From assembly GCA_003008705.1 (NCBI GenBank), contig PDUO01000001.1, positions 868,001-932,000 on the forward strand: a stretch of DNA of 64,000 nt, in the 5' to 3' direction. The DNA is from Pezicula radicicola (lineage: Eukaryota > Ascomycota > Leotiomycetes > Helotiales > Dermateaceae). The notes under the pieces were generated by a model. That model was not told the DNA's origin and searched no databases. It worked only from the letters and a program-made list of their open reading frames with translations. Shown here one piece after another: positions 1-64,000 of this stretch. Each line of letters begins with the position of its first letter. Within the stretch, counting starts at the first letter, position 1. A program made the position numbers and the translations under genes.

Positions 1-332
1 GAGAAGGGCCTACTTATAGTGGCAGTCAATGGCTATTCCCATATATTCACTGAATTCAACAAAATGTTTTTACAATCTACAAAGGATTAAGTTGATAGAG
101 TGATGACCACAACTTTTGGTACACATACACACACAGTTGGATCTATATCTTTAAGTACTTTCATTATGTTTATTCTATTCTTGTATCCTATCTCTACCAT
201 TACACATAGGCTCCCGAAACGAGAGCCTTCTCCGTACTCCATATGTTAATGCTTTGTATCCATATCCAATGCACCTGTGTTATGCCCGACCCAACGCTAT
301 GCAAAAACTTCACTAAATACAAACAGGTCGAC
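1..332. other. Intergenic, 3' of cdc6
   Basis: AT-rich sequence downstream of the cdc6 stop codon. I see no gene or RNA here. It probably contains the cdc6 3' UTR and polyadenylation region. Confidence 0.5.
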
Positions 333-2290
333 TTAGTCAAGACCCTGACCACTCAAAATACTCTTCAGAATACCAGCACCAAGGCCCTCTACAGCTTGTT
401 CCATCTCTTTCTCACCAACACAACTACCAATTTGCTTTTCATCACCAATACCAACGCCACCACCGAACTTTCTTGCTCTTTTGCTAGGCGTGCTTAACCC
501 AACAAAGGAACCGTTCTTTCCGTCTACTGCACTGACCAGAGAGAGCGTTTCCAGACTACCGATGACGTCTCGGAACTCAGTACTTGTGAGAGGGTGGAGT
601 ATCGAGTCTCGCGTGCAGAGCATGCTGTACGTGGTGTAAAGAGCCTTGATTGTTGGGGCTGCATTGGTCGACTTCGAGGGTGTGGCCAGAACGTTGGCGG
701 CCGCAGTTCTTTTCCGCTTCTCAAGAGCCATTAAAGCACACAGAGCTGCTTTTTGTTGCAGATTGAGGGTCTTGAGCCGCTGGTTGGCACCATTGCCAAA
801 AGTAGACGCTGTGATTTTATTGACGTGTGAGATGCTTGCCCGCGGTGCTGTCTCCACTGTTAGAGTAGCAAGCGACTGAGCAAGCGTTCTTGACTTTTGT
901 GTGGATGGACCACCAGGCGAAGCGAGGTTGATATTCTCCTCAAGTGCCCTCTTAGAGGGACTAACTTGAAGCATCTCCTCCTTCAATACCAGTTCGTGCT
1001 TTTGTTTGATTTCAGATTCGATCACATCTATTGCTCTTCGACAGATATCGAATGCTTTTCGTAAGTCTCCGGTTTGACTGGCTACCTTTCTGGAGCAAAG
1101 ATCAATTGCCGCCGGATGGAGAAACGGAATGTAATCCGGTGTTGGGCTTTCAGCAGATATGAGTGACTTTAGCCGAGTAGTAATCACTGTCTTGATCTGA
1201 GCCGCAGTGTAAGGAAGAAATGGGAGAAGCTGAGGCTTCAAATTTCGAGCCTTGAGTCGAGGAAGAAATCTGTCGGTTAAGTCTAAGGCGTTCGCAATCC
1301 CAACTAGGATGAGATGTGAAGATTTCTGCAAAGACCATTCAAACAGCTTGTATAGACTCTCCAAGTCTAGTGTGAGAATATGATCAATCTCATCCAGAGT
1401 GATGAGATAGATGTGATTGGTCTTCTTCCTCGGCACAAACATGCCCTGTAGTGTCTGTACTTCTTCTCCTTCTAGGATTTCAATATCGCCGCACAAAGTC
1501 TCCAATAGGTTGGCGTAGAGATCCTTGGATGTTTTCATGCTCATGCAGTTGACATAGGCCTTTCTTAGAGTGGGCGATTCTTCAAAATCGTTCGTAACCT
1601 CATTGACCATGGCGCTTTTCCCTGTCCCCGGCGGGCCACTAACATAAAGACAACCTCCCCCAATGCTAGATATGCGCTCTTGGATAAAGCTCGCCAATTC
1701 CTGTCGTTCAGTCTCTCTCCCAACAAGTCGCCCGGACTCGGTGCTACGTGTAAACAGCAACCGAGCTTTACTGTACACAGTTGTGAGCGAGCCACCAGGC
1801 GTTGTAGGTGTACGAGGAGTCCGTGGAGTTAAAGCTTTGCCGGTTACAGTGACACGGTGCCTTGGGGTGATTGGTGTCTTCTTCGAGAGCGCGTCTCTGT
1901 GACGAGGAGTTTGTGGTATCGGAATATGGACCTCCACAGCCTTCACATTCCCATTGCTTGGTTTGGCAGTGTTAAAGTGAGTCTTGATTTTGGCTGGAGA
2001 TAGAGGAATCCGTCTAGTAGGACCGTGCTTCGCTGGGGTTGATCTGGTCTGGCGTGGTTCGCAGAGCTCGTCGACGTCCATTGAGTCATCATCTTGAATA
2101 TTGTCGGACGCATGGCTTTGAATAAAAGGGTTCTCATTCTCGTCATTGAATATTTCGCTCTGGGCTTGCTGTTTGACGCGTTTTGAGGAACCTAAACTGT
2201 GTGAGTAGGCGACTTTCTACCATCTGTTGATTCGTCCTTACCTGCGCACGTAGAGTTTCTGGTTCGCTTACCCAATACAGCAGATGCCAT
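333..2290 (-). CDS. CDC6: Cdc6/Cdc18 replication-licensing AAA+ ATPase
   Basis: Cdc6 works with ORC to load the Mcm2-7 helicase at replication origins in the nucleus. Two exons, 2290-2242 and 2191-333, are separated by a 50 nt GT-AG intron; the joined frame encodes about 635 aa. The AAA+ core has Walker A GPPGTGKS near residue 202 and Walker B LDEID near 283, followed by a C-terminal winged-helix region. The N-terminal ~150 residues are rich in SP/TP sites followed by basic residues (TPRTPRTP, SPAK, TPRH). These are typical CDK sites through which Cdc6 is turned over or excluded (family knowledge). The start at 2290 is preferred to the internal ATG at 2081 because exon 1 adds a basic, KR-rich N-terminus in frame. 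It is divergently transcribed from the PhoD-like gene. The alternative, an Orc1 subunit, is less likely because no BAH domain is present. Confidence 0.93.
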
Positions 2291-3384
2291 CGTGGAGATT
2301 GTTCTTGCCGTGTCTTGGGGGAGAAAAGGCACTTGAGTTGAGGATTTGGAGAAAGGAAGGAAGAAGTAGTGTATGGGGATGGCCGAGGGAGATGAAGAAA
2401 TCGCGACCTTGGCCATTTACGCGATCATGGACGCGACAAAACACGCTAGTAAAACCACTTTACAAAAGGTGGCTGGAAAGGGGTTTCCGACACGTGATTC
2501 AACTCCACCCTTCGAATTTTTTTGGTTTTCCCCCTACATTGTCATTTCTTCGTTTACTTGCTTGCTTGCTTGTTAAACTTGGGTTTCAAACGGGATATGA
2601 AGTAGAGGCAGTTGACATATATCGGACAACTCTTACATACTTCGTATGTTCTAGCCCAACCCCAACCCAACCCAAAGCCCTCGAGCACTCTCCAAAAGGA
2701 ACACCGCCACCCCCTGCAAGTGCATCTGCACCAAGTGTGCCAAAGTACGAAAGTCCTCGGGGAGCTCCACCAAGTATTCATGGTGCCAAAGTATTCCGGC
2801 ATGGACAGACAGATATTCGCATTGATGTTATTGATTCAAGGGCTCAATAAAAAGAGGTACAGTGCCAGAGTCACAATCGTTCCGGCGGTAAGAAGCGCAG
2901 TCGTCGCAAATGTCACCAAGATGCCCTAGTAGAGAAATATACAGGTTACGCGCCCAGTACTTTCCAGCGCGATGAGTGGCTGAGGCTGGCCCAGCTGTCA
3001 GCGCTTCCACAAGACCCAATCAACTTGTATTCAGCCGCCGCATCGACGTCTTCGTTATTTCCATCCTGGAAGTGCGCGGGTGCCGGTATGCGACTCATCA
3101 TCCTGATCCAGCGTTTGGCTTAAAATATTCCTTTATCTGTTTCGTCTCCCGCATCTTAGTCTTTTCAAGCACCTCTCAGGTTTGCGCATCTTCCGTTTGT
3201 TGTTGGTCTCCATCGCGGCCGGTCGCTGAATTCCGACCTCTAAATCTGATAGCGACCCCGCCTTGTGCAGCGATCTTCTGTGCCTCATGATAGCTTACCC
3301 GTTCTCCTGAGCAGCATCCTATAAATAAAACTTTGTGCGTCACTTAGCGAAACATCTACAGAAGCAGGTACCTTGTGCCTGGCC
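2291..3384. promoter_or_regulatory. Divergent promoter region, cdc6 / WW-PhoD gene
   Basis: About 1.1 kb between two divergently transcribed genes. The cdc6-proximal end holds clustered CGCG cores (separate entry). A CACGTG E-box lies at 2491-2496, the type bound by Pho4/NUC-1 bHLH factors; its use is unknown. Short T-rich and TTGC repeats occur near 2555-2575. Open frames here have no recognisable protein features, and I consider them chance. Confidence 0.4.
2402..2436. promoter_or_regulatory. Cluster of MCB-like CGCG motifs upstream of cdc6
   Basis: Three CGCG cores lie within 35 bp: TCGCGA near 2401-2406, ACGCGA at 2419-2424 and ACGCGA at 2431-2436, about 110-150 bp upstream of the cdc6 start. 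In yeasts, MBF binds ACGCGT-type boxes and drives CDC6/cdc18 at G1/S. The match is to the core rather than the full palindrome, so this is a suggestion only. Confidence 0.4.
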
Positions 3385-6300
3385 ATGGCTGCTCGCAACG
3401 GGAGACCAGATGAGGAACTTTTCCTCAACCGCCCCTCCTCGAACGGCGAAGATAGTCCTACTGTCGAGCCTTTGAGAATCAGCAAACCCCTCAGTCCAAA
3501 GCCTCGGGCAGACTCAGCAGCTTCTGGCAGATTCAACTATCCGCCCCCAACTGGCAAGCAATCATTTCCACTGCCGCCTGGAGCATCCAGCTCTGCCAGT
3601 CCCCTGCCGTACCCGGACGACGACGAAGACATCTACGATAAGCCACGACCGGTCGAACATCGACCATACCGTGCTCCCTATCCAGACGATCGAAGACCTA
3701 CGCCAGATAGAGGAAGTTCAGCGGGGTCGAGTGATCAGGGAAGGCCATCTGCTACCGGGAGGCAGACTTCGTATGATACAACACCTAGGTTGGGGTCTAG
3801 TCCTGTAGAAAAGAAGGGTTCACGGTTGGCAGAAAGACGGGGTGCAGCTCCAAAACCCCTCCCCGAGTCTCCTGGTCCAGATATTCCGGACAAAGAGGGC
3901 TTATTTGCAGTGGCACCCAAGAGAGATCCAAAGTCTTCGACTGGCCCAGAACGACCTGCGAAGACACCCACATACCCTGAAATTGCTCAACAGCAATACT
4001 ATCCTCCGCCAGCTCCCGACTCATCTAGTAGCAATGGAAATCTAGCGTCGCCAACTCCTAACGCCATGAACAGATTTGCTTCGACAGCTTCAACGTCGAC
4101 TACAAGGGCTACTCGGGGTTCCCCTCCACCGCCCGAAACCCCAATTCTGGGCCCCGGCGAGCATGTAGGAGGTGGTATTGAGGCTCGTTATGCTGCCGCA
4201 GGAATTTCTGGTACAGCTACTTTGAGCAGTCTTCAAGCCCAAAATGCTGCGGCAGCCCAACGAGCAGGTCAATATAATCCGCCTCCTGTTCCGCAAATGC
4301 CACAATCTCCTGGCCCTGCTCCAAGACCATGGACGCCTACAGAATCTCCAGATAACCAACCTCATGGCCCTCCTACAGTCTACCAGGGTTTGAATCAAGT
4401 TTCTGCTTCAACTTCACCACCAAGAGAACATGGGAGGCAAGGCTCTGGCGGCTCAGGATCTCAAAACCATGCCCTGGAAGAAGACTTTCAGCGCATGCAA
4501 ATGTCTGCCGATCCACCCCCAGCATACTCAAGTGTGAGTGTTGCAGGTGCAAATGGTGCTAGTAGTGCATATCCAAACGAAAAGCGTGCTGCAGTTCCAG
4601 CTCCCATTAATACCGCTTCGAAGCCAAATATTGCTGCTCCTCTTGCATCGCCTGCTACGCATCCTGATCATCCTGCGTTTGCCAATGATCCTAGGATTCA
4701 GCCATTTAGTCCTCAGCAGAATGCTCAAACTGCACCTGTGCAGCAATTTGCAAATGCCTCTCCCTTCCAAGGTGCTGGTCCTGCCTCACCGCCACCACTT
4801 CCGGAAGGTTGGATAGCACATCTGGACCAGAACTCAGGTCAGTACTATTATATACACCTTGCTACACAAGCTACTCAGTGGGAATTCCCCAATGGACCTT
4901 TGCCGCTGAATCATGATACTGCACCTCTGTCCCCAACGATTTCGACATATGGAAATCCTTTAGCATCCCCAGGTCTAAGTATGTTTGGCGGCAAGACTCC
5001 ACTTGCTTCTCCAGGGTTTCCTCCACATACACCTGGCTACGCTGAGAGTATCATGAGTATGACCTCTCAGGCTCCTACTGCTGCAGGTTTCTCCGGGCCA
5101 CCTCCAAGTGCTGGAGTCGATATGTATAAGGTCGCACCAACAAATGGCGTCTACTTTGGTCCTTATTTGAGATATGTAAATATGGACTTTGAGAGGGGCC
5201 TTTGGTTAGGAACTATCATGCTCGTTACAGATGCTCCACAACCACCGACAATTCATATTCATCAGAGTGTTGACTTGTCCCCAAATCCACGACAGCTTAA
5301 GCCAAATCCCATTTCGACTCACCAAAGATGGACTTTCTATCGTTATGATGTTGACCTTCAAATGGGTGAGGGAGCAAGTGATAAATGGACATATGCCATA
5401 ACCTCACACTTAGGGTGTACTCGTTATGAGTTTCTGGTTGCAGGTCGCTTCGAGACCAATTGGCGGTTCATAGCACATTCTGGCAATGATTTTGCCATGA
5501 ACACAACGGCGAATGAGCGGTCCAAGCTTGGAGGTGTAGGTTTTCTATGGAAGGATATTCTCCAGAAAAACGTTGAGTGTGGTGGCTTCCACGTGCAACT
5601 CGGTCTAGGAGACCAAATATATGGTGACAGATTATGGAAAGAAATTCCACTTCTCAAGCAATGGCTTGCTATGAGTGGGAAGGAAAACCGGAGGACTGCC
5701 GCCTGGACTGCCAGACATGAGGAAGATGTTTCTCATGCATATTTTCATTATTACACGAGCCACTTTGATCAACCATATTTGAGGGAGGCTTTTGCCCAAA
5801 TTCCTCATATCCTCCAAATAGATGACCATGATATGTAAGCCACCCAAACTGAAGCTTTTCAACTGATGCTGATACAACTTAGCTTCGATGGCTTTGGCTC
5901 CTACCCAGAGTACATGCAAACATCAAACATGTTCAAGAACATTGGGCGCATTGGTATCGAGATGTATCTTCTCTTCCAGCACCACACAACATTAGAGATT
6001 CTTCGAAATGTCAGCGCTGATACAGATCTATTCACAATCACTGGCCAAGGCTGGCATTTTGTTAAGTACTTGGGGCCAGCAGTTGTGGTTGTTGGACCAG
6101 ATTGCCGCTCGGAGCGAAATCAGCGGCAGGTGCTTGCAGGTCCAACATATCAGGGCATTTTCCCCAAGGTAGCCACGTTGCCACCTAGTGTTCAGCACTG
6201 CATCTGGATGATCTCCGTTCCGATAGTATACCCTCGCCTGGAGGCAGTCGAAAGCCTCGCTCATACAATGGCGACAGGGAAGAAGGCAGTCACTGGTACT

Positions 6301-7102
6301 TACAACTTACTTGGCAAAGTGACCAGCTCTGTAGCTGGCGTTGTTGGCGGCAAAGAAGTTGTTGCGTCTGGCTTTTCGCAGGTCAAGAAAGCCGTCGGTA
6401 AATCTGGCCTAATGGGCGGCGTTCTCAACACGTTCGGTGATATTGATATTGCCGATGAACTTCGAGATATGTGGACCCATGATTCTAAGGACCTTGAGCG
6501 AACCTACCTGATTCGAACGTTGCAAGGAATCGCACGCCAGAAGGGTATCCGTATGACATTTTTGTCTGGAGGTAAGACAACTCACTCAACCGAGCCTCAG
6601 GTAGGGTTAAACCACTAACCATCTACTAGATGTTAGCTGCTGTGGTGCAGGTCTAGTCCATGACCCAGCGCATCCTAGCGACCATAAGACAATGTACCAA
6701 GTCATCTCCTCCGCCGTAGTTGCCGCGCCTCCTCCATCGTATGTCTTGAAGATGCTTCACAATAACAAACCACTCTATGTCCCACAGAACGGACAGAAGA
6801 CCACAAATCAACCTTCTGACACCAAAGAAGACATGATGGAGATATTCCAAACTGATACTAATGGTGGGCCACGAGAGTTGAAAAAACTGATGGGGAGAAG
6901 GAATTATGTTGCTTTTGTGGCGTATGATCCAGAAGCTCTACCTCTTGGGGGTACTTCCCAGCATGGAAGTGTGCATAGCGGGCAGCAAGGTCTGGCAAAA
7001 CTTAGTCTGGCGGTGGACTTTGTAGTGCAAGGGGATAGTGGCTTCACACCTCCCACGAAGTATGGACCCGTCATCATACCGAGCCTCGAATTTGGGAGAT
7101 AA
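3385..7102 (+). CDS. WW-domain plus PhoD-like phosphatase protein
   Basis: Three exons (3385-5834, 5883-6571, 6630-7102) give about 1203 aa. The first ~470 residues are proline/serine-rich and disordered. A WW domain follows, with signature tryptophans near residues 476 and 499, so the protein probably binds proline-rich ligands. The C-terminal ~600 residues carry PhoD-type metallophosphatase motifs: LGDQIYGD near 743, DDHDIFDGFG at 813 (rebuilt across intron 1) and SGDVSCCGAG (rebuilt across intron 2). PhoD enzymes hydrolyse phosphate mono- or diesters with Fe/Ca centres; the substrate here is unknown. There is no signal peptide, so it is probably intracellular. The start at 3385 is the first ATG in frame and has a good context (GGCCATGG). 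The frame extends upstream only through a TTG codon. Confidence 0.85.
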
Positions 7103-7312
7103 TATATCCTGGCAAATATAGTTATGAAGGGTCTGAGCATTTTGAAGAGCGGAGTTTTCTCTTGGGAGCGATGGCGATTTGAGTTTTTTGATATATTCGT
7201 TCTATTCCCATAAATAAAACCCCCCTTGCTAAAACGCAATCATGGCAACTCTGCTACAATGCTTTCTTGTGATCTCATACTCCGATTCTCATAACATACT
7301 CCCGGATTTTAG

Positions 7313-8267
7313 TCAGATATTAAACAACTTCTTCAATTGTGCAGCGGTATCATCAGGATCTATGACTGAATGACCAATCGTTCTCTTGTCTTCATAAATC
7401 TCATAATCGTTTCCGCCCTTGTATGTCTTGTCACCGAAAAAGTGAATGGTTGTGTACTCGACTCCGCCAGGCTGCTTGGCTTCGTTCTCTAGGTGTTGCA
7501 GACAGTATGTCTTGTCCCAACCGACAGGGAAGATGTCAAAAGAGATCTGTCCTCCAATCGAATATCTGCAAAGTCCCCCAATTAGCCCTCAATCGGGTAT
7601 GCTTGCCCAAAATCTTCCTCTCAAAGTAGGTGTAGTATGTAGGACTCACGTCAAGCCCAAATCGGCAAACTTCTCTTTCAAAACGCCAACAAACTTCTCA
7701 CGGATCTTATGTTCCAGATCATACTTCTCATACTCATTCCTCTCGGTGACACTAGCATTCCTTCCAATGGGACTAACATTGATCAGACCATTGCGAAACT
7801 CGACAAAGGTGCCTCTCTTGATGGGAATATCCAAGTCAGCAATGTAGTGCAAGATGAACTTAACAAGCTCCTTGTACTTGGGTTCTCCGATCCACTTGAT
7901 AAAGGAATTTGAGGCAAGCGGTACGCCGGATTTGTAGGCCGTGAGCCCGTTCTCTGCGAAGCAGAAGTCGAAGAGGTCGGTGACGGGGGTTTCGGACGTG
8001 CCTAGCTGTTCTTGTTGCTTTGCGAGGTCGCTGCCGCCTACGAATCCGATGGCGCAGGATTGGCGGAGCGTGTGTAGGAGTTGTAGCATCTCGGGCGTTA
8101 CCGTCTGGTTTATTGTATGCATAGTTAGTAAGGGTCTTGAAGTTGTTTGGAGGGGTAGGCGGGGTTGAACGAACTCGGCGCGCGAGCGTGAGGGTTTTGT
8201 CCACATCGAAGAGACAGATTGTGTTTGCGATGGGTCGCTGGTCGAGGGGTGGATAGGGAGAGGCCAT
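7313..8267 (-). CDS. SEC53: Phosphomannomutase (Sec53/PMM)
   Basis: Converts mannose-6-phosphate to mannose-1-phosphate for GDP-mannose, protein glycosylation and GPI-anchor synthesis in the cytosol. Three exons (8267-8175, 8104-7650, 7565-7313) encode 266 aa, the normal PMM length. The haloacid-dehalogenase catalytic motif is FDVDKTLT with aspartates at 21 and 23. Downstream PMM landmarks include [44 protein letters not shown] and FFGDKT. Intron 1 (70 nt) starts with the less usual donor GTTCGT but has a clear CTAAC branch site; skipping it breaks the frame. A lysine sits where many homologues have glycine after the second catalytic aspartate. Codons and context look like ordinary housekeeping DNA. 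Confidence 0.93.
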
Positions 8268-8802
8268 CTTGTTGTATTTGGGAGTAAAATGGGAGTGATT
8301 TTGTGCTGGTGAGGGTGTTCGTCGAGGTTCAATTGAAGTGGGCAGTCTCGATTATTTTATGTTGTTTTGGTGGGGAAGCTCGTAGCCACGCAGCCACGGG
8401 GGGCCGTTGATCAGCCATTGGTGCTCGCCCCTGGTTCTAATTTGAGCGTATTGTAATTTACAGAAAATATCTGTCCTTATTTTTCTACAGTGAGGCATTA
8501 CTGAAGCAAGAGGATGGTTTGCAATACTACCCTTTCTTAATTGTCTAATTAAATGTGCTGGTCCCTTGTTCTATATTCGAGCTCAAACAGCAATATGTGT
8601 GTCATTACTGAAGCAAGAGCATACTTTGCAAGAACATGTAGTAGATATCTGTTCTCGTTTTTTCTATCTGAGGCATTGAAGCAAGAGGGTACCTTGCAGA
8701 TCTGTATTTTCTTATTTGTCTAATTGACTGCGTCAGGGGAGAGTTGGCCAAATTCTGCAAGTCTAATAACTTCCCGCCGCTAATGTAACCTCGACCAACT
8801 CC
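8268..8802. other. Intergenic, PMM promoter / BCAT 3' side
   Basis: No gene seen. The part nearest 8267 is the presumed PMM promoter. The middle holds a degenerate three-copy repeat (separate entry). Confidence 0.4.
8471..8727. repeat. Three degenerate tandem copies of an AT-rich unit
   Basis: The string TGAAGCAAGAG, or a close variant, recurs near 8501, 8607 and 8676, each followed after a few bases by a TTTGCA/TTGCA element. The first and third copies also share a TCTGT..TTTTTCTA lead-in and a TTGTCTAATT tail. Copies are roughly 70-110 bp apart and diverged. No coding potential or transposase is visible. Confidence 0.55.
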
Positions 8803-10434
8803 TTATTCCTTCTCGTCAATAACAACTCCCCATTCATGGTCGATCTTTCCGTACATTATATCGTACAAACGTTGTTTAAAGTAAGCAGCATAGTAGCCGC
8901 TCTTACCATCTCCCATTGGAATCTCTAGGTCATTGTCCTTGAAGTTGATTGCTGAGACAGGGGTAACGAAATACTGTTATCAAAGTTAACCTCATTTCAC
9001 ATGTAGAGTTTACCGTTGAATTGGATTGAGTAACCCAAAGACCGCTAAAGCTAGTCGGGCACCCGTAGCAGGAGCAGACAATCATGCGGTGGGCAAGGTG
9101 TACTTACAGCAGTACCGCAAACGAAAGCCTCGATCATGCGGCCTTCCTTCACAGCCTCCTCAATCTCCAGCACTTGAATGAATTAGTACCATATTTTCCA
9201 CAAAGAGTACAAGTAAGAGTCGAAAGACATGCTCTCAGTATCGTGAGACACGGTTTCAAGGGTATGAGAATAGAGAAATATGTTCCTTACTCGAAAATGT
9301 TCGCTCGACAACCTCTAGAGACTTCAGCTCAGAGTTCAAGTCTTTTGAACCTTCTGTCAAGCTCGCTCTTGCAAGCTCAAGAACACTTCGTCTAGTGACT
9401 CCATCAAGGATAATCTTCTCTTCCAGCGGTGCCGTCACAAGTTCAAGCTTTCTCTCCTTGTTCGTCCAGACAACCATGAAATTGCTTGCTCCGGCCTCAG
9501 TAACCTGGTAATCTTTTCCGAAGAGCCATAAAATCTGATCGTAGCCTCTCTTCCTACCTTCCATGTGGCTCAAGAAAGCAGGTCCATAGTTGGCAGAGAC
9601 CTTCGTGTAGCCGAATCCTCCAGGCCAAGCTCGGATGTCATCTTTAGAAGCAAGGAGCTTTAGTCCAGGTGCTTTGGGAGGTGTGCCAGGTTTTGTTCCT
9701 GTGGAGAGTTCTGGCCAGGGAACGGTGATGACAAAGAGCATGACTTCCGAAGGAGTAGTGACGCCCAATTCCTCGCCGTTGCCAATTACCGTTGGTCTAA
9801 CATACAGAAAATTTCCGGGTTGAGACTTTGGAAGCCAACCTAAACAGCATCAGTAAAAAAGACCTTAGAGACTGCTTCATAAACACACGAGGTCCATCCA
9901 ATCCCAAGTATGCCTTGAGTAGTTTCTCCAGTTCAGCAGGTTCAAAATATGGCAAGGCCAGTCTCTGACTAGACGTCAAAAGTCTTCCACAGTTCCGATC
10001 AGGTCTGAAAATTCGAAGCTTGCCATCAAAACCTCGATAAACCTTCATACCTGATTTTAACCATTAGTACAGTATGTTCCTCGACCGGAAACTTTAGGGG
10101 ATGCATTCATACCCTCGAAACACGATGTAGCATAGTGTAGACATGAAGCGGTAGGCATCAGAGTCAGAGGGCCATACGGCTTAATCTCAGGAGCGTGCCA
10201 TCCTTGATCAGCAGTCCAAGTAACAGTGATCATGTGATCTGTACACTCCTTTGAACCCCAAACTTCAGCAGAATTAAGTTCTGGAACCTTGCGAAGGGAG
10301 GTGGTTTTTGTGATGCGCAGCTTTGATGCGTCTAACCCTTGCAGAGGCGACGTGGAGTCGGTCTTCGTGGAGGTCGAGTGGTCAACGCCATCTTGGATCA
10401 GAGATGACATGGAGGGAACCGAGTCCGCGGCCAT
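8803..10434 (-). CDS. Branched-chain amino-acid aminotransferase
   Basis: A PLP enzyme of fold type IV that interconverts leucine, isoleucine and valine with their 2-oxo acids. Five exons (10434-10113, 10050-9889, 9839-9291, 9172-9108, 8973-8803) encode 422 aa. Class IV motifs are present: SCFEGMKVYRG (across intron 1), RPTVIG, FGYTKVSANYGP with the likely Schiff-base lysine near 239, VTEAGASNF, and RMIEAFVCGTA read across introns 3 and 4. The start at 10434 has a strong context (ACCATGGCC). An in-frame ATG at 10530 would add 32 residues. The N-terminus has no obvious mitochondrial presequence, so a cytosolic (Bat2-like) form is possible. I cannot assign the paralogue. Confidence 0.92.
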
Positions 10435-11003
10435 GGTTTCAATGGTTGTTGGAAGTTTACTCGGTATTAGTAGATAGAATACGGAAGGACTACTGGATGA
10501 TGGATCATAAGTCAGTTGGGGGTCGACCAATTGCTTTTGGCGGAGACTACACCACTATGGCGGGGTAGAGGGGTAGGACAAGATTAGGAATTAAACTCTC
10601 TTCAAACCGGGTCAATACAATACCTTAATATTTATGCGGCACTGTAGGTAGTCTTTGCGAAGCTTTGGTCTGACCGTAGAGCCTGTATTCTGAAGTCTCG
10701 GAAAGAGAAGTCACAATAATAATGGAAGAAGAGTGGGAAAGCTTTTGGTGTTTCTGTCTGACAGTGCCTGACTCAAATGCCTTGGCTCACCGGCTTGGTA
10801 ACCTTGGAGGCAAGAGCCTATATCGGAGAAATGCTACCTACCCAGGTAATCACATGACGACACAGGTTTTTGATTGAACGCTTGTCTCTAAATAACTAAA
10901 TACTGTACATCAAGTAAATAAATTCTACAGGTTAACCGAGCCAAGGTTCTATAGTAGTACAGTACAAGAAGTTGAGTTAAAACGGTCCTGCCTGGGTCTT
11001 CCT
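10435..11003. other. Intergenic, BCAT promoter / ABC transporter 3' side
   Basis: About 570 bp with no gene or clear repeat. It should contain the BCAT promoter and the ABC transporter 3' UTR. Confidence 0.4.
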
Positions 11004-14000
11004 TCATCTATCAAGAGCTTGAGACTGACACTGTACACAAGCATAATTAGTTTTAATTCTCAACAACAGGGTACATAGGTATAGAAACTTACCATTTGAT
11101 AATAAATACCTTTTTTCCTCAAAAGAGTGCTATGATCACCTTTCTCCAACACCCTTCCCTCCCCAATGACGAAAATCACATCCGCATTCTGCACTGTTGC
11201 TAGTCTATGTGCAACGACGACCATCGTTCTACCTTTTCCAGCCTTTTCAAATGATTTTTGGACTAACCTCTCACTCTCAGAGTCGAGACTCGACGTAGCC
11301 TATAAATTAGAAACTCGCAGTTAGTTTACTTCATCTAAAAAATTTAGGAATAGCTCGAAACATGATTGATGAACAACAAGAGGCGAACTCCCCCAAAGGA
11401 GCACTCTTGCTCTCAGAGCTTACCTCGTCTAGCAGCAAGATAGAAGGGTCGCGGATTAGAGCCCGAGCGATTGCAATGCGCTGTTTTTGGCCACCGCTCA
11501 ACGCAACACCCCGAGAACCAACATCAGTATCATAGCCCTCGGGAAGAGACATAATAAAGTCATGTATCTCAGCGTTCCGACACGCTTGATGCAGGTCTTC
11601 CTCGGATTTGCTTCCGTCTTCCACTCCGAGCAGAATATTGTCCCTAATGGTGCCTTGGAAGAGAGTCGGTTCTTGGGCGACCAAGGACAGAGACTTTCGA
11701 TGTTCGTGCAATTCTATGTCGGCCACATTGGTGTCATTGAAGAGGATCTTCCCTTTTTGAACGCCGTAGAATCTTTCCAGAAGTCCAATGATGCTAGTCT
11801 TGCCGCAACCTGAAGGGCCCACGAGAGCAGCAAATTGACCCTTCTCGATGGTTAAATTCAATCCCGTAAAAATCGGAATATCCCGAGTAGGGTATTTGAA
11901 CCAAAGGTCTCTGAGCTCTATACGAATACCGCCATCCGTGGTATTCAGCTTGACAGGAACCTGCACTGTAGTCGACGTATCCTTTACTCGCAGACTCAAG
12001 ATACGATTTGCCGCTGCTGTAGCCTGTGCCATATTTGGACCAAAGCTTAACCACTGGCCTGCACCTTCACTTCCCTGGACGACGGCTATATAAATGACGA
12101 AAAAACTGAGAGTTGTGTATTCACCTCTGGCGAGAAGTCTTCCTCCGTACCAGAATGTTAAAGCCATGCAAAGCAGAGAAACACTGTCGCTTGCGGCAAA
12201 GACAAGAGTGGAAAATCTGGCCTTTCGAAATGCTTTCGTAACATGTTCCTTTAACAGGACTTCATAGCGACGGATTATCATATCTTCCAAGGTAAGTGAT
12301 GTTACAGTTCGAAAGGCCTATAATCAAAAAACTCGGAGTCAGCTTACTTATTATGGATATCTGAGGAGCACCGTGCGAATTGGTTTACAAGAGATCGTTT
12401 CGCTTAGGGGTAGTGAGTTTCCCAAGTCAAGTGAGTTAACTCAAGCCCATCTCTTATGTCTAAATATATAGCCATTCAAAAACGATCTCTTATAATCAAT
12501 TCGTACGGTAACTCAAAACATGATTAGGAACACTAAGTAATCGACTCGAAAGGGGAAATTCTGCTGAGAGATTGAGTACGTACGCCCATGGCCTCCGATG
12601 CAAATTTTGAGCTTTCGGCAAAGACTTTCTGGTTCATCTTTTCGAACTGAAGCTCGTAACTCAGTCTGGTGAACCCAGCCAGAAGGATAACCTGGATGTT
12701 TTCCAAATTAGTATCAGTCCTTTCGAATGATTTTAAGGAGTTACTCGTTGGCGACCACACGTGATGTTTTAACCGATATCACGTGGTCGCCAACGAGTAC
12801 AAAGTATCGCAACTCTGAGGATTTTTCTCTCCGATCATAGAACTGCCTCCAATGAAGTTTTTATGACTTACCGGCATGGTGACGAAAACGGTAAGGAGAC
12901 TCAATTTCCAACCGAAGTAGAAAGCTAAAATAATACAGCCCAACATATTAAACAGAGAAATCACAACGATGCCCATATTGATCCCTAAAAGCTGTTGAAG
13001 TTGAATGGGGTCATTTGAAACCCGGCCAGTCAGTGTTCCGGAAGAGTTCTCTTCCGCATCATAAAATGGTATCTGCTTAGCAATAATTGATTCGAAGAGT
13101 TGTTGACGATATGTGCAGGCGATGTGCTAATGGCGTTAGTATTTCACCAAATTAAATGCCTTAATGAAAACTCACAATTGAGATTGTGTTGGAGCTCCAT
13201 CCAAGAATAAAATAACAAAAGCCAACACAAATGGCTAGGACAAAAAACATTAGACTCCAATGCGATGTTAAAATTTTCAGTTGTTGTCCGGTATAAGCAA
13301 ATACCGAAATGAGGTTTGCGAATAGATAAGCTTGCAATGGAAATCCAGCTATTTTCCAATGTTAGATTGTAATTTGAACAATAGAAACTAGTTGTGCGAG
13401 TAGTGGTTTAGATCCTTACCTCCAGCACCCATACATCCGGCCACCATCATAATGTACCATGGAAAATGAGGTTTCTGCTCGTAAAGGAGGAGGCCGAAAC
13501 TTCTCACAAGACCCCTGGGCTTGTAGGCATCTTGCTTGCTTGTCGAGACAATTTCATCTGCGGCGCTCATTTGGCGAATAAGCTCTTTCGTAGCCGTGTC
13601 TTCCACCAAATCAGTTTCGTCCTCGAAGGAGTCACCCATAGACAGCTTTTGGGCGTTGACAAGAGCCCAATATGCACCATTCTCGTCAGAAAGCAGGCTC
13701 TCGTGGGTGCCTTGCTCAATTACACGGCCCTTTTGTAACACTACAATCTTGTCTGCTCGTTTTATGGTGGATAGGCGATGAGCGATTGTGATCGTTGTTC
13801 TCCCCATGGAAGCTCTGTCTAACGCAGCTTGCACTAGTTGTTCTCCTCGAACATCGATACTAGATGTTGCCTCGTCCAGAATAAGTATGGTAGGTTTCTT
13901 GACGATACTTCTGGCAATGGCAAGTCGTTGACGCTGGCCTCCCGAGAGTTTCAATCCTGCATCACCAACTTGTGTTTCGTAACCCTAAAGAAAACCTGTT

Positions 14001-16651
14001 AACAGTGAGGGCTAGACTAGGATGCACCTGTTATTTACCATAGGCAGACGACTTATGTATTCATCAGCAAATGCCTCTTTGCAAGCCTCAATAACAAGGC
14101 GTCGCTTTTCCTCTGAGCTAGCGTTTTCAAAGGGCGAGCCTATCAATCCGTAGGATACATTCTGGAAGATCTGTGAATTCATATGAGCCTTAAGCTTTTT
14201 AAATCATGTACACATAAAGAGACTCACAGTGTCATTGAAAATGAAAGGCTCCTGCTGCACAAGACCTATCTGGGATCTCCACCATTTTAGATCCAACTGA
14301 TCGAGGTTATGGTCATCAACAGAAATAGAACCTCCAAGTTCGATAGGGGGTGGTGGTTCTTGATCTGTCAATTCCTCTTTCTCTGACGAATCTTTTTTCG
14401 CAGGAAGTATGATGCCTTCCACAGGTTTCAATTCGTACCATCGCTCAATTAAGCCCGTAATTGTGCTCTTTCCTGACCCAGACGCTCCTACAATCGCAGT
14501 TACTTTGTTGGCTGCAAAACGAACGCTTAGGTTGTCAAGTACTTTGACATGGCTTCGACTGGGATACGCGAACGTAACGGATTCTAAGACGATGTCCCTG
14601 TTGGCAGAAACTTCGGGCTCTTTGAGACCATTACTAGGAGGCACAGGTGCGTCGATGATTGCAAAGAAGTTACTTGCAGCGGTGGCTGCTTTGCTTACTG
14701 TTTATGAGAAATCTACGTTAGCTGACTTGTTCATTCTAAAACGAAAGGTTTACTTCAACCCGAGACGTGGGTTTGGTAGAGATCATTTTGATTAGGGCAA
14801 GTTAGTTACTCGAATCAAGCGAGTTACTCAAAGTCTATCTCTTATATCTTAATAGATAGCTACTCAAAATGACCTCTTACAAAGCAATTCGTATGATACT
14901 CTGGAAATCAACTTACTTGCTATTATTGGTGCAGCAGTATTCCCAATGCTCATCACCTGTTCGTAAAGGGGGAGTTAGCAATTACTTCTCCTGTAGGGGA
15001 TTTAGAGTTGTTGCTCCTAAGACATGTCTCGAGAGAAAACATCTTAAAAGGGGACGTCTTAAGAGGAACTCCTCTTAAAATACTCCTAAATAGGAACAAA
15101 ACTGCTCGCCTATACGTACTATCATCATAACACTCATTAGAACTCTAGTGGTGAACGTGCGTCAGCAATCTATTCCAAGGAGAGGGTTTGAATCAGAAGG
15201 CAGGAAAGGTTGGAAAACCACATGGTTTTGGTTCATCCTCCCATATTGATGGTGATTTTCTGAGATGATTCCAAGAATTCAATACTTTTGGTGTATCTTT
15301 ATGCCTAGATGATTGTTTGCTCCTGCTAGGGGGTGATACCAGTAAAACGAAACCGTCACACTCACATAATCACAGTTCCAACGTTGCTGATATCGTCCTG
15401 CATATACAGCTTAACCCCGAACCAGAATGCCAATGCAAAAGTTGCGTAGGTTGCAAAGAATACGGGCGCAAATTGCGCTGGTTACGATGACCACATTAGT
15501 ATTACTTCTCCAAGATATGGTAAGTTCCAATACAGGGTCCGAAATTCCCATTAGTGAAATTAGGAGGGCACGTTTGAAAAACATACCTCCTAGTATTGGA
15601 GAGAGCTTCAATCCTCGTCGTCTCGCCTCCTCAACCCACCCAGCATAGCGCTGGGCCATCCGCCCTTCCGCACCGCAGGCAACAATCATTCTTACAGCCC
15701 CAAAGACCTCGCTCGCTATTGCGGAGGCCTTCTCATCGGCATGCTCAACCTCTTTGTGCATTTTTATCGATATTGGCAATATGGCTGAGTAGACACCAAC
15801 TATGAATAGAAGCACCGAGCTTGTGACGAGTGTTAGGGCCCAACTATACTTGAACGCAACAATACAAGCAGTTAACATAAGTGTTGAAAACTGAATAAAG
15901 AGGCCCAGCTTTTCAGAAATACCAATCTGTAAGGTATTTGCCGTCGAAGTTATTGTAGTTGCTGTCTGACCTGGTTTTCTCATCAAATCGACTTCTATTC
16001 CTGGGGGTGGATTGGATGATTACCAGGTGGAAGAGAATCTAGAACACTGATTGGTTGGGCAAATAGAGCTTTGAGATATGCGAGTCTAACAGCTGCAGAC
16101 ATTCGAATGCCAATCATCCTGAAGGAGAGAATGGAGATATAGCTTAGAAAGAATCTTGCAATGAACAAATATACGATGTACAAGCTAAAGCAGTAATTAG
16201 CCAAAGGAAGACTTGGTAGTAGACAGTAGGATTCTAACGCATTTCTGTTCAAGGTGTGAAGAAATTCTCCCGAAGAGCCAGCTGAGGGAGAAAATGTTGA
16301 GAAGTTACCCGCTATCTTTCCAAATATGACATTCATGAGTGGTAGAGTCTACGTTGAGTTTAGCAACATACAACCCAAGCAACTCGAAGACATACCACTC
16401 CAGTTCCTATTGAAGCAATGGCAGCTGCAACCATCATGATTCTGTCGAATGGACCACTGTACGAAAAGACCCTCTGAGCATCTTGTCAGTCAATCGGCCA
16501 GAAGTTCGAGAATAGTCGAGTGAAAACTAACCCAATAATCACTGAAGTTTGTCTTGTTCTCGGATTTGCTTGCATATTGATCTTTGGCCTGGCTCTCGCC
16601 TGCCGTCTTCTCAATAGCCTCGGTAGGTTGAGGTTCCTTTGAGTCGGCCAT
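11004..16651 (-). CDS. ABCB-type (MDR/P-glycoprotein-like) full ABC transporter
   Basis: Probable ATP-driven plasma-membrane exporter of lipophilic compounds. Seventeen exons: 16651-16532, 16473-16396, 16348-16239, 16184-16024, 15970-15587, 15477-15366, 15144-15120, 14956-14917, 14697-14228, 14170-14039, 13984-13420, 13348-13176, 13126-12872, 12691-12584, 12317-11424, 11299-11093 and 11030-11004. They total 1286 aa, the usual full-transporter length. Order is TMD1-NBD1-TMD2-NBD2. NBD1 has Walker [10 protein letters not shown] (~414), [13 protein letters not shown] and [14 protein letters not shown]2 has GPSGCGKT (~1079), [13 protein letters not shown] and LLLDEATSSLD. Both have switch histidines (AHRLST, AHRLAT), so both sites look catalytically competent. 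NBD1 carries an acidic, proline-rich insertion after Walker A. Introns 7, 8, 14 and 15 are repeat-derived. The substrate is unknown. Confidence 0.92.
11300..11423 (-). mobile_element. Introner family C, short form (ABC transporter intron 15)
   Basis: This 124 nt intron aligns over its 3' half with the intron at 20720-20846 in another gene. Both share CATGTTT, then a GAGYTAYTCC-like stretch, then AAGTAAACTAACT and AGTTTCT before the acceptor TAG. The shared sequence goes well beyond the branch-point consensus. It lacks the internal inverted-repeat element found in the longer relatives. Confidence 0.65.
12318..12583 (-). mobile_element. Introner family C, long form (ABC transporter intron 14)
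   Basis: A 266 nt intron between exons 14 and 15. The donor side begins GTACGTACTCAATC and aligns with the donor side of the ammonium transporter intron at 46175-46396. The acceptor side carries the family C branch-point block (plus strand near 12327-12349). An inverted-repeat element is embedded at 12370-12509. Confidence 0.65.
12370..12509. repeat. MITE-like element B, copy 1 (in ABC intron 14)
   Basis: About 140 bp bounded by inverted repeats of about 30 bp: ACCGTGCGAATTGGTTT on the left, and ACCGTACGAATTGATTA read in from the right; both continue AAGAGATCGTTT. The centre contains GTGAGTTAACTC and CAAGTCAAGTGAG strings. There is no coding capacity. Confidence 0.75.
12743..12798. repeat. 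Near-perfect hairpin inside ABC intron 13
   Basis: Inverted repeat arms ACTCGTTGGCGACCAC...GTGAT (23 and 21 nt, differing only by a 2-nt indel) surround a 12 nt loop. It lies within the 180 nt intron 12871-12692 and would form a strong stem in the pre-mRNA. Confidence 0.8.
14698..14916 (-). mobile_element. Probable introner family C, long form (ABC transporter intron 8)
   Basis: A 219 nt intron. Its acceptor side reads GAACAAGTCAGCTAAC followed by TTTCT, which matches the family C 3' block. An inverted-repeat B element occupies about 14762-14899 and starts at the same internal junction (GAGTATC then ATACGAATTG) as in the other long forms. It is more diverged than the other members. Confidence 0.5.
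14762..14899. repeat. MITE-like element B, copy 2 (in ABC intron 8)
   Basis: Ends resemble GTTTGGTAGAGATCATTTTG on one side and ATACGAATTGCTTTGTAAGA read from the other. The centre contains GAGTTACTC and GTTAGTTACTCG. The left inverted-repeat tip is degraded. Confidence 0.6.
14957..15119 (-). mobile_element. Introner family A, copy 1 (exact ABC transporter intron 7)
   Basis: A 163 nt element whose edges are exactly the intron: donor GTACGTATAGG, acceptor TTTACGAACAG. It aligns end to end with 20664-20501 in another gene: 19 mismatches and one gap by hand, about 88% identity. Its ends form an inverted repeat around CGTAAAGGGGGAG, and it carries a perfect internal palindrome TTAAGAGGA-GT-TCCTCTTAA. 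Removing it joins ...VLMSVMMI to [10 protein letters not shown], the expected TMD1 helix sequence; without removal the frame is interrupted. Confidence 0.85.
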
Positions 16652-16931
16652 CTTTTCACAATATGCTCTCAACGCTCAATCAAGTCATGCGCAGCTGGTG
16701 TAGAAATGAGAAATATAGAACGAAAGGTAGGGTAGGAAAGAAATTATATTGTACAGGACAGTAGGTGGTTATGTGCGAAAGGTACGAGAGGAACGGTATA
16801 CTTCGTACGTCGTTTAGGCAGCCATTTAACAGGCTGGTGAGGCGGCTTCTCCATGCGATAAGACGGGGGAACTGGGTGCCGCGATACAGTAGCCCCCAAA
16901 CAATAAATAATAAGCATAAATTTCTGCTATG

Positions 16932-16934
<3 letters not shown>

Positions 16935-16967
<33 letters not shown>
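16935..16967. repeat. (CT)n microsatellite
   Basis: About 16 uninterrupted CT units in the 5' region of the ABC transporter gene. Confidence 0.95.
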
Positions 16968-16970
<3 letters not shown>

Positions 16971-17329
16971 GTAAAGGTTCTCAGATCGCCATCGTCCAAG
17001 TAGACCAATTACATGGTCCGCAATAAATATGCTTACCTGGCTCGTATTTTCGTATTCGTGACATGAAGACTTACTGTACACTATACGGAAGTGGAAGTAT
17101 ATGTCGCTATTTGCCGAACTGTCCAATAGCAATGCAGCAAACAAGTTGCTCATACTCACTTACTAAGCTTCGTTTGGCCTAAGCAAAACATCACATCGTG
17201 GATCCATCTAACAAGGCGGAACGAACTGGTTACTGTTCTCGTTCTGCTGTTACCCCTTTTACGCTCTTTCGGGAATGCTCACCAGCTAACAGAAATCGCA
17301 AACTTTCTATGGAATGGAGGCACCGCCAC

Positions 17330-17420
17330 GTGACTATGGTCACTCACTCAATTGTATCACTTATTAAAAGTCAGTAACTCACTTGATTTTTGTAACCTAC
17401 TTGATTTGGGTAATTCAATC
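17330..17420. repeat. Core-repeat fragments (AGTAACTCACTTGA family)
   Basis: Contains GTCACTCACTCAATT, CAGTAACTCACTTGATTT and GTAACCTACTTGATTTGGGT in series, diverged copies of the core also found inside B elements. Confidence 0.6.
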
Positions 17421-17939
17421 GGGGTATTCGATTAAAAGCTTGTCTGAAAAAATATCTTTAGTGTGTTAATCGCCCCCCCCCCCCAAAAAAGCCAGCTGTA
17501 TTTGTCAGATAATCAGATTCATCTTAAAGACCTCGTCTTTCAACTTTTTGAGTCCTGTTTCATGTTCTCCTGTCAAATATCAAGATGCGAAGATGGACAA
17601 CGCTCGCATCTAGGTACCGAGGCCGCGAACAAGCCTGCCTGTCTATCGAGGATTCAACCAGGAGGCGTGTAGTAGTTTGGTTTCATTTCCAGGTTGCTTG
17701 AGGTATTTCTTCAATCATGGAGTTGGTTGGAATAGCCTAGAACATAAACTAACAAGTGCAAACCACCAGTAATGAGGAGAACAGGATACTGTATCCGTTA
17801 CCCGGCTTATATGCACGAATAACCGTGAGGCTTACCTTGGTATCCCCGCACAACAGAATTGTTATAAGTAGTACTTTCCAAATGAGAATATGTTGAACTT
17901 CGAACTTGTTAAGATAGTAGATACTTCCTCTCCATAAAC

Positions 17940-18722
17940 ATGACTGAATCCTCCATGTCTCTTCAAATTGCGATCCTCATCAATCATCCTCCGAATACCC
18001 ATTTCTCACCAGAGATACGGCAAGCCTTTGTCGACTCTTTTGCAGTTGTTGCGCCTCATGCTCAACTGGACTTCTATGATCCTATTGACAAGAGGGAATA
18101 TCCAGAACCATCAGAGTATGACCTAATCATTTTGAGTGGAGGCAAAACAGATGCTTCAGCATCAGATCCATGGATTCTGCAGATGCTGGAATTTATCAGG
18201 ACAACGGCGGTTGAGGAGCCACAGACAAAGATCTTGGGTATTTGCTGGGGACACCAAGCTTTGATAAGAGCATTCGGCGGACAAGTATCTGCTGTTCCAA
18301 GTGGTCCAATTTCTGGACTAGTCCGAATTGGTTTGACGCCAGAGGGCAAGAAATTCTTCCCTTTTGCTGCTGAAAAGGGGTCATTTGTAATGCTCACCTC
18401 CTCACCAAACTCCACAATTTCACTAATATGTTGGTAGCTTGCCTCCCAGTTCCACGTCCGGGAGGTTTCGAAATCAGCCGAAGGTTTCATACCATTGGCA
18501 GAAAACAATGAATGTTTTTTGTCGTGCTCAAACAAGATGCTTTCGTTCCAAGCTCACCCAGAGATTGACGGGAAATTCTCAAAGGCAATACTTCTGGACG
18601 ATGATCCGACATATACTCATAAAAGAACATTAGATGAGATGAAAGAGATTGTAGAAAGAGCAGGAGATGACCAGGATGGCTTGAATTTGCTTAGGCGTGT
18701 CGTCCAATGGGTCAGCGAATGA
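17940..18722 (+). CDS. Class I glutamine-amidotransferase-like protein
   Basis: Two exons (17940-18386 and 18438-18722) with a 51 nt intron encode 243 aa. The nucleophile motif is GICWGHQ with Cys102. The His-Glu partners are in QAHPEID (His189, Glu191), so the full triad of a type I glutaminase is present. The architecture is that of stand-alone GMP-synthase-like amidotransferase proteins, which lack the synthase domain. The true ammonia acceptor is unknown; some homologues are peptidases or toxin/metabolite-processing enzymes, so I give no specific reaction. The splice acceptor at 18437 was chosen because ACTAAT lies just upstream and the joined sequence LASQFHVREV matches the family's helix before the His-Glu segment. 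A downstream acceptor 12 nt later would also stay in frame. Confidence 0.8.
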
Positions 18723-18954
18723 TGATGGCATCGACAGTTCGACTTATTCAAGTCGAGTTGAAGAGTATATGGGTGAGCAATCTTCAAGTCTGCCTCTTAA
18801 TACAACCCACAAATTTATATCAAGTAAGTGGAAGAGCAATATACTCAATGATACCTCTTATCTATCAAATAAGCTTTGGTAAGTCAAGCGAGGACAAGCC
18901 ATATTCTCGATGCTTGGTGCATTATGGACCCCTTACTGCTATCGATGACATCCG

Positions 18955-19075
18955 ATACCGTGATGATTGCTTGAGATATAAGAGATAGACTTCGAGTAAC
19001 TCACTTGACTTGAGTAAGTTACTTAATACATATCCCTTGTTAAAATAATGTCTTACAAAGCAATTGGTACGGTAT
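18955..19075. repeat. MITE-like element B, copy 4, abutting the Zn2Cys6 gene stop codon
   Basis: Right end reads in as ATACCGTACCAATTGCTTTG, left end ATACCGTGATGATTGCTT. The centre has CGAGTAACTCACTTGACTTG. It ends at the base before the TGA stop (19078-19076) of the minus-strand gene, so it forms that gene's 3' UTR. Confidence 0.65.
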
Positions 19076-21642
19076 TCAAAACAAGCCATATATATCGTCA
19101 ACCTCATACTCTCTATCAAGGAATTCTCGGAATTCGGCGTCGATTGTGTAAAAGTCGTCTGTATTGTTGCCAAGATTCCGTAAAAATGCCCAGTCCTCTA
19201 CGAACCCTTGTTCTTGGCTTTGGAGCTGGGGTGGGACTAAAGTGTTGGAAGCAGTTGGTAATGATAATGGCATATCCTCAACATAGTCTGTCCCTATCGT
19301 TGACTCTTTCACAGAAGAAGCCGACTGGCATGATTCTCTGTGCTCTTCGCTATGTTGGTGTTCATTGTTCCTTCTCAGGCCCAGATCTGATGAAGACTAT
19401 TGTCAGTGTTCGTAATCATATGCAAGTAATCGTTGTTTCTCACTTTGCGTAAGGACTTTCTTACGGTCTTCAGCACTTTTCCAACTCTTCCCAAGTATTA
19501 GCAGCCACCGTATGCATAGATCTATACGCCTTTGTGTTTCAATTCCTTCTGATCCGATTCTCTTTGAATAATGTGCTAATATGCTACCACTAGTAAAAAT
19601 CGGGAATATTAGATCACAGGACATGGCTGCCAAGTTCTCTGCATATCTCTCTAGGATCGAACAGGTATTATTGGCCGCCATGACACATACCTCAAGAGGA
19701 TCCAAAGAAGCATAAGTCTCGTGGACTTGAGGCATTCTAGGCGCTTCCGAGTATGTGACAAAAGGGCGATTTGCTAGGATCACTGTACACCACATCCACT
19801 TCGCCTATTATTAGTTACAATTTCTATCAATGACTTAAATAGCTAAACTCACCACCATGTTAGTAATGGTAACTGGCGCAGCAATTGTGCTATTTTTCAT
19901 GTCCAGCTTCAAAGGCGAAGCGTTTAACATTTGATGATACTCATGAAGCTCACGCCATAATCTCTGTCGTGTCTCTTCGCCAGAATTTGGGTTGTCGCGT
20001 ATTGCTGTGCGGGCAGACATGGAGTATATCTGCCGAGAGACCATTTCCATGATGATTGATATCTGTATACTCGTATGAAAGCCAGATAGTGTCTGCGTCT
20101 TAATTGAAGTAGCACGATGTGTTCCGGTAGACTTCACGGGCAGAAGTTGATATTCATCTGACTCTGTAACAGATGGAAATGGCGTGTTCGTTTCCTCTGA
20201 TCTCAGCACCACTGGGCGTCCCATTTCACATGCCATCATCTTGTCTAAAACAAATATATTCCACCACAGGCGAGAGTTTACCTGTACTTGTGTTGGATCA
20301 CTCTCAGAGCTCATGGCCTTATGCAGACTATTCAAGATGGACGAATCAGTAAATCTCGATATGACGCGCTTTCAAAGCAAAAGGCACTAAAACTCAGTAT
20401 CTCGGGTATATTAGGAAGTAAATGGAGTGCGTAAGGGCAAAAATAGTTAGATTTGAGGAGAGAAGACAAACAACCGAACACTTACTGCATTTCGATAGCC
20501 CTATCCGTAAACGGGGAGTTAGCAATTACTTTTTCTGTAGGGGATATAGAGTTGTTGCTCCCGAGATATGTCTCGAGAGAAAACATCTTGAAAGGGGATA
20601 TCTTAAGAGGAACTCCTCTTAAAATACTCCTGAATAGGAATGAAGGTGCTCCCCCTTTACGTACATCGCTGATGCCATTCCGCACAATAAACCAGCACTA
20701 GCCGCCTCAGCCACTCCATCTATAGCCAGAAACTTGGAGTTAGTTTACTTGTTCTAGATATTATTGGGAGTAACTTAAACATGTTCAGGAGCAATCAGTG
20801 ATTAAATCCGGAAGGGACAAAGTTGCTTAGATAACCTGGGACTTACGTTGCTGAAGGGCTAATATAGTAAGCGCTTGACATGTCTCTATTGTCGGTTTCA
20901 AGACATTCAACGGATGATACCCACTCCTGCCACGATCAAAACTTTGGAGAGCGGAAAGAGCAGTCTCAAATAGCGACTCCGGGCTTGGTAATGGTGCAAG
21001 GTTTTCGGTGTCGGAGAGTTTCTGGGTATTATAATCAGGCTGAAGCTGAACACAGGCAGCGATGGCATATATAGCGTATAACAAAGGGGTTGGCAATGTT
21101 TCTGCTAGATTTTCGTATTCGACTAGGTCGTAGTATGGTTTATATAGTATAGGCCACATAGGATGCACGATAGTGAAGTAATTTTTGAAGAGCCGGGCCG
21201 AGACGGTGGGAGTAACTATTGCTACATTCGGTATTGGCATAAGAGGACCGGATTGTTGATCATCTCGTCTATGAGAGGCCTCGGGTCTATCTTTCAGCGG
21301 GGAAGGTGCTGGTTGGAGAAATGCAGGCGGCAGCGCAATTTTCTGTCTTCAAGAAAAGTTTAGACTGTGAGGATGTTGTTGCTATCTGGTAAAGCAGCAC
21401 AAGTTCTGGCAATATTCACAATTACCTTTTGTTCCGCTTTGAAATACCATAGGTGCACTCGTTGTCACCTCTTTTAATGCACTGTCCGCAGGAAGGCAAG
21501 GCTGCGTCGCACTGAGAAGGTAGGTAGTCAGTAACAATTGTTCGACTTGTGCTTCCATCATAGGGTTACCCGCTTTAATCCTCTTGATACCACAAGGCAC
21601 ACAGGCCTGAGACACTCTTTTTCGAGGTTGCTTTTCAGCCAT
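19076..21642 (-). CDS. Zn(II)2Cys6 transcription factor with fungal-TF middle homology region
   Basis: Nuclear regulator. Eight exons (21642-21574, 21511-21426, 21346-20847, 20719-20665, 20500-20486, 20327-19853, 19804-19444, 19386-19076) encode 623 aa. The zinc cluster has cysteines at 14, 17, 24, 31, 34 and 42, but reassembles only if intron 1 (21573-21512) is spliced as a GC-AG intron. The residue after the second Cys is Gly instead of the usual Arg. The middle homology region includes ILALQQHGVAEAAS, LCGMASAMAIEM and SRLWWNIFVLDKMM followed by CEMGRP. Intron 4 (20664-20501) is an introner that leaves a 15 nt exon 5; intron 3 is another repeat-derived intron. The stop codon touches a B element. 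It is near an exporter and a hydrolase, so it might control them (inference). A decaying gene is possible because of the GC donor. Confidence 0.8.
20501..20664 (-). mobile_element. Introner family A, copy 2 (exact intron 4 of the Zn2Cys6 gene)
   Basis: A 164 nt element with donor GTACGTAAAGGGGGAG and acceptor CCGTTTACGGATAG, about 88% identical to 15119-14957 by hand. Its ends are inverted copies of CGTAAASGGGGAG. Splicing it out joins GCG-AT to G-GCT-ATC and restores ASAMAIEM in a conserved fungal-TF helix; reading through meets TAA after about 50 nt. Confidence 0.87.
20720..20846 (-). mobile_element. Introner family C, short form (intron 3 of the Zn2Cys6 gene)
   Basis: A 127 nt intron aligned with ABC intron 15 (124 nt) and with the flanks of ABC intron 14. 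Shared blocks are AACATGTTTAAGTTACTCC, AGAACAAGTAAACTAACTCC and AGTTTCT. Against ABC intron 14, the donor half also aligns (AAACATG, TTAGGA-like and GAAAGGG-like segments on the plus strand). Confidence 0.65.
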
Positions 21643-22479
21643 AAAAGCAAGAGTGATCGCACTTCTTAGGTCTTGACCCCGATACTGTACAAATTCAGGG
21701 TTTCTGTATACAGAACGGATATCGCGACAGCATACAATGGCTTCGTGAGGGAAGGGCCGGGAGGTAGAAAATTTGGAGGCCGGCTATGAAGGCGAATAAC
21801 CGGAATCCGGGTAAAGCTACAGAGACCGTATCCGAGATCCTAAGGGTTGTTAGGGTTAATAACTATGGAGGATTCTAACGAGCATAGTAGGCGAAACTCA
21901 TTGCAGTTCTATACGTACAATTCTGCAGGAGCCATTTCACTAGTCCTTGTGCGAGCCGTTTTACTAAACTAAATTGTAGGAGTTAGCTATGACGGGTGCT
22001 GTTAATAAGGATAGGTAAGTTACCACCACCAAAAAGTACGAAAGTACTTTATACATCTGAATCAAGTGAGTTACTCAAAGTAAGTGAGGTACTCAAATAC
22101 GAGTTACTTAACCTTGCACACACCACTTACAAAGTGGTTATATGTTTTAGTGGACGAAGTAGATAGGTGTTTCGCCTACTACAACCGTTATTATAATCTA
22201 TAGCAAATTTTTATAGCTGCCAGAAATTCCGAATATCATTTTTACTCCCCTGCGATAAAAGTACAACACTTTATACGTAGTAGTCCAGAGTTCGACCCAG
22301 CGCGTTGAAGCTGTTTTTCAGTAGTGCGCCACTTTTCTGTATTAGCCGAGGTACTCCGTACCTTCGTCCGATTGTGCCTGTCCTGCCGAGCCTGCCTTTG
22401 GACAGTATACCGCAACCACTTTTGTCAATTTCATCCTTATGTTCAGTCTTGAAACGTGTTGGTTATCTCATTCCCATAA
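21643..22479. other. Intergenic, divergent promoters of Zn2Cys6 gene and hydrolase
   Basis: No gene seen. Core-repeat fragments at about 22050-22130 (TCAAGTGAGTTACTCAAAGT, GAGTTACTTAACC). A short frame at 22305 has no features. Confidence 0.45.
22050..22130. repeat. Core-repeat fragment (GTGAGTTACTC family)
   Basis: Two to three diverged copies of the B-element core without recognisable terminal inverted repeats. Confidence 0.55.
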
Positions 22480-23861
22480 ATGTCTCATCACCTAATACAT
22501 ACGTTTCGCGGCATTCCTACTCGCGTTGGCGTCATTGCTGGTTCGTCACTAATTTCGACACTGGCCGTCATCCTTATCTCAAGACTAGCGTTTAGCCATG
22601 TAACGCCACAGATAATTCCAAGTCCAAGAGCTACACTGCTTCCTAATCTATCAGAAGACGACCAGGAGAAACTGGTATGTTAGATCTGCGGCTGCTATTT
22701 CCCATTACTATTTTCCGGGGTGTAGAATGCTTTGATTATGCTTCCTCCCGATCAATATCTCTCGATCCGAATCATTCCTGGTTTGCTCTCGTTTCTTGTT
22801 CAGAAGTATGTAGACTGACTTTGGATCCCTGTCTTCCTTTAAAGGAATACCCGCCAGATATATTCCCTGGCCGGCGTGATGTGAACAGTCCCTATGGAAC
22901 GATGAGGGTTTACGAGTGGGGACCTGAAGAGGGAAGGAAAATCCTTCTCATTCATGGTATCAGCACTCCATGCGTCTCTCTAGGAGGAATTGCCAACGGA
23001 CTCGTAAAAAGAGGCTGTAGAGTGATGTTGGTAGATCTTATGGGAAGAGGGTATAGCGACGGTGTTTCTGATTTACCTCACGATTCCCGTTTGTATACCA
23101 GTCAACTGCTGGTGGCCATTTGTTCATCGCCTCTTTGCTGGACTGGCACTGGAAATGGGTTTAACCTCATAGGCTACGTAAGTAAAAGAGCTTGCAGTCA
23201 ATTTACTTGTTCTGGGAATTTCAGAAGTAACCCTTAACAGTCACTAGGAGGGGGGATCTCTGCAGATTTTGCGACTTTCTTTCCTGAGATGGTTTTGTCT
23301 TTGACGTTGCTGGCCCCATCAGGGTTGATTCGTCCTCGCCATTTCGGTTACCAGAGCAAGATTTTGTACTCTCCTTGGATGCCAGAGCGATTAGCTCAAT
23401 GGATAGTCCGGCGACGGCTACAGGGCCCTATTCATAATACTACACGCAACAATCCCGATGTCGAGAATGCTATTAGTGAGGAGATTAAAGGCGCGCGAGA
23501 CCGGACCTTCGAAAGCGCTCCTCTTTCAGAATCTAAACCTTGGCTCACAGTCGGAGGTGCTGTGCAATGGCAATTGGACCATCATGCTGGGTTCATCAAC
23601 TCATTTGTGTCTTCGATCAAGCATGCATCGATATCTGGAAAGCAAGAGACTTGGAGAAAGTTGGGGTTGAGGCCCGAAAAGGTATTAATTATGGCTGGGA
23701 GTACTGATTCAGTCATCGTTCCTTCCGAGTTACGGGAGGATGCTTTGGCATCCATTGGTTCCGGAAAGGTCGAGTGGAGGGTAATAGAGGGTGGGCATGA
23801 TTTTCCAATTAGAAAGGCGTCGGACGTGGTTGAGCAGATTAGCAACTATTGGAACCTATAG
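22480..23861 (+). CDS. Membrane-anchored alpha/beta hydrolase
   Basis: Three exons (22480-22674, 22845-23177, 23241-23861) encode 382 aa. Residues about 16-33 form one hydrophobic helix, so the protein is probably a membrane-anchored enzyme. The fold motifs are HGIST (oxyanion region), DLMGRGYS and the nucleophile elbow GYSLGGG with Ser177 rebuilt across intron 2. The acid Asp332 is in AGSTDSV and His362 is in EGGHDF, so the triad is complete. Substrate is unknown: esterase, lipase or epoxide-hydrolase-like chemistry are all possible. An in-frame stop sits directly before the ATG at 22480, which fixes the start. Intron 2 contains family C introner sequence in reverse orientation. Confidence 0.85.
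23178..23240 (+). mobile_element. Introner family C fragment, inverted (hydrolase intron 2)
   Basis: This 63 nt intron contains TTTACTTGTTCT and, further on, AGAAGTAACC on the coding strand. This is the reverse complement of the family C 3' region (GTTACT..., then AGAACAAGTAAA). It aligns with 20720-20760 on the plus strand even though the two genes run in opposite directions. Confidence 0.55.
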
Positions 23862-23944
23862 ACATAGAGACATTGCTAGAAAGATGGTAGAGAGTAGTAG
23901 AATAGAATTTCAATTACCACCTTTGCGATTAAGTACTATATAAA

Positions 23945-24009
23945 TTACGTTGTAAGATATCATTCTAATTAGGGATATATATCAAGTGAGTGACTCAGAT
24001 CAAGTGAGT
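23945..24009. repeat. Partial element B
   Basis: GTTGTAAGATATCATTCTAA matches the inner inverted repeat of copy 24466-24622, followed by core repeats ATCAAGTGAGTGACTC. The other half is missing. Confidence 0.5.
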
Positions 24010-24465
24010 CTTGGATTGTACTTCCTGCCTCCCTAGAAGAAACACCAAAGACTCTGCCAAAAGTGTTTCCACTGTCAACGCATTGCAATTTTGGTCTGTC
24101 CTCGAATATTACTATCCGCGGCCTTTCTCTTGTTCACTGCAAGAAGGAAGTGGTGCGGTTGGAGGTGGAGGTGGGGGGAGGTGTCGGGAAAATGGTAGTT
24201 CTGGAACGGGCCTTGCGCCATCATTTTGGAGAAGGATGGGACGATTTGACTCCTTGTCAATGAGCAAATGCGTAGTTTAAGAGATTATCGTCTCTCCAGC
24301 TTTGGTTATAATGACTTTCAATTAGATGACATGGCAACACAACACATCAAATTCTTTCGAGTTTCGCCAGTAATTTCACAATTGACCTCCTCTCCTTGCA
24401 ATTAGTAGGGAGGCAATACCCTAAGAGTGGTACGATATAATTGTAATTAGCAGCTTCATATGAGG

Positions 24466-24622
24466 ACCGTACAAAAAGCTTTATAGGATATCATTTTGAT
24501 TAGGGCTATGCATCAAATAACTTAGCCAAATCAAGCAAGTTATTTAGGAGTTACTCAAATATATCTCTCAGATCTCAATATGTAGCGGCTCCAATGATAT
24601 CTTACAAAGCAATTATCACGGC
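24466..24622. repeat. MITE-like element B, copy 5 (intergenic)
   Basis: About 157 bp. The left end is ACCGTACAAAAAGCTTTATA; the right end reads in as GCCGTGATAATTGCTTTGTA; both continue into a (G/A)GATATCATT segment. The centre holds GAGTTACTCAAATATATCTC. No gene is interrupted. Confidence 0.7.
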
Positions 24623-25262
24623 ACAATTATAATTTATTTCTTGGAGCTGAGATAAGGCTGTTTGCCAGTCGTCGCTGTGGACAGGGATGTTATGCTTTAG
24701 CGAGCTGTTTACCCTGGTGCTCCTTGGAACTTCACTTCGCTCGTCATCTTAGAGAAGCTTCTGTCTAAAAGTATGTTGTTCAGAGTCCCGGATAACCGCC
24801 GTTGGGCAACAATGCATCACAAAGCTGAAGGCATTCAGAATTCGACCCACAAGTTTCCTTGCATGGTCCAGATCCCATACCGAGTACAGATGATCCTTGT
24901 GCGTTGGCAACCTTAGCGAAGCGGAGGCGCTCGGAGGCAAACACTGTCCAGCAGATCCTTGTTGAGAATCTTGAATTATCCTCGTTATTATTCTGATAGC
25001 TTTCATTGCTTCGCTACCACGATACACCGACTTTCACACAAAATCCCCTTCCTCGCGGTCTTGCCAAAGTCGCAGTGTGATCTGGTTGGAGTTCAGCTTG
25101 TGGCGTTGTCCTGAAGAAGTAACGCTGAGTCGCTGACCCAAAATTTTACCCGCTCCCCAGCCTCTCAAAGTCAACAAGCTTGAGCTCGTCCCGCTCCGCT
25201 TTATTACTGAATGGTCAGTAACGTAAACAAATGCGACCGCAACCTGAATCGTACGAGCCACG

Positions 25263-28200
25263 ATGATGGCAGATCGACGTCGTGCGAGCCCTGAAGGCTC
25301 TGGCAGGAGAAGAAGGGAACCCACGAGGTCAGAATATGATGAAGGAACTAGAATGCGCTCTCACAATGATCGCGATGGTCGCAACGACACGGCCTCACTA
25401 TCATCTTCGTCTTCGAGTTCCTACTTGGACATCTCGCGGACTTTCCCACGAAATCGATTTGGAAACGCTATACGAACCTTTTTCACTGCCCCTTCCGAGC
25501 GACGTAAAGCTCGGAGACGAAGAAGCAAGCAATCTTTGGCTTTTAGCAACTCGTCCTCCTCCTCGATAAACAGTGACCTTGCCTATGGCACAGGATTTAT
25601 CAGGAAACCGAAACTTCGAAGGGTCAGATCTAGGAATGGGAAGGAGATTAATAGAGAACGAGAGAGATACAGAGAAAGGGAACGCGAAAGGCCTGGTTCA
25701 GAACGTCGCACAACAACAGATGCTGAGATTTTGGCCGTTGGTGTAGGATTGAGGGAGCTCGCTAGAAAGCAAAATCAAATGGACCTGAGGACAAGCAGAG
25801 ACGGAAAGAAGTCGGAAATATTCTCCTCAAGAGAATCACGTTATGGAAACGACACTGGTACAAGTCGAGGCCTAGCACCCTCCAAGGTCAGTTATGGATC
25901 AGACACATTCGATGAGGATGGATGGGAGTCTGCGTCCGATGAAGAGTCTGAATTTAGTGTTGATTCAAAATTGGCGTATGGCTCTGTGGTCCAGAGTGGT
26001 GACTGGGACTACGCCGTTCGTAGACCGCAGAGGAGCAACAGTGTGGTGGATCCTTCACTTTTCGGACCTCAGAACTCACTACATGGTTATGTAACTGAGC
26101 CTGTTGGATTTGGAGAAGCTGAATGGGATCAACATAGCGATTTTGGACAACCTGATAGGTTTTCATCTCCCAGGCCTGAGTCTAGACCGGAGACACGACA
26201 AGAAAGCATTGTTAGTGGGTCGCAGACTTCATTGCAGCATGTCTATCCTATTCCAACTAGCGACCCATCTCGGTTTGATGTAGTACAAAACTCCATTGTT
26301 ACCGCCCGACCAGAATCCTATATGTCTTCCAGGCCTGGTCCTATCCCCATTCAACAACCTCAGCCCATTACTCCAGTTTCTCAGAGTGTATACGAGTCAA
26401 CATACGCATCCCGGTCAGACTCTGGAATCCTCAAGAAAAATTCATCTTCCAGTCGTGGCAAGTCACTCGTTGAGGCTGCGCTAGTTGGCGTCGCAGGTGC
26501 TGCTGTTGGTGCTGCCATTGCCTCCGAACGCAACGGTAAAAGACGGGAAGAAGATGACAGTCCGCCAAGACGCCGTGATGGTGATAGGAGTGAGACGAAA
26601 GAAGAGCGTCGCAAGGAGAAGCGTGGCAGTCCAGACCGAGAAGAGCGCCGGGAAAAGCGGCGAGACAGAGAGAAGGAGAAAGACAAGGAGAAGGAGAAGG
26701 AGAAGGAGAAGGATGAGGGTTCGCGCAAAGACAAGAAGCGAGACAAGCGCAGAGAGGAGCCACGCGAAGAGACCAGAGAAGAACGACACGCGCGGAGAAA
26801 GGAAGAGAGGCGCAAGGATCGCTCAGACGATCGAATTGCAAAGAGTGAGGTTTCATCAACAGTTTCCAAGGCTGTAGATCCTTTCCAATACCAAGTACCG
26901 GACGACGCATTTCCCACCCCTGATATCGCTTCAACGGTTGGGTCTTCAACTCACCGAAGGAAAGAGTCGGCACCCACTGTTGTAACTGTAGAAAGAGAGC
27001 CAGACTTTACTCGCAAACGCAGTTCGTCCATAAAAGAAGTATCAATTGCTTCTCGAGCAGATCCGGGCCGACGCTATGCAGGCAAAGATGACAGAGACCA
27101 ATGGTACCGCGGCAGCGATGTGCATGATGAGCGTAGAACAATTCACGATGCTGAGTCGATTTATGAAGAAACAAGTCACTCAATGGCCCCGATAGCTGCT
27201 GGTGCCATTGGTGCTGCTGTTGCAGCGGTCGCGGTTGAAGGCTATCGGGAGTCAAGGTCCGAGAGGAGAAGAGGTGAGCGACGAGGTGATTATGATGACC
27301 GTGAGTGGAGGCACGATGCCGATAGGGAGCCGAAGCAGGATCCAATACAAGAAGAAGCCGACCGTGCTTACCGTGAAATAGTCATGGCTCGTAAAATCGC
27401 ATCTAATGTAATTCGTTCGCGCACGCCATCCCCGGATCGCTCTGTCGTCGACAAATACAATGACAAGCAAGAGGAAGAAGAGGTCATTAGAATTGTCACT
27501 CCACCTGGGATGGAAGACCACAAGAAAAAGGGTCCCTATGATGCCCCTAACGCCGATGTTCAAATAGACTATGTGCTAGATCCCAGAGATCTGGATTCCT
27601 TCAGAAGTCCTATATCCGCACGAGCGAATTCGGACCCTTTCTTTTCCAGAGACGTTCAATTACCTAAGGAGCGACCTTTGTTGAACCTGGTTCGGCCAAC
27701 GCCAGCACCAACTCCCACACCAGAGAAACAAGTTGCGTTGTCCGAGCCTGCAGAGCCAAAGCAATCCAAGAAAGACAAGATTTCCCGCTCAGAAACAGGT
27801 CAGTCCACGCAACCAAAACACGAGAGATTTGTTTCCCAGTCCGAAGTTGGGCAGTCGACACAATCGAGACCCGAAAAATTTGTTTCACAGTCAGAAGTAG
27901 GTCAATCATCTTCGTCTAGAGGTCGTGGCAGACCAGAAACTGCCTACGAACCTGAATTTACCATTGAGCCAAGGGGTACTGTCATGCAATCCCCCACTGC
28001 ATCGACAGTGTCTAAGGGCGTCACTTGGGGTCAGAATGAGACCAAACACTACGAAGTCGAAAGCCCTTCAACAAGTCCAGTTCGAAATAGAGAGAGGGCT
28101 GACGAGGAGAGGCCATCTTCCAGCAGTAAAGGCTGGGGTGCAATTGCCGCAGGCATCATGGGAGCCGGAGCAGGTGTAGCGATTGCGGACAGTGGCGAGA

Positions 28201-31200
28201 ACAGCACTAGTCCCAAGGCAAAGGACAATGGTTATAAGCTCGCTGGCCAGTACGAGTATCGTGGCGTTGTTGTGGAGCCGGAAAGCCCACCTAGAAGCAA
28301 AGGTCGCCGAAGCCCTCCTGCGACTGGCCCAAAGCCTATGTCCGAACAAAGGTCACATGTTCCTGGCGCCTTTGAAGATGATATCGATTTCACTGCTACG
28401 CTTGCGGCAGGCTTACAAGACACCGGGTTCGACCCAAACATTGTGATCGATGATCCGACCTACCGAAGGCGTAGCTCTCCGCCTGGTTCAAACGACGCAG
28501 GAATCTACCAAGCTCCATTTGTTGAGACTATAACTGACCTTGGAACCTCTGCAGTTGAGTCTCCCGGCCACGAAGGTGCTCCTCCTGTCCAAGGCTTTGT
28601 AGTAGGCGAGATGCCGGACACGCCAAAGGCTGAACGAAGCACTTCGGCCGACGACGGTTTTACAAAGCTTAGTAAAAAAGAGCAGAAGAAGCTTGAGAAG
28701 GCTGCAAGGAGACAGAGCGGAGAAGTGACTCCTCTTGAAGAAAATAACACTGTAAAAGAGATAGCCGAGGAGACAGAGACGTATTTCGAAGCGCCCAAGC
28801 TGAGCAAAAAGGAGCAGAAAAAACGAGACAAGGCAGCTCAGCAACAGAATATCGCTGCTGAGGATATGACTCCTTTGGAAGAACCCAGTGCCGCCACATC
28901 AACTGTCGAAGAGCCAGAATCTTATTTTGAAACATCCAAGAAATCCAAGAAGAAATCCAAGAAAGGCTCATCTGGGTTTGAAGATGATTTAGAACAATCA
29001 CGAGATGCAACGTCTCTAGAAGAGTCCACGACCGGTGGAGTGATTGTGGAAGAGCCGGAGTCATATTTTGAGGCCCCAAAGAAGTCGAAGAAGAAGTCGA
29101 AGAAAAGCTCGTCAGCCTTTGGTGACGATATCGAGCAATCACGAGACACGACGCCTTTGGATGAATCCGTTGTCAGTAGATCAGTTTCCGAGGAGCAAGA
29201 AGCATATTTCGATACTCCCAAGAAGTCCAAAAAGAAGGCGAAGAAGAGCTCAAATGCCTTCGATGATGTCATAGAAGAACCACAAGACAGTCAACCGACC
29301 GTAGCTGTTCCCGTTGATGCTTATGAGGATATTCAGGCTGGCGAGAACTCTGTAGCTACCCCGGCGACTGATGAATGGGACATCCCGAAGAAATCTAAGA
29401 AAAAGTCCAAGAAAAGCTCATCTGGATTTGACGATGACTTAGAACAATCAGGAGATGGCAAGTCAACTGTGTCGGTCCCTGTTGGCGCTTACGATGATAT
29501 CCAAGATGCTGAGTACTCTGTCGCTACTCCTGCGGCTGACGAGTGGGATACACCGAAGAAGTCAAAGAAGAAGTCAAAGCGTGATAGTGATCGATTTGAC
29601 TCCCCATCGCGCTCAGTCCCGCCGTCCGAGGTTGGTTCTGAAGTAGGAAGGTCTTCAAGCAAGAAGAGCAAAGATAAATCACGAAGAAAGAGCGAACAGT
29701 ATGATCTCGATATCGACCCAACAGAGGTCCCGCTTCCACTGGTCACGCCATCAGAGACAGGCCGAGATGAGTACGACGAGCCGAGAAAATCAAGAAGGTC
29801 CTCAACTATGGATAGTGGCATCTTTGATAGTACGCATCGAGGGGTTTCAGTCTCTCAGTCCGTGGTCTCAGCAGGTGCTTCAAGATACGATGACGATGAG
29901 CCTCGGAAATCAAAAAAGAAACACCGGAGTGGGAGGTATGACGACGACGACACGAAGTCTGTGGCTTCTGCACCTGCAGGTGATGATTGGGACGATCCCA
30001 AGAAAACCAAAAAGAAAGAAAAGAAAAGCGGTGGCTTCTTTGGTCTTTTCGGATCCAAGTCAGAACCTGATGGAAAGGAGGTCACTAAGGATGAATTCGA
30101 AGAGCCCAAAAAGAGGAGCAAAAAGTCCAAACGAAGCTCGACCACCGATTTGACTTCTGAATCATACAATGGAAATGGCCATTCGAACGGCAACGGGTCC
30201 CACTACTACAACGACGACGGCGAAGGCAATGGTTCTCGAAGTGATGGCGAAATGACGAAGAAAGACAAAAAGGAGTCTTTTTTAGTTAAAACCGGCACCC
30301 TTGGCGCGGGTGTCGGTCTTGCAGGTGCTGCAGTTGCAATTGCGACACAGCATCAGCAATCAAAAGCCACCAATGCTGATCGCAAGGAGACTTCAGCGCA
30401 GCATTTGAGTCATTCTGACCTGCTAGTACAGCAAGATATACAGGAGTCCGCCTCTTCAAGCCCGGCTGACAACATCCTGGACCCTGAAATTACGCAGCGA
30501 CAGTTTCGACCCTCCATAGATCCTCAATATGGTGACCTTCTCCCACTGCCTCCCAGTGGACCACCATCTCCTGACGTGGAACCAATCGACGACCTTCCTG
30601 AATTACCAGAAAGTCGGCCACCAACGCCAGAGGCCGAGCGTCGCTCAGCTAAGGACAGAAATTCTACACGAAGAAGTTGGCAGGACAGCCCTATTAAATC
30701 GCCTAGCCGTAGTGCGGTGCCTTTGAAGTTTATTATGGGCAATAGATCCACTCCTTCATCACCTGTTCTTGCTAGATCATCTCCGATGACAGCCGCAGCG
30801 ACAGAGAACTCTGATAATCTGTCATCCCCAAGAACTCGGCCCCGGCCGACTTCTTGGGACAGCACAAAAGAATACAAACCGCTATATCTTGTGGAAAGCA
30901 ATCGCCGATCATCATTTGTTCAGCAACTTGACTTCGAAGAGCCGTTGCCTGCTCTACCGCCAAGTCGGCAGACATCTAGAAGCTCTTCTCAGCCTGAAAC
31001 AGAAGACTTTGGAAAACAAGAGGAGCTACTTGACCGCTCTACCAGCGAAGAAGCGCCGCCCCTCTCTATTGATACATCTCTTCCAAGCTTTCTGGATTCA
31101 ACACAATCGACGCCAAAGGCCACAAGAACTCTTGAACAGACCAGCCGTGAAACTTCTGATGTTATCGATCTGCCACTAAGTAGAATACCATCAGCTCTAC

Positions 31201-34200
31201 CGAAAGATCACGAGCAGCCACTTAAAGATACTACCCCTACTGCACTTAGTGATGCTGCCTTGGTATCTTCGATTGGCTATTTTGCCTCTGTCAATTCTTC
31301 AAAACCAACAAATAAAGCTTGGCTGGATGAACTACCATCCCCAACTCCAGGAAGTCACCAAGACCCGTCTCCCGTGGACCCCATGACAAAAGACCGAAGC
31401 TCCTACCTGCTGCATTCAACATCACCTCCAGCGCAGCCCAGACGTATCAATGTAGTTGCCGATGAAGATGATTTGTTCTATGAGAGTAATAAACAATCAT
31501 CAGATGACCTACAGTTCTCAGGAAGTCAAGAGCGTCAAGACAGTAGTGTCATCAGAACCCTAGAAACTACAGCTATACGCGGTACACATGAAATAACTCC
31601 TGAGGATGCGCCCGAAACGCTCGAAGCAAAGAACGACGCATTAATCGTTCAAGATTTAAATACTGGGCTTGCCTCAAGTGGACTAGATGAAGACTATCAG
31701 GCGTCGGAAGATCTCTCATTCTCAAAATCCAAGAAAGACAAGAAGAAGGGTAAAAAAAATCAGAAAGCCCTTCCTCAGTCATCGACCCAGGATGAAACTT
31801 CACCAGCAGAAAGCACTCAGGACGTTACACGAGAAGACCATATTGTCGTCGCTTCCCCAACTGCTGAGGCGAAGAAAAGCAAGAAAAATAAAAATGGTAA
31901 ATCTGCAATGGATTGGGAGCCAGAGTCTGAATCAGGAAGACAATCTGAACCATCGAACCAGAACGACACGCCGCTCCCAGATGGCACTCGTGATATCCCT
32001 GAGGTAGACCTCGCCGCCGATGATCTTGCTCCTCCTGCGAGTAAAAAAGGCAAGAAAAACAAGAAGGACAAATCAGCTTTCGTTTTCGAGCCAGAGCTAG
32101 AACCTGAGCAAGCTTCTGGGCCATCAACAGCAGAAGCGGAAAGTAGTCAAGTCAATGCACAAGAGGACCCCATTACTAGTGATTTTGCCCCTGCCGAGAA
32201 GAAAAAGGGCAAGAAGAACAAGAAGGGCAAATCATCTACCATCTGGGAGCCTGAGACTGAACTCCAGAAGGAATCTGAACCGCAAACATCCGAAGCATCC
32301 GAAGAATTCTTGACTTCTGCGTCAAAGAAGAGCAAGAAAAAGAAGGGCAAGTCAACGCTGGACTGGGAACCGACGTCCGAGTTGGAAAAAGCGCTAGAGT
32401 CACAGAGTCTATCTGAACAGCCTGAATCTGCAGTAGTCGTTCTGGAGTCAGAGAAAGCACCAGAGTCTGTAGCTCTATCTGAAGCTCCAGAAGCTGAAGT
32501 AGTGCTCGCTTCTGAGCCAGAGAAAGGCCTTGAGCAACAAGATGCGTCCGGGGAAATTGAGCAGTCCTCAGTCCTCGATTCGAAGAGTGGCATGATGGAG
32601 AAAGAGAAGTTAGACTTGGAAGGACCCGAGCCTAAGCTCGAGAAAGCAACTGATCTACAGGATCTGCCTGAAGAAGTCCGGGCAGAATCTATGCCCAAGT
32701 TGGAAAAAGAACCTGAGGCGTCAACTGTATCCGAAGGAATCAGCGATTCCCCAACGCGCGGGTCAAAACAGAACAAAAAGAATAAGAAGGGTAATTCGAC
32801 ACTGGACTCGGAGCCTGAACCCACATTGGAACAAGCACACGAAGAAGGCGCTGCGGCTGTCGTGCCAGCAGAACCCGAAGAGTTGTCAATGCCAGGGAAG
32901 AAGAAGGGAAAGAAAAACAAGAAAGGCAAATCAACTTTGGACATGGAACCCGAATCTAAGTCTCAGTCTGCTTCTGACTCTTTACTTGAGGCACATTCCG
33001 AATCTCAACTTGAAGAATCGCTGGCTTCTACGGCTGCAGAAGAACTAGATGAGTTCTCTACGCCGGCGCCAAAGAAGGGCAAGAAGAAGTCTAAGAAAGC
33101 TCTTTCCTGGGAAATCGAAACTATCTCTGCTGCCACTGCAGAATCCACGGATGTTTCTCCACCGGAGAATGTGACATCTCATCCCATCGATACTTTGGAT
33201 AGACCTAGTGACTATGCCATGCCTGCGTCAGAGGAAGGAAAAAGTACTCCGGGGGAAGCTCAGACTCGGGAAGGAGGCGAGGCTATATCTGAGCTCGCAC
33301 ACGAATCTTCGAGCCCTACGCCAGCTGACAAAACAGTGGACGAATCTATCCCCGAATCCGTGAATACTCCAGATGATTCCAGTGACTTTTTGATGTCTGA
33401 GTCGAAGAAAAACAAAAAGAAGTCCAAGAAAACTCAGTCTGCGAGTTTAACAAGTCTTCTAGCTTCAGAGCATGTCCCAGATGTAGCAGAATATTTACCA
33501 GCTGGACAATTGACAGACAAAACATCATCGCAATCCGAGGAGACTGTTAAAGCCACAACATCTGGTTCAAAGAAGGACAAAAAGAAGTCTAAGAAAGCAC
33601 CGACGTGGGAACCCGAAGAGGAGGTATCTGAGCCCATTGCACCAGCCTCTACTATGGAAACTACCGCAGAATCAGTACTTGAACCTCAACAACCTGAACC
33701 TTCTGATGACTTTATGATGCCTGGACCAAAGGGAAAGAAAAAGTCGAAGAAATCTCCGCAAGGGGTGCCAAAAGGCGAGAGCTCGGACACTATCTTAGCA
33801 CCCGACGCAAAGCTTACTTCAGAGCCAATTTCGGAAGCCATTCCGCAAGACCTGGCGGAGATATCCCAGGAGAGCTGTTCAGATACTGCCAGAGAGATCA
33901 TTCCGGAGACCCTCCCCAAAGCTCGTGCAGAATCCATTGTAGACGATCGTCTGGAGACAACACAGCGGATCGCTCCTGAAGCTGATCAACAGGTTGTCTC
34001 TGAAAACGTTGTGGGTCCTATCGCACAATCTACCGCAGAGCAAGCGGCAGAGCCAATTATTTCCAAGACGTCAGATGAAGCCAAAGCATCTGAGCCTCAA
34101 GCTGTTAATGAGCCTGACGCGTTTGTCTTACCAGGTTCCCAAAATGAAATGAAATCCAAGCCTCTGAGCGATGAGCCGACTTCGATTGTTACCCCAGAGA

Positions 34201-37200
34201 TAATTTCAGACAAGAGTGCAACATCAACACAAGGAGAGGAAGGCGACAGTGTGAAATCAGCTGACGTTCAGGGATTTGACAACAACGACTTTGTGGTGTC
34301 TGGTTCGAAGAAGAGCAAGAAAAAGTCAAAGAAAAGTCAAGCTTGGGTTCCAGACGAAGAAGTTCTTGTCAATGCCACTTCGGAATCTGCGTCTTCTTCA
34401 AGGGAACAGGGCAAGTCTGCATCTCAGTCAGAATTCCGCGACGTTGAGCCAGTCGAGGACTGGGCTGCACCTAGTTCATCAAAGAAGACCAAGAAGAAAT
34501 CTAAGAAGTCACAAGCTTGGAATGAGGACTTGATAACGCCCGATACCACCGAATCAAAGATAGCTGAACTGTTGACTCTGGAAGAAAACAATGAAACTCC
34601 CTCAGGCTCCCAGCCAAAGGAAAGTGAGACCACGGGTCTTGTCCAACCTACGCCCGAGGAAGCAGACTCCTTTGCGATGCCTGAATCCAAAAAGAGCAAG
34701 AAGGCAAAGAAGAACAAAGGGCAGGCTCTGGAGGAAGAGGTCGAACCAGTTATCACGGTTGAGTCTTCTAACCGGTCTTCAACTGTTGAGACGCAATCCG
34801 TACAGAACTTAGATGACACGACCGCGCCAGAACAGTTGCTGGTGGGAAGAAGCGCCGACGAACCTGAACTTTTTATTGAGGCAGTAAAAACAATACCCGA
34901 GTCCACGCCAGAACAACTTTCCACTCCCAAATCTAACAAGAAGGGCAAGAAAAAGTCGAAATCTTCTACGTCATGGGAGGAAGAGGTGTCGCTAGAAAAA
35001 GTATCATTGTCCTCTAATACGGAGCTCCAGACTGCGAACTTCTCAGAGCCATCGTCAATTGTCGAGGATATTGAAAATTCAGGACCCAAGTCCAAGAAGA
35101 ACAAGAAAAAGTCAAATCAGTTCGAAACCTGGGAAGATGGTGACGCTGACGCATCAAATTCGGAGCAATCTTCGGCTGAGAGAAACAACGACGAGCAGGA
35201 TGTATCACGGCAACCCTCAGATATCGAGCCTGAACCATTGTCCTATCCTAAATCAAAAAAGGCAAAGAAAAAGTCGAAGCTTTCACAGTCTTGGACCGTT
35301 GACGATTTCTCGGCACCAGAAAAGGGTTCAGCGCCTAGAGATATCGATGAATCTGAAAATGCCGGTCAATCTGAAAATGCCGGTCAATCTGAAAATGCCG
35401 GTCAATCTGAAAACCTTGAGCTAGACCCCTTTGTCAGTAAAGCATCGAAGAAGGGCAAGAAAAAATCGAAATCCTCAAAGTCTTGGGGAGATGAAGGTGT
35501 GGAAGTACTGGAACAGTCTCAAGGCGAAAACAGCTTGGAAGAGACCAGCACCTCTCAGTCACTGACCGAAATTGAGCTCGATGAAAGCAGTATGCCTGGA
35601 TCGAAGAAATCAAAGAAGTCCACAGAGGTACAATCCCTTGAGCCTGAATCGACACCAGAACCGTCGTGGGACGATATTGAAGCCATGACGTCTGGTGTGA
35701 GCAAGTCTGTAGAAGCAGATGATCCTTCTAGTCCAAACATTATAGCTGTTGAAGACTCGGCCAGTTCAACTTCGAAGAAAGGCAAGAAAAAATCACGGAA
35801 ATCCCAGTCTTGGAGCCCCGAGGACGAAGTGGTAGCCGACCCTGAATTAGACCCGTTACAGCAGCACAGCGTTGTTGGGCCCGAAAATACTACTTCTAAT
35901 CCAGTGTCACCGGCATCAAAACTCACACCGATGGGAGGTCCAGGTGCTTGGCCAGCCACTCCAATCACTCCTTCGATACTTGCGAACAATCCACAGGCAG
36001 AGGAGTCTACAACTGATTACTTTCCATCCGTAGGCTCACCTATTCCGCAGAACACTGAAGAGGCACAAAACAAAGGCTATCTCTCACCTTCTGCTACGGC
36101 ACTGCCAGTTGCTGCCGCCGGTGTCACAGTCATCGCTGACAACACGATAAATGAAGTTTTCCAAGATAAAGGAGGCAACAGTTTGGATGAAGAGTCCACC
36201 CTCCCGAAATCTGATAATGATATTATTCAAGAACCTAGCACATCGGAATTCGCATCAAAACAGTTTGAGATTGATGGTCTGAAGGTTGGTTACAAAGAAG
36301 AGCAACTTAGATTGGCAAAGCAGATGCAGGAAGAGTTCAGCGCTGGGTCAAAGAAGTCGAAGAAGGATAAGAAGAAAAGGCAAAGCAGTCTTCCTCCTAC
36401 TTCTGATATGGAGGACTCAAGATCCAGACAGATAGATGAACTGATCCATGCGCCGTCTCGAGCAAGAAGTCTGTCCAAGGATCCTCAGATCAGAAATGAG
36501 GATGCAGAGACTATTTCCACCACTGAGGCTCGTAAACCCCTTTACAGTGAAGAGCAACTAGAACTTGCTCGGCAGCTCAAGGCAGAACAGGAGGAGTCTG
36601 GAGGCAAAAAATCCAAGAAAGACAAGAAAAAGCGACCAGGTGCCTCCCGCTCCGCCACTCAAGATGTAGATGTCGACTCCTTCCCTGAGGATACCAATAC
36701 AGGTACTGCGGAAGTTACTGAAGGTATCTACAAGCCTAATCTCGAAGAGTATGTGCATAAAGGAGACGGATTGACTGCAGGCTATCAGGAGGAGCAGCTT
36801 TCTCTTGCACGCCAATTACAAGCAGAGTTTGGTTCTGGCGCAAAGAAGTCCAAGAAAGACAAGAAGCGGCGCAGTGCTTCCCAGACACCTATCGATGAGA
36901 CAGAATCACGTAACGATTATTTTGAGGAGCCACAACAACCACCAACCGAAGACAGTGAAGTAGCTCCTCGGACAGCTCCAGATGGGCTTGCTTCTGGATA
37001 CAAGGAAGACCAGCTTGAGCTTGCTCGTCAACTGAAAGAGGAGTTTGGGTCTAGCGCAAAGAAATCGAAGAAGGACAAGAAGCGTCGCAGCACTTCACAA
37101 ACACCAACGAATGATCAGGGATTACGGGATGGCTATTTCGATGAGGCACCACAGCCGTCTGCTGGAGGTAGTGAGTTTGACGTCCAGAGCATAATTGAGA

Positions 37201-40200
37201 AGGAGAGCCCAGATGGTCTCGCAGCCGGATACAAAGAAGACCAGCTCGATCTTGCCCGCCAGCTCAAGGAGGAGTTTGGATCTGGTTCCAAGAAGTCGAA
37301 GAAGGACAAAAAACGCCAGAGCCTGTTGCGAAGTGCTACTGATGAAGGCTTCTCTTCCGACAACCCTTCCAGAGAGCTTGACCATCAGCATGATTCCTCT
37401 ACTCCACCGTCCGATTTTGTTGGCCAAGCTGAACCCATAGTCCTTGAGCCCGAAGACGAATTTTCTCTTTCCAGCAAGAAATCAAAGAAGGGAAAGAAGG
37501 GCCAAAGCCAGTTGCAGACTGCTACGGAAGACAGCTTTCCACCTGAAAATGTGGTCACAGCTTCTGAGGTAGTACCCAATATCGAAAACGCTGATGCAGC
37601 CACGGAAACACCCCTTGCTGATCCTGCAGATGAGACCATGTCCCCTGCAAAGAAGTCAAAGAAAGAAAAGAAACGGCAAAGTTTGCAACGGAGCGCAACT
37701 GAAACAGAAGTCTCAGACAGTTTTGGCAACGATGCACCCGTTATCCCAGAACAGTCAGCCGAAGAACTAGGTAGATCTACGCCTGCTACTGAGGATGACT
37801 TTACCTTCACTGGAAAGAAGTCAAAAAAGGAAAAGAAACGCCAAAGCATTCTACGTACGACGACGGAAGACGAACTATCACCTGAAAACCTTGCAAAGGG
37901 AGATGCTCAATTATCTCAAACCGTTATCCTACCTGACAATGAAGGATCCACTGAAGCCATTCCTGTTCCTGATGACGAGTTCGCATTTGTTCCGAAGAAA
38001 TCAAAGAAGGACAAGAAAAAGCAAAAAGGGCTTGTCTCTCATGAAGATACCCAGGAAGAGTTAGGAACCGGTGATAGTCCCGCACAACTGTCAACAGCTG
38101 AAGCTAGTACCGTGGAGCCTGCTCAAGAACCAGAATCAGTTGACGACTTTGGGTTCACATCGACAAAGGCCAAAAAGGACAAGAAGAAACTAAAAGGCCT
38201 TGCCGTCCAAGACGATAGCCAGGACCAGTTAAGCACAAGCAACAGCCCCACTCAACTCTTGACACCTGTAGAGACCACTCAAGAGTCTGTATCACTGGAC
38301 GAAGTCGGATCCACATCAAAGAAGTCAAAAAAGGATAAAAAGCGCCAAAGTCTCCTTCAATCTTCGAAATACGATGAGCTGCCAGAAGAAGCACTCAAAG
38401 AGACCAAACCGGTAGGAGAGACAGCTCCTGGTCAACATCCTACTGAACTGACTACCGCATCTGCTCCTATTGTCCCGATTCCAGATGACCTCAAGCATAC
38501 CTCAGAAATCTCAATTAAGAAGTCTGAGGACGAGCAGAAGAGTCAGACCCTCCGCGAACCATCACCCTCTGATAATTCGCCAGAGCAAACAAGCAAAGAT
38601 TTGGATATCCAAGAAGAACCAGTCGCCCAAATTCCTGATGTTACGGTCACGGAAAATCCTACCATTTCCGCGGCAGATGAGCCCGATGATGCCTTTGAAT
38701 TATCGACGAAGAAATCGAAGAAAGACAAAAAGAAGCGCCAAAGCCTCCTTCAATCTTCCACTTCTGATGCTCTGACGAAAGAAGCAGTAGAAGAGGTTGG
38801 CCCACAAGTAGAAACAGATGTTCAAGATTCCAATCAAACGTCTATGGACACTAATCTTATTCTCGCCGCAACGGATGAACCTGAGAACACCTTTGAGCAT
38901 TCTACCAAGAAATCGAAGAGAGATAAGAAGCGTCAAAGTCTACTCCAATCAGATACAGCTAACGAACCAACAAACATTGTATCTGAAGGAGTTTTTGCTG
39001 AGCCAGAGTCCATTGAAACAGCAAACCTAGACGAGACGCGTGACTCAAGTATATCACTTGGTGCCCAGCCAGTGTTGGAAAATACCGACAGTATGGTAGA
39101 TAGCTCTGAGGGTCCATTTGGAGACGTTACAACAAAGAAATCCAAAAAAGACAAGAAAAATCGAAAGGACTCATCAAAGACCGGGCCAGTTGAGGCGGCT
39201 ACAATCTCTACGGCGACAGCGGAAGCATTCCCGGAATCTTTCGAGGAAGACCAATCTTCAGCCGGGTTGGCTAGGAAGACCTCGAAGAAGGACAAAAGGA
39301 AGCGACAAACGATAACTGATATTACACCGACTGATACATCTACCTTTTCAGAGCCAGCATCAACATCTTGGGCAGACGAAGTCGAAGCAGCTGATGAAGG
39401 AAAACGCCACTCTGCAGATGACGACACTACACCCGGCCCAGTTTTAGCCCACCTTCCCATAGACGACGTGAACAAAGAAGATGTGAACCCTCCCGCCGAT
39501 GACTTCTTTAGGCCCACTAAAAAAGGCAAGAAGGGTAAAAAGAAGAATGACAACCCGGCAAGAGCTCCTGTTGCCACAGCTGGCATAATTGCGGTGCCAA
39601 CCCAGACAGAATCTCCCAAAGGACTAGACGACATAATCCTGCCAAGTACTGAACTTCCCCAAAAGTCAACAGAGCCCGAGGATGAGCATAAGAACCGGTC
39701 AGTCCTTGCAGTAGCTGGTGCAGCCTTCACAGCTAGTGCTCTCACGCAAGCTAAAAACGAAATTGCAGACGATCCTAATCAGGCAAAACCACCAGCATCC
39801 AAGGTAGCCAGCAAAGAAGTAGACGCTCCTGTCGCAAAGAAGCTGTCCAAGAAGGAAAAACGTAAAAAGAGCATCGACAAGAGATCCCCCCGCGAAGACG
39901 ACATCTTTGATGATCCTATGCTGTGGGAAGGAGCCGAACCCACACCACATGAAGAGGTCCAAGACGCTGATGATGGCAGCGATGGTTTCTGGTCGGCTCC
40001 TAATGCTGAAGATGCCGTTCCAGAACCCGAAGCGGTGGAGAAAGCCACGTCAAGCGAGAATTCCGCAGTGCCCCAGGAAGATTCCATTCCACATGAGTCG
40101 GTCGTTAAAGATACGCCTCATGATACTCTATCGGGTGCGTCAGTTCCAAGCCGTGTGCTGGAGGCCAGTAATACAGAGGACATAGTAGATACGACAGCGG

Positions 40201-43200
40201 AGCGTGATTTGCCAAGTACATCTGAGAAGAATGATCCAACAGACGAGTTCCTGGTTTCTTCCAGAAAAGACAAGAAGAAAAAGAAACAGAATCGGATAGC
40301 AGAGGTATACACACCTGCTGAGCATGAGGAGTCGACCAAAGCAGAGCATGGTCTGCCAAGCACCGCAGACGAAATCACTATGTCTTCCGAGGAAACCAAT
40401 AAAAAGAAGCAGAACCGTTCAGCTGAGTTGTATAGTCCGCCTGAGCTAGAACATTCAGCAAAGGCAGAACGCGATCTGACAAGTACCCCGGAGCAAAATG
40501 ACGAGTTCGTTATTTCGTCCAAGAAAGACAAAAAGAAGCAGAATCGTTTGGCTGAACTCTATACTCCTGAACCCATTAAATCAACGGAAGCGGCACAACC
40601 CAGCGTCGAGAATCAGTCTGCCGTAGATAAGGGTATATTGTTTGAAGAATCAACTGTCGAGCACACCCCAATGCGCCCATTGAGCAGCAACAAATTTCGC
40701 CGGTCAATTTCAGCAGGCTTACCAGTTCTAAAAGAGGAGGTTGAAGCAGAAACCCATCTTCCTAAATCTACCCAACATGGAACACCAGATATTAACCGAG
40801 ACAGCGCCTTTGTCACAGGCTCCCCAATTCCACCACAAGGAGGCTTTTCTGACAACCATGAGCACGTCCGTGACAGTGGTGTTCATCTTCGCGATGATTC
40901 CCCCGCAAGCCACGGGCGCGGACTTGCCTCAAGCGATGATGCTCTTGCAAGATTATCGTGGCCACCTGTCAATGAAGACAGCGAGACTGTAGACCTCAAT
41001 CGTCAACGTGTGAAACGCTCGAGAGAAGCAAAGCAACATGGCGAGAATTCTGATCTCATGCGCCACCAGGAGTTACAGAAAGCAGAGGGACCACAACGTG
41101 GAATCAGTCCAGTGAGGCCCAAGGCAGATAGATACGGAGATATCAAATCAGGAAAGCCACTGGCCGACAGAATCAGGCTCTTCAACGACAATGCCATAGC
41201 TGCAGGCACGGTCGCAGCTGGCGTGGCAGCAGTGCGAAGCCATCAGAGCAGAGATCTGCATGGACCGCCAACTCCAAGTCCCAGCCCAGGGCCCGGCCCA
41301 AACGTTCAGAGGCAGCGATCATCGTCCAATATTAATCGACTGCGGACGCCCGACGCCAAGATTGTGCGACCTGACAGCGTCGGCAGCAATCGGTCAAGTG
41401 CGTCGGCGACCCCTCCACTCCGCCGTACTGCTCGGAAGCTGAGCGGGGATCTAAGGTCTCTCAGCCAACGAAGTACGAGCAATCTAGATCTCGCTAAGGA
41501 ATCTAAGGAATCTAAAGAATCTAAAAAGGCTGACCGAGTTGCGATCGCAACTTCGACCTCAACCTCAGATGTCTCTGTCAATGCCAGTGCCAATGCGAAT
41601 GTGAATGCGCCACCTGCCAACCCAACAGCAAACGAGGGCCGCGTCCGGGCCAAGGACATGGCTGATGTCTATGTAAGTCGAATCCAAACCATATCCCACT
41701 GCGACACGCCACTAACTCAATCTCAGGACGGATTCGGCGAGGGCCGCCTAGGTTCGCCCAGGTCTCCAACGCGACCACATAGCATGCGTCGACGACAAAG
41801 CATGCAAGTCCTAGATCTCGAAACCAGGGTCGAACAATTATCTGCAGAGAATCGCATGCTTGCTGAAGCGAAGGCTCAGGCCGAGCATACCTTGCAAACA
41901 ACTCAGCATGCGGCTTCAGCTCTCGCGGATCGTGATGCGGAGATCGATAGCCTCAAATCATCCCTCGACTGGCTACGCCGCGAAGTTAACAGATTGACTG
42001 AGGTCAATGAGGGCCTCACAAGTGCGAGCGTGACACTGGGTCATCAACACAATGATAGATATGGGCAGCTAGAGGCGCAACATGCTCAAGCAACACGAGA
42101 GCTCCAGGATGTGCGTGCAGCACATGACAGTTTATCTGCGGGGATGCAAGGAATCGTTGAGAGCGAAGTACGGAAAACAGTGATGGAGAAGGATAGGGAG
42201 ATTGCACAGTTGCGAGGGGAACTGGAGGCAGCTAAGGGACGGATTAGGGCCATGCAGAGGGAGATTTTGCTCTCTAAGGCGAATAACAGCGAGTTCTTGA
42301 CCGTCAGGGATGAGGACTACTTTGATACAGCATGTCAACAACTTTGCCAGCATGTGCAACAATGGGTCCTACGGTTCTCGAAATTCTCAGATATGAGGGC
42401 CTGTCGACTCACGAGCGAAATCAACAACGACAAGATTATTGATCGATTGGACAATGCCATTCTCGATGGCTCAGATGTTGACAGCTACCTAGCTGACCGG
42501 GTCAAGCGTAGAGATGTTTTCATGTCGATGACAATGACCATGGTGTGGGAATTCGTATTCACACGCTATCTCTTCGGCATGGACCGAGAACAACGGCAAA
42601 AACTCAAATCCCTCGAGAAACTTCTTTCAGAAGTCGGACCTCCAGCAGCAGTTCACCAATGGCGTGCTACTACACTCACGCTGCTGGCGAAGAGGGAGGC
42701 TTTCTTGAAGCAACGAGAACAAGACACGGAGGCAGTTGTTCACGAGATATTGAACACCTTGTTCGAAATCTTACCACCACCAAGTCAGCTTGAGGATCAA
42801 ATTGGAGACCAGCTCAGAAGAGTCATGAAGGCGGCGGTAGATCTTTCAATTGAGATGCGTACACAGCGCGCCGAGTACATGATGCTTCCGCCATTACAGC
42901 CAGAGTACGACGCCAATGGCGATCTAGCCAGCAAGGTATCGTTCAACGCAGCACTCATGAACGAACGTAGTGGCGACACAGTGTCCAACGAGGAATTGGA
43001 AGCTCAGAAGGCCGTCGTGCGAGTAGTCCTCTTTCCCCTCGTGGTCAAGAAGGGAGATGATAAAGGTGAAGGGGATGAAGAGATAGTGGTCTGTCCAGCT
43101 CAAGTGCTGGTAGCCAAACCGAAGAAATCGGTGAGGATCTTTAGCGGTGACGGTAGCGTTGGTAATAGGTCGCGCGTAAGCATGCAGAGCACTATGCCTG

Positions 43201-43223
43201 ATGTCATGGAGGGTAGTATTTAG
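25263..43223 (+). CDS. lah: Giant Leashin-like (LAH / 'involucrin repeat') protein, ~5,970 aa
   Basis: Almost one exon of 18 kb. A 54 nt in-frame GT-AG intron (41673-41726, with CACTAACTCAATCTCAG at its end) is likely removed, giving about 5,968 aa. The N-terminus is basic and Ser-rich, with an Arg/Glu/Lys charged block near 26,570-26,830. The middle, about 28.6-40.6 kb, repeats KKSKKKSKK/KKSKKDKKRQS islands separated by acidic Glu/Pro/Ser linkers. About 41.8-42.3 kb encodes a coiled coil (LETRVEQLSAEN...), followed by a globular helical C-terminal domain ending at 43,223. Size and architecture fit Leashin, which tethers Woronin bodies to the cell cortex or septal pore in Neurospora and Aspergillus (family knowledge; the Aspergillus form is a single polypeptide of similar length). 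The assignment rests on size, composition and repeat style, not on a search. Open frames in other phases are shadows. Confidence 0.65.
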   Translation: MMADRRRASPEGSGRRRREPTRSEYDEGTRMRSHNDRDGRNDTASLSSSSSSSYLDISRTFPRNRFGNAIRTFFTAPSERRKARRRRSKQSLAFSNSSSSSINSDLAYGTGFIRKPKLRRVRSRNGKEINRERERYRERERERPGSERRTTTDAEILAVGVGLRELARKQNQMDLRTSRDGKKSEIFSSRESRYGNDTGTSRGLAPSKVSYGSDTFDEDGWESASDEESEFSVDSKLAYGSVVQSGDWDYAVRRPQRSNSVVDPSLFGPQNSLHGYVTEPVGFGEAEWDQHSDFGQPDRFSSPRPESRPETRQESIVSGSQTSLQHVYPIPTSDPSRFDVVQNSIVTARPESYMSSRPGPIPIQQPQPITPVSQSVYESTYASRSDSGILKKNSSSSRGKSLVEAALVGVAGAAVGAAIASERNGKRREEDDSPPRRRDGDRSETKEERRKEKRGSPDREERREKRRDREKEKDKEKEKEKEKDEGSRKDKKRDKRREEPREETREERHARRKEERRKDRSDDRIAKSEVSSTVSKAVDPFQYQVPDDAFPTPDIASTVGSSTHRRKESAPTVVTVEREPDFTRKRSSSIKEVSIASRADPGRRYAGKDDRDQWYRGSDVHDERRTIHDAESIYEETSHSMAPIAAGAIGAAVAAVAVEGYRESRSERRRGERRGDYDDREWRHDADREPKQDPIQEEADRAYREIVMARKIASNVIRSRTPSPDRSVVDKYNDKQEEEEVIRIVTPPGMEDHKKKGPYDAPNADVQIDYVLDPRDLDSFRSPISARANSDPFFSRDVQLPKERPLLNLVRPTPAPTPTPEKQVALSEPAEPKQSKKDKISRSETGQSTQPKHERFVSQSEVGQSTQSRPEKFVSQSEVGQSSSSRGRGRPETAYEPEFTIEPRGTVMQSPTASTVSKGVTWGQNETKHYEVESPSTSPVRNRERADEERPSSSSKGWGAIAAGIMGAGAGVAIADSGENSTSPKAKDNGYKLAGQYEYRGVVVEPESPPRSKGRRSPPATGPKPMSEQRSHVPGAFEDDIDFTATLAAGLQDTGFDPNIVIDDPTYRRRSSPPGSNDAGIYQAPFVETITDLGTSAVESPGHEGAPPVQGFVVGEMPDTPKAERSTSADDGFTKLSKKEQKKLEKAARRQSGEVTPLEENNTVKEIAEETETYFEAPKLSKKEQKKRDKAAQQQNIAAEDMTPLEEPSAATSTVEEPESYFETSKKSKKKSKKGSSGFEDDLEQSRDATSLEESTTGGVIVEEPESYFEAPKKSKKKSKKSSSAFGDDIEQSRDTTPLDESVVSRSVSEEQEAYFDTPKKSKKKAKKSSNAFDDVIEEPQDSQPTVAVPVDAYEDIQAGENSVATPATDEWDIPKKSKKKSKKSSSGFDDDLEQSGDGKSTVSVPVGAYDDIQDAEYSVATPAADEWDTPKKSKKKSKRDSDRFDSPSRSVPPSEVGSEVGRSSSKKSKDKSRRKSEQYDLDIDPTEVPLPLVTPSETGRDEYDEPRKSRRSSTMDSGIFDSTHRGVSVSQSVVSAGASRYDDDEPRKSKKKHRSGRYDDDDTKSVASAPAGDDWDDPKKTKKKEKKSGGFFGLFGSKSEPDGKEVTKDEFEEPKKRSKKSKRSSTTDLTSESYNGNGHSNGNGSHYYNDDGEGNGSRSDGEMTKKDKKESFLVKTGTLGAGVGLAGAAVAIATQHQQSKATNADRKETSAQHLSHSDLLVQQDIQESASSSPADNILDPEITQRQFRPSIDPQYGDLLPLPPSGPPSPDVEPIDDLPELPESRPPTPEAERRSAKDRNSTRRSWQDSPIKSPSRSAVPLKFIMGNRSTPSSPVLARSSPMTAAATENSDNLSSPRTRPRPTSWDSTKEYKPLYLVESNRRSSFVQQLDFEEPLPALPPSRQTSRSSSQPETEDFGKQEELLDRSTSEEAPPLSIDTSLPSFLDSTQSTPKATRTLEQTSRETSDVIDLPLSRIPSALPKDHEQPLKDTTPTALSDAALVSSIGYFASVNSSKPTNKAWLDELPSPTPGSHQDPSPVDPMTKDRSSYLLHSTSPPAQPRRINVVADEDDLFYESNKQSSDDLQFSGSQERQDSSVIRTLETTAIRGTHEITPEDAPETLEAKNDALIVQDLNTGLASSGLDEDYQASEDLSFSKSKKDKKKGKKNQKALPQSSTQDETSPAESTQDVTREDHIVVASPTAEAKKSKKNKNGKSAMDWEPESESGRQSEPSNQNDTPLPDGTRDIPEVDLAADDLAPPASKKGKKNKKDKSAFVFEPELEPEQASGPSTAEAESSQVNAQEDPITSDFAPAEKKKGKKNKKGKSSTIWEPETELQKESEPQTSEASEEFLTSASKKSKKKKGKSTLDWEPTSELEKALESQSLSEQPESAVVVLESEKAPESVALSEAPEAEVVLASEPEKGLEQQDASGEIEQSSVLDSKSGMMEKEKLDLEGPEPKLEKATDLQDLPEEVRAESMPKLEKEPEASTVSEGISDSPTRGSKQNKKNKKGNSTLDSEPEPTLEQAHEEGAAAVVPAEPEELSMPGKKKGKKNKKGKSTLDMEPESKSQSASDSLLEAHSESQLEESLASTAAEELDEFSTPAPKKGKKKSKKALSWEIETISAATAESTDVSPPENVTSHPIDTLDRPSDYAMPASEEGKSTPGEAQTREGGEAISELAHESSSPTPADKTVDESIPESVNTPDDSSDFLMSESKKNKKKSKKTQSASLTSLLASEHVPDVAEYLPAGQLTDKTSSQSEETVKATTSGSKKDKKKSKKAPTWEPEEEVSEPIAPASTMETTAESVLEPQQPEPSDDFMMPGPKGKKKSKKSPQGVPKGESSDTILAPDAKLTSEPISEAIPQDLAEISQESCSDTAREIIPETLPKARAESIVDDRLETTQRIAPEADQQVVSENVVGPIAQSTAEQAAEPIISKTSDEAKASEPQAVNEPDAFVLPGSQNEMKSKPLSDEPTSIVTPEIISDKSATSTQGEEGDSVKSADVQGFDNNDFVVSGSKKSKKKSKKSQAWVPDEEVLVNATSESASSSREQGKSASQSEFRDVEPVEDWAAPSSSKKTKKKSKKSQAWNEDLITPDTTESKIAELLTLEENNETPSGSQPKESETTGLVQPTPEEADSFAMPESKKSKKAKKNKGQALEEEVEPVITVESSNRSSTVETQSVQNLDDTTAPEQLLVGRSADEPELFIEAVKTIPESTPEQLSTPKSNKKGKKKSKSSTSWEEEVSLEKVSLSSNTELQTANFSEPSSIVEDIENSGPKSKKNKKKSNQFETWEDGDADASNSEQSSAERNNDEQDVSRQPSDIEPEPLSYPKSKKAKKKSKLSQSWTVDDFSAPEKGSAPRDIDESENAGQSENAGQSENAGQSENLELDPFVSKASKKGKKKSKSSKSWGDEGVEVLEQSQGENSLEETSTSQSLTEIELDESSMPGSKKSKKSTEVQSLEPESTPEPSWDDIEAMTSGVSKSVEADDPSSPNIIAVEDSASSTSKKGKKKSRKSQSWSPEDEVVADPELDPLQQHSVVGPENTTSNPVSPASKLTPMGGPGAWPATPITPSILANNPQAEESTTDYFPSVGSPIPQNTEEAQNKGYLSPSATALPVAAAGVTVIADNTINEVFQDKGGNSLDEESTLPKSDNDIIQEPSTSEFASKQFEIDGLKVGYKEEQLRLAKQMQEEFSAGSKKSKKDKKKRQSSLPPTSDMEDSRSRQIDELIHAPSRARSLSKDPQIRNEDAETISTTEARKPLYSEEQLELARQLKAEQEESGGKKSKKDKKKRPGASRSATQDVDVDSFPEDTNTGTAEVTEGIYKPNLEEYVHKGDGLTAGYQEEQLSLARQLQAEFGSGAKKSKKDKKRRSASQTPIDETESRNDYFEEPQQPPTEDSEVAPRTAPDGLASGYKEDQLELARQLKEEFGSSAKKSKKDKKRRSTSQTPTNDQGLRDGYFDEAPQPSAGGSEFDVQSIIEKESPDGLAAGYKEDQLDLARQLKEEFGSGSKKSKKDKKRQSLLRSATDEGFSSDNPSRELDHQHDSSTPPSDFVGQAEPIVLEPEDEFSLSSKKSKKGKKGQSQLQTATEDSFPPENVVTASEVVPNIENADAATETPLADPADETMSPAKKSKKEKKRQSLQRSATETEVSDSFGNDAPVIPEQSAEELGRSTPATEDDFTFTGKKSKKEKKRQSILRTTTEDELSPENLAKGDAQLSQTVILPDNEGSTEAIPVPDDEFAFVPKKSKKDKKKQKGLVSHEDTQEELGTGDSPAQLSTAEASTVEPAQEPESVDDFGFTSTKAKKDKKKLKGLAVQDDSQDQLSTSNSPTQLLTPVETTQESVSLDEVGSTSKKSKKDKKRQSLLQSSKYDELPEEALKETKPVGETAPGQHPTELTTASAPIVPIPDDLKHTSEISIKKSEDEQKSQTLREPSPSDNSPEQTSKDLDIQEEPVAQIPDVTVTENPTISAADEPDDAFELSTKKSKKDKKKRQSLLQSSTSDALTKEAVEEVGPQVETDVQDSNQTSMDTNLILAATDEPENTFEHSTKKSKRDKKRQSLLQSDTANEPTNIVSEGVFAEPESIETANLDETRDSSISLGAQPVLENTDSMVDSSEGPFGDVTTKKSKKDKKNRKDSSKTGPVEAATISTATAEAFPESFEEDQSSAGLARKTSKKDKRKRQTITDITPTDTSTFSEPASTSWADEVEAADEGKRHSADDDTTPGPVLAHLPIDDVNKEDVNPPADDFFRPTKKGKKGKKKNDNPARAPVATAGIIAVPTQTESPKGLDDIILPSTELPQKSTEPEDEHKNRSVLAVAGAAFTASALTQAKNEIADDPNQAKPPASKVASKEVDAPVAKKLSKKEKRKKSIDKRSPREDDIFDDPMLWEGAEPTPHEEVQDADDGSDGFWSAPNAEDAVPEPEAVEKATSSENSAVPQEDSIPHESVVKDTPHDTLSGASVPSRVLEASNTEDIVDTTAERDLPSTSEKNDPTDEFLVSSRKDKKKKKQNRIAEVYTPAEHEESTKAEHGLPSTADEITMSSEETNKKKQNRSAELYSPPELEHSAKAERDLTSTPEQNDEFVISSKKDKKKQNRLAELYTPEPIKSTEAAQPSVENQSAVDKGILFEESTVEHTPMRPLSSNKFRRSISAGLPVLKEEVEAETHLPKSTQHGTPDINRDSAFVTGSPIPPQGGFSDNHEHVRDSGVHLRDDSPASHGRGLASSDDALARLSWPPVNEDSETVDLNRQRVKRSREAKQHGENSDLMRHQELQKAEGPQRGISPVRPKADRYGDIKSGKPLADRIRLFNDNAIAAGTVAAGVAAVRSHQSRDLHGPPTPSPSPGPGPNVQRQRSSSNINRLRTPDAKIVRPDSVGSNRSSASATPPLRRTARKLSGDLRSLSQRSTSNLDLAKESKESKESKKADRVAIATSTSTSDVSVNASANANVNAPPANPTANEGRVRAKDMADVYVSRIQTISHCDTPLTQSQDGFGEGRLGSPRSPTRPHSMRRRQSMQVLDLETRVEQLSAENRMLAEAKAQAEHTLQTTQHAASALADRDAEIDSLKSSLDWLRREVNRLTEVNEGLTSASVTLGHQHNDRYGQLEAQHAQATRELQDVRAAHDSLSAGMQGIVESEVRKTVMEKDREIAQLRGELEAAKGRIRAMQREILLSKANNSEFLTVRDEDYFDTACQQLCQHVQQWVLRFSKFSDMRACRLTSEINNDKIIDRLDNAILDGSDVDSYLADRVKRRDVFMSMTMTMVWEFVFTRYLFGMDREQRQKLKSLEKLLSEVGPPAAVHQWRATTLTLLAKREAFLKQREQDTEAVVHEILNTLFEILPPPSQLEDQIGDQLRRVMKAAVDLSIEMRTQRAEYMMLPPLQPEYDANGDLASKVSFNAALMNERSGDTVSNEELEAQKAVVRVVLFPLVVKKGDDKGEGDEEIVVCPAQVLVAKPKKSVRIFSGDGSVGNRSRVSMQSTMPDVMEGSI
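35350..35403 (+). repeat. Three exact 18-bp tandem repeats inside the giant gene
   Basis: AATCTGAAAATGCCGGTC occurs three times without a mismatch, encoding SENAGQ repeats, then starts a fourth, diverged copy. Perfect identity suggests recent slippage. Confidence 0.95.
36271..37327 (+). repeat. Five GYKEEQLELARQLK-type protein repeats in the giant gene
   Basis: Starting near 36271, 36534, 36767, 36982 and 37212, units of the form (D)GLxxGYKEDQLxLARQL(K/Q)xEF are each followed by KKSKKDKKRR/Q. Each predicts a short amphipathic helix plus a basic tail. They are distinct from the simpler lysine islands on either side. Confidence 0.85.
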
Positions 43224-45166
43224 AGGTATGATACGAAACGAGAGACGACGATACCTGGCCTTTGGGCTTAATGACTTGCATAGAATTCAGGCGCTATGGG
43301 TGGTTTATTTTCTTCGTCTATTGAGAAAATTCCTGTATGAGTTATTATTTCGTAGTTTTCTTTTCCATAGTTTCTTTAAAGTAATTAATTACATGAACAT
43401 TCTTAAATCTTATGGCATCGGCAATGAATGCGAGCAAAGTTTTTTAGGGAGAGAGATAATAATGAAGTTATTGTTGAACAGTGAAGTGTATCCTAGGAAA
43501 GCTATGTGACAGCCTCGCCTTGACTAGGTAGGTAGTAGATATTACAAATAGGCCAGTTTCGGTACTCCTTGCTCAGTATAGATCTAATACAACACCATTC
43601 CTTGCCCATATACAGATGTAACATGTTACTCCCCGTAGTCATTCAACAAGTATCCAGACATCCTCTAGTTCTTATCTCATCACCGCCTCGTCAAACTTAC
43701 ACAAATATTACATCCCTACTAATAATAATTAGGCGCTCCAAAAAAAAATTGAGTGGCATTCAACACGGTCAAACCTCAAGATCCAGCATGCCACAAACTT
43801 TTCCAACCAGTTGTTCCTTAAGGGAAATAATGTGCCAGTCAGAATGTAAGCGAGCCATACGTTAGATTTCCGAAACCCCGTACTATTTCGTACGCAATAG
43901 ATAAGGCAAACCTCACACTTCCCTTGCACTTCTTTCCCTTCTTCCCCTCCCCCTTCTATACTATGAAACTTCTAGGTATACATGTACAATGACGCACAAC
44001 AGTGCATCCTATCACCATCACAATCTCTGTCCCCATCTCCATCCCCATTCCCAAACCCAAACCCAGATAAGACCGGCCCAGGCTCTTACAGCACACCATA
44101 ACTTACTTAGTATCTTCCTCGCCTATCTAATTCCCCAAGTTCCAAAGAACGACCCCCACAAAATAATACCTTACCTATTGTACCTACGTAGCTTAACTCG
44201 GAACTCCTACTTATCTCTAGACCCTACAGTATCTACTCCTATCAACTAACACCGGAGGACCGTCCATCTTTATCATCCCTTCAATTCAATTCAATTCAAT
44301 TCAATTCAAGAAACCCACCCCCATTCTCACAATTCCCTATCCTATCATTCAAACCAAAAAGACCGCATGAATACCCATATCTCCCCTTTCTTCTTCTCTG
44401 ACCCCCTCCCCCCTGCCAAAAGAAAAGACAGGGATACTGATAAGCCTCCGCCTGGTGCGTCGTCGTTGTCGTCCTATCAAAAATTCAAAAAGCGCCACTG
44501 GTGCCACAGAATAATTGACCTCATGCACCCCCGGACTCTATGCTCCTTACGGAGGTACATCATACTTGATAAAGTACCGAGTACGTACAGTGATCCACGT
44601 TTTAGAAACATGGGAAAGCTAAGATAAGCAATCTAAACTGGATACTAGCTCGGCTGGATATGCATAGACCGAAGTCTTGATATGTGTGTTGATGTCATCG
44701 GCGGCGTACTCTGCCTTGGCTTATTTCGACGTCATCTCGTCGAGTCGTCGGTTGTTTTGGGGATGATAAGTAAGTCTTGGGAGATGTGATGATGGGAGAT
44801 TTCTCTAAGATGCCTTGGTCGTTTCGGAAGGGAGATACGGCGAGTATCTTGGATTCTGAAAACTGGTGATAACAAGAGAAGTTCTCGCGTACAAGTAACC
44901 AAAGACTTTTGTATGAGCCACATGCCGAATAAGAGTATATCCCTGGAGACAGTAACTGATTGAGGACAAGTAAGACGTTTTATTTGTGCAGTGCCTAACT
45001 CTGATTTGGAACTGCTATGAACATAAGCAAATTGGATATTGGAAGACAACTCTCGCCCTGACTAGAATGATATCGAATTCGCTCCAAGCATCCACCAACG
45101 CCTTGCCATATTCAATTCCCCAAAAAAAAATTGATAACTATATGAGGGATTAATAAATCTAGATGC
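43224..45166. other. Intergenic between giant gene and ammonium transporter (convergent 3' ends)
   Basis: About 1.9 kb, AT-rich, with a (TTCAA)6 microsatellite at about 44280-44308. I see no gene or RNA; short open frames lack features. Confidence 0.5.
44280..44308. repeat. (TTCAA)n microsatellite
   Basis: About six uninterrupted pentanucleotide units. Confidence 0.9.
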
Positions 45167-47407
45167 TCACTGCATCTCATCTCTGGCCAATGAGCCATTG
45201 CCATTAGGCATTCCAGCCTTCTCCTTCTCTCTGGTTTCAGCCGCTACGCCCGCATGTTCGTGACCACTGCTGTGGTCAGGGTTCTGACCGGTTATCATAT
45301 CGCTATGCTCTGGAATGCCGTGTCGGTCACTGGGGTTGACATTGCTCTCTGTCTTCTCCGGCTCATCTTTGGCAGGTGTCCAGGCAAGATAATCTCTGCG
45401 AACTTCAACATAGTCGTAGGCAAATTCCCCGAGCTGATCATCGTCCATACCGAGGAGTTCGGCTTCCTCGGAAGCACGAAGATGAAGCCCGGGGATTTTG
45501 TTGATGACGAATGCCAGGAGGGCAGAGACCACAAATGCGTAGCCCATGCAAGCTACGATGTAGGCAATCTGGATGTAAAGCTGTTTATAGTTGTGATTTA
45601 ACCAACCGCCGTTGATCACGCCAGTGTTGACTCCATCAAGACCAATAATCCAGTCTGCGGCAAAAAATGCGTTGAATATCAAGCCGACAATTCCAGCCAC
45701 GCCATGCTCAGCGAAAACATCCATACTATCATCGATTCGAATCCAAAACTTAATCTTGGTAGCAAAGTTGGCAACTACTCCAGTGACGACACCAAGAAGG
45801 CAGGCTGCCCAAAGTGGAATAAACCCACTGGCAGGAGTAGCAGCCACAAGACCCGAAATACATCCCGAACACCAGCCAACCATTGACCATTTTCTCGCTT
45901 TGCGAGGTTAGCTTTGGGGTTCTTGACAAGATTCAATTGCTTTACTTACCCAGACGGTAATCGAGGATACACCAGGTTATCGAGCCAAACATTGCTGCCT
46001 TTAGACAAAGTCAGTATTGCAATTCTTTTCAGAAGGTCCAATCCGAGGCATGACTCTGGAATTGACTGTGCCATGCGAGTCCAAACCCGGCCAAGGTTGT
46101 ACTTACTAGACAACTATTCCAGCATGCCATGACGGCGCGGAGGTTTGCACCAAATGCAGATCCACCATTGAAGCCTAAGTGAAGAGCTCAGAGTTAGTTT
46201 TCTTTCTTCCCAGGTACCATGCGAATTGGTTTATGAAAGGTCATTTTCTTTAGGGCAAGTGAGTTACCCAAGTCCATCTCTTATGTCTGAATCTCTAGAG
46301 AGCCATTCAAAAATGATCTCTTATAAACCAATTCGTACGATAGCTCAATAGAGTGATAGACTCCAGAAGGTTGGCTGCGAGGAATTGAGCACATACCTAG
46401 CCAACCAAACCACAAAAGAATTGTGCCGAGAGTGATCAAAGAAACTGTTTAACACAAAAGTCAATATTGCTTGATCTTGAAAGAGCGTGTCAAAATCCGT
46501 CTTTCCGGGAATTTCAGCTGCACGAACCATTGTGTGGACGGAAGTTCAACATCATCTTTTCTTGACGTTTTCCAAGGACCATTGAGTAAGCCAGAGCTGA
46601 CAATCCTGATCCGATCTCAACAGGTCCACCACCAGCATAGTCGAGAACACCATAAGTGTAACCCCATCCATTGACATTCCACGCCCAGCATGCAATGGGG
46701 CAGTAGACGAGTGTGGCCCAGCAGAAAATGAAGATCAAGGCTGGTACAAGACGACCTCTCTCTGCAACCGCACCCATGACAATTGCAGCTGTGGTGGCGC
46801 AGAATTGGAGTTGGTAGAAGGAGTAGAGAAGCTCGGGAATGAGAGGGGATCCGGGAGAAGGTGTTCCCTAAGATTTTCTAAGGGTTAATTGGGTTGTTTG
46901 GGAAAAAGCATAGCAAATGGATAATTGACTAACCAGAGTATTCAGCAGGCCGAAATGCTTCAAATCCCCGATAAAACCATTTGTAGCAGAAGAAGAAAAT
47001 GCCAAACTGTATCCCCAAAAATACCACTGGAAGGTAATTACTGAAAAACTTGCCATGCAGGCCCATATCATGCTGAGGGCAGACTTTCGCCGAGCGAGAC
47101 CTAGATGTCGCGTGAGCAGCTTGCAAGGAGGATTGGAAGATGAAAAATTACTGACCACTGTAAAGAAAGCCGAGACCCGGTATCATAAGCAATACCATGC
47201 ATGACGATACAATAATGTAGGCTGTTCTCAGTCAGTTCCTGGACAAACATCTCATCTGGCGGCCTCAATTTTCATCTCTCACTCACCCTGATCACCGGGG
47301 TCGAACCATTGATTCAAGTTCTCAACAGCAGAATCTCCCCCAGACCCTCCCGTGCCATTGTATACGGCCGGCGAGCCTACCCAGGCGTAATTGGGCGCGT
47401 AAGGCAT
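45167..47407 (-). CDS. Mep/Amt ammonium transporter, Mep1/Mep3 class
   Basis: Plasma-membrane ammonium permease with 11 expected membrane helices. Eight exons (47407-47287, 47221-47156, 47100-46934, 46867-46528, 46444-46397, 46174-46107, 45998-45950, 45897-45167) encode 529 aa. Family signatures include GLGFLYSGLARRKS, FQWYFWGYSL and the helix DYAGGGPVEIGSG. Here Glu202 replaces the first of the conserved twin histidines, a substitution known from yeast Mep1/Mep3 and unlike Mep2. The second-His region HGVAGIVGLIFNAFFA is intact. The long acidic cytosolic tail after LLGMDDDQLGEFAYDY is typical. Intron 4 uses the less common GTTCGT donor, and intron 5 (222 nt) is a family C introner with a nested B element. 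Nitrogen control by a GATA factor is plausible (see upstream sites). Confidence 0.92.
46175..46396 (-). mobile_element. Introner family C, long form (ammonium transporter intron 5)
   Basis: A 222 nt intron. The donor side GTATGTGCTCAATTCCTC aligns with GTACGTACTCAATCTCTC of ABC intron 14. The acceptor side AAAACTAACTCTGAGC aligns with the family branch-point block. Element B sits inside at 46216-46341, starting at the same GAGCTATCGTACGAATT junction. Confidence 0.65.
46216..46341. repeat. MITE-like element B, copy 3 (in ammonium transporter intron 5)
   Basis: Inverted ends ACCATGCGAATTGGTTTAT and ATCGTACGAATTGGTTTAT (read from the right), with GTGAGTTACCCAAGTCC in the centre. This is the best-preserved terminal repeat pair in the window. 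Confidence 0.78.
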
Positions 47408-47585
47408 TTTGAGGTCGCTCCCTCGACGTCAATAGAGCTGTGTACCTCGGTCTCGAAAGTATAAATTTACGAAGTTCTGTTGATAGTGAAAAAATGACGT
47501 AGAGTGTGTGTGCACGCTCGGTCGTCGAACCACCAAAGCGAGTAAGCAAGAATGATGTACAAATCGCTATTGGGTGTAGTATGCA

Positions 47586-47907
47586 CGATAGAAGTTGATG
47601 GACAAAGGAGGAAAGGAACAGGGCAGAGTCAAGGTGAAAGCTAGAGTCCGCGACGGAAGGAGGCTAGTTGGTAGTGCTTGCGTCCTGGTTCAGACTTGGG
47701 AGATATTGATATTGTCAGGAGAAAGAAAGAGCTCTGGAAGATACAGACAAGTAGCTGGTCCAGTGCGAAGTAAAGGCTAGAAAAACGAAGCAAGTGTTCG
47801 AAGGGGGGGCACAGTGGGCTTTAAGAGTTCAGTAGGAATAATTCCAGCAATAGATACCGTACCGTACCGTACCGCCGTAGCAGCAGTCAGTACCAAGACC
47901 TCGATAA
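47586..47907. promoter_or_regulatory. Candidate GATA-factor sites upstream of the ammonium transporter
   Basis: HGATAR matches on the plus strand: CGATAG at 47586-47591 and CGATAA at 47902-47907, about 180 and 500 bp upstream of the start. AreA/NIT2 GATA factors activate ammonium transporter genes under nitrogen limitation in related fungi. Such hexamers are common by chance, so support is weak. Confidence 0.25.
47855..47874. repeat. TACCG microsatellite
   Basis: Four TACCG units in tandem, creating overlapping GTACCGTAC strings. Related strings occur at 52887, 57066, 57787-57807 and 59176-59188. Confidence 0.9.
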
Positions 47908-49970
47908 ACTCGACTACGACCTCTTCCGGCTGGCTCTTGCATCGGCATCTCTTGTCTAGAGCGCTGTCGCACGCACGACTATAACTCACTAGGATGTTCG
48001 CTGAGCAAGGGTTTGGTGGGCAGATCTGGTGGGTTTAGATCTGCAGCTCTAGCCTCCAAGGTCTTCTCGGCGTGGGATTGGAAATGGAAATGGCAATGGA
48101 AACCCAACTGTCGTGGGATATCCCATGTTCACATATACGCCGCATTCCTACCGTCAGTCCCTAGTATTATTATTTATTATTACTGTTTGGGCTCGCAAGT
48201 GGAGAGCACAGGCCAAGAATCGAAAAGAAAAAAAAGAAGAAAAAAGAAAAAATTCTGTTCGACAGCTCGCCTACCCGGATTGAATTTGGTACAAAAGTAT
48301 CTTCAACCAGCCCATCAAAAGAGGCCAATTCCAATCACAACATAAAAACTCATTTAATCCTTCTGCATAAGCACGTTCTCAGAAGGCCGACATCGCAATT
48401 ATAAAACGATTACTCTTATTTTCGTGGCGGGATTTGAGAAGAATTTTCTCTCGCTTCATCAAGGGGGGATGCATGACACCGTGAGGCTGCGGATACTGTA
48501 CCGAAGTAGCATGGGGAATTCGCATCCACACAAACCCTTCTATTTCAGCCTTCGAGCTCCATATTTGACGCCAATTACCTAAAGACTGTGGGGTAAATTC
48601 GCTGAAAGACGTCCTATGCTCAGCACGAACGTAATTTGCTGGCCTGTCGCAACTCTCTCGTATCAAAAACTTGATAGTTCGTCTAATGGGAAGGACTAAG
48701 TAGCAAGATAGAATCCCAAGAAGCGCCGTGGTATTGTTTGTTATTCCTCACCATTCGAGATTCTCACCTGTTTGAATAATGATTGATTACCCCGGTATTG
48801 CCACTTGCCCCATACTATGCAGAAAATACAAGTACCTTGGCCGTAGAAGCCTAAGCCGATTCCCCGAGCTGCGACCTGTTGGATATTGCCCATCTTTCTT
48901 TCGCCCAGAGTGAAAGTTTCCCCAGGATTATTTCTTCCCGTGGCATTTTGGCTTTTCTCTCGGGTATTTTTTCAGGTACAGTACAGTATACCCCCGCGTG
49001 CATCTCGTGAATGCAGTGTTTTCCATCTTGCTCTTCTTCTTTTTCTTCTTCGTTTTTTCCTCCTCCCCCATGGACATCAGAGTTTTCAAGACACATAGCT
49101 AGCCTTCCTCCGCTCCGGTCTCAGCTCATCTCGGGTTTCGTCTCCCTACTGTCCTCATTCGGGGCTCGCGTATGACGTCGTGATCTCGCAAGATCCAATG
49201 TAGTCGACTTGGATTTGATGATACAAGTCGTCAAGATAAGGAAAAGGTTGTCTTGACGTCTAGACAGCCAATGGGAGGACGCAGCCCTATCTTGCTAGCT
49301 GATCCAATGAGCTGGGACCGCGGTGATAATGGCGTTGTGTAATGTTGTGCTCCGCGGGACTGGTGGGCTGGTGGACTCTTGGCCTGCGTCGCTTCCGGAG
49401 GTACCATCCCCGCTTGTGACTAATGGTTCGTGATGACTTCCCTTGGTCTGCTCATGAACAGTTCTCGAGTTTATAGCAACTGTTTTATTGTTTTGTTCAT
49501 TTCATCCAATGCAAAGAAACTCCAATTGTGAATCCTCCACCGACGTCTTCCATTACATGGGCGTATGAAGTAGTTCTAGTCAGGGTTGTCAAAGCCGTTA
49601 GGCCTCCTTTCGATGACATTCGTGATATATCCTCGACGAGCCTTAAACCAGGTACCTAAATCAACTGACTTACTTAAAACGCCTCAAGTAGCTCAACTCA
49701 AGTGAGTTGCTCATATCCAAGTTTCCTGATTCCAAGTTTAAGCAGGCTACTCAAAATAACAGTAGATGGAAAGTAAGTTATTCTGGTGAATTGATTCCAA
49801 ATTTACTGTTCTTGATACGGAGTATTGACCCGCTAATTCCATTTCATTACAGACAACTTGTTTTTGTCTTGTCATTTCAGAGCATTGTTGCATTGCTAAA
49901 CCACAACCCAACCTGGTATCGTCCCACCTGACTCCCTGACGCCCAGTTCAACCAAAGTTCCGTCGCCCTA

Positions 49971-52301
49971 CTAACTAACCGCCAATCCTTTCGTTTCCTC
50001 ATCTCTACTCAGTTCATAGCTTAGGATGGTATGGTCGTAGTAATGCAGTATCAATCGCCATCGCTTTACACCCCATCCTCTCTTCTTTTTACTACCAGGC
50101 ATATCTATTGGTAGAGGAGAGACTGCCATTCCCAACAGTGGAACATGTGGCCTTAAGCCCTTGTCTTCCTGGACCTTGAAAGGAACAATCCTCTCCACAC
50201 GGAACATAGGTGCTGAGCACACTTGCGTTAAGCTAATTAGAACCGCTCGACCAGCTTGACTTGCGACAATGACAAGAGAAAGCTCTGGAATATTCGCTAA
50301 CATATTGAGGCGCTCTATTTCCAGGAATGGTAGGTTCAGCGTGGCAGGAAATGGCTGGCTTGCAACTGCTTTACACACTGTTGGAATTATAGAGGGAACC
50401 AGAGAAGACTTGATGGGAGGTCGGAGTTCGATGTCATGTTTGTATGTGCGAAATATTGCACAATCATCAGGCAGTAGCTTGCTGACAACCCTCTGCATCG
50501 CGTGCAGACACTCCAAATCTTTTGCAGACCATTCAACATCCTCGTTTGCCTCCTCATCTGCAGAAGCCATGTCGGAAGGGGTGTCAGGAGTGAGCTCTAC
50601 CACCGGACCATAATCTGAATGCCAGGAGGAGGCCTTCCGGACGGCTTCAATAGTGTGGCTGGTATCGATTGCCCTAGGTGCACGACAACAAGCATCGCGA
50701 AAAATCTCTTTTTCTGTATGCTTTGAACCCAATGCGAGTTGAAGATTTGGAACCTTCTTGAATTGATCTAATGGTATTATCAAGACGCCCCACCCCATAC
50801 TAGGACACAATTAGCTGGATTCAAGTGGTGAGAATATCCTAATAATTGAGAAATTGACAGCAGATGAGCTACTCAAGTCGAGTGAGTTACTCTAAATATC
50901 TTATAATGCAAGATAGGGCTACCAGCCGGAGAGGCCGTCTAGAAAATATTACGATATACTTTTTCCGCTCGAATTTAGCTGCGAGAAATCTCTAGAAACT
51001 AGAATATCTGCGGAGTTCGACACTGCCAAGTGACTCCAACCGAATAATCCAATTGAGATGATTAACCAACTTGAGAATAGTAACTCACTTGACTTGAGTA
51101 ACTCAATTTTATTGTTACAAGGCTGCACTTCGCAGTTGACTAAATGTTCGCACTGTGGAAATGTACTTACTGGGATAATCGTCCATCTACGGGTGGTAGA
51201 CACTGGCGCGTAATATCCGTATTGGGGGACCAGATTCCAAGGACCCAAGTGCTCCCGTGTATGTCAATAGCGACTATAGATTCGGCTTCGCCATCTTTGG
51301 ATGTAAACGCTATTGAAGGAATGTTATGGCCGAACCTGCCCAAAGAAAGCAATATCCTGAAATTATGATTTCTGTCCTGGCGAGTGAAAGAGTCAGAAAG
51401 TGGAAACGTCTCTGCTGCCAACGCTGCCTTTCCATCGTCGAGATAATCAGCCGGCTCAGCTTGAGTGTCCAGAGCAAACGCGAAGACAATGACCTGGCGT
51501 AAATTAGATGCAACTGCAATGAGACGTGACTCCTCGTGTATAGCAAGGCCCCAAGCGCTTTTACCCACATTCTCATGGAAGAACCTGTAGATTGTTAGCT
51601 CTGGAACATGTCTTGGACGCCGCTTATCTCACTAAATCTGAAAACTTACGGGGATACGGAACAGAATGGAGTCATTCCATTCAAGTCACCTTCAAACCAT
51701 TCCGCCTTATAGTTCTCATAGTCCTGCATCAGAAGATGAGTGTACCATGCCAACACATCGCCGTCATCGCAAGCCAATAACAAGATCTCATAGATACCGA
51801 GATTCCCAACTATCATATGATTTATGCAATGGGGATGCTCAGGTAAAAGGTAGCCTCCCGTCCTCCGGGCTTCCGCCGATCTTCCGGGCACAATAATCAT
51901 GTCAGACTTCGCAGGCAGCGTCAATTTAACATTGCGGGGAATCGTCATATGTATCTGGGCTTGGTATGCTGCAAAATAGACCTATTGGAAGTCAGACTAC
52001 GAAGAGGATCAGCTCTGAGGCTGTTTCTTCTTACATTGAACCTTTGAGAGAGAGCAACCAAGTTCGATCTCCAAGGGGCAATCGGAGGGCCGCCTTCACA
52101 AAAGGAAAGCTGTGGTGTATCATCATCGTCGTCGTCGCCAGTGTTCTCCGCGACTAGGCCCGGCTCTTCGTCAAAGGGGTTTCTTAAACGGTCACTTTCG
52201 AGTTCCGCCCAGGGGTCTTGATAACGAGCATGGCCTTGCTGACAGACGCAGTTTCCTATTGTAATTTCCTTGAAGGCCCGTGACCTCTTCACAGCGGCCA
52301 T
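49971..52301 (-). CDS. CRT10: Crt10-like WD-repeat-type protein
   Basis: Four exons (52301-52035, 51981-51650, 51584-51171, 50799-49971) encode 613 aa. The sequence resembles the fungal Crt10 family: an N-terminal acidic stretch (DDDDDD), VYFAAYQAQIHM, LLLACDDGDVLAWYT, FFHENVGKSAWGLAIHEESRLIA (rebuilt across intron 2) and a WVLGIWSP blade. In yeast, Crt10 represses ribonucleotide reductase genes; whether that role holds here is unknown. The repeated hydrophobic-strand pattern suggests a beta-propeller. Intron 3 is unusually long (371 nt) and contains two inverted core-repeat tracts. The start is the first ATG in frame with a clean exon 1. It is divergent from the Zn2Cys6 gene at 53175. Confidence 0.68.
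50857..51115. repeat. Two inverted core-repeat tracts in Crt10-like intron 3
   Basis: GCTACTCAAGTCGAGTGAGT (about 50867-50890) and AGTAACTCACTTGACTTGAG (about 51079-51100) face each other about 190 bp apart inside the 371 nt intron 51170-50800. They could pair in the pre-mRNA. Confidence 0.7.
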
Positions 52302-53174
52302 ATTGTGAGATGTGTTGTCGACATCTAAGGAAGTATTTTGTGTTTAGGGGACTGAGTGGAGTTGGGCGGGGAGGCGTCGGGCGCTGTTTGACGTTCATGA
52401 GCAAACAATCTACTGATACATGCACAGCGCCAAAATTGATATTTGACATATGTCACGTGAATACTGCGAGCCTGGTGAGGTGGCTCTTAGATACCATGCC
52501 ATGGTAACTAACTCACTTGGATCGAGTAACTGACTTGGGCTGAGTAAATTGACTTAATTTTTAGTATGTAGCATCCACTATCTAGGCAGACCCTTAACAC
52601 TTGAAAGTAACTTATTCGAGTTGGGTAACTCACTCAAACTTCCATTTGATCAAGTTGAGTTAAGTGCTTAATTTGGACGTGACCAGGTAAGTCCCTTGAA
52701 TTTACCTAACTGCATTCATTTGTCACTTGATTTGAGTAACTTACTTGACTTGAATACCTCGTTTCTAGATTGACTACGTAACTCACTTGGTTTGGGTAAC
52801 TTACAAGCACTTGACTTGAATAGCTTCTCGAAGAGGTAGAGGGAGGTATTCATGCCATAGTACGCACTGCGTCAATTATCAATCGTGGTACCGTACACGC
52901 AGCCGAAGCAGCCTGACATCATAGATTAGATTAGATCAGATCAAAAATTGAAGAAGCGAACAGACCACCACCATGACCCCTGACTGCCTGAGCAAAAACA
53001 AAAATAGGCAAACCAAACTTCTAGCCTCAGCCTTGCATTAATCTCGTCTCCGTGATCTCCGCCGCATCGTCCGCAACGTCCATTGATCCCGGAGTGACTA
53101 ATTCCTACCTACCTTATTAGTCTACACCATTCCTTCGTTGACCACAAGTCAATATACAAAGGCTTGCGGATGAA
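52302..53174. promoter_or_regulatory. Divergent promoter region with core-repeat array
   Basis: About 870 bp between the Crt10-like gene and a Zn2Cys6 gene. More than a third of it is a degenerate array (separate entry). GTACCGTAC occurs at 52888-52896, and an AGATCAGATCA tract near 52930. No gene seen. Confidence 0.45.
52500..52830. repeat. Degenerate array of the AGTAACTCACTTGACTTG core
   Basis: At least eight variants of the core in about 330 bp, mostly in the same orientation, for example AACTCACTTGGATCGAGTAA, AACTGACTTGGGCTGAGTAA, AACTTACTTGACTTGAATAC and AACTCACTTGGTTTGGGTAA. Spacing is irregular, so it is not a clean satellite and not a CRISPR array. Confidence 0.75.
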
Positions 53175-56100
53175 ATGGATTACCAGAGAAGTCCCTCTAT
53201 TGCTACAGCACGGCCCTCGATGGATCAGTCGCCCCTGGCCGGTAGTGGTAGTCCTGATGACAGCAAGAAGAGTCGCATTGCGAAGGTCAGATTTACTTCT
53301 CTATTTCCCGCTTGGTCACTGTTATCAACTTGACGATTGAGACGAAGCAGTCCAGATGCAAATGGCCCTCGCTGAATCACTGAGCTGGCTGACTCCCCTC
53401 GTGCAATTTTTGGTATTGTTTGAGCAGTCGTTGACTGACAATGCATAGGCATGTGAAACCTGTAGGAAAAAGAAGATTAAGTGTGATGGGAGAACTCCGT
53501 CTTGCACGAATTGCGCAGATCATTCTCGAGAATGTGTATACAGGGTAGCAGAACAGAAAAGAGCTCGGCCTAAAGGGTGCGCATATGTTTGGAAGCTCGC
53601 TGTGGACGGGGCAAGTGGCACATGTAGACATGCACCGGACTTCCCAAGGCAATCATCGAGCTGTAGCCAGTTTTGAAAGCACTTCCGAAGGCTATACTAT
53701 GACTTAGGTTGGGCCTAGCGCTGTCGTTGCACGGCATGGACACCGAATGCAGCTCGATAATTGAAGGCGGAATCAGGTCCAGTTCATATCGCCATGTGCC
53801 TTGTCCATAGCGAGCTTCGAGCTCCTTCAGTCAACTTGACTTCGCTAACAATTTTTACAGGGCGAGGTACATTGAAACTCTAGAGAAACGGCTCGAGAGG
53901 ATTGAGGGGCTGTTGGCAAAGAAAGTTAATGGCACACTGCCAGTGGATCCTGGTGTCCATACTCCAGTGACCAGTAGAAGGCAGAGATCAGAGACTGTAA
54001 ATTCTCACTCGCACTCGCCGTCGAACTCTAATCTTGAAAAACCGTTGCCGGCCACTCCTGGAGAGATCTCTGCGTATAGTACAGCGAACTCGTCGCCAAA
54101 CGTCAGAGATCCAGGCAGCGAGGAGGAACCTACCGAAGAGGAGATAGAAAAGCTTACTGAGCGATTCTTCCTTTTGACCAACGCACTAGGAGAATCAAAG
54201 TTTATCGGTAAGTACAATTTCAATATTCCGCTAAGGCCACAGCTTACAATTTGTAGGATCATCATCATCATTCTCTATATTTTCACCAGATGGCATTGAG
54301 TGGATCAATGAGAAGACAGGCGATACTGGCCTACAAGACATCATTACTTCTACATCCGCAGAAAACACACGATTCCATCCTTCAGTGCCCGACCTTTTTG
54401 GAGATTTGTTTCAAAGGTCGATTTTTGAGCCTCTGCCGCCAAAGCAACAATGTCTTTCCCTGCTTGAGCACTTCTTCAGAGACTTCAATGCTATTATGCC
54501 CCTCTTTCACCAGCCAACATTTATGCATCTAGTGGAACGACAATACTCCGCGAATCCGTATGGGGGGTCCGGGTGGTGGGCAAGTCTCAATCTTGCATTG
54601 GCCATTTCCTGCCGCTTGACACTCCGAGACACCATACAGCCTGATGTAGATAGAAGGGCTCGTGGATACTTAAAGAATGCTATGGCGGTTTTGGCTGAGC
54701 TGATAGTGCAAAATACCGACCTCCTAAGCGTTCAGGCCATGGTTGGCATGTCTCTTTACATGCATTGCGAAGCTAATCCGGAGCCTTCCTATAACTTGGT
54801 AGCAGCCGCAATTCGAGTTTCCTACAGTATTGGCTTGCACAAAAGCGGCTCCGCATTTAATTTCAATCCTGCCGAGAGCGAGCAACGAAAACGCGTCTTT
54901 TGGATTGCATATATACTAGATAAGGAAATCTCTTTGCGAATGGGAAGGCCGCCAGCTCAAGAAGATACTGATATGAGCGTGGAATTGCCAAATCTTGAAC
55001 CAGAGGACAACGTCGGCACGGTGTTGCAGGCAGGCACTAAATACAATATTTTTAGATTGCTAGCCGAATTTGCAACTATCCAAAGCAAACTATACAAGCA
55101 ATTGTACTCCACAGAGGCTGCGAAGCAGCCAATCGAGAAGCTTCTAGCCACCGTCGGCGAGCTGGACAGTCAGCTTGCGGAATGGAAAGCTCGAATACCA
55201 AACCAGACTGAGACTGCTGCATGTTCCCCTTTGGATATGCACATACTGATGCTTCAATTTGACTACTACAACTGCCTTGCAACTATTCATAGAATGACTG
55301 GCGCTTGGCTCAGTCGTCTTTCAGAGCAAACTGTCCAAGACCTCAAAACTCGGATGACAAATCCCAGAGTCTTTTCTTCTGCAGGCATTTGTGTCGCAGC
55401 AGCAAGAAATAGTATACGTCTCTTGAAGCACGTCCCACGAGAAGATAATGCGGCATTGTGGTAAGTTGTAATTCAAAAAGAGCGATTTTGAGGAGATATC
55501 ACTAATTTTGCTAGGCTTATAATGTACTATCCTATAGCTTCTTTAATCACTCTTTTCACTGGCATCTTGCAAAATCCACAAGCCAGCGAATCGCAGACAG
55601 ATCTCGAACTAATTGGCGTCGTTATGGACTATATCTCTGTGCTCTGCGAAAAAGGAGACGCTCCTTTCACTCAGGCACAAAGCGTCTGCGCAGAATTTCA
55701 GAGGATGGCCAACCTTGTTGTAGAGAAGCAAGCACAACAGAAGTCCTCTACACGATATGGCACGACAGCTCTTGCCAAAAACTCACATCCTCCTGTAACG
55801 CCTAGGAACAATACACAGCCGTCAGCCAGTCCACAGCCAGTGAATCGTCAGATCTCAGGAGTCCTCTCTCCCACAATGAGTTACGAAATGCATGGATGGG
55901 CTGATCGCACCGGTGCAACGTCTCTCAACCATGACATACCTGGCGAAACCAGCTGGACTAACAATTTGGTTCCAACTGACCATATGCTTCCTCTGGAAAA
56001 TGGTCTATCGGCTTTTGACGACATGGAGTCCATGCATAACCGCCTCAGTATCGGCAGTCTCTCAAACGCAGCCAACCTGAACTCCTTTCAGCAGTCCTTC

Positions 56101-56217
56101 ATACCTCAAGACCTGCTGAATATGCCAATGGACTTGGACTGGGACTGGGTCGATACTTTTGGTGGCTATCCCGGCTTCGAAAACGGACAGTTTGCCAATA
56201 GTTCTATGAACAACTGA
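53175..56217 (+). CDS. Zn(II)2Cys6 transcription factor with fungal-TF domain
   Basis: Five exons (53175-53285, 53449-53576, 53861-54207, 54257-55460, 55515-56217) encode 830 aa. The binuclear zinc cluster is textbook: cysteines 39, 42, 49, 56, 59 and 66 (CX2CX6CX6CX2CX6C), with RKKKIKCDGRTPSC between. It is followed by a short coiled-coil helix (YIETLEKRLERIEGLL), as in dimeric regulators. The middle homology region includes GLHKSGSAF, KRVFWIAYILDKEISLRMGRP and nearby helices. The C-terminus is Asn/Pro/Gln-rich and acidic (DLDWDWVDTF), plausibly an activation region. Introns 1 and 2 (163 and 284 nt) are long for this genome, and intron 2 uses a GTGCGC donor. The target genes are unknown. Confidence 0.88.
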
Positions 56218-58463
56218 ACTAAACGGAGAAAGTCGCACACCGAAAAGAGTAGATTGGACTCGAAAACGGCACTGGACTTAAGGCGCCATGACACTTCTGA
56301 TTTATGAATTTGCCATTCCTCTCCGTGGCCATCATTCGCGGGCCAGATTTGAACGAGAATGGACAGGGAGAAAAAGTGACGACTGACTTGGAGAACCATT
56401 CGTTGTAGTGAGAACATGAATATGGATGTCAACTCCGAAAAGAAAGCCAAGAGACGTGTGCTTAGGGAGCACTAGTAGTGCATGGCTATGCCGTAAAGGT
56501 TGTGACTACGCTCGACCTCATATTATGAGAAAAGGGGTCGTGTGTTGGGTGCCAAATCCAGCTTCAACAATGTTTTCTCTCAAATGAGATTCGCGTGGAA
56601 GTCACAGGTGGCTATGGCTATGACTTTTGAAGATCTTTTACAATTGTGTCGGACTTCGAGTTAAGCAAAGGAAATAATAATACTTTCGTAAAGCAATCGG
56701 CATGAACTCCCTCACCGGAAGCATTGATCTACCTGTCTAGAAAATGCCGTTATTGGCTGCAAGACATCCCCAAGACTCCAAGCGAAGGATTCTCCAGTGC
56801 TCGGCACTCAATTGCTGATGTGCAACAGAACAATAGCACCACCCTATTACATAGCGCGGCAGGTGACTTTAAGGTATTCAAGTATAGATGTGCTACAAAG
56901 CGAAGGGAACCAAGCTACTGGCATTTGTGCTCTGTCGTAATTCAAGTCTCAACCACACTACTTACTGTAAAAGTTGGATATCTACTGGATAGAGTTTTGT
57001 CAGACTACTATAGGTAGATACCGCGCTGGCCAAGCTTGTCGTGACAGATTGCTCGACGAAGCACAGTACCGTACACATGAACTACCACAGTCGCTGTCGG
57101 ACTAGTAGTTACGATTAGCCTTTTATTATGCGGAAGATGAGATGGAAGAAGCAACGACTCTCCATGCAAGGAAGGCAAAATAATGCCTCTTCTGGTCTTG
57201 ATAATCCGACCTCGTTGAGGAAATGCAACTTTTGCAGACTCCTCTCTCGATCCTGTCACTTTCGCTCGTGAAGTCGCGGTGGAAATATTGGTTGTGGTGC
57301 AGACCAATCAAGGCTCCAAGCGCTCTTGAATTAATGAAAACGACAGCGCGCGGTTGGGTGAAATTCAAAGTTGAGCACATGACCTCAAGGGAATGGTAGA
57401 TCTTCAGTGTTACGAGAAAGTGAATTTCAGAGAGCGCTTACGAAGTACACCTTGCAAGAGAAGCGAATTGAATGGAGGAAGTTATGGGATGATAACGAGA
57501 TGAGATTGCAATGCAAATTCAGCCCAAGACCAGCAGAGATCAGAGATTAGAGGAATAGGGACGAGAGCAACAAGGTCAACTCGACACTTGATTTGAGTCT
57601 TGCACATGGAACTTATTACTAAGTACGTACAAAAGGACTACCTTAGCGGCACAGTGTGACAACAGCTTCGCGATAATAATAATAATAATAAGAATAAAAA
57701 TAAAATACGCAGTAGAATATAGAATGAGAGGCGACAGAGCCTCAAAAGTCGAGACAACTTGCATGAAGGCCGAGGCTGATGTTCGGGTACCGTACGATAC
57801 CGTACCGTTGCAACGCTCAGCGGCTCAGCCACATCACGCTTTGCAAGCTTGCGACACGCTCTCCCAAGCAACACACACTTGTCACTTGTCATTCTGGTTG
57901 ACTTTTTGGAGAATGCACTGTCAGCGCTGATGCTGGGAGTAACCCCGTCGGCCAATGAGGTGAAGTGGACGGGTTATTTTCGAAAGATGCATAACCTATT
58001 CATTATTCTGGTACGGGTGCTGCTGCTGCTTGATTGTGCCTACGAGTACTGCAGTGGACTGTCGGTATTTATTGTACGTTCTTCGAACCTTAGAACCGCC
58101 ATCCTCGCCATCTTACGAAGATTTATGCTGCTGCGAGGCCTCGAGCTTGGTCGTGGACGGCGGACTTGTTACCCCTTTTCTAGGCTTGCGTCCGTCTCCA
58201 CCAAAAAGAGCGTTTCATCCAAGGCCCGACGTTCCCAATTTGAGCCATGGGCCGCTGCAAGGGCAAGGGAGCCCCCTACAACACATCTCAGGAACCAGAA
58301 CGCCGCATTGGTTTTTTTTCACTAGGGGAGTCGTCAGTGCTCCAGTGCTCCTGTGCTCCAGTGTGCCTACGAATCACCAACAAATCGTCTGCAGAACATC
58401 AAGACATGCTCATGGCCGCTCCAGTGCAACCGCTTCTATTCCTGTGATCAACTGCCGGATCAC

Positions 58464-58494
<31 letters not shown>

Positions 58495-59853
58495 TTCTTC
58501 TTATTCTTCTTCCTCACCCTCTTCCTCGTCGTCTTCCTTGTAAATCGTGTCATCTTTCAGAGATTCCTTCTTAATGCTCTTAATGCTTTTGAGGCTATCA
58601 CATCGCGAGAACCCCCTGGGCCACAGCGTCTCTTTCCAATTTTCCCGGCACACTTCCACAGGCCTCCCGGCCGTGGGCTAGGATACTTTGGGTGTGCTTT
58701 CTGAGTCCTGAAATTGACACCGCTGAGCACACACCACCACGCCGCTCCCCCCTCCCCCCCATGCTCTCCACGCCTGTCAAGAAAGAAGATCTCCTGCTTG
58801 TTCAACAACACCACACCACACCACACCAAAATCCATACCACCACCTATCCTCTCCCATTGCTGGGATCCCATCTTCTGCACTTGGCCACCACGACCAATG
58901 TGTTATTCTTGTTGATATTATTATTACTTTACTGTAGAACATCGACATCTCCACCGCTCCAAGCTTGCTTTGCTGTCTTATACCTGTAACAAGTCTCCGA
59001 ACGCCGGGACCGCGCATCTCTTACAACGCATGAGCACCAGAGAAACAGATTTTCGGCATCGTTCTGTAGATCGAGTTTAGGAAACGGGCAGGCCCTCGCC
59101 ATTCGTTAACGCTCCAAGGATTCCATCTTGAAGCCCTCCTTTCTCTGATACACGCCCATCCCACACGTCCAATACTACCGTACCGGTATACGACTACGTC
59201 CTACCTGTGTCGCCATTAACAGCCGCATCCTTTCGCAACACTACTACACACCTCGTGGCGTCGATAGGCATATCGAGTCCTTTTAGGAACCCCAGGCTTT
59301 GACAAGTTCCGAGCAGAGGCACAGTAGTAGCTCGTCACGGCTCACTCATCATCTCTCTTCGACTTCCTCCGTTTCATCCGGCCTGCGTTTGAGTTTGCTA
59401 AACTTCTCGAACCTCCAGCAAACCATCTTTGAGTGCTGGAGTCGAGGATTAGCTTGCAAAAGCCGATCTGATATTAGGTTCGAACTGTTTACTGACGGGT
59501 TCCTCTTGGTTTGAAGAATCATTGGACGAAAGCTGCGGCTGTCTTGGCGACTCCTTTTCAGTTATTGAGAGGAGCTCGGTGACTGTAACTCGGTGCAGTA
59601 CTGTGCTCTTTCAAGCAGCCTCCTTCTACGACACGGGCAGACTCCTTCAACCTCGATAGCTTTGACAGCATCCTTCCTTCTCGAGTCTGGCACAACTTCA
59701 CACATCGCTCACGCTCCACATAATGTCACCATAGTGGATGTTGTACACGAATTGACGAATTCCTCGGCCAGACAGTAGATCCTGTTTGAGCTTCGATTGA
59801 TTGAAGAGCATACGGGTGAATAATACCATTCCTACGACCACTTCGAAGCAATC
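56218..59853. other. Large intergenic region, probable long promoter/5' UTR of kelch-like gene
   Basis: About 3.6 kb without a supported protein gene. Simple repeats include (AAT)n at about 57672-57690, (ATC)n at about 58464-58493 followed by CT-rich DNA, and TACCG palindromes at 57787-57807 and 59176-59188. A 224-codon frame at 58030-58704 runs through the ATC repeat and lacks any domain. Pyrimidine-rich sequence just before 59854 fits a long 5' UTR. A non-coding RNA cannot be excluded. Confidence 0.45.
58464..58493. repeat. (ATC)n microsatellite
   Basis: About ten ATC units, continuing into CTT-rich sequence. Confidence 0.93.
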
Positions 59854-62106
59854 ATGGTGCTTCCAACCCCAGTCGTTCCTATAGTGGACGCCTGCTCGAC
59901 GATGTTCAACAATACGCTTTATTCCTACTCATCCGATGCCTTTCAGAGCCTACCTTTGGTTCAAGGAGGGGTATGGTCGGAGTTACCAATGGGAGTTCAA
60001 GTTACAGGAGGAGTTTGTGTGAAGTCGACACCGACAAACGATACGAGCACAACAGCATTGTACATTGTTGGTGGGACAGCAAACACCAGCGACTATCAGG
60101 GACTACAGCGCTTCGTATTCGAGACGGGAAAGTGGGAAACAGTAAGCCCCAGTGTGCCCGTGACACAGAATAGGTTATACCACAATGCTGTCTACCTTAA
60201 CGCGTCGGACTCCATTCTGGTCTACGCCGGCACGCAAGATGGTACTAAAAGCCCTTCATCTCAGACTTTTACCATACAGACTTCAGAGCCTTACAATGTC
60301 TTGGCTTTTGAGGCCGAGGCACGACCAGCAATGCATCCTTTGCTGATGCAATGGACAGAAAGTGAAGCCGTGTACATTGGAGGGAGCGTCGATAACACCG
60401 AAGTAATGGTGTTTAGCCCTTCTCAATCATGGGTTAATACAAACATAACCTTGGCGGTTCCTATATACAACACCACGGCAATTAAAGCTGTTGTAGTGGG
60501 TGGTGACGACGGCAGCAGGAATTTATACACATTCGACATGAGCGTATCTCCAAATGTTGTCAATCGGACAGTCCTTGTGGGCGCGGACGGCCTGCCTATT
60601 GCGAACGCAGCGCCTGTTGTGAGAAGAGCATTTGATGAGGAGCTATTTGAAGAACCGGCGGCAAAGAGAGTCAAGAGAAGCAATTTGACTGTTGCTGACT
60701 GGCCAGCATATAACAATTCCCTAGCACCGACGAGCACACGATCGACATACTCAATGGCCATGGATCAAAGCAAACAGGTTGTTATATCCGGGGGAAGTAC
60801 TCAAGACGTTCTGTGCATATTTAAAGCTCGGGACAACTCTTGGGCAAATGCCACAGAAGAACTAGTTTCGGATGCGACCACTACTGTAAACGGACTCTCA
60901 ACTCAGGCTTCGGCGTCTGCCACCTCAACAGAGGCAGCTTCAACAACGTCTGCCGCAGCAGCAGCAGAATCAAGTAGTGCTGCAGCTGCAGCATTTCCAG
61001 TCAAAGTTCTGGGGGCTGTTCTTGGGACTATTGCAGGCATTGCCTTTCTGCTTTTAGCGATATTGTTTTTGTTCCGACGGCGCAAGGAGAAAAGGAAACA
61101 CGACGAAGCCGGCCACCAGCGCCGGGCTAGTGGTATTTCAAACGATGAGAAGAACGACATGGTTATGGACTACCCGGAAAAGAGCAGTTTTCCACAAAGT
61201 CCCCCGGCCCGCTACGGGCACAATCAAAATGAGTCTCAGGGGTCCTTCTCTTCGGTAGCTATGTTGATGGGCCGAATCGGACATAACAGGGGAACTTCAA
61301 AGGGAGTCGGTAGTATTAGCAGTAGGACAAGCAGTCAATTCAATACGAACTACAAGACGGCCATCAGCAACCCCATACCCCAGGACCAGTACGTCGCATC
61401 TGTGGAACCAGTGTCAAGAGAAGAGAAAGGTGTCTCCTTCGCACGGGAAAGGTCTGTACGGAAACCTCGGGGTAGCACGAATGGAAACGCAAGACGCGGG
61501 AGCACAAGACGGAGTTCCGGATGGAATAAATATTGGTCTGGTGGAAGTGCTCTCAATATTTTTGGATTTGGTTCAAAGCGAACAACCTACGAGGGGTCGG
61601 ATAGGGACTCGGACATTTCGCAATACACGGATGACAGACGGCCAAGTGTGACGGCGACTCAGGTTTCGGCGATGCCCCCGCCTTTGCAGATTCCAGCGCA
61701 ACCTGGGCTCTATAGGGTAGCTAGTGGTAGCCCCAGGCTGGAAACATCCGCGGGTCAATTTCCCTTCAAGGAGGGAATGGCTGGGCAAATCGATCACCAC
61801 GATAATAGGAGCTCAACATCCTCCTATCCTGATAGGCCTAATGCTTATGCGACTGGGATACGCGAGAGTCATCATACTACGTGGTCTCAAGTGGGGAGAC
61901 AAGACTTTGGGAGGCATGATCCTGCGGATCGCGTGCAAAGCGATGCATACACGGAATCAGTTTATGGTGCAACTCTTCCACCTGGGACCGGAAGCCCTTT
62001 CCCGCAAGAAGCCCGATTTCAGGCTCCTCCACCGCGCCCAGGCAGACAGCCTCAGCAATCTTCTGACATGAGTTGGTTGAACCTAGGTGCTGGTGGCAGA
62101 ATATGA
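59854..62106 (+). CDS. Kelch/beta-propeller-like single-pass membrane protein
   Basis: A single exon encoding 750 aa. Residues 1-300 have repeated beta-strand signatures of kelch-like blades (YIVGGTANTSDYQGLQRF, VYAGTQDG, YIGGSVDNTEV) and many NxS/T sites, as in an extracellular domain. A Ser/Thr/Ala-rich stalk (residues about 340-380) leads to one strong membrane helix (about 384-408, VLGAVLGTIAGIAFLLLAIL), then RRRKEKRK as the cytosolic stop-transfer. The ~340-residue tail is Ser/Pro/Gly-rich and disordered. Similar fungal proteins are often mis-annotated as splicing factors. No cleavable signal peptide is visible at the N-terminus, and an in-frame stop lies about 10 codons upstream. Function unknown; a cell-surface or wall-sensing role would fit the layout (inference). 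Confidence 0.75.
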   Translation: MVLPTPVVPIVDACSTMFNNTLYSYSSDAFQSLPLVQGGVWSELPMGVQVTGGVCVKSTPTNDTSTTALYIVGGTANTSDYQGLQRFVFETGKWETVSPSVPVTQNRLYHNAVYLNASDSILVYAGTQDGTKSPSSQTFTIQTSEPYNVLAFEAEARPAMHPLLMQWTESEAVYIGGSVDNTEVMVFSPSQSWVNTNITLAVPIYNTTAIKAVVVGGDDGSRNLYTFDMSVSPNVVNRTVLVGADGLPIANAAPVVRRAFDEELFEEPAAKRVKRSNLTVADWPAYNNSLAPTSTRSTYSMAMDQSKQVVISGGSTQDVLCIFKARDNSWANATEELVSDATTTVNGLSTQASASATSTEAASTTSAAAAAESSSAAAAAFPVKVLGAVLGTIAGIAFLLLAILFLFRRRKEKRKHDEAGHQRRASGISNDEKNDMVMDYPEKSSFPQSPPARYGHNQNESQGSFSSVAMLMGRIGHNRGTSKGVGSISSRTSSQFNTNYKTAISNPIPQDQYVASVEPVSREEKGVSFARERSVRKPRGSTNGNARRGSTRRSSGWNKYWSGGSALNIFGFGSKRTTYEGSDRDSDISQYTDDRRPSVTATQVSAMPPPLQIPAQPGLYRVASGSPRLETSAGQFPFKEGMAGQIDHHDNRSSTSSYPDRPNAYATGIRESHHTTWSQVGRQDFGRHDPADRVQSDAYTESVYGATLPPGTGSPFPQEARFQAPPPRPGRQPQQSSDMSWLNLGAGGRI

Positions 62107-63525
62107 GGGATCTGTCACAGGCTCTTCACACTTTGCATATTTATTAACACTCATTTGATCATATTAGCGTTTGCATATTGGTGTTCTGACTTTCTACATG
62201 CATTTTTGGAGCAATGTTGTTACAGCGGAGCAGGTTGTGCAAGCATAGACTGGACAAAACCTCCGCCGGGGCGTCTCTTCTTTTCTTACAGGCATTCAAG
62301 CCATTTTATAAAAAAACTCACTTGTCTCTTACCAGGGAATGGGCATTGTACTAGATCTTGCATGTATAATGGCGTTTTTCTTGCTTTTTCCTTTATCTTG
62401 TTGTGTTTAAAAAGATACCACATCAGTTGTCTTCGGTAATGTTTGAAGCGAGCGTGCAGTTAGACTGTCTGCTGAATGGGCAGATGGCAGATGCTGAGGG
62501 AAAGCGTAGGAAAGATGTGGAACGGTGGTTCTCCTGTTATGAGGATAGAGACGTGACGAGATGAATTGAAATGTACTCTACGAGCAAGTTATATTACTTC
62601 CAAGTAGTACCCTGCGGTATACTATTTGAATATGCTATTGAGTGACCGAAAACTGTGTTCTGGATATGGAGGTACTACGCTATATCGTGATGGCCTATGG
62701 ATGGCTAACTTGCTATCCTTCCTTGGCAACTTGATATTGATAAAGTCCAGATATGCCTTAGGTCGAGGCATAGTTACATCAAAAGGTATAGCAGTGACTA
62801 CAAAAACGTCTACTCAACACACCCTAATTGCCTAGAATACCGGGGACGGTCGATAGTGATTTTAAAAACCAGTTGGGAAGCGGAAGAAATAACCCCATAA
62901 AAAGTAACACTAAAGGAATCAATCAGTACGGTTTGTAACTGTATAATAAGGACATGTAAGACGGATTATGCAGAAAAAAAATTGTGATTGGCACTATATT
63001 GCACATGTAATCTTCAAAGTATGTAGATGAGTTAAGAGTGTTTTTGACATGAAAGTATATTTTTGTCTTCTTCACTCTGAAGCTGTAGGCAACCAAAGGC
63101 ATTGATTTCTCGGAAATATTGTTTCATTTGATAGCTCTCGGTGTTTTGAGACTCTAACATGACATTATCTGTGGTCCCATATCCTTATACCTCTAGGATT
63201 TAATACTGAGTTCCACAAAACTTCACGAAGGGCGGTACGAGGTCTACCATCGCTGTACTGCCTTTGGCAAGAAACGGCTGCTTTAGTCTTGTTTTTTTAA
63301 CGCAGTCATCAACGTATACATTACAACTCTTAGAGCATGTAAACCAGGCATATTGCAACATGCAGCCATCACCGAGCCCAAACTCCCACCGAGAAAACGC
63401 TCTATAGTATAGCCGCCGATAAAAAAAATCAATAACACATGTGCTCGTCAATCGCAAAACCATATTTTGGTATATCATAACCGTTGGAACTCCAATACTC
63501 CGACAAAACCACGACTGCTCATAAG
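62107..63525. other. Intergenic between convergent genes
   Basis: About 1.4 kb of AT-rich DNA between the kelch-like and bHLH 3' ends. No gene, RNA or recognisable repeat seen. Confidence 0.5.
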
Positions 63526-64000
63526 TCAAGTCCTTAACTCTGTCAATTGTTTCTCGGCTTCCTCGGCCCTTCTTTCGGCATCCGCAGCCCTTCTCTCAGT
63601 ATCCTCAACTTGCTTTTTCAACAACTTGATAAATTCAATGGCATGTTCAACTGTACTAGCTTTAGAATTCGCACTTTGTGCAGCCGCACCAGAACCCTTT
63701 GCATCACCATTATCTCCTGCATCGCCACTCTTCTCACCGCCACTATCCTTGCCAGGACCTTTGGGTAAGAGTGTGGCGATTTCTTGTAGAGCTGAGTTGA
63801 TACGGTTTCTTCTTCCTTGCTCGGCAATTTTATGGGATGTTCGTTTAGAGGTGAGGTTGGTAGATAGTTCTGTCGGGTAAGAAACGCCAGGAAGATGTGT
63901 GCCTTCAAGGATGTTTTGATAGTTTGACTTTGATGCCAAGAGCAGGGAGGCAGTGTCATTAGATACCGAACCGCCTCCTGGCAGCAAAGGCTTTATGCTG
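63526..64000 (-). CDS. NUC-1/Pho4-like bHLH transcription factor, C-terminal part (5' end outside window)
   Basis: The last ~158 codons of a gene that continues beyond position 64000. The basic region and helix 1 read SHKIAEQGRRNRINSALQEI, with the conserved Glu and Arg residues that contact E-box DNA. A long Gly/Asp/Ala-rich loop follows, then helix 2 (TVEHAIEFIKLLKKQ) running into a heptad coiled coil (DTERRAADAERRAEEAEKQL) to the stop. This matches the Pho4/NUC-1/PalcA family that activates phosphate-acquisition genes through CACGTG sites under phosphate starvation. The N-terminal activation and regulatory regions are not visible. Confidence 0.85.
   Translation of the reverse strand, partial: SIKPLLPGGGSVSNDTASLLLASKSNYQNILEGTHLPGVSYPTELSTNLTSKRTSHKIAEQGRRNRINSALQEIATLLPKGPGKDSGGEKSGDAGDNGDAKGSGAAAQSANSKASTVEHAIEFIKLLKKQVEDTERRAADAERRAEEAEKQLTELRT

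Follow-up and report, generated by a model that had tools for sequence, protein, structure and literature searches.

A family of introner-like elements in the coding exons of a helotialean fungus

We found a family of introner-like elements, here called introner A, in the genome of a helotialean fungus (61.0 Mb in 152 contigs searched). The total of 44 copies is far above chance, and we consider it probable (about 0.7, judged from sequence) that this fungal family moves via an intron-RNA intermediate. The starting point was the window, i.e., the whole stretch of 64,000 nucleotides that was analysed, in which an earlier sequence-only reading had proposed that one intron of an ABC-transporter gene is an introner. 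This identification is upheld, as the 44 copies are whole introns in unrelated exons, their tips are the splice sites, and paralogous sites are mostly continuous. The host is a member of the Leotiomycetes and lies outside the Dothideomycetes. The Cdc6 protein encoded in the window has its top match at 86%, and the named matches are those of Phlyctema vagabunda (80%), which belongs to the Helotiales in the Leotiomycetes, and of Coleophoma and Lachnellula (76–77%).

The proposed coordinates of the ABC-transporter intron (14957–15119) are exact. Read from 15119 to 14957 on the minus strand, the intron has GT-AG borders and the sequence GTACGT...CTAACTCCCCCTTTACGAACAG. The similar second intron that had been noticed was found at 20501–20664, with 88.7% identity over 159 aligned bases, and the two host genes are indeed unrelated. 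According to Pfam, ABC_membrane and ABC_tran domains surround copy 1, and the gene of copy 2 contains Fungal_trans, the domain of a fungal-specific transcription factor. In a PDB search, the spliced ABC frame matched B-type chains of ABC transporters, and the alignment was gap-free at the copy 1 junction. Furthermore, the 3′ tip pattern of introner A occurs twice in the window, compared with 0 occurrences in 100 shuffles. The splice junctions of introner A copies are predicted ones throughout, including those among the following features:

14957..15119, minus strand: introner A copy 1, the ABC-transporter gene intron, GTACGT...ACAG, 163 nt
20501..20664, minus strand: introner A copy 2, an intron of the fungal-specific transcription-factor gene
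15120..15144, minus strand: upstream exon of the ABC gene, 25 nt, from a gene model that agrees with the protein alignment
15114..15119, minus strand: 5′ splice site of copy 1, GTACGT
15105..15116, minus strand: 5′ arm of the near-terminal inverted repeat, CGTATAGGCGAG, decayed in copy 1
15059..15078, minus strand: internal hairpin with 9-bp arms and a 2-nt centre
14974..14978, minus strand: branch-point motif of copy 1, CTAAC, which we take to be the branch point, as is usual for fungal introns
14962..14974, minus strand: 3′ arm of the near-terminal inverted repeat, CTCCCCCTTTACG, between the branch point and the acceptor
14957..14958, minus strand: 3′ splice site of copy 1, AG
14917..14956, minus strand: downstream exon of the ABC gene, 40 nt, from a gene model that agrees with the protein alignment

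For the genome-wide census, a DNA search found 40 copies (40 of the 45 candidates were scored). A 27-nt core pattern matched 41 places, including three new ones, and a 3′-end pattern matched 41 places, including one new one; the reversed versions of these two patterns, used as genome-wide controls, gave 0 matches each. Because each of the two patterns recovers 41 of the 44 copies, the census has probably caught nearly all copies of similar identity; older, decayed copies would escape it. A 5′-end pattern matched 24 places, which correspond to 23 of the 44 known copies and one weak match with three mismatches (C97:273583). This pattern misses many known copies because the length of the G tract varies. 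Within the 64-kb window, a covariance-model scan returned only copies 1 and 2 together with their own reverse complements. The expectation of further genomic copies beyond the first two was borne out, with 44 found and 42 of them reading as introns of coding exons.

By manual reading, these 42 copies interrupt coding exons in the sense direction, and the frame continues after excision. The remaining two are L028, which adjoins an assembly gap, and L074, a decayed and apparently non-coding copy that retains neither splice site. Among 36 of the first 40 copies, for which the ends were located by script, the shorter open side after excision has a median of 204 nt, against 54 nt when positions are drawn at random from the same loci. 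In 22 of the 44 copies, a match in Pfam or PDB extends across the junction. Pfam was run on 38 copies (i.e., all but L003, L009, L017, L023, L028, and L074), and its matches span the junction in 20, with scores under the curated cut-off for L012, L020, and L013; PDB adds PurF (L014) and the ABC transporter (L001). The proteins with junction-spanning matches are ATP synthase alpha, two OPT transporters, five MFS proteins, a TRI12-like protein, GH92, NPHP3_N, class-V aminotransferase, FAD_binding_4, a nucleoside transporter, NmrA, aconitase, PurF, ABC, GMC oxidoreductase, aldo/keto reductase, GH17, and HisKA.

The basis of the other 20 coding placements, which have no homology across the junction, is open frames, codon usage, and motifs; where a motif was used, the gene assignment is putative. 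When codon usage was learned from the 22 homology-backed copies, the assigned sense frame came top among the six frames in 15 of 19 such placements (all but L023) and second in the other four, and in a leave-one-out analysis of the 22 copies themselves it ranked first in 19 and second in three. This check, which covers 41 copies, is not fully independent because the assigned frames were partly picked for openness. The sense strand is more open than the antisense strand in 19 of the 22 homology-backed copies and in 15 of the 19 others, the exceptions among the latter being L009, L015, L025, and L032 (two of the four are ties). Some placements are odd: L071 requires a 3-nt exon beside an older intron, L025 requires a 17-nt exon, L040 is located at or beside another intron, and L023 has an altered acceptor and a later stop. 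Retention of the intron is predicted to introduce an in-frame stop in 28 of the 42 copies, and the length is not divisible by three in 33. The assigned phases 0, 1, and 2 occur 16, 8, and 18 times, respectively, an unevenness that is not significant (p = 0.14).

An alignment was made of 37 of the 44 copies (leaving out L018, L023, L024, L028, L033, L071, and L074). Positions G1, T2, C4, G5, and T6 are invariant in all 37 copies; 35 of them start with GTACGTAT, and most finish with CTAACTCCCC-N-TTTACGGACAG. In the alignments and flanks, the similarity extends to both splice sites and ends there, in agreement with the earlier claim that the splice sites are the element's own tips. The exceptions are the altered acceptors of L018, L023, L033, and L071, and L074, in which both sites are lost. 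The 3′ tip is more variable than the 5′ tip, with TTTAG in L018, TTTACCCCAG in L002, and CTTTTTAAAAAG in L033. The aligned copies are 133–178 nt long, and L071 is 96 nt long; deletions and additions that are common to several copies adjoin GAGACAT repeats. Divergence from the majority sequence has a median of 4.9% (range 0.8–12.5%; 37 copies), and the internal branches of the copy tree are short. The copies closest to the consensus are L040, L003, and L007 (0.8 to 1.8% away). L014, L027, and L032 cluster together and all have an acceptor that is one base shorter; therefore, copies appear to beget copies.

The sequence-only reading had described inverted-repeat ends (CGTAAASGGGGAG) and a perfect internal palindrome, both of which stand in modified form. 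The ends are a good fit in the copy at 20501 (CGTAAAGGGGGAG / CGTAAACGGGGAG), and one arm has decayed in the ABC copy (CGTATAGGCGAG). The repeat is near-terminal, being set in by 3 nt at the 5′ end and by 5 nt at the 3′ end. The palindrome is a perfect 9-bp inverted repeat with a 2-nt centre between its arms (TTAAGAGGA-GT-TCCTCTTAA), and the seven counted pairs of this internal hairpin are formed in 97.3% of cells across the 37 copies. For the near-terminal stem, positions 4–8 and the GGGGAG block can pair with the stretch between the branch point and the acceptor. Pairs are formed in 78.9% and 91.8% of cells in the two parts of this helix (37 copies), and pairing falls from 91.6% to 42–58% when the partners are slid by 1–3 columns; columns 8 and 178, which form one pair of the stem, fail to pair in 35 of the 37 copies. 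Compensatory changes in the stem did not exceed those in shuffles among these 37 copies; therefore, the stem could equally be conserved for its sequence, and its role in the RNA is putative. All three copies that were folded are predicted to be more stable than their shuffles (z = −4.34, −5.12, and −3.45), with folding energies under those of all 200 shuffles. With the covariance model of introner A, both window copies are also matched on their opposite strand (E = 0.00033 and 0.027).

A scan for direct repeats flanking 40 of the 44 copies (all but L018, L023, L028, and L074) detected no target-site duplication at 720 settings of width and offset, each with 60 shuffles; the best z was 2.76, which is about chance level for that many settings. 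The junctions are seamless, with nothing added or removed, in four conserved proteins. Besides ABC, these are aconitase (CNMG^AEVGATTS), ATP synthase alpha, and PurF (amidophosphoribosyltransferase), all with gap-free alignments at the junction. The two bases before the insertion point are pyrimidine-purine (YR) in 27 of 42 sites (TG in 15 and CA in seven) against a background of 24.4% (p = 5e-8), and no other offset within 10 bases exceeds 18; this rule was spotted and tested on the same 42 sites. The base after the insertion point is a purine in 32 of 42 sites. AG, which is the classical proto-splice site, precedes the junction in only four of 42. Splicing itself can account for some of the purine preference but does not obviously explain the pyrimidine at position −2.

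We infer that RNA-mediated insertion is the most likely origin of these copies. Each copy, a full spliceosomal intron equipped with donor, branch point, and acceptor, would enter a previously continuous coding exon, and its splicing would give back the old frame. After excision, the near-terminal stem could keep the two ends of the intron close to each other, and the intron would then be reverse-spliced into transcribed DNA, or into RNA that is subsequently reverse-transcribed. In passages of two reports, a coding, sense, seamless, and duplication-free pattern is credited to reverse splicing in fungi (PMC8469720; PMC9860276). The YR preference is not predicted by reverse splicing, and a DNA-level step could be involved.

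An alternative that we regard as unlikely is a non-autonomous, MITE-like DNA transposon that carries both splice sites and makes no or only a very short target duplication. The YR step at 27 of 42 insertion points would suit a DNA-cutting enzyme, the near-terminal inverted repeat and internal symmetry are as expected of such an element, as is the match of the covariance model to both strands, and Acanthoeca introners are described in part of one report as having inverted repeats without duplication (PMC9860276). However, the proposal of DNA-transposon-like movement, which the earlier reading had favoured, fares poorly against the absence of duplication in those 40 copies at all 720 settings, the seamless junctions, the position of the inverted repeat off the tips, and the sense coding placement of 42 of the 44 copies, whereas neutral intergenic copies of a transposon should survive. 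A MITE in the ABC gene also differs in behaviour. Around nine of its copies, the best open side has a median of 72 nt with both strands tried, and two of the nine exceed 150 nt. This element (family B) is the repeated part, about 140 bp with long inverted repeats, of the ABC-gene introns at 14698–14916 and 12318–12583, which were thereby rejected as a second introner family. All 10 rows have TA at the left end, and six of them have it at both ends; this TA could be a duplicated target or belong to the repeat itself. One of these nine MITE copies, L079, is a whole intron.

At three loci, paralogous sites in the same genome are mostly continuous, which is in keeping with a gain of introner A at these places. 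At the ABC site, the closest paralogue (C70:554488-554820, 68%) is uninterrupted across the junction, and 11 of 25 matches cross it without a stop, one of which is the second half of the same gene; the other matches contain stops or do not reach the site. At the GMC site, seven of the eight other matches are continuous and one has a stop. Of five aconitase paralogues, C119, C114, C77, and C110 are continuous at the site, and the exception is C64, in which a 70-base gap, perhaps a short intron of its own, interrupts the match nearby. This break would fit the idea that gene conversion or recombination has made old introns alike and that they are not new insertions, as would L038, L040, L072, and L073, which have the same internal deletion of about 30 nt and differ at other sites, a pattern that suggests recombination between internal repeats. 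We nevertheless consider homogenisation very improbable. Most of the examined paralogues are continuous at the sites, and two OPT-transporter genes have introner A at different positions while their proteins align gap-free across both, which argues against conversion because conversion cannot place an intron anew. Helitron-like or other rolling-circle insertion would share the lack of duplication, but we give it next to no credence, as neither strand shows the Helitron hallmarks (TC start, CTRR end, and an A/T insertion site); most copies have GTAC and GACAG at their tips, and the target is mostly YR.

The same two genes that contain introner A in the window also contain an introner-like family C. 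Its intron in the transcription-factor gene (20720–20846) has matches at 76–94% in at least 40 other places (40 of 146 candidates scored), and 33 of these 40 scored matches cover nearly the whole intron. One copy (L026) is in a putative NPHP3_N-type gene, assigned by a motif, and it shows seamless read-through by frame. Family C copies are found in five of the 44 introner A loci, one of them partial. Given these repeats, the genome probably has at least two introner families. The possibility that the MITE is cargo of family C found no support, as a C-MITE junction pattern, for which the ABC copy itself is too mismatched, matched L079 only.

Introner-like elements of Dothideomycetes are reportedly the subject of van der Burgt 2012. 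In the parts of the literature consulted here, they are described as whole canonical introns in unrelated genes with up to eight families per genome (Collemare 2015, PMC4457414), and as having stable structure, with inverted repeats reported by one group (PMC8469720). Introner A resembles them in consisting of whole canonical introns in unrelated genes with stable predicted structure and seamless insertion. It differs, in a comparison made by description, in its helotialean host and in having 44 copies rather than hundreds, and its YR step before the junction contrasts with the AG/GY preference given for theirs in a section of PMC8469720. With the sister stwintrons and cropped sister introns of Hypoxylaceae/Xylariaceae, as portrayed in that section, introner A shares internal symmetry, lack of duplication, function on the coding strand only, and seamless insertion (PMC8469720). 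Its layout also resembles that of the NTIRE-10 of the stwintrons, for which an excerpt of PMC12403724 gives a near-terminal inverted repeat with the 3′ arm between the branch point and the acceptor. However, the inverted repeat is CGTA...GGGGAG in introner A and GUAUAAAAAC in the stwintrons (same excerpt of PMC12403724), introner A is a single canonical intron, with no nested donor-splitting intron seen by eye in the 37 aligned copies, and the YR pattern has no counterpart in the stwintrons, for which the portion of PMC8469720 considered reports no flanking-exon pattern.

The DNA-transposon introners of algae and protists (Gozashti 2022) are likewise repeated introns in unrelated genes, and many of their families have inverted repeats according to part of that report (PMC9860276). 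Introner A differs from them in the absence of target duplication, in having both splice sites inside the element, and in near-exclusive sense coding placement. The same part of the report treats the ascomycete families as an outlier without inverted repeats or duplications (PMC9860276), whereas introner A has a near-terminal inverted repeat. A search by title and abstract found no description of introners of Leotiomycetes or Helotiales, and an earlier listing in supplementary species tables is possible. Introner A is thus a fungal introner-like family in a class without one described in the literature searched.

The origin of new spliceosomal introns is an old question, and the ascomycete introners form an outlier group whose movement is unexplained. 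Introner A offers a small set of 44 insertions with near-consensus copies and, in the ABC gene, a MITE to compare them with. Its near-terminal stem and YR insertion point are features that can be put to the test. We tentatively raise the possibility that ascomycete introners unrelated in sequence, i.e., the helotialean introner A and the stwintrons of Xylariales, represent one architecture, in which a near-terminal RNA stem links the donor with the region from branch point to acceptor. This stem would be the determinant of mobility that protects the debranched intron and presents both its ends, here at a flexible YR step of transcribed DNA. If true, introns would be gained here by a separate, RNA-based route that follows a target rule of its own.

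The transcription-factor gene of the window contains, besides its copy of introner A, a 127-nt intron (20720-20846) with at least 40 other matches in the genome, 33 of them over nearly its full length. This intron probably belongs to a second introner-like family, as judged from sequence comparison, which we refer to as introner C. Within the window, the same two genes (ABC transporter and transcription factor) host both introner C and introner A. The places of introner C and of MITE family B are as follows.

Introner C and MITE family B in the window
20720-20846, minus strand: introner C, 127-nt intron, from genome DNA matches
12318-12583: introner C, further place, from a sequence match
part of 11301-11423: introner C, further place, from a sequence match
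14698-14916, 12318-12583, and 46214-46348: MITE family B, about 140 bp, long inverted repeats (TACCGTACGAATTGG...)

At locus L026, in a gene that a motif suggests is of the NPHP3_N type, the reading frame is seamless across the predicted junction of introner C. A tandem pair of introner C matches was also found (C64:464700-464827 and 464833-464960), with a spacing of 5 nt.

MITE family B has about 40 or more copies in the genome. At locus L079 (C87:533821) and at 12318-12583 in the window, it lies at the same internal place of introner C, and these are two genes whose flanks have no similarity. The common position may be due either to common ancestry or to a TA site that acts as a hotspot. In another ABC-gene intron (approximately 12690-12868), ACTCGTTGGCGACCACGTGAT and a near-complement of it make up a long hairpin; this intron is perhaps another small mobile element. 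Elsewhere in the window (25248-43223, plus strand), one open reading frame spans 5991 codons and has many lysine-rich SKKSKK repeats; its product may be a septal-pore scaffold protein.

For introner A, the predicted gene structure of a histidine-kinase gene (L071) has a 3-nt exon (ATG) separating the introner from an older intron. A weak match to the introner A 5' end, with three mismatches (C97:273583-273604), may represent a copy that has decayed or, alternatively, a related family. Introner C was found within the examined flanks of five of the 44 introner A loci (L009, L022, L026, L031, and L032), and by eye its frequency beside introner A appears to exceed the expectation from copy number.
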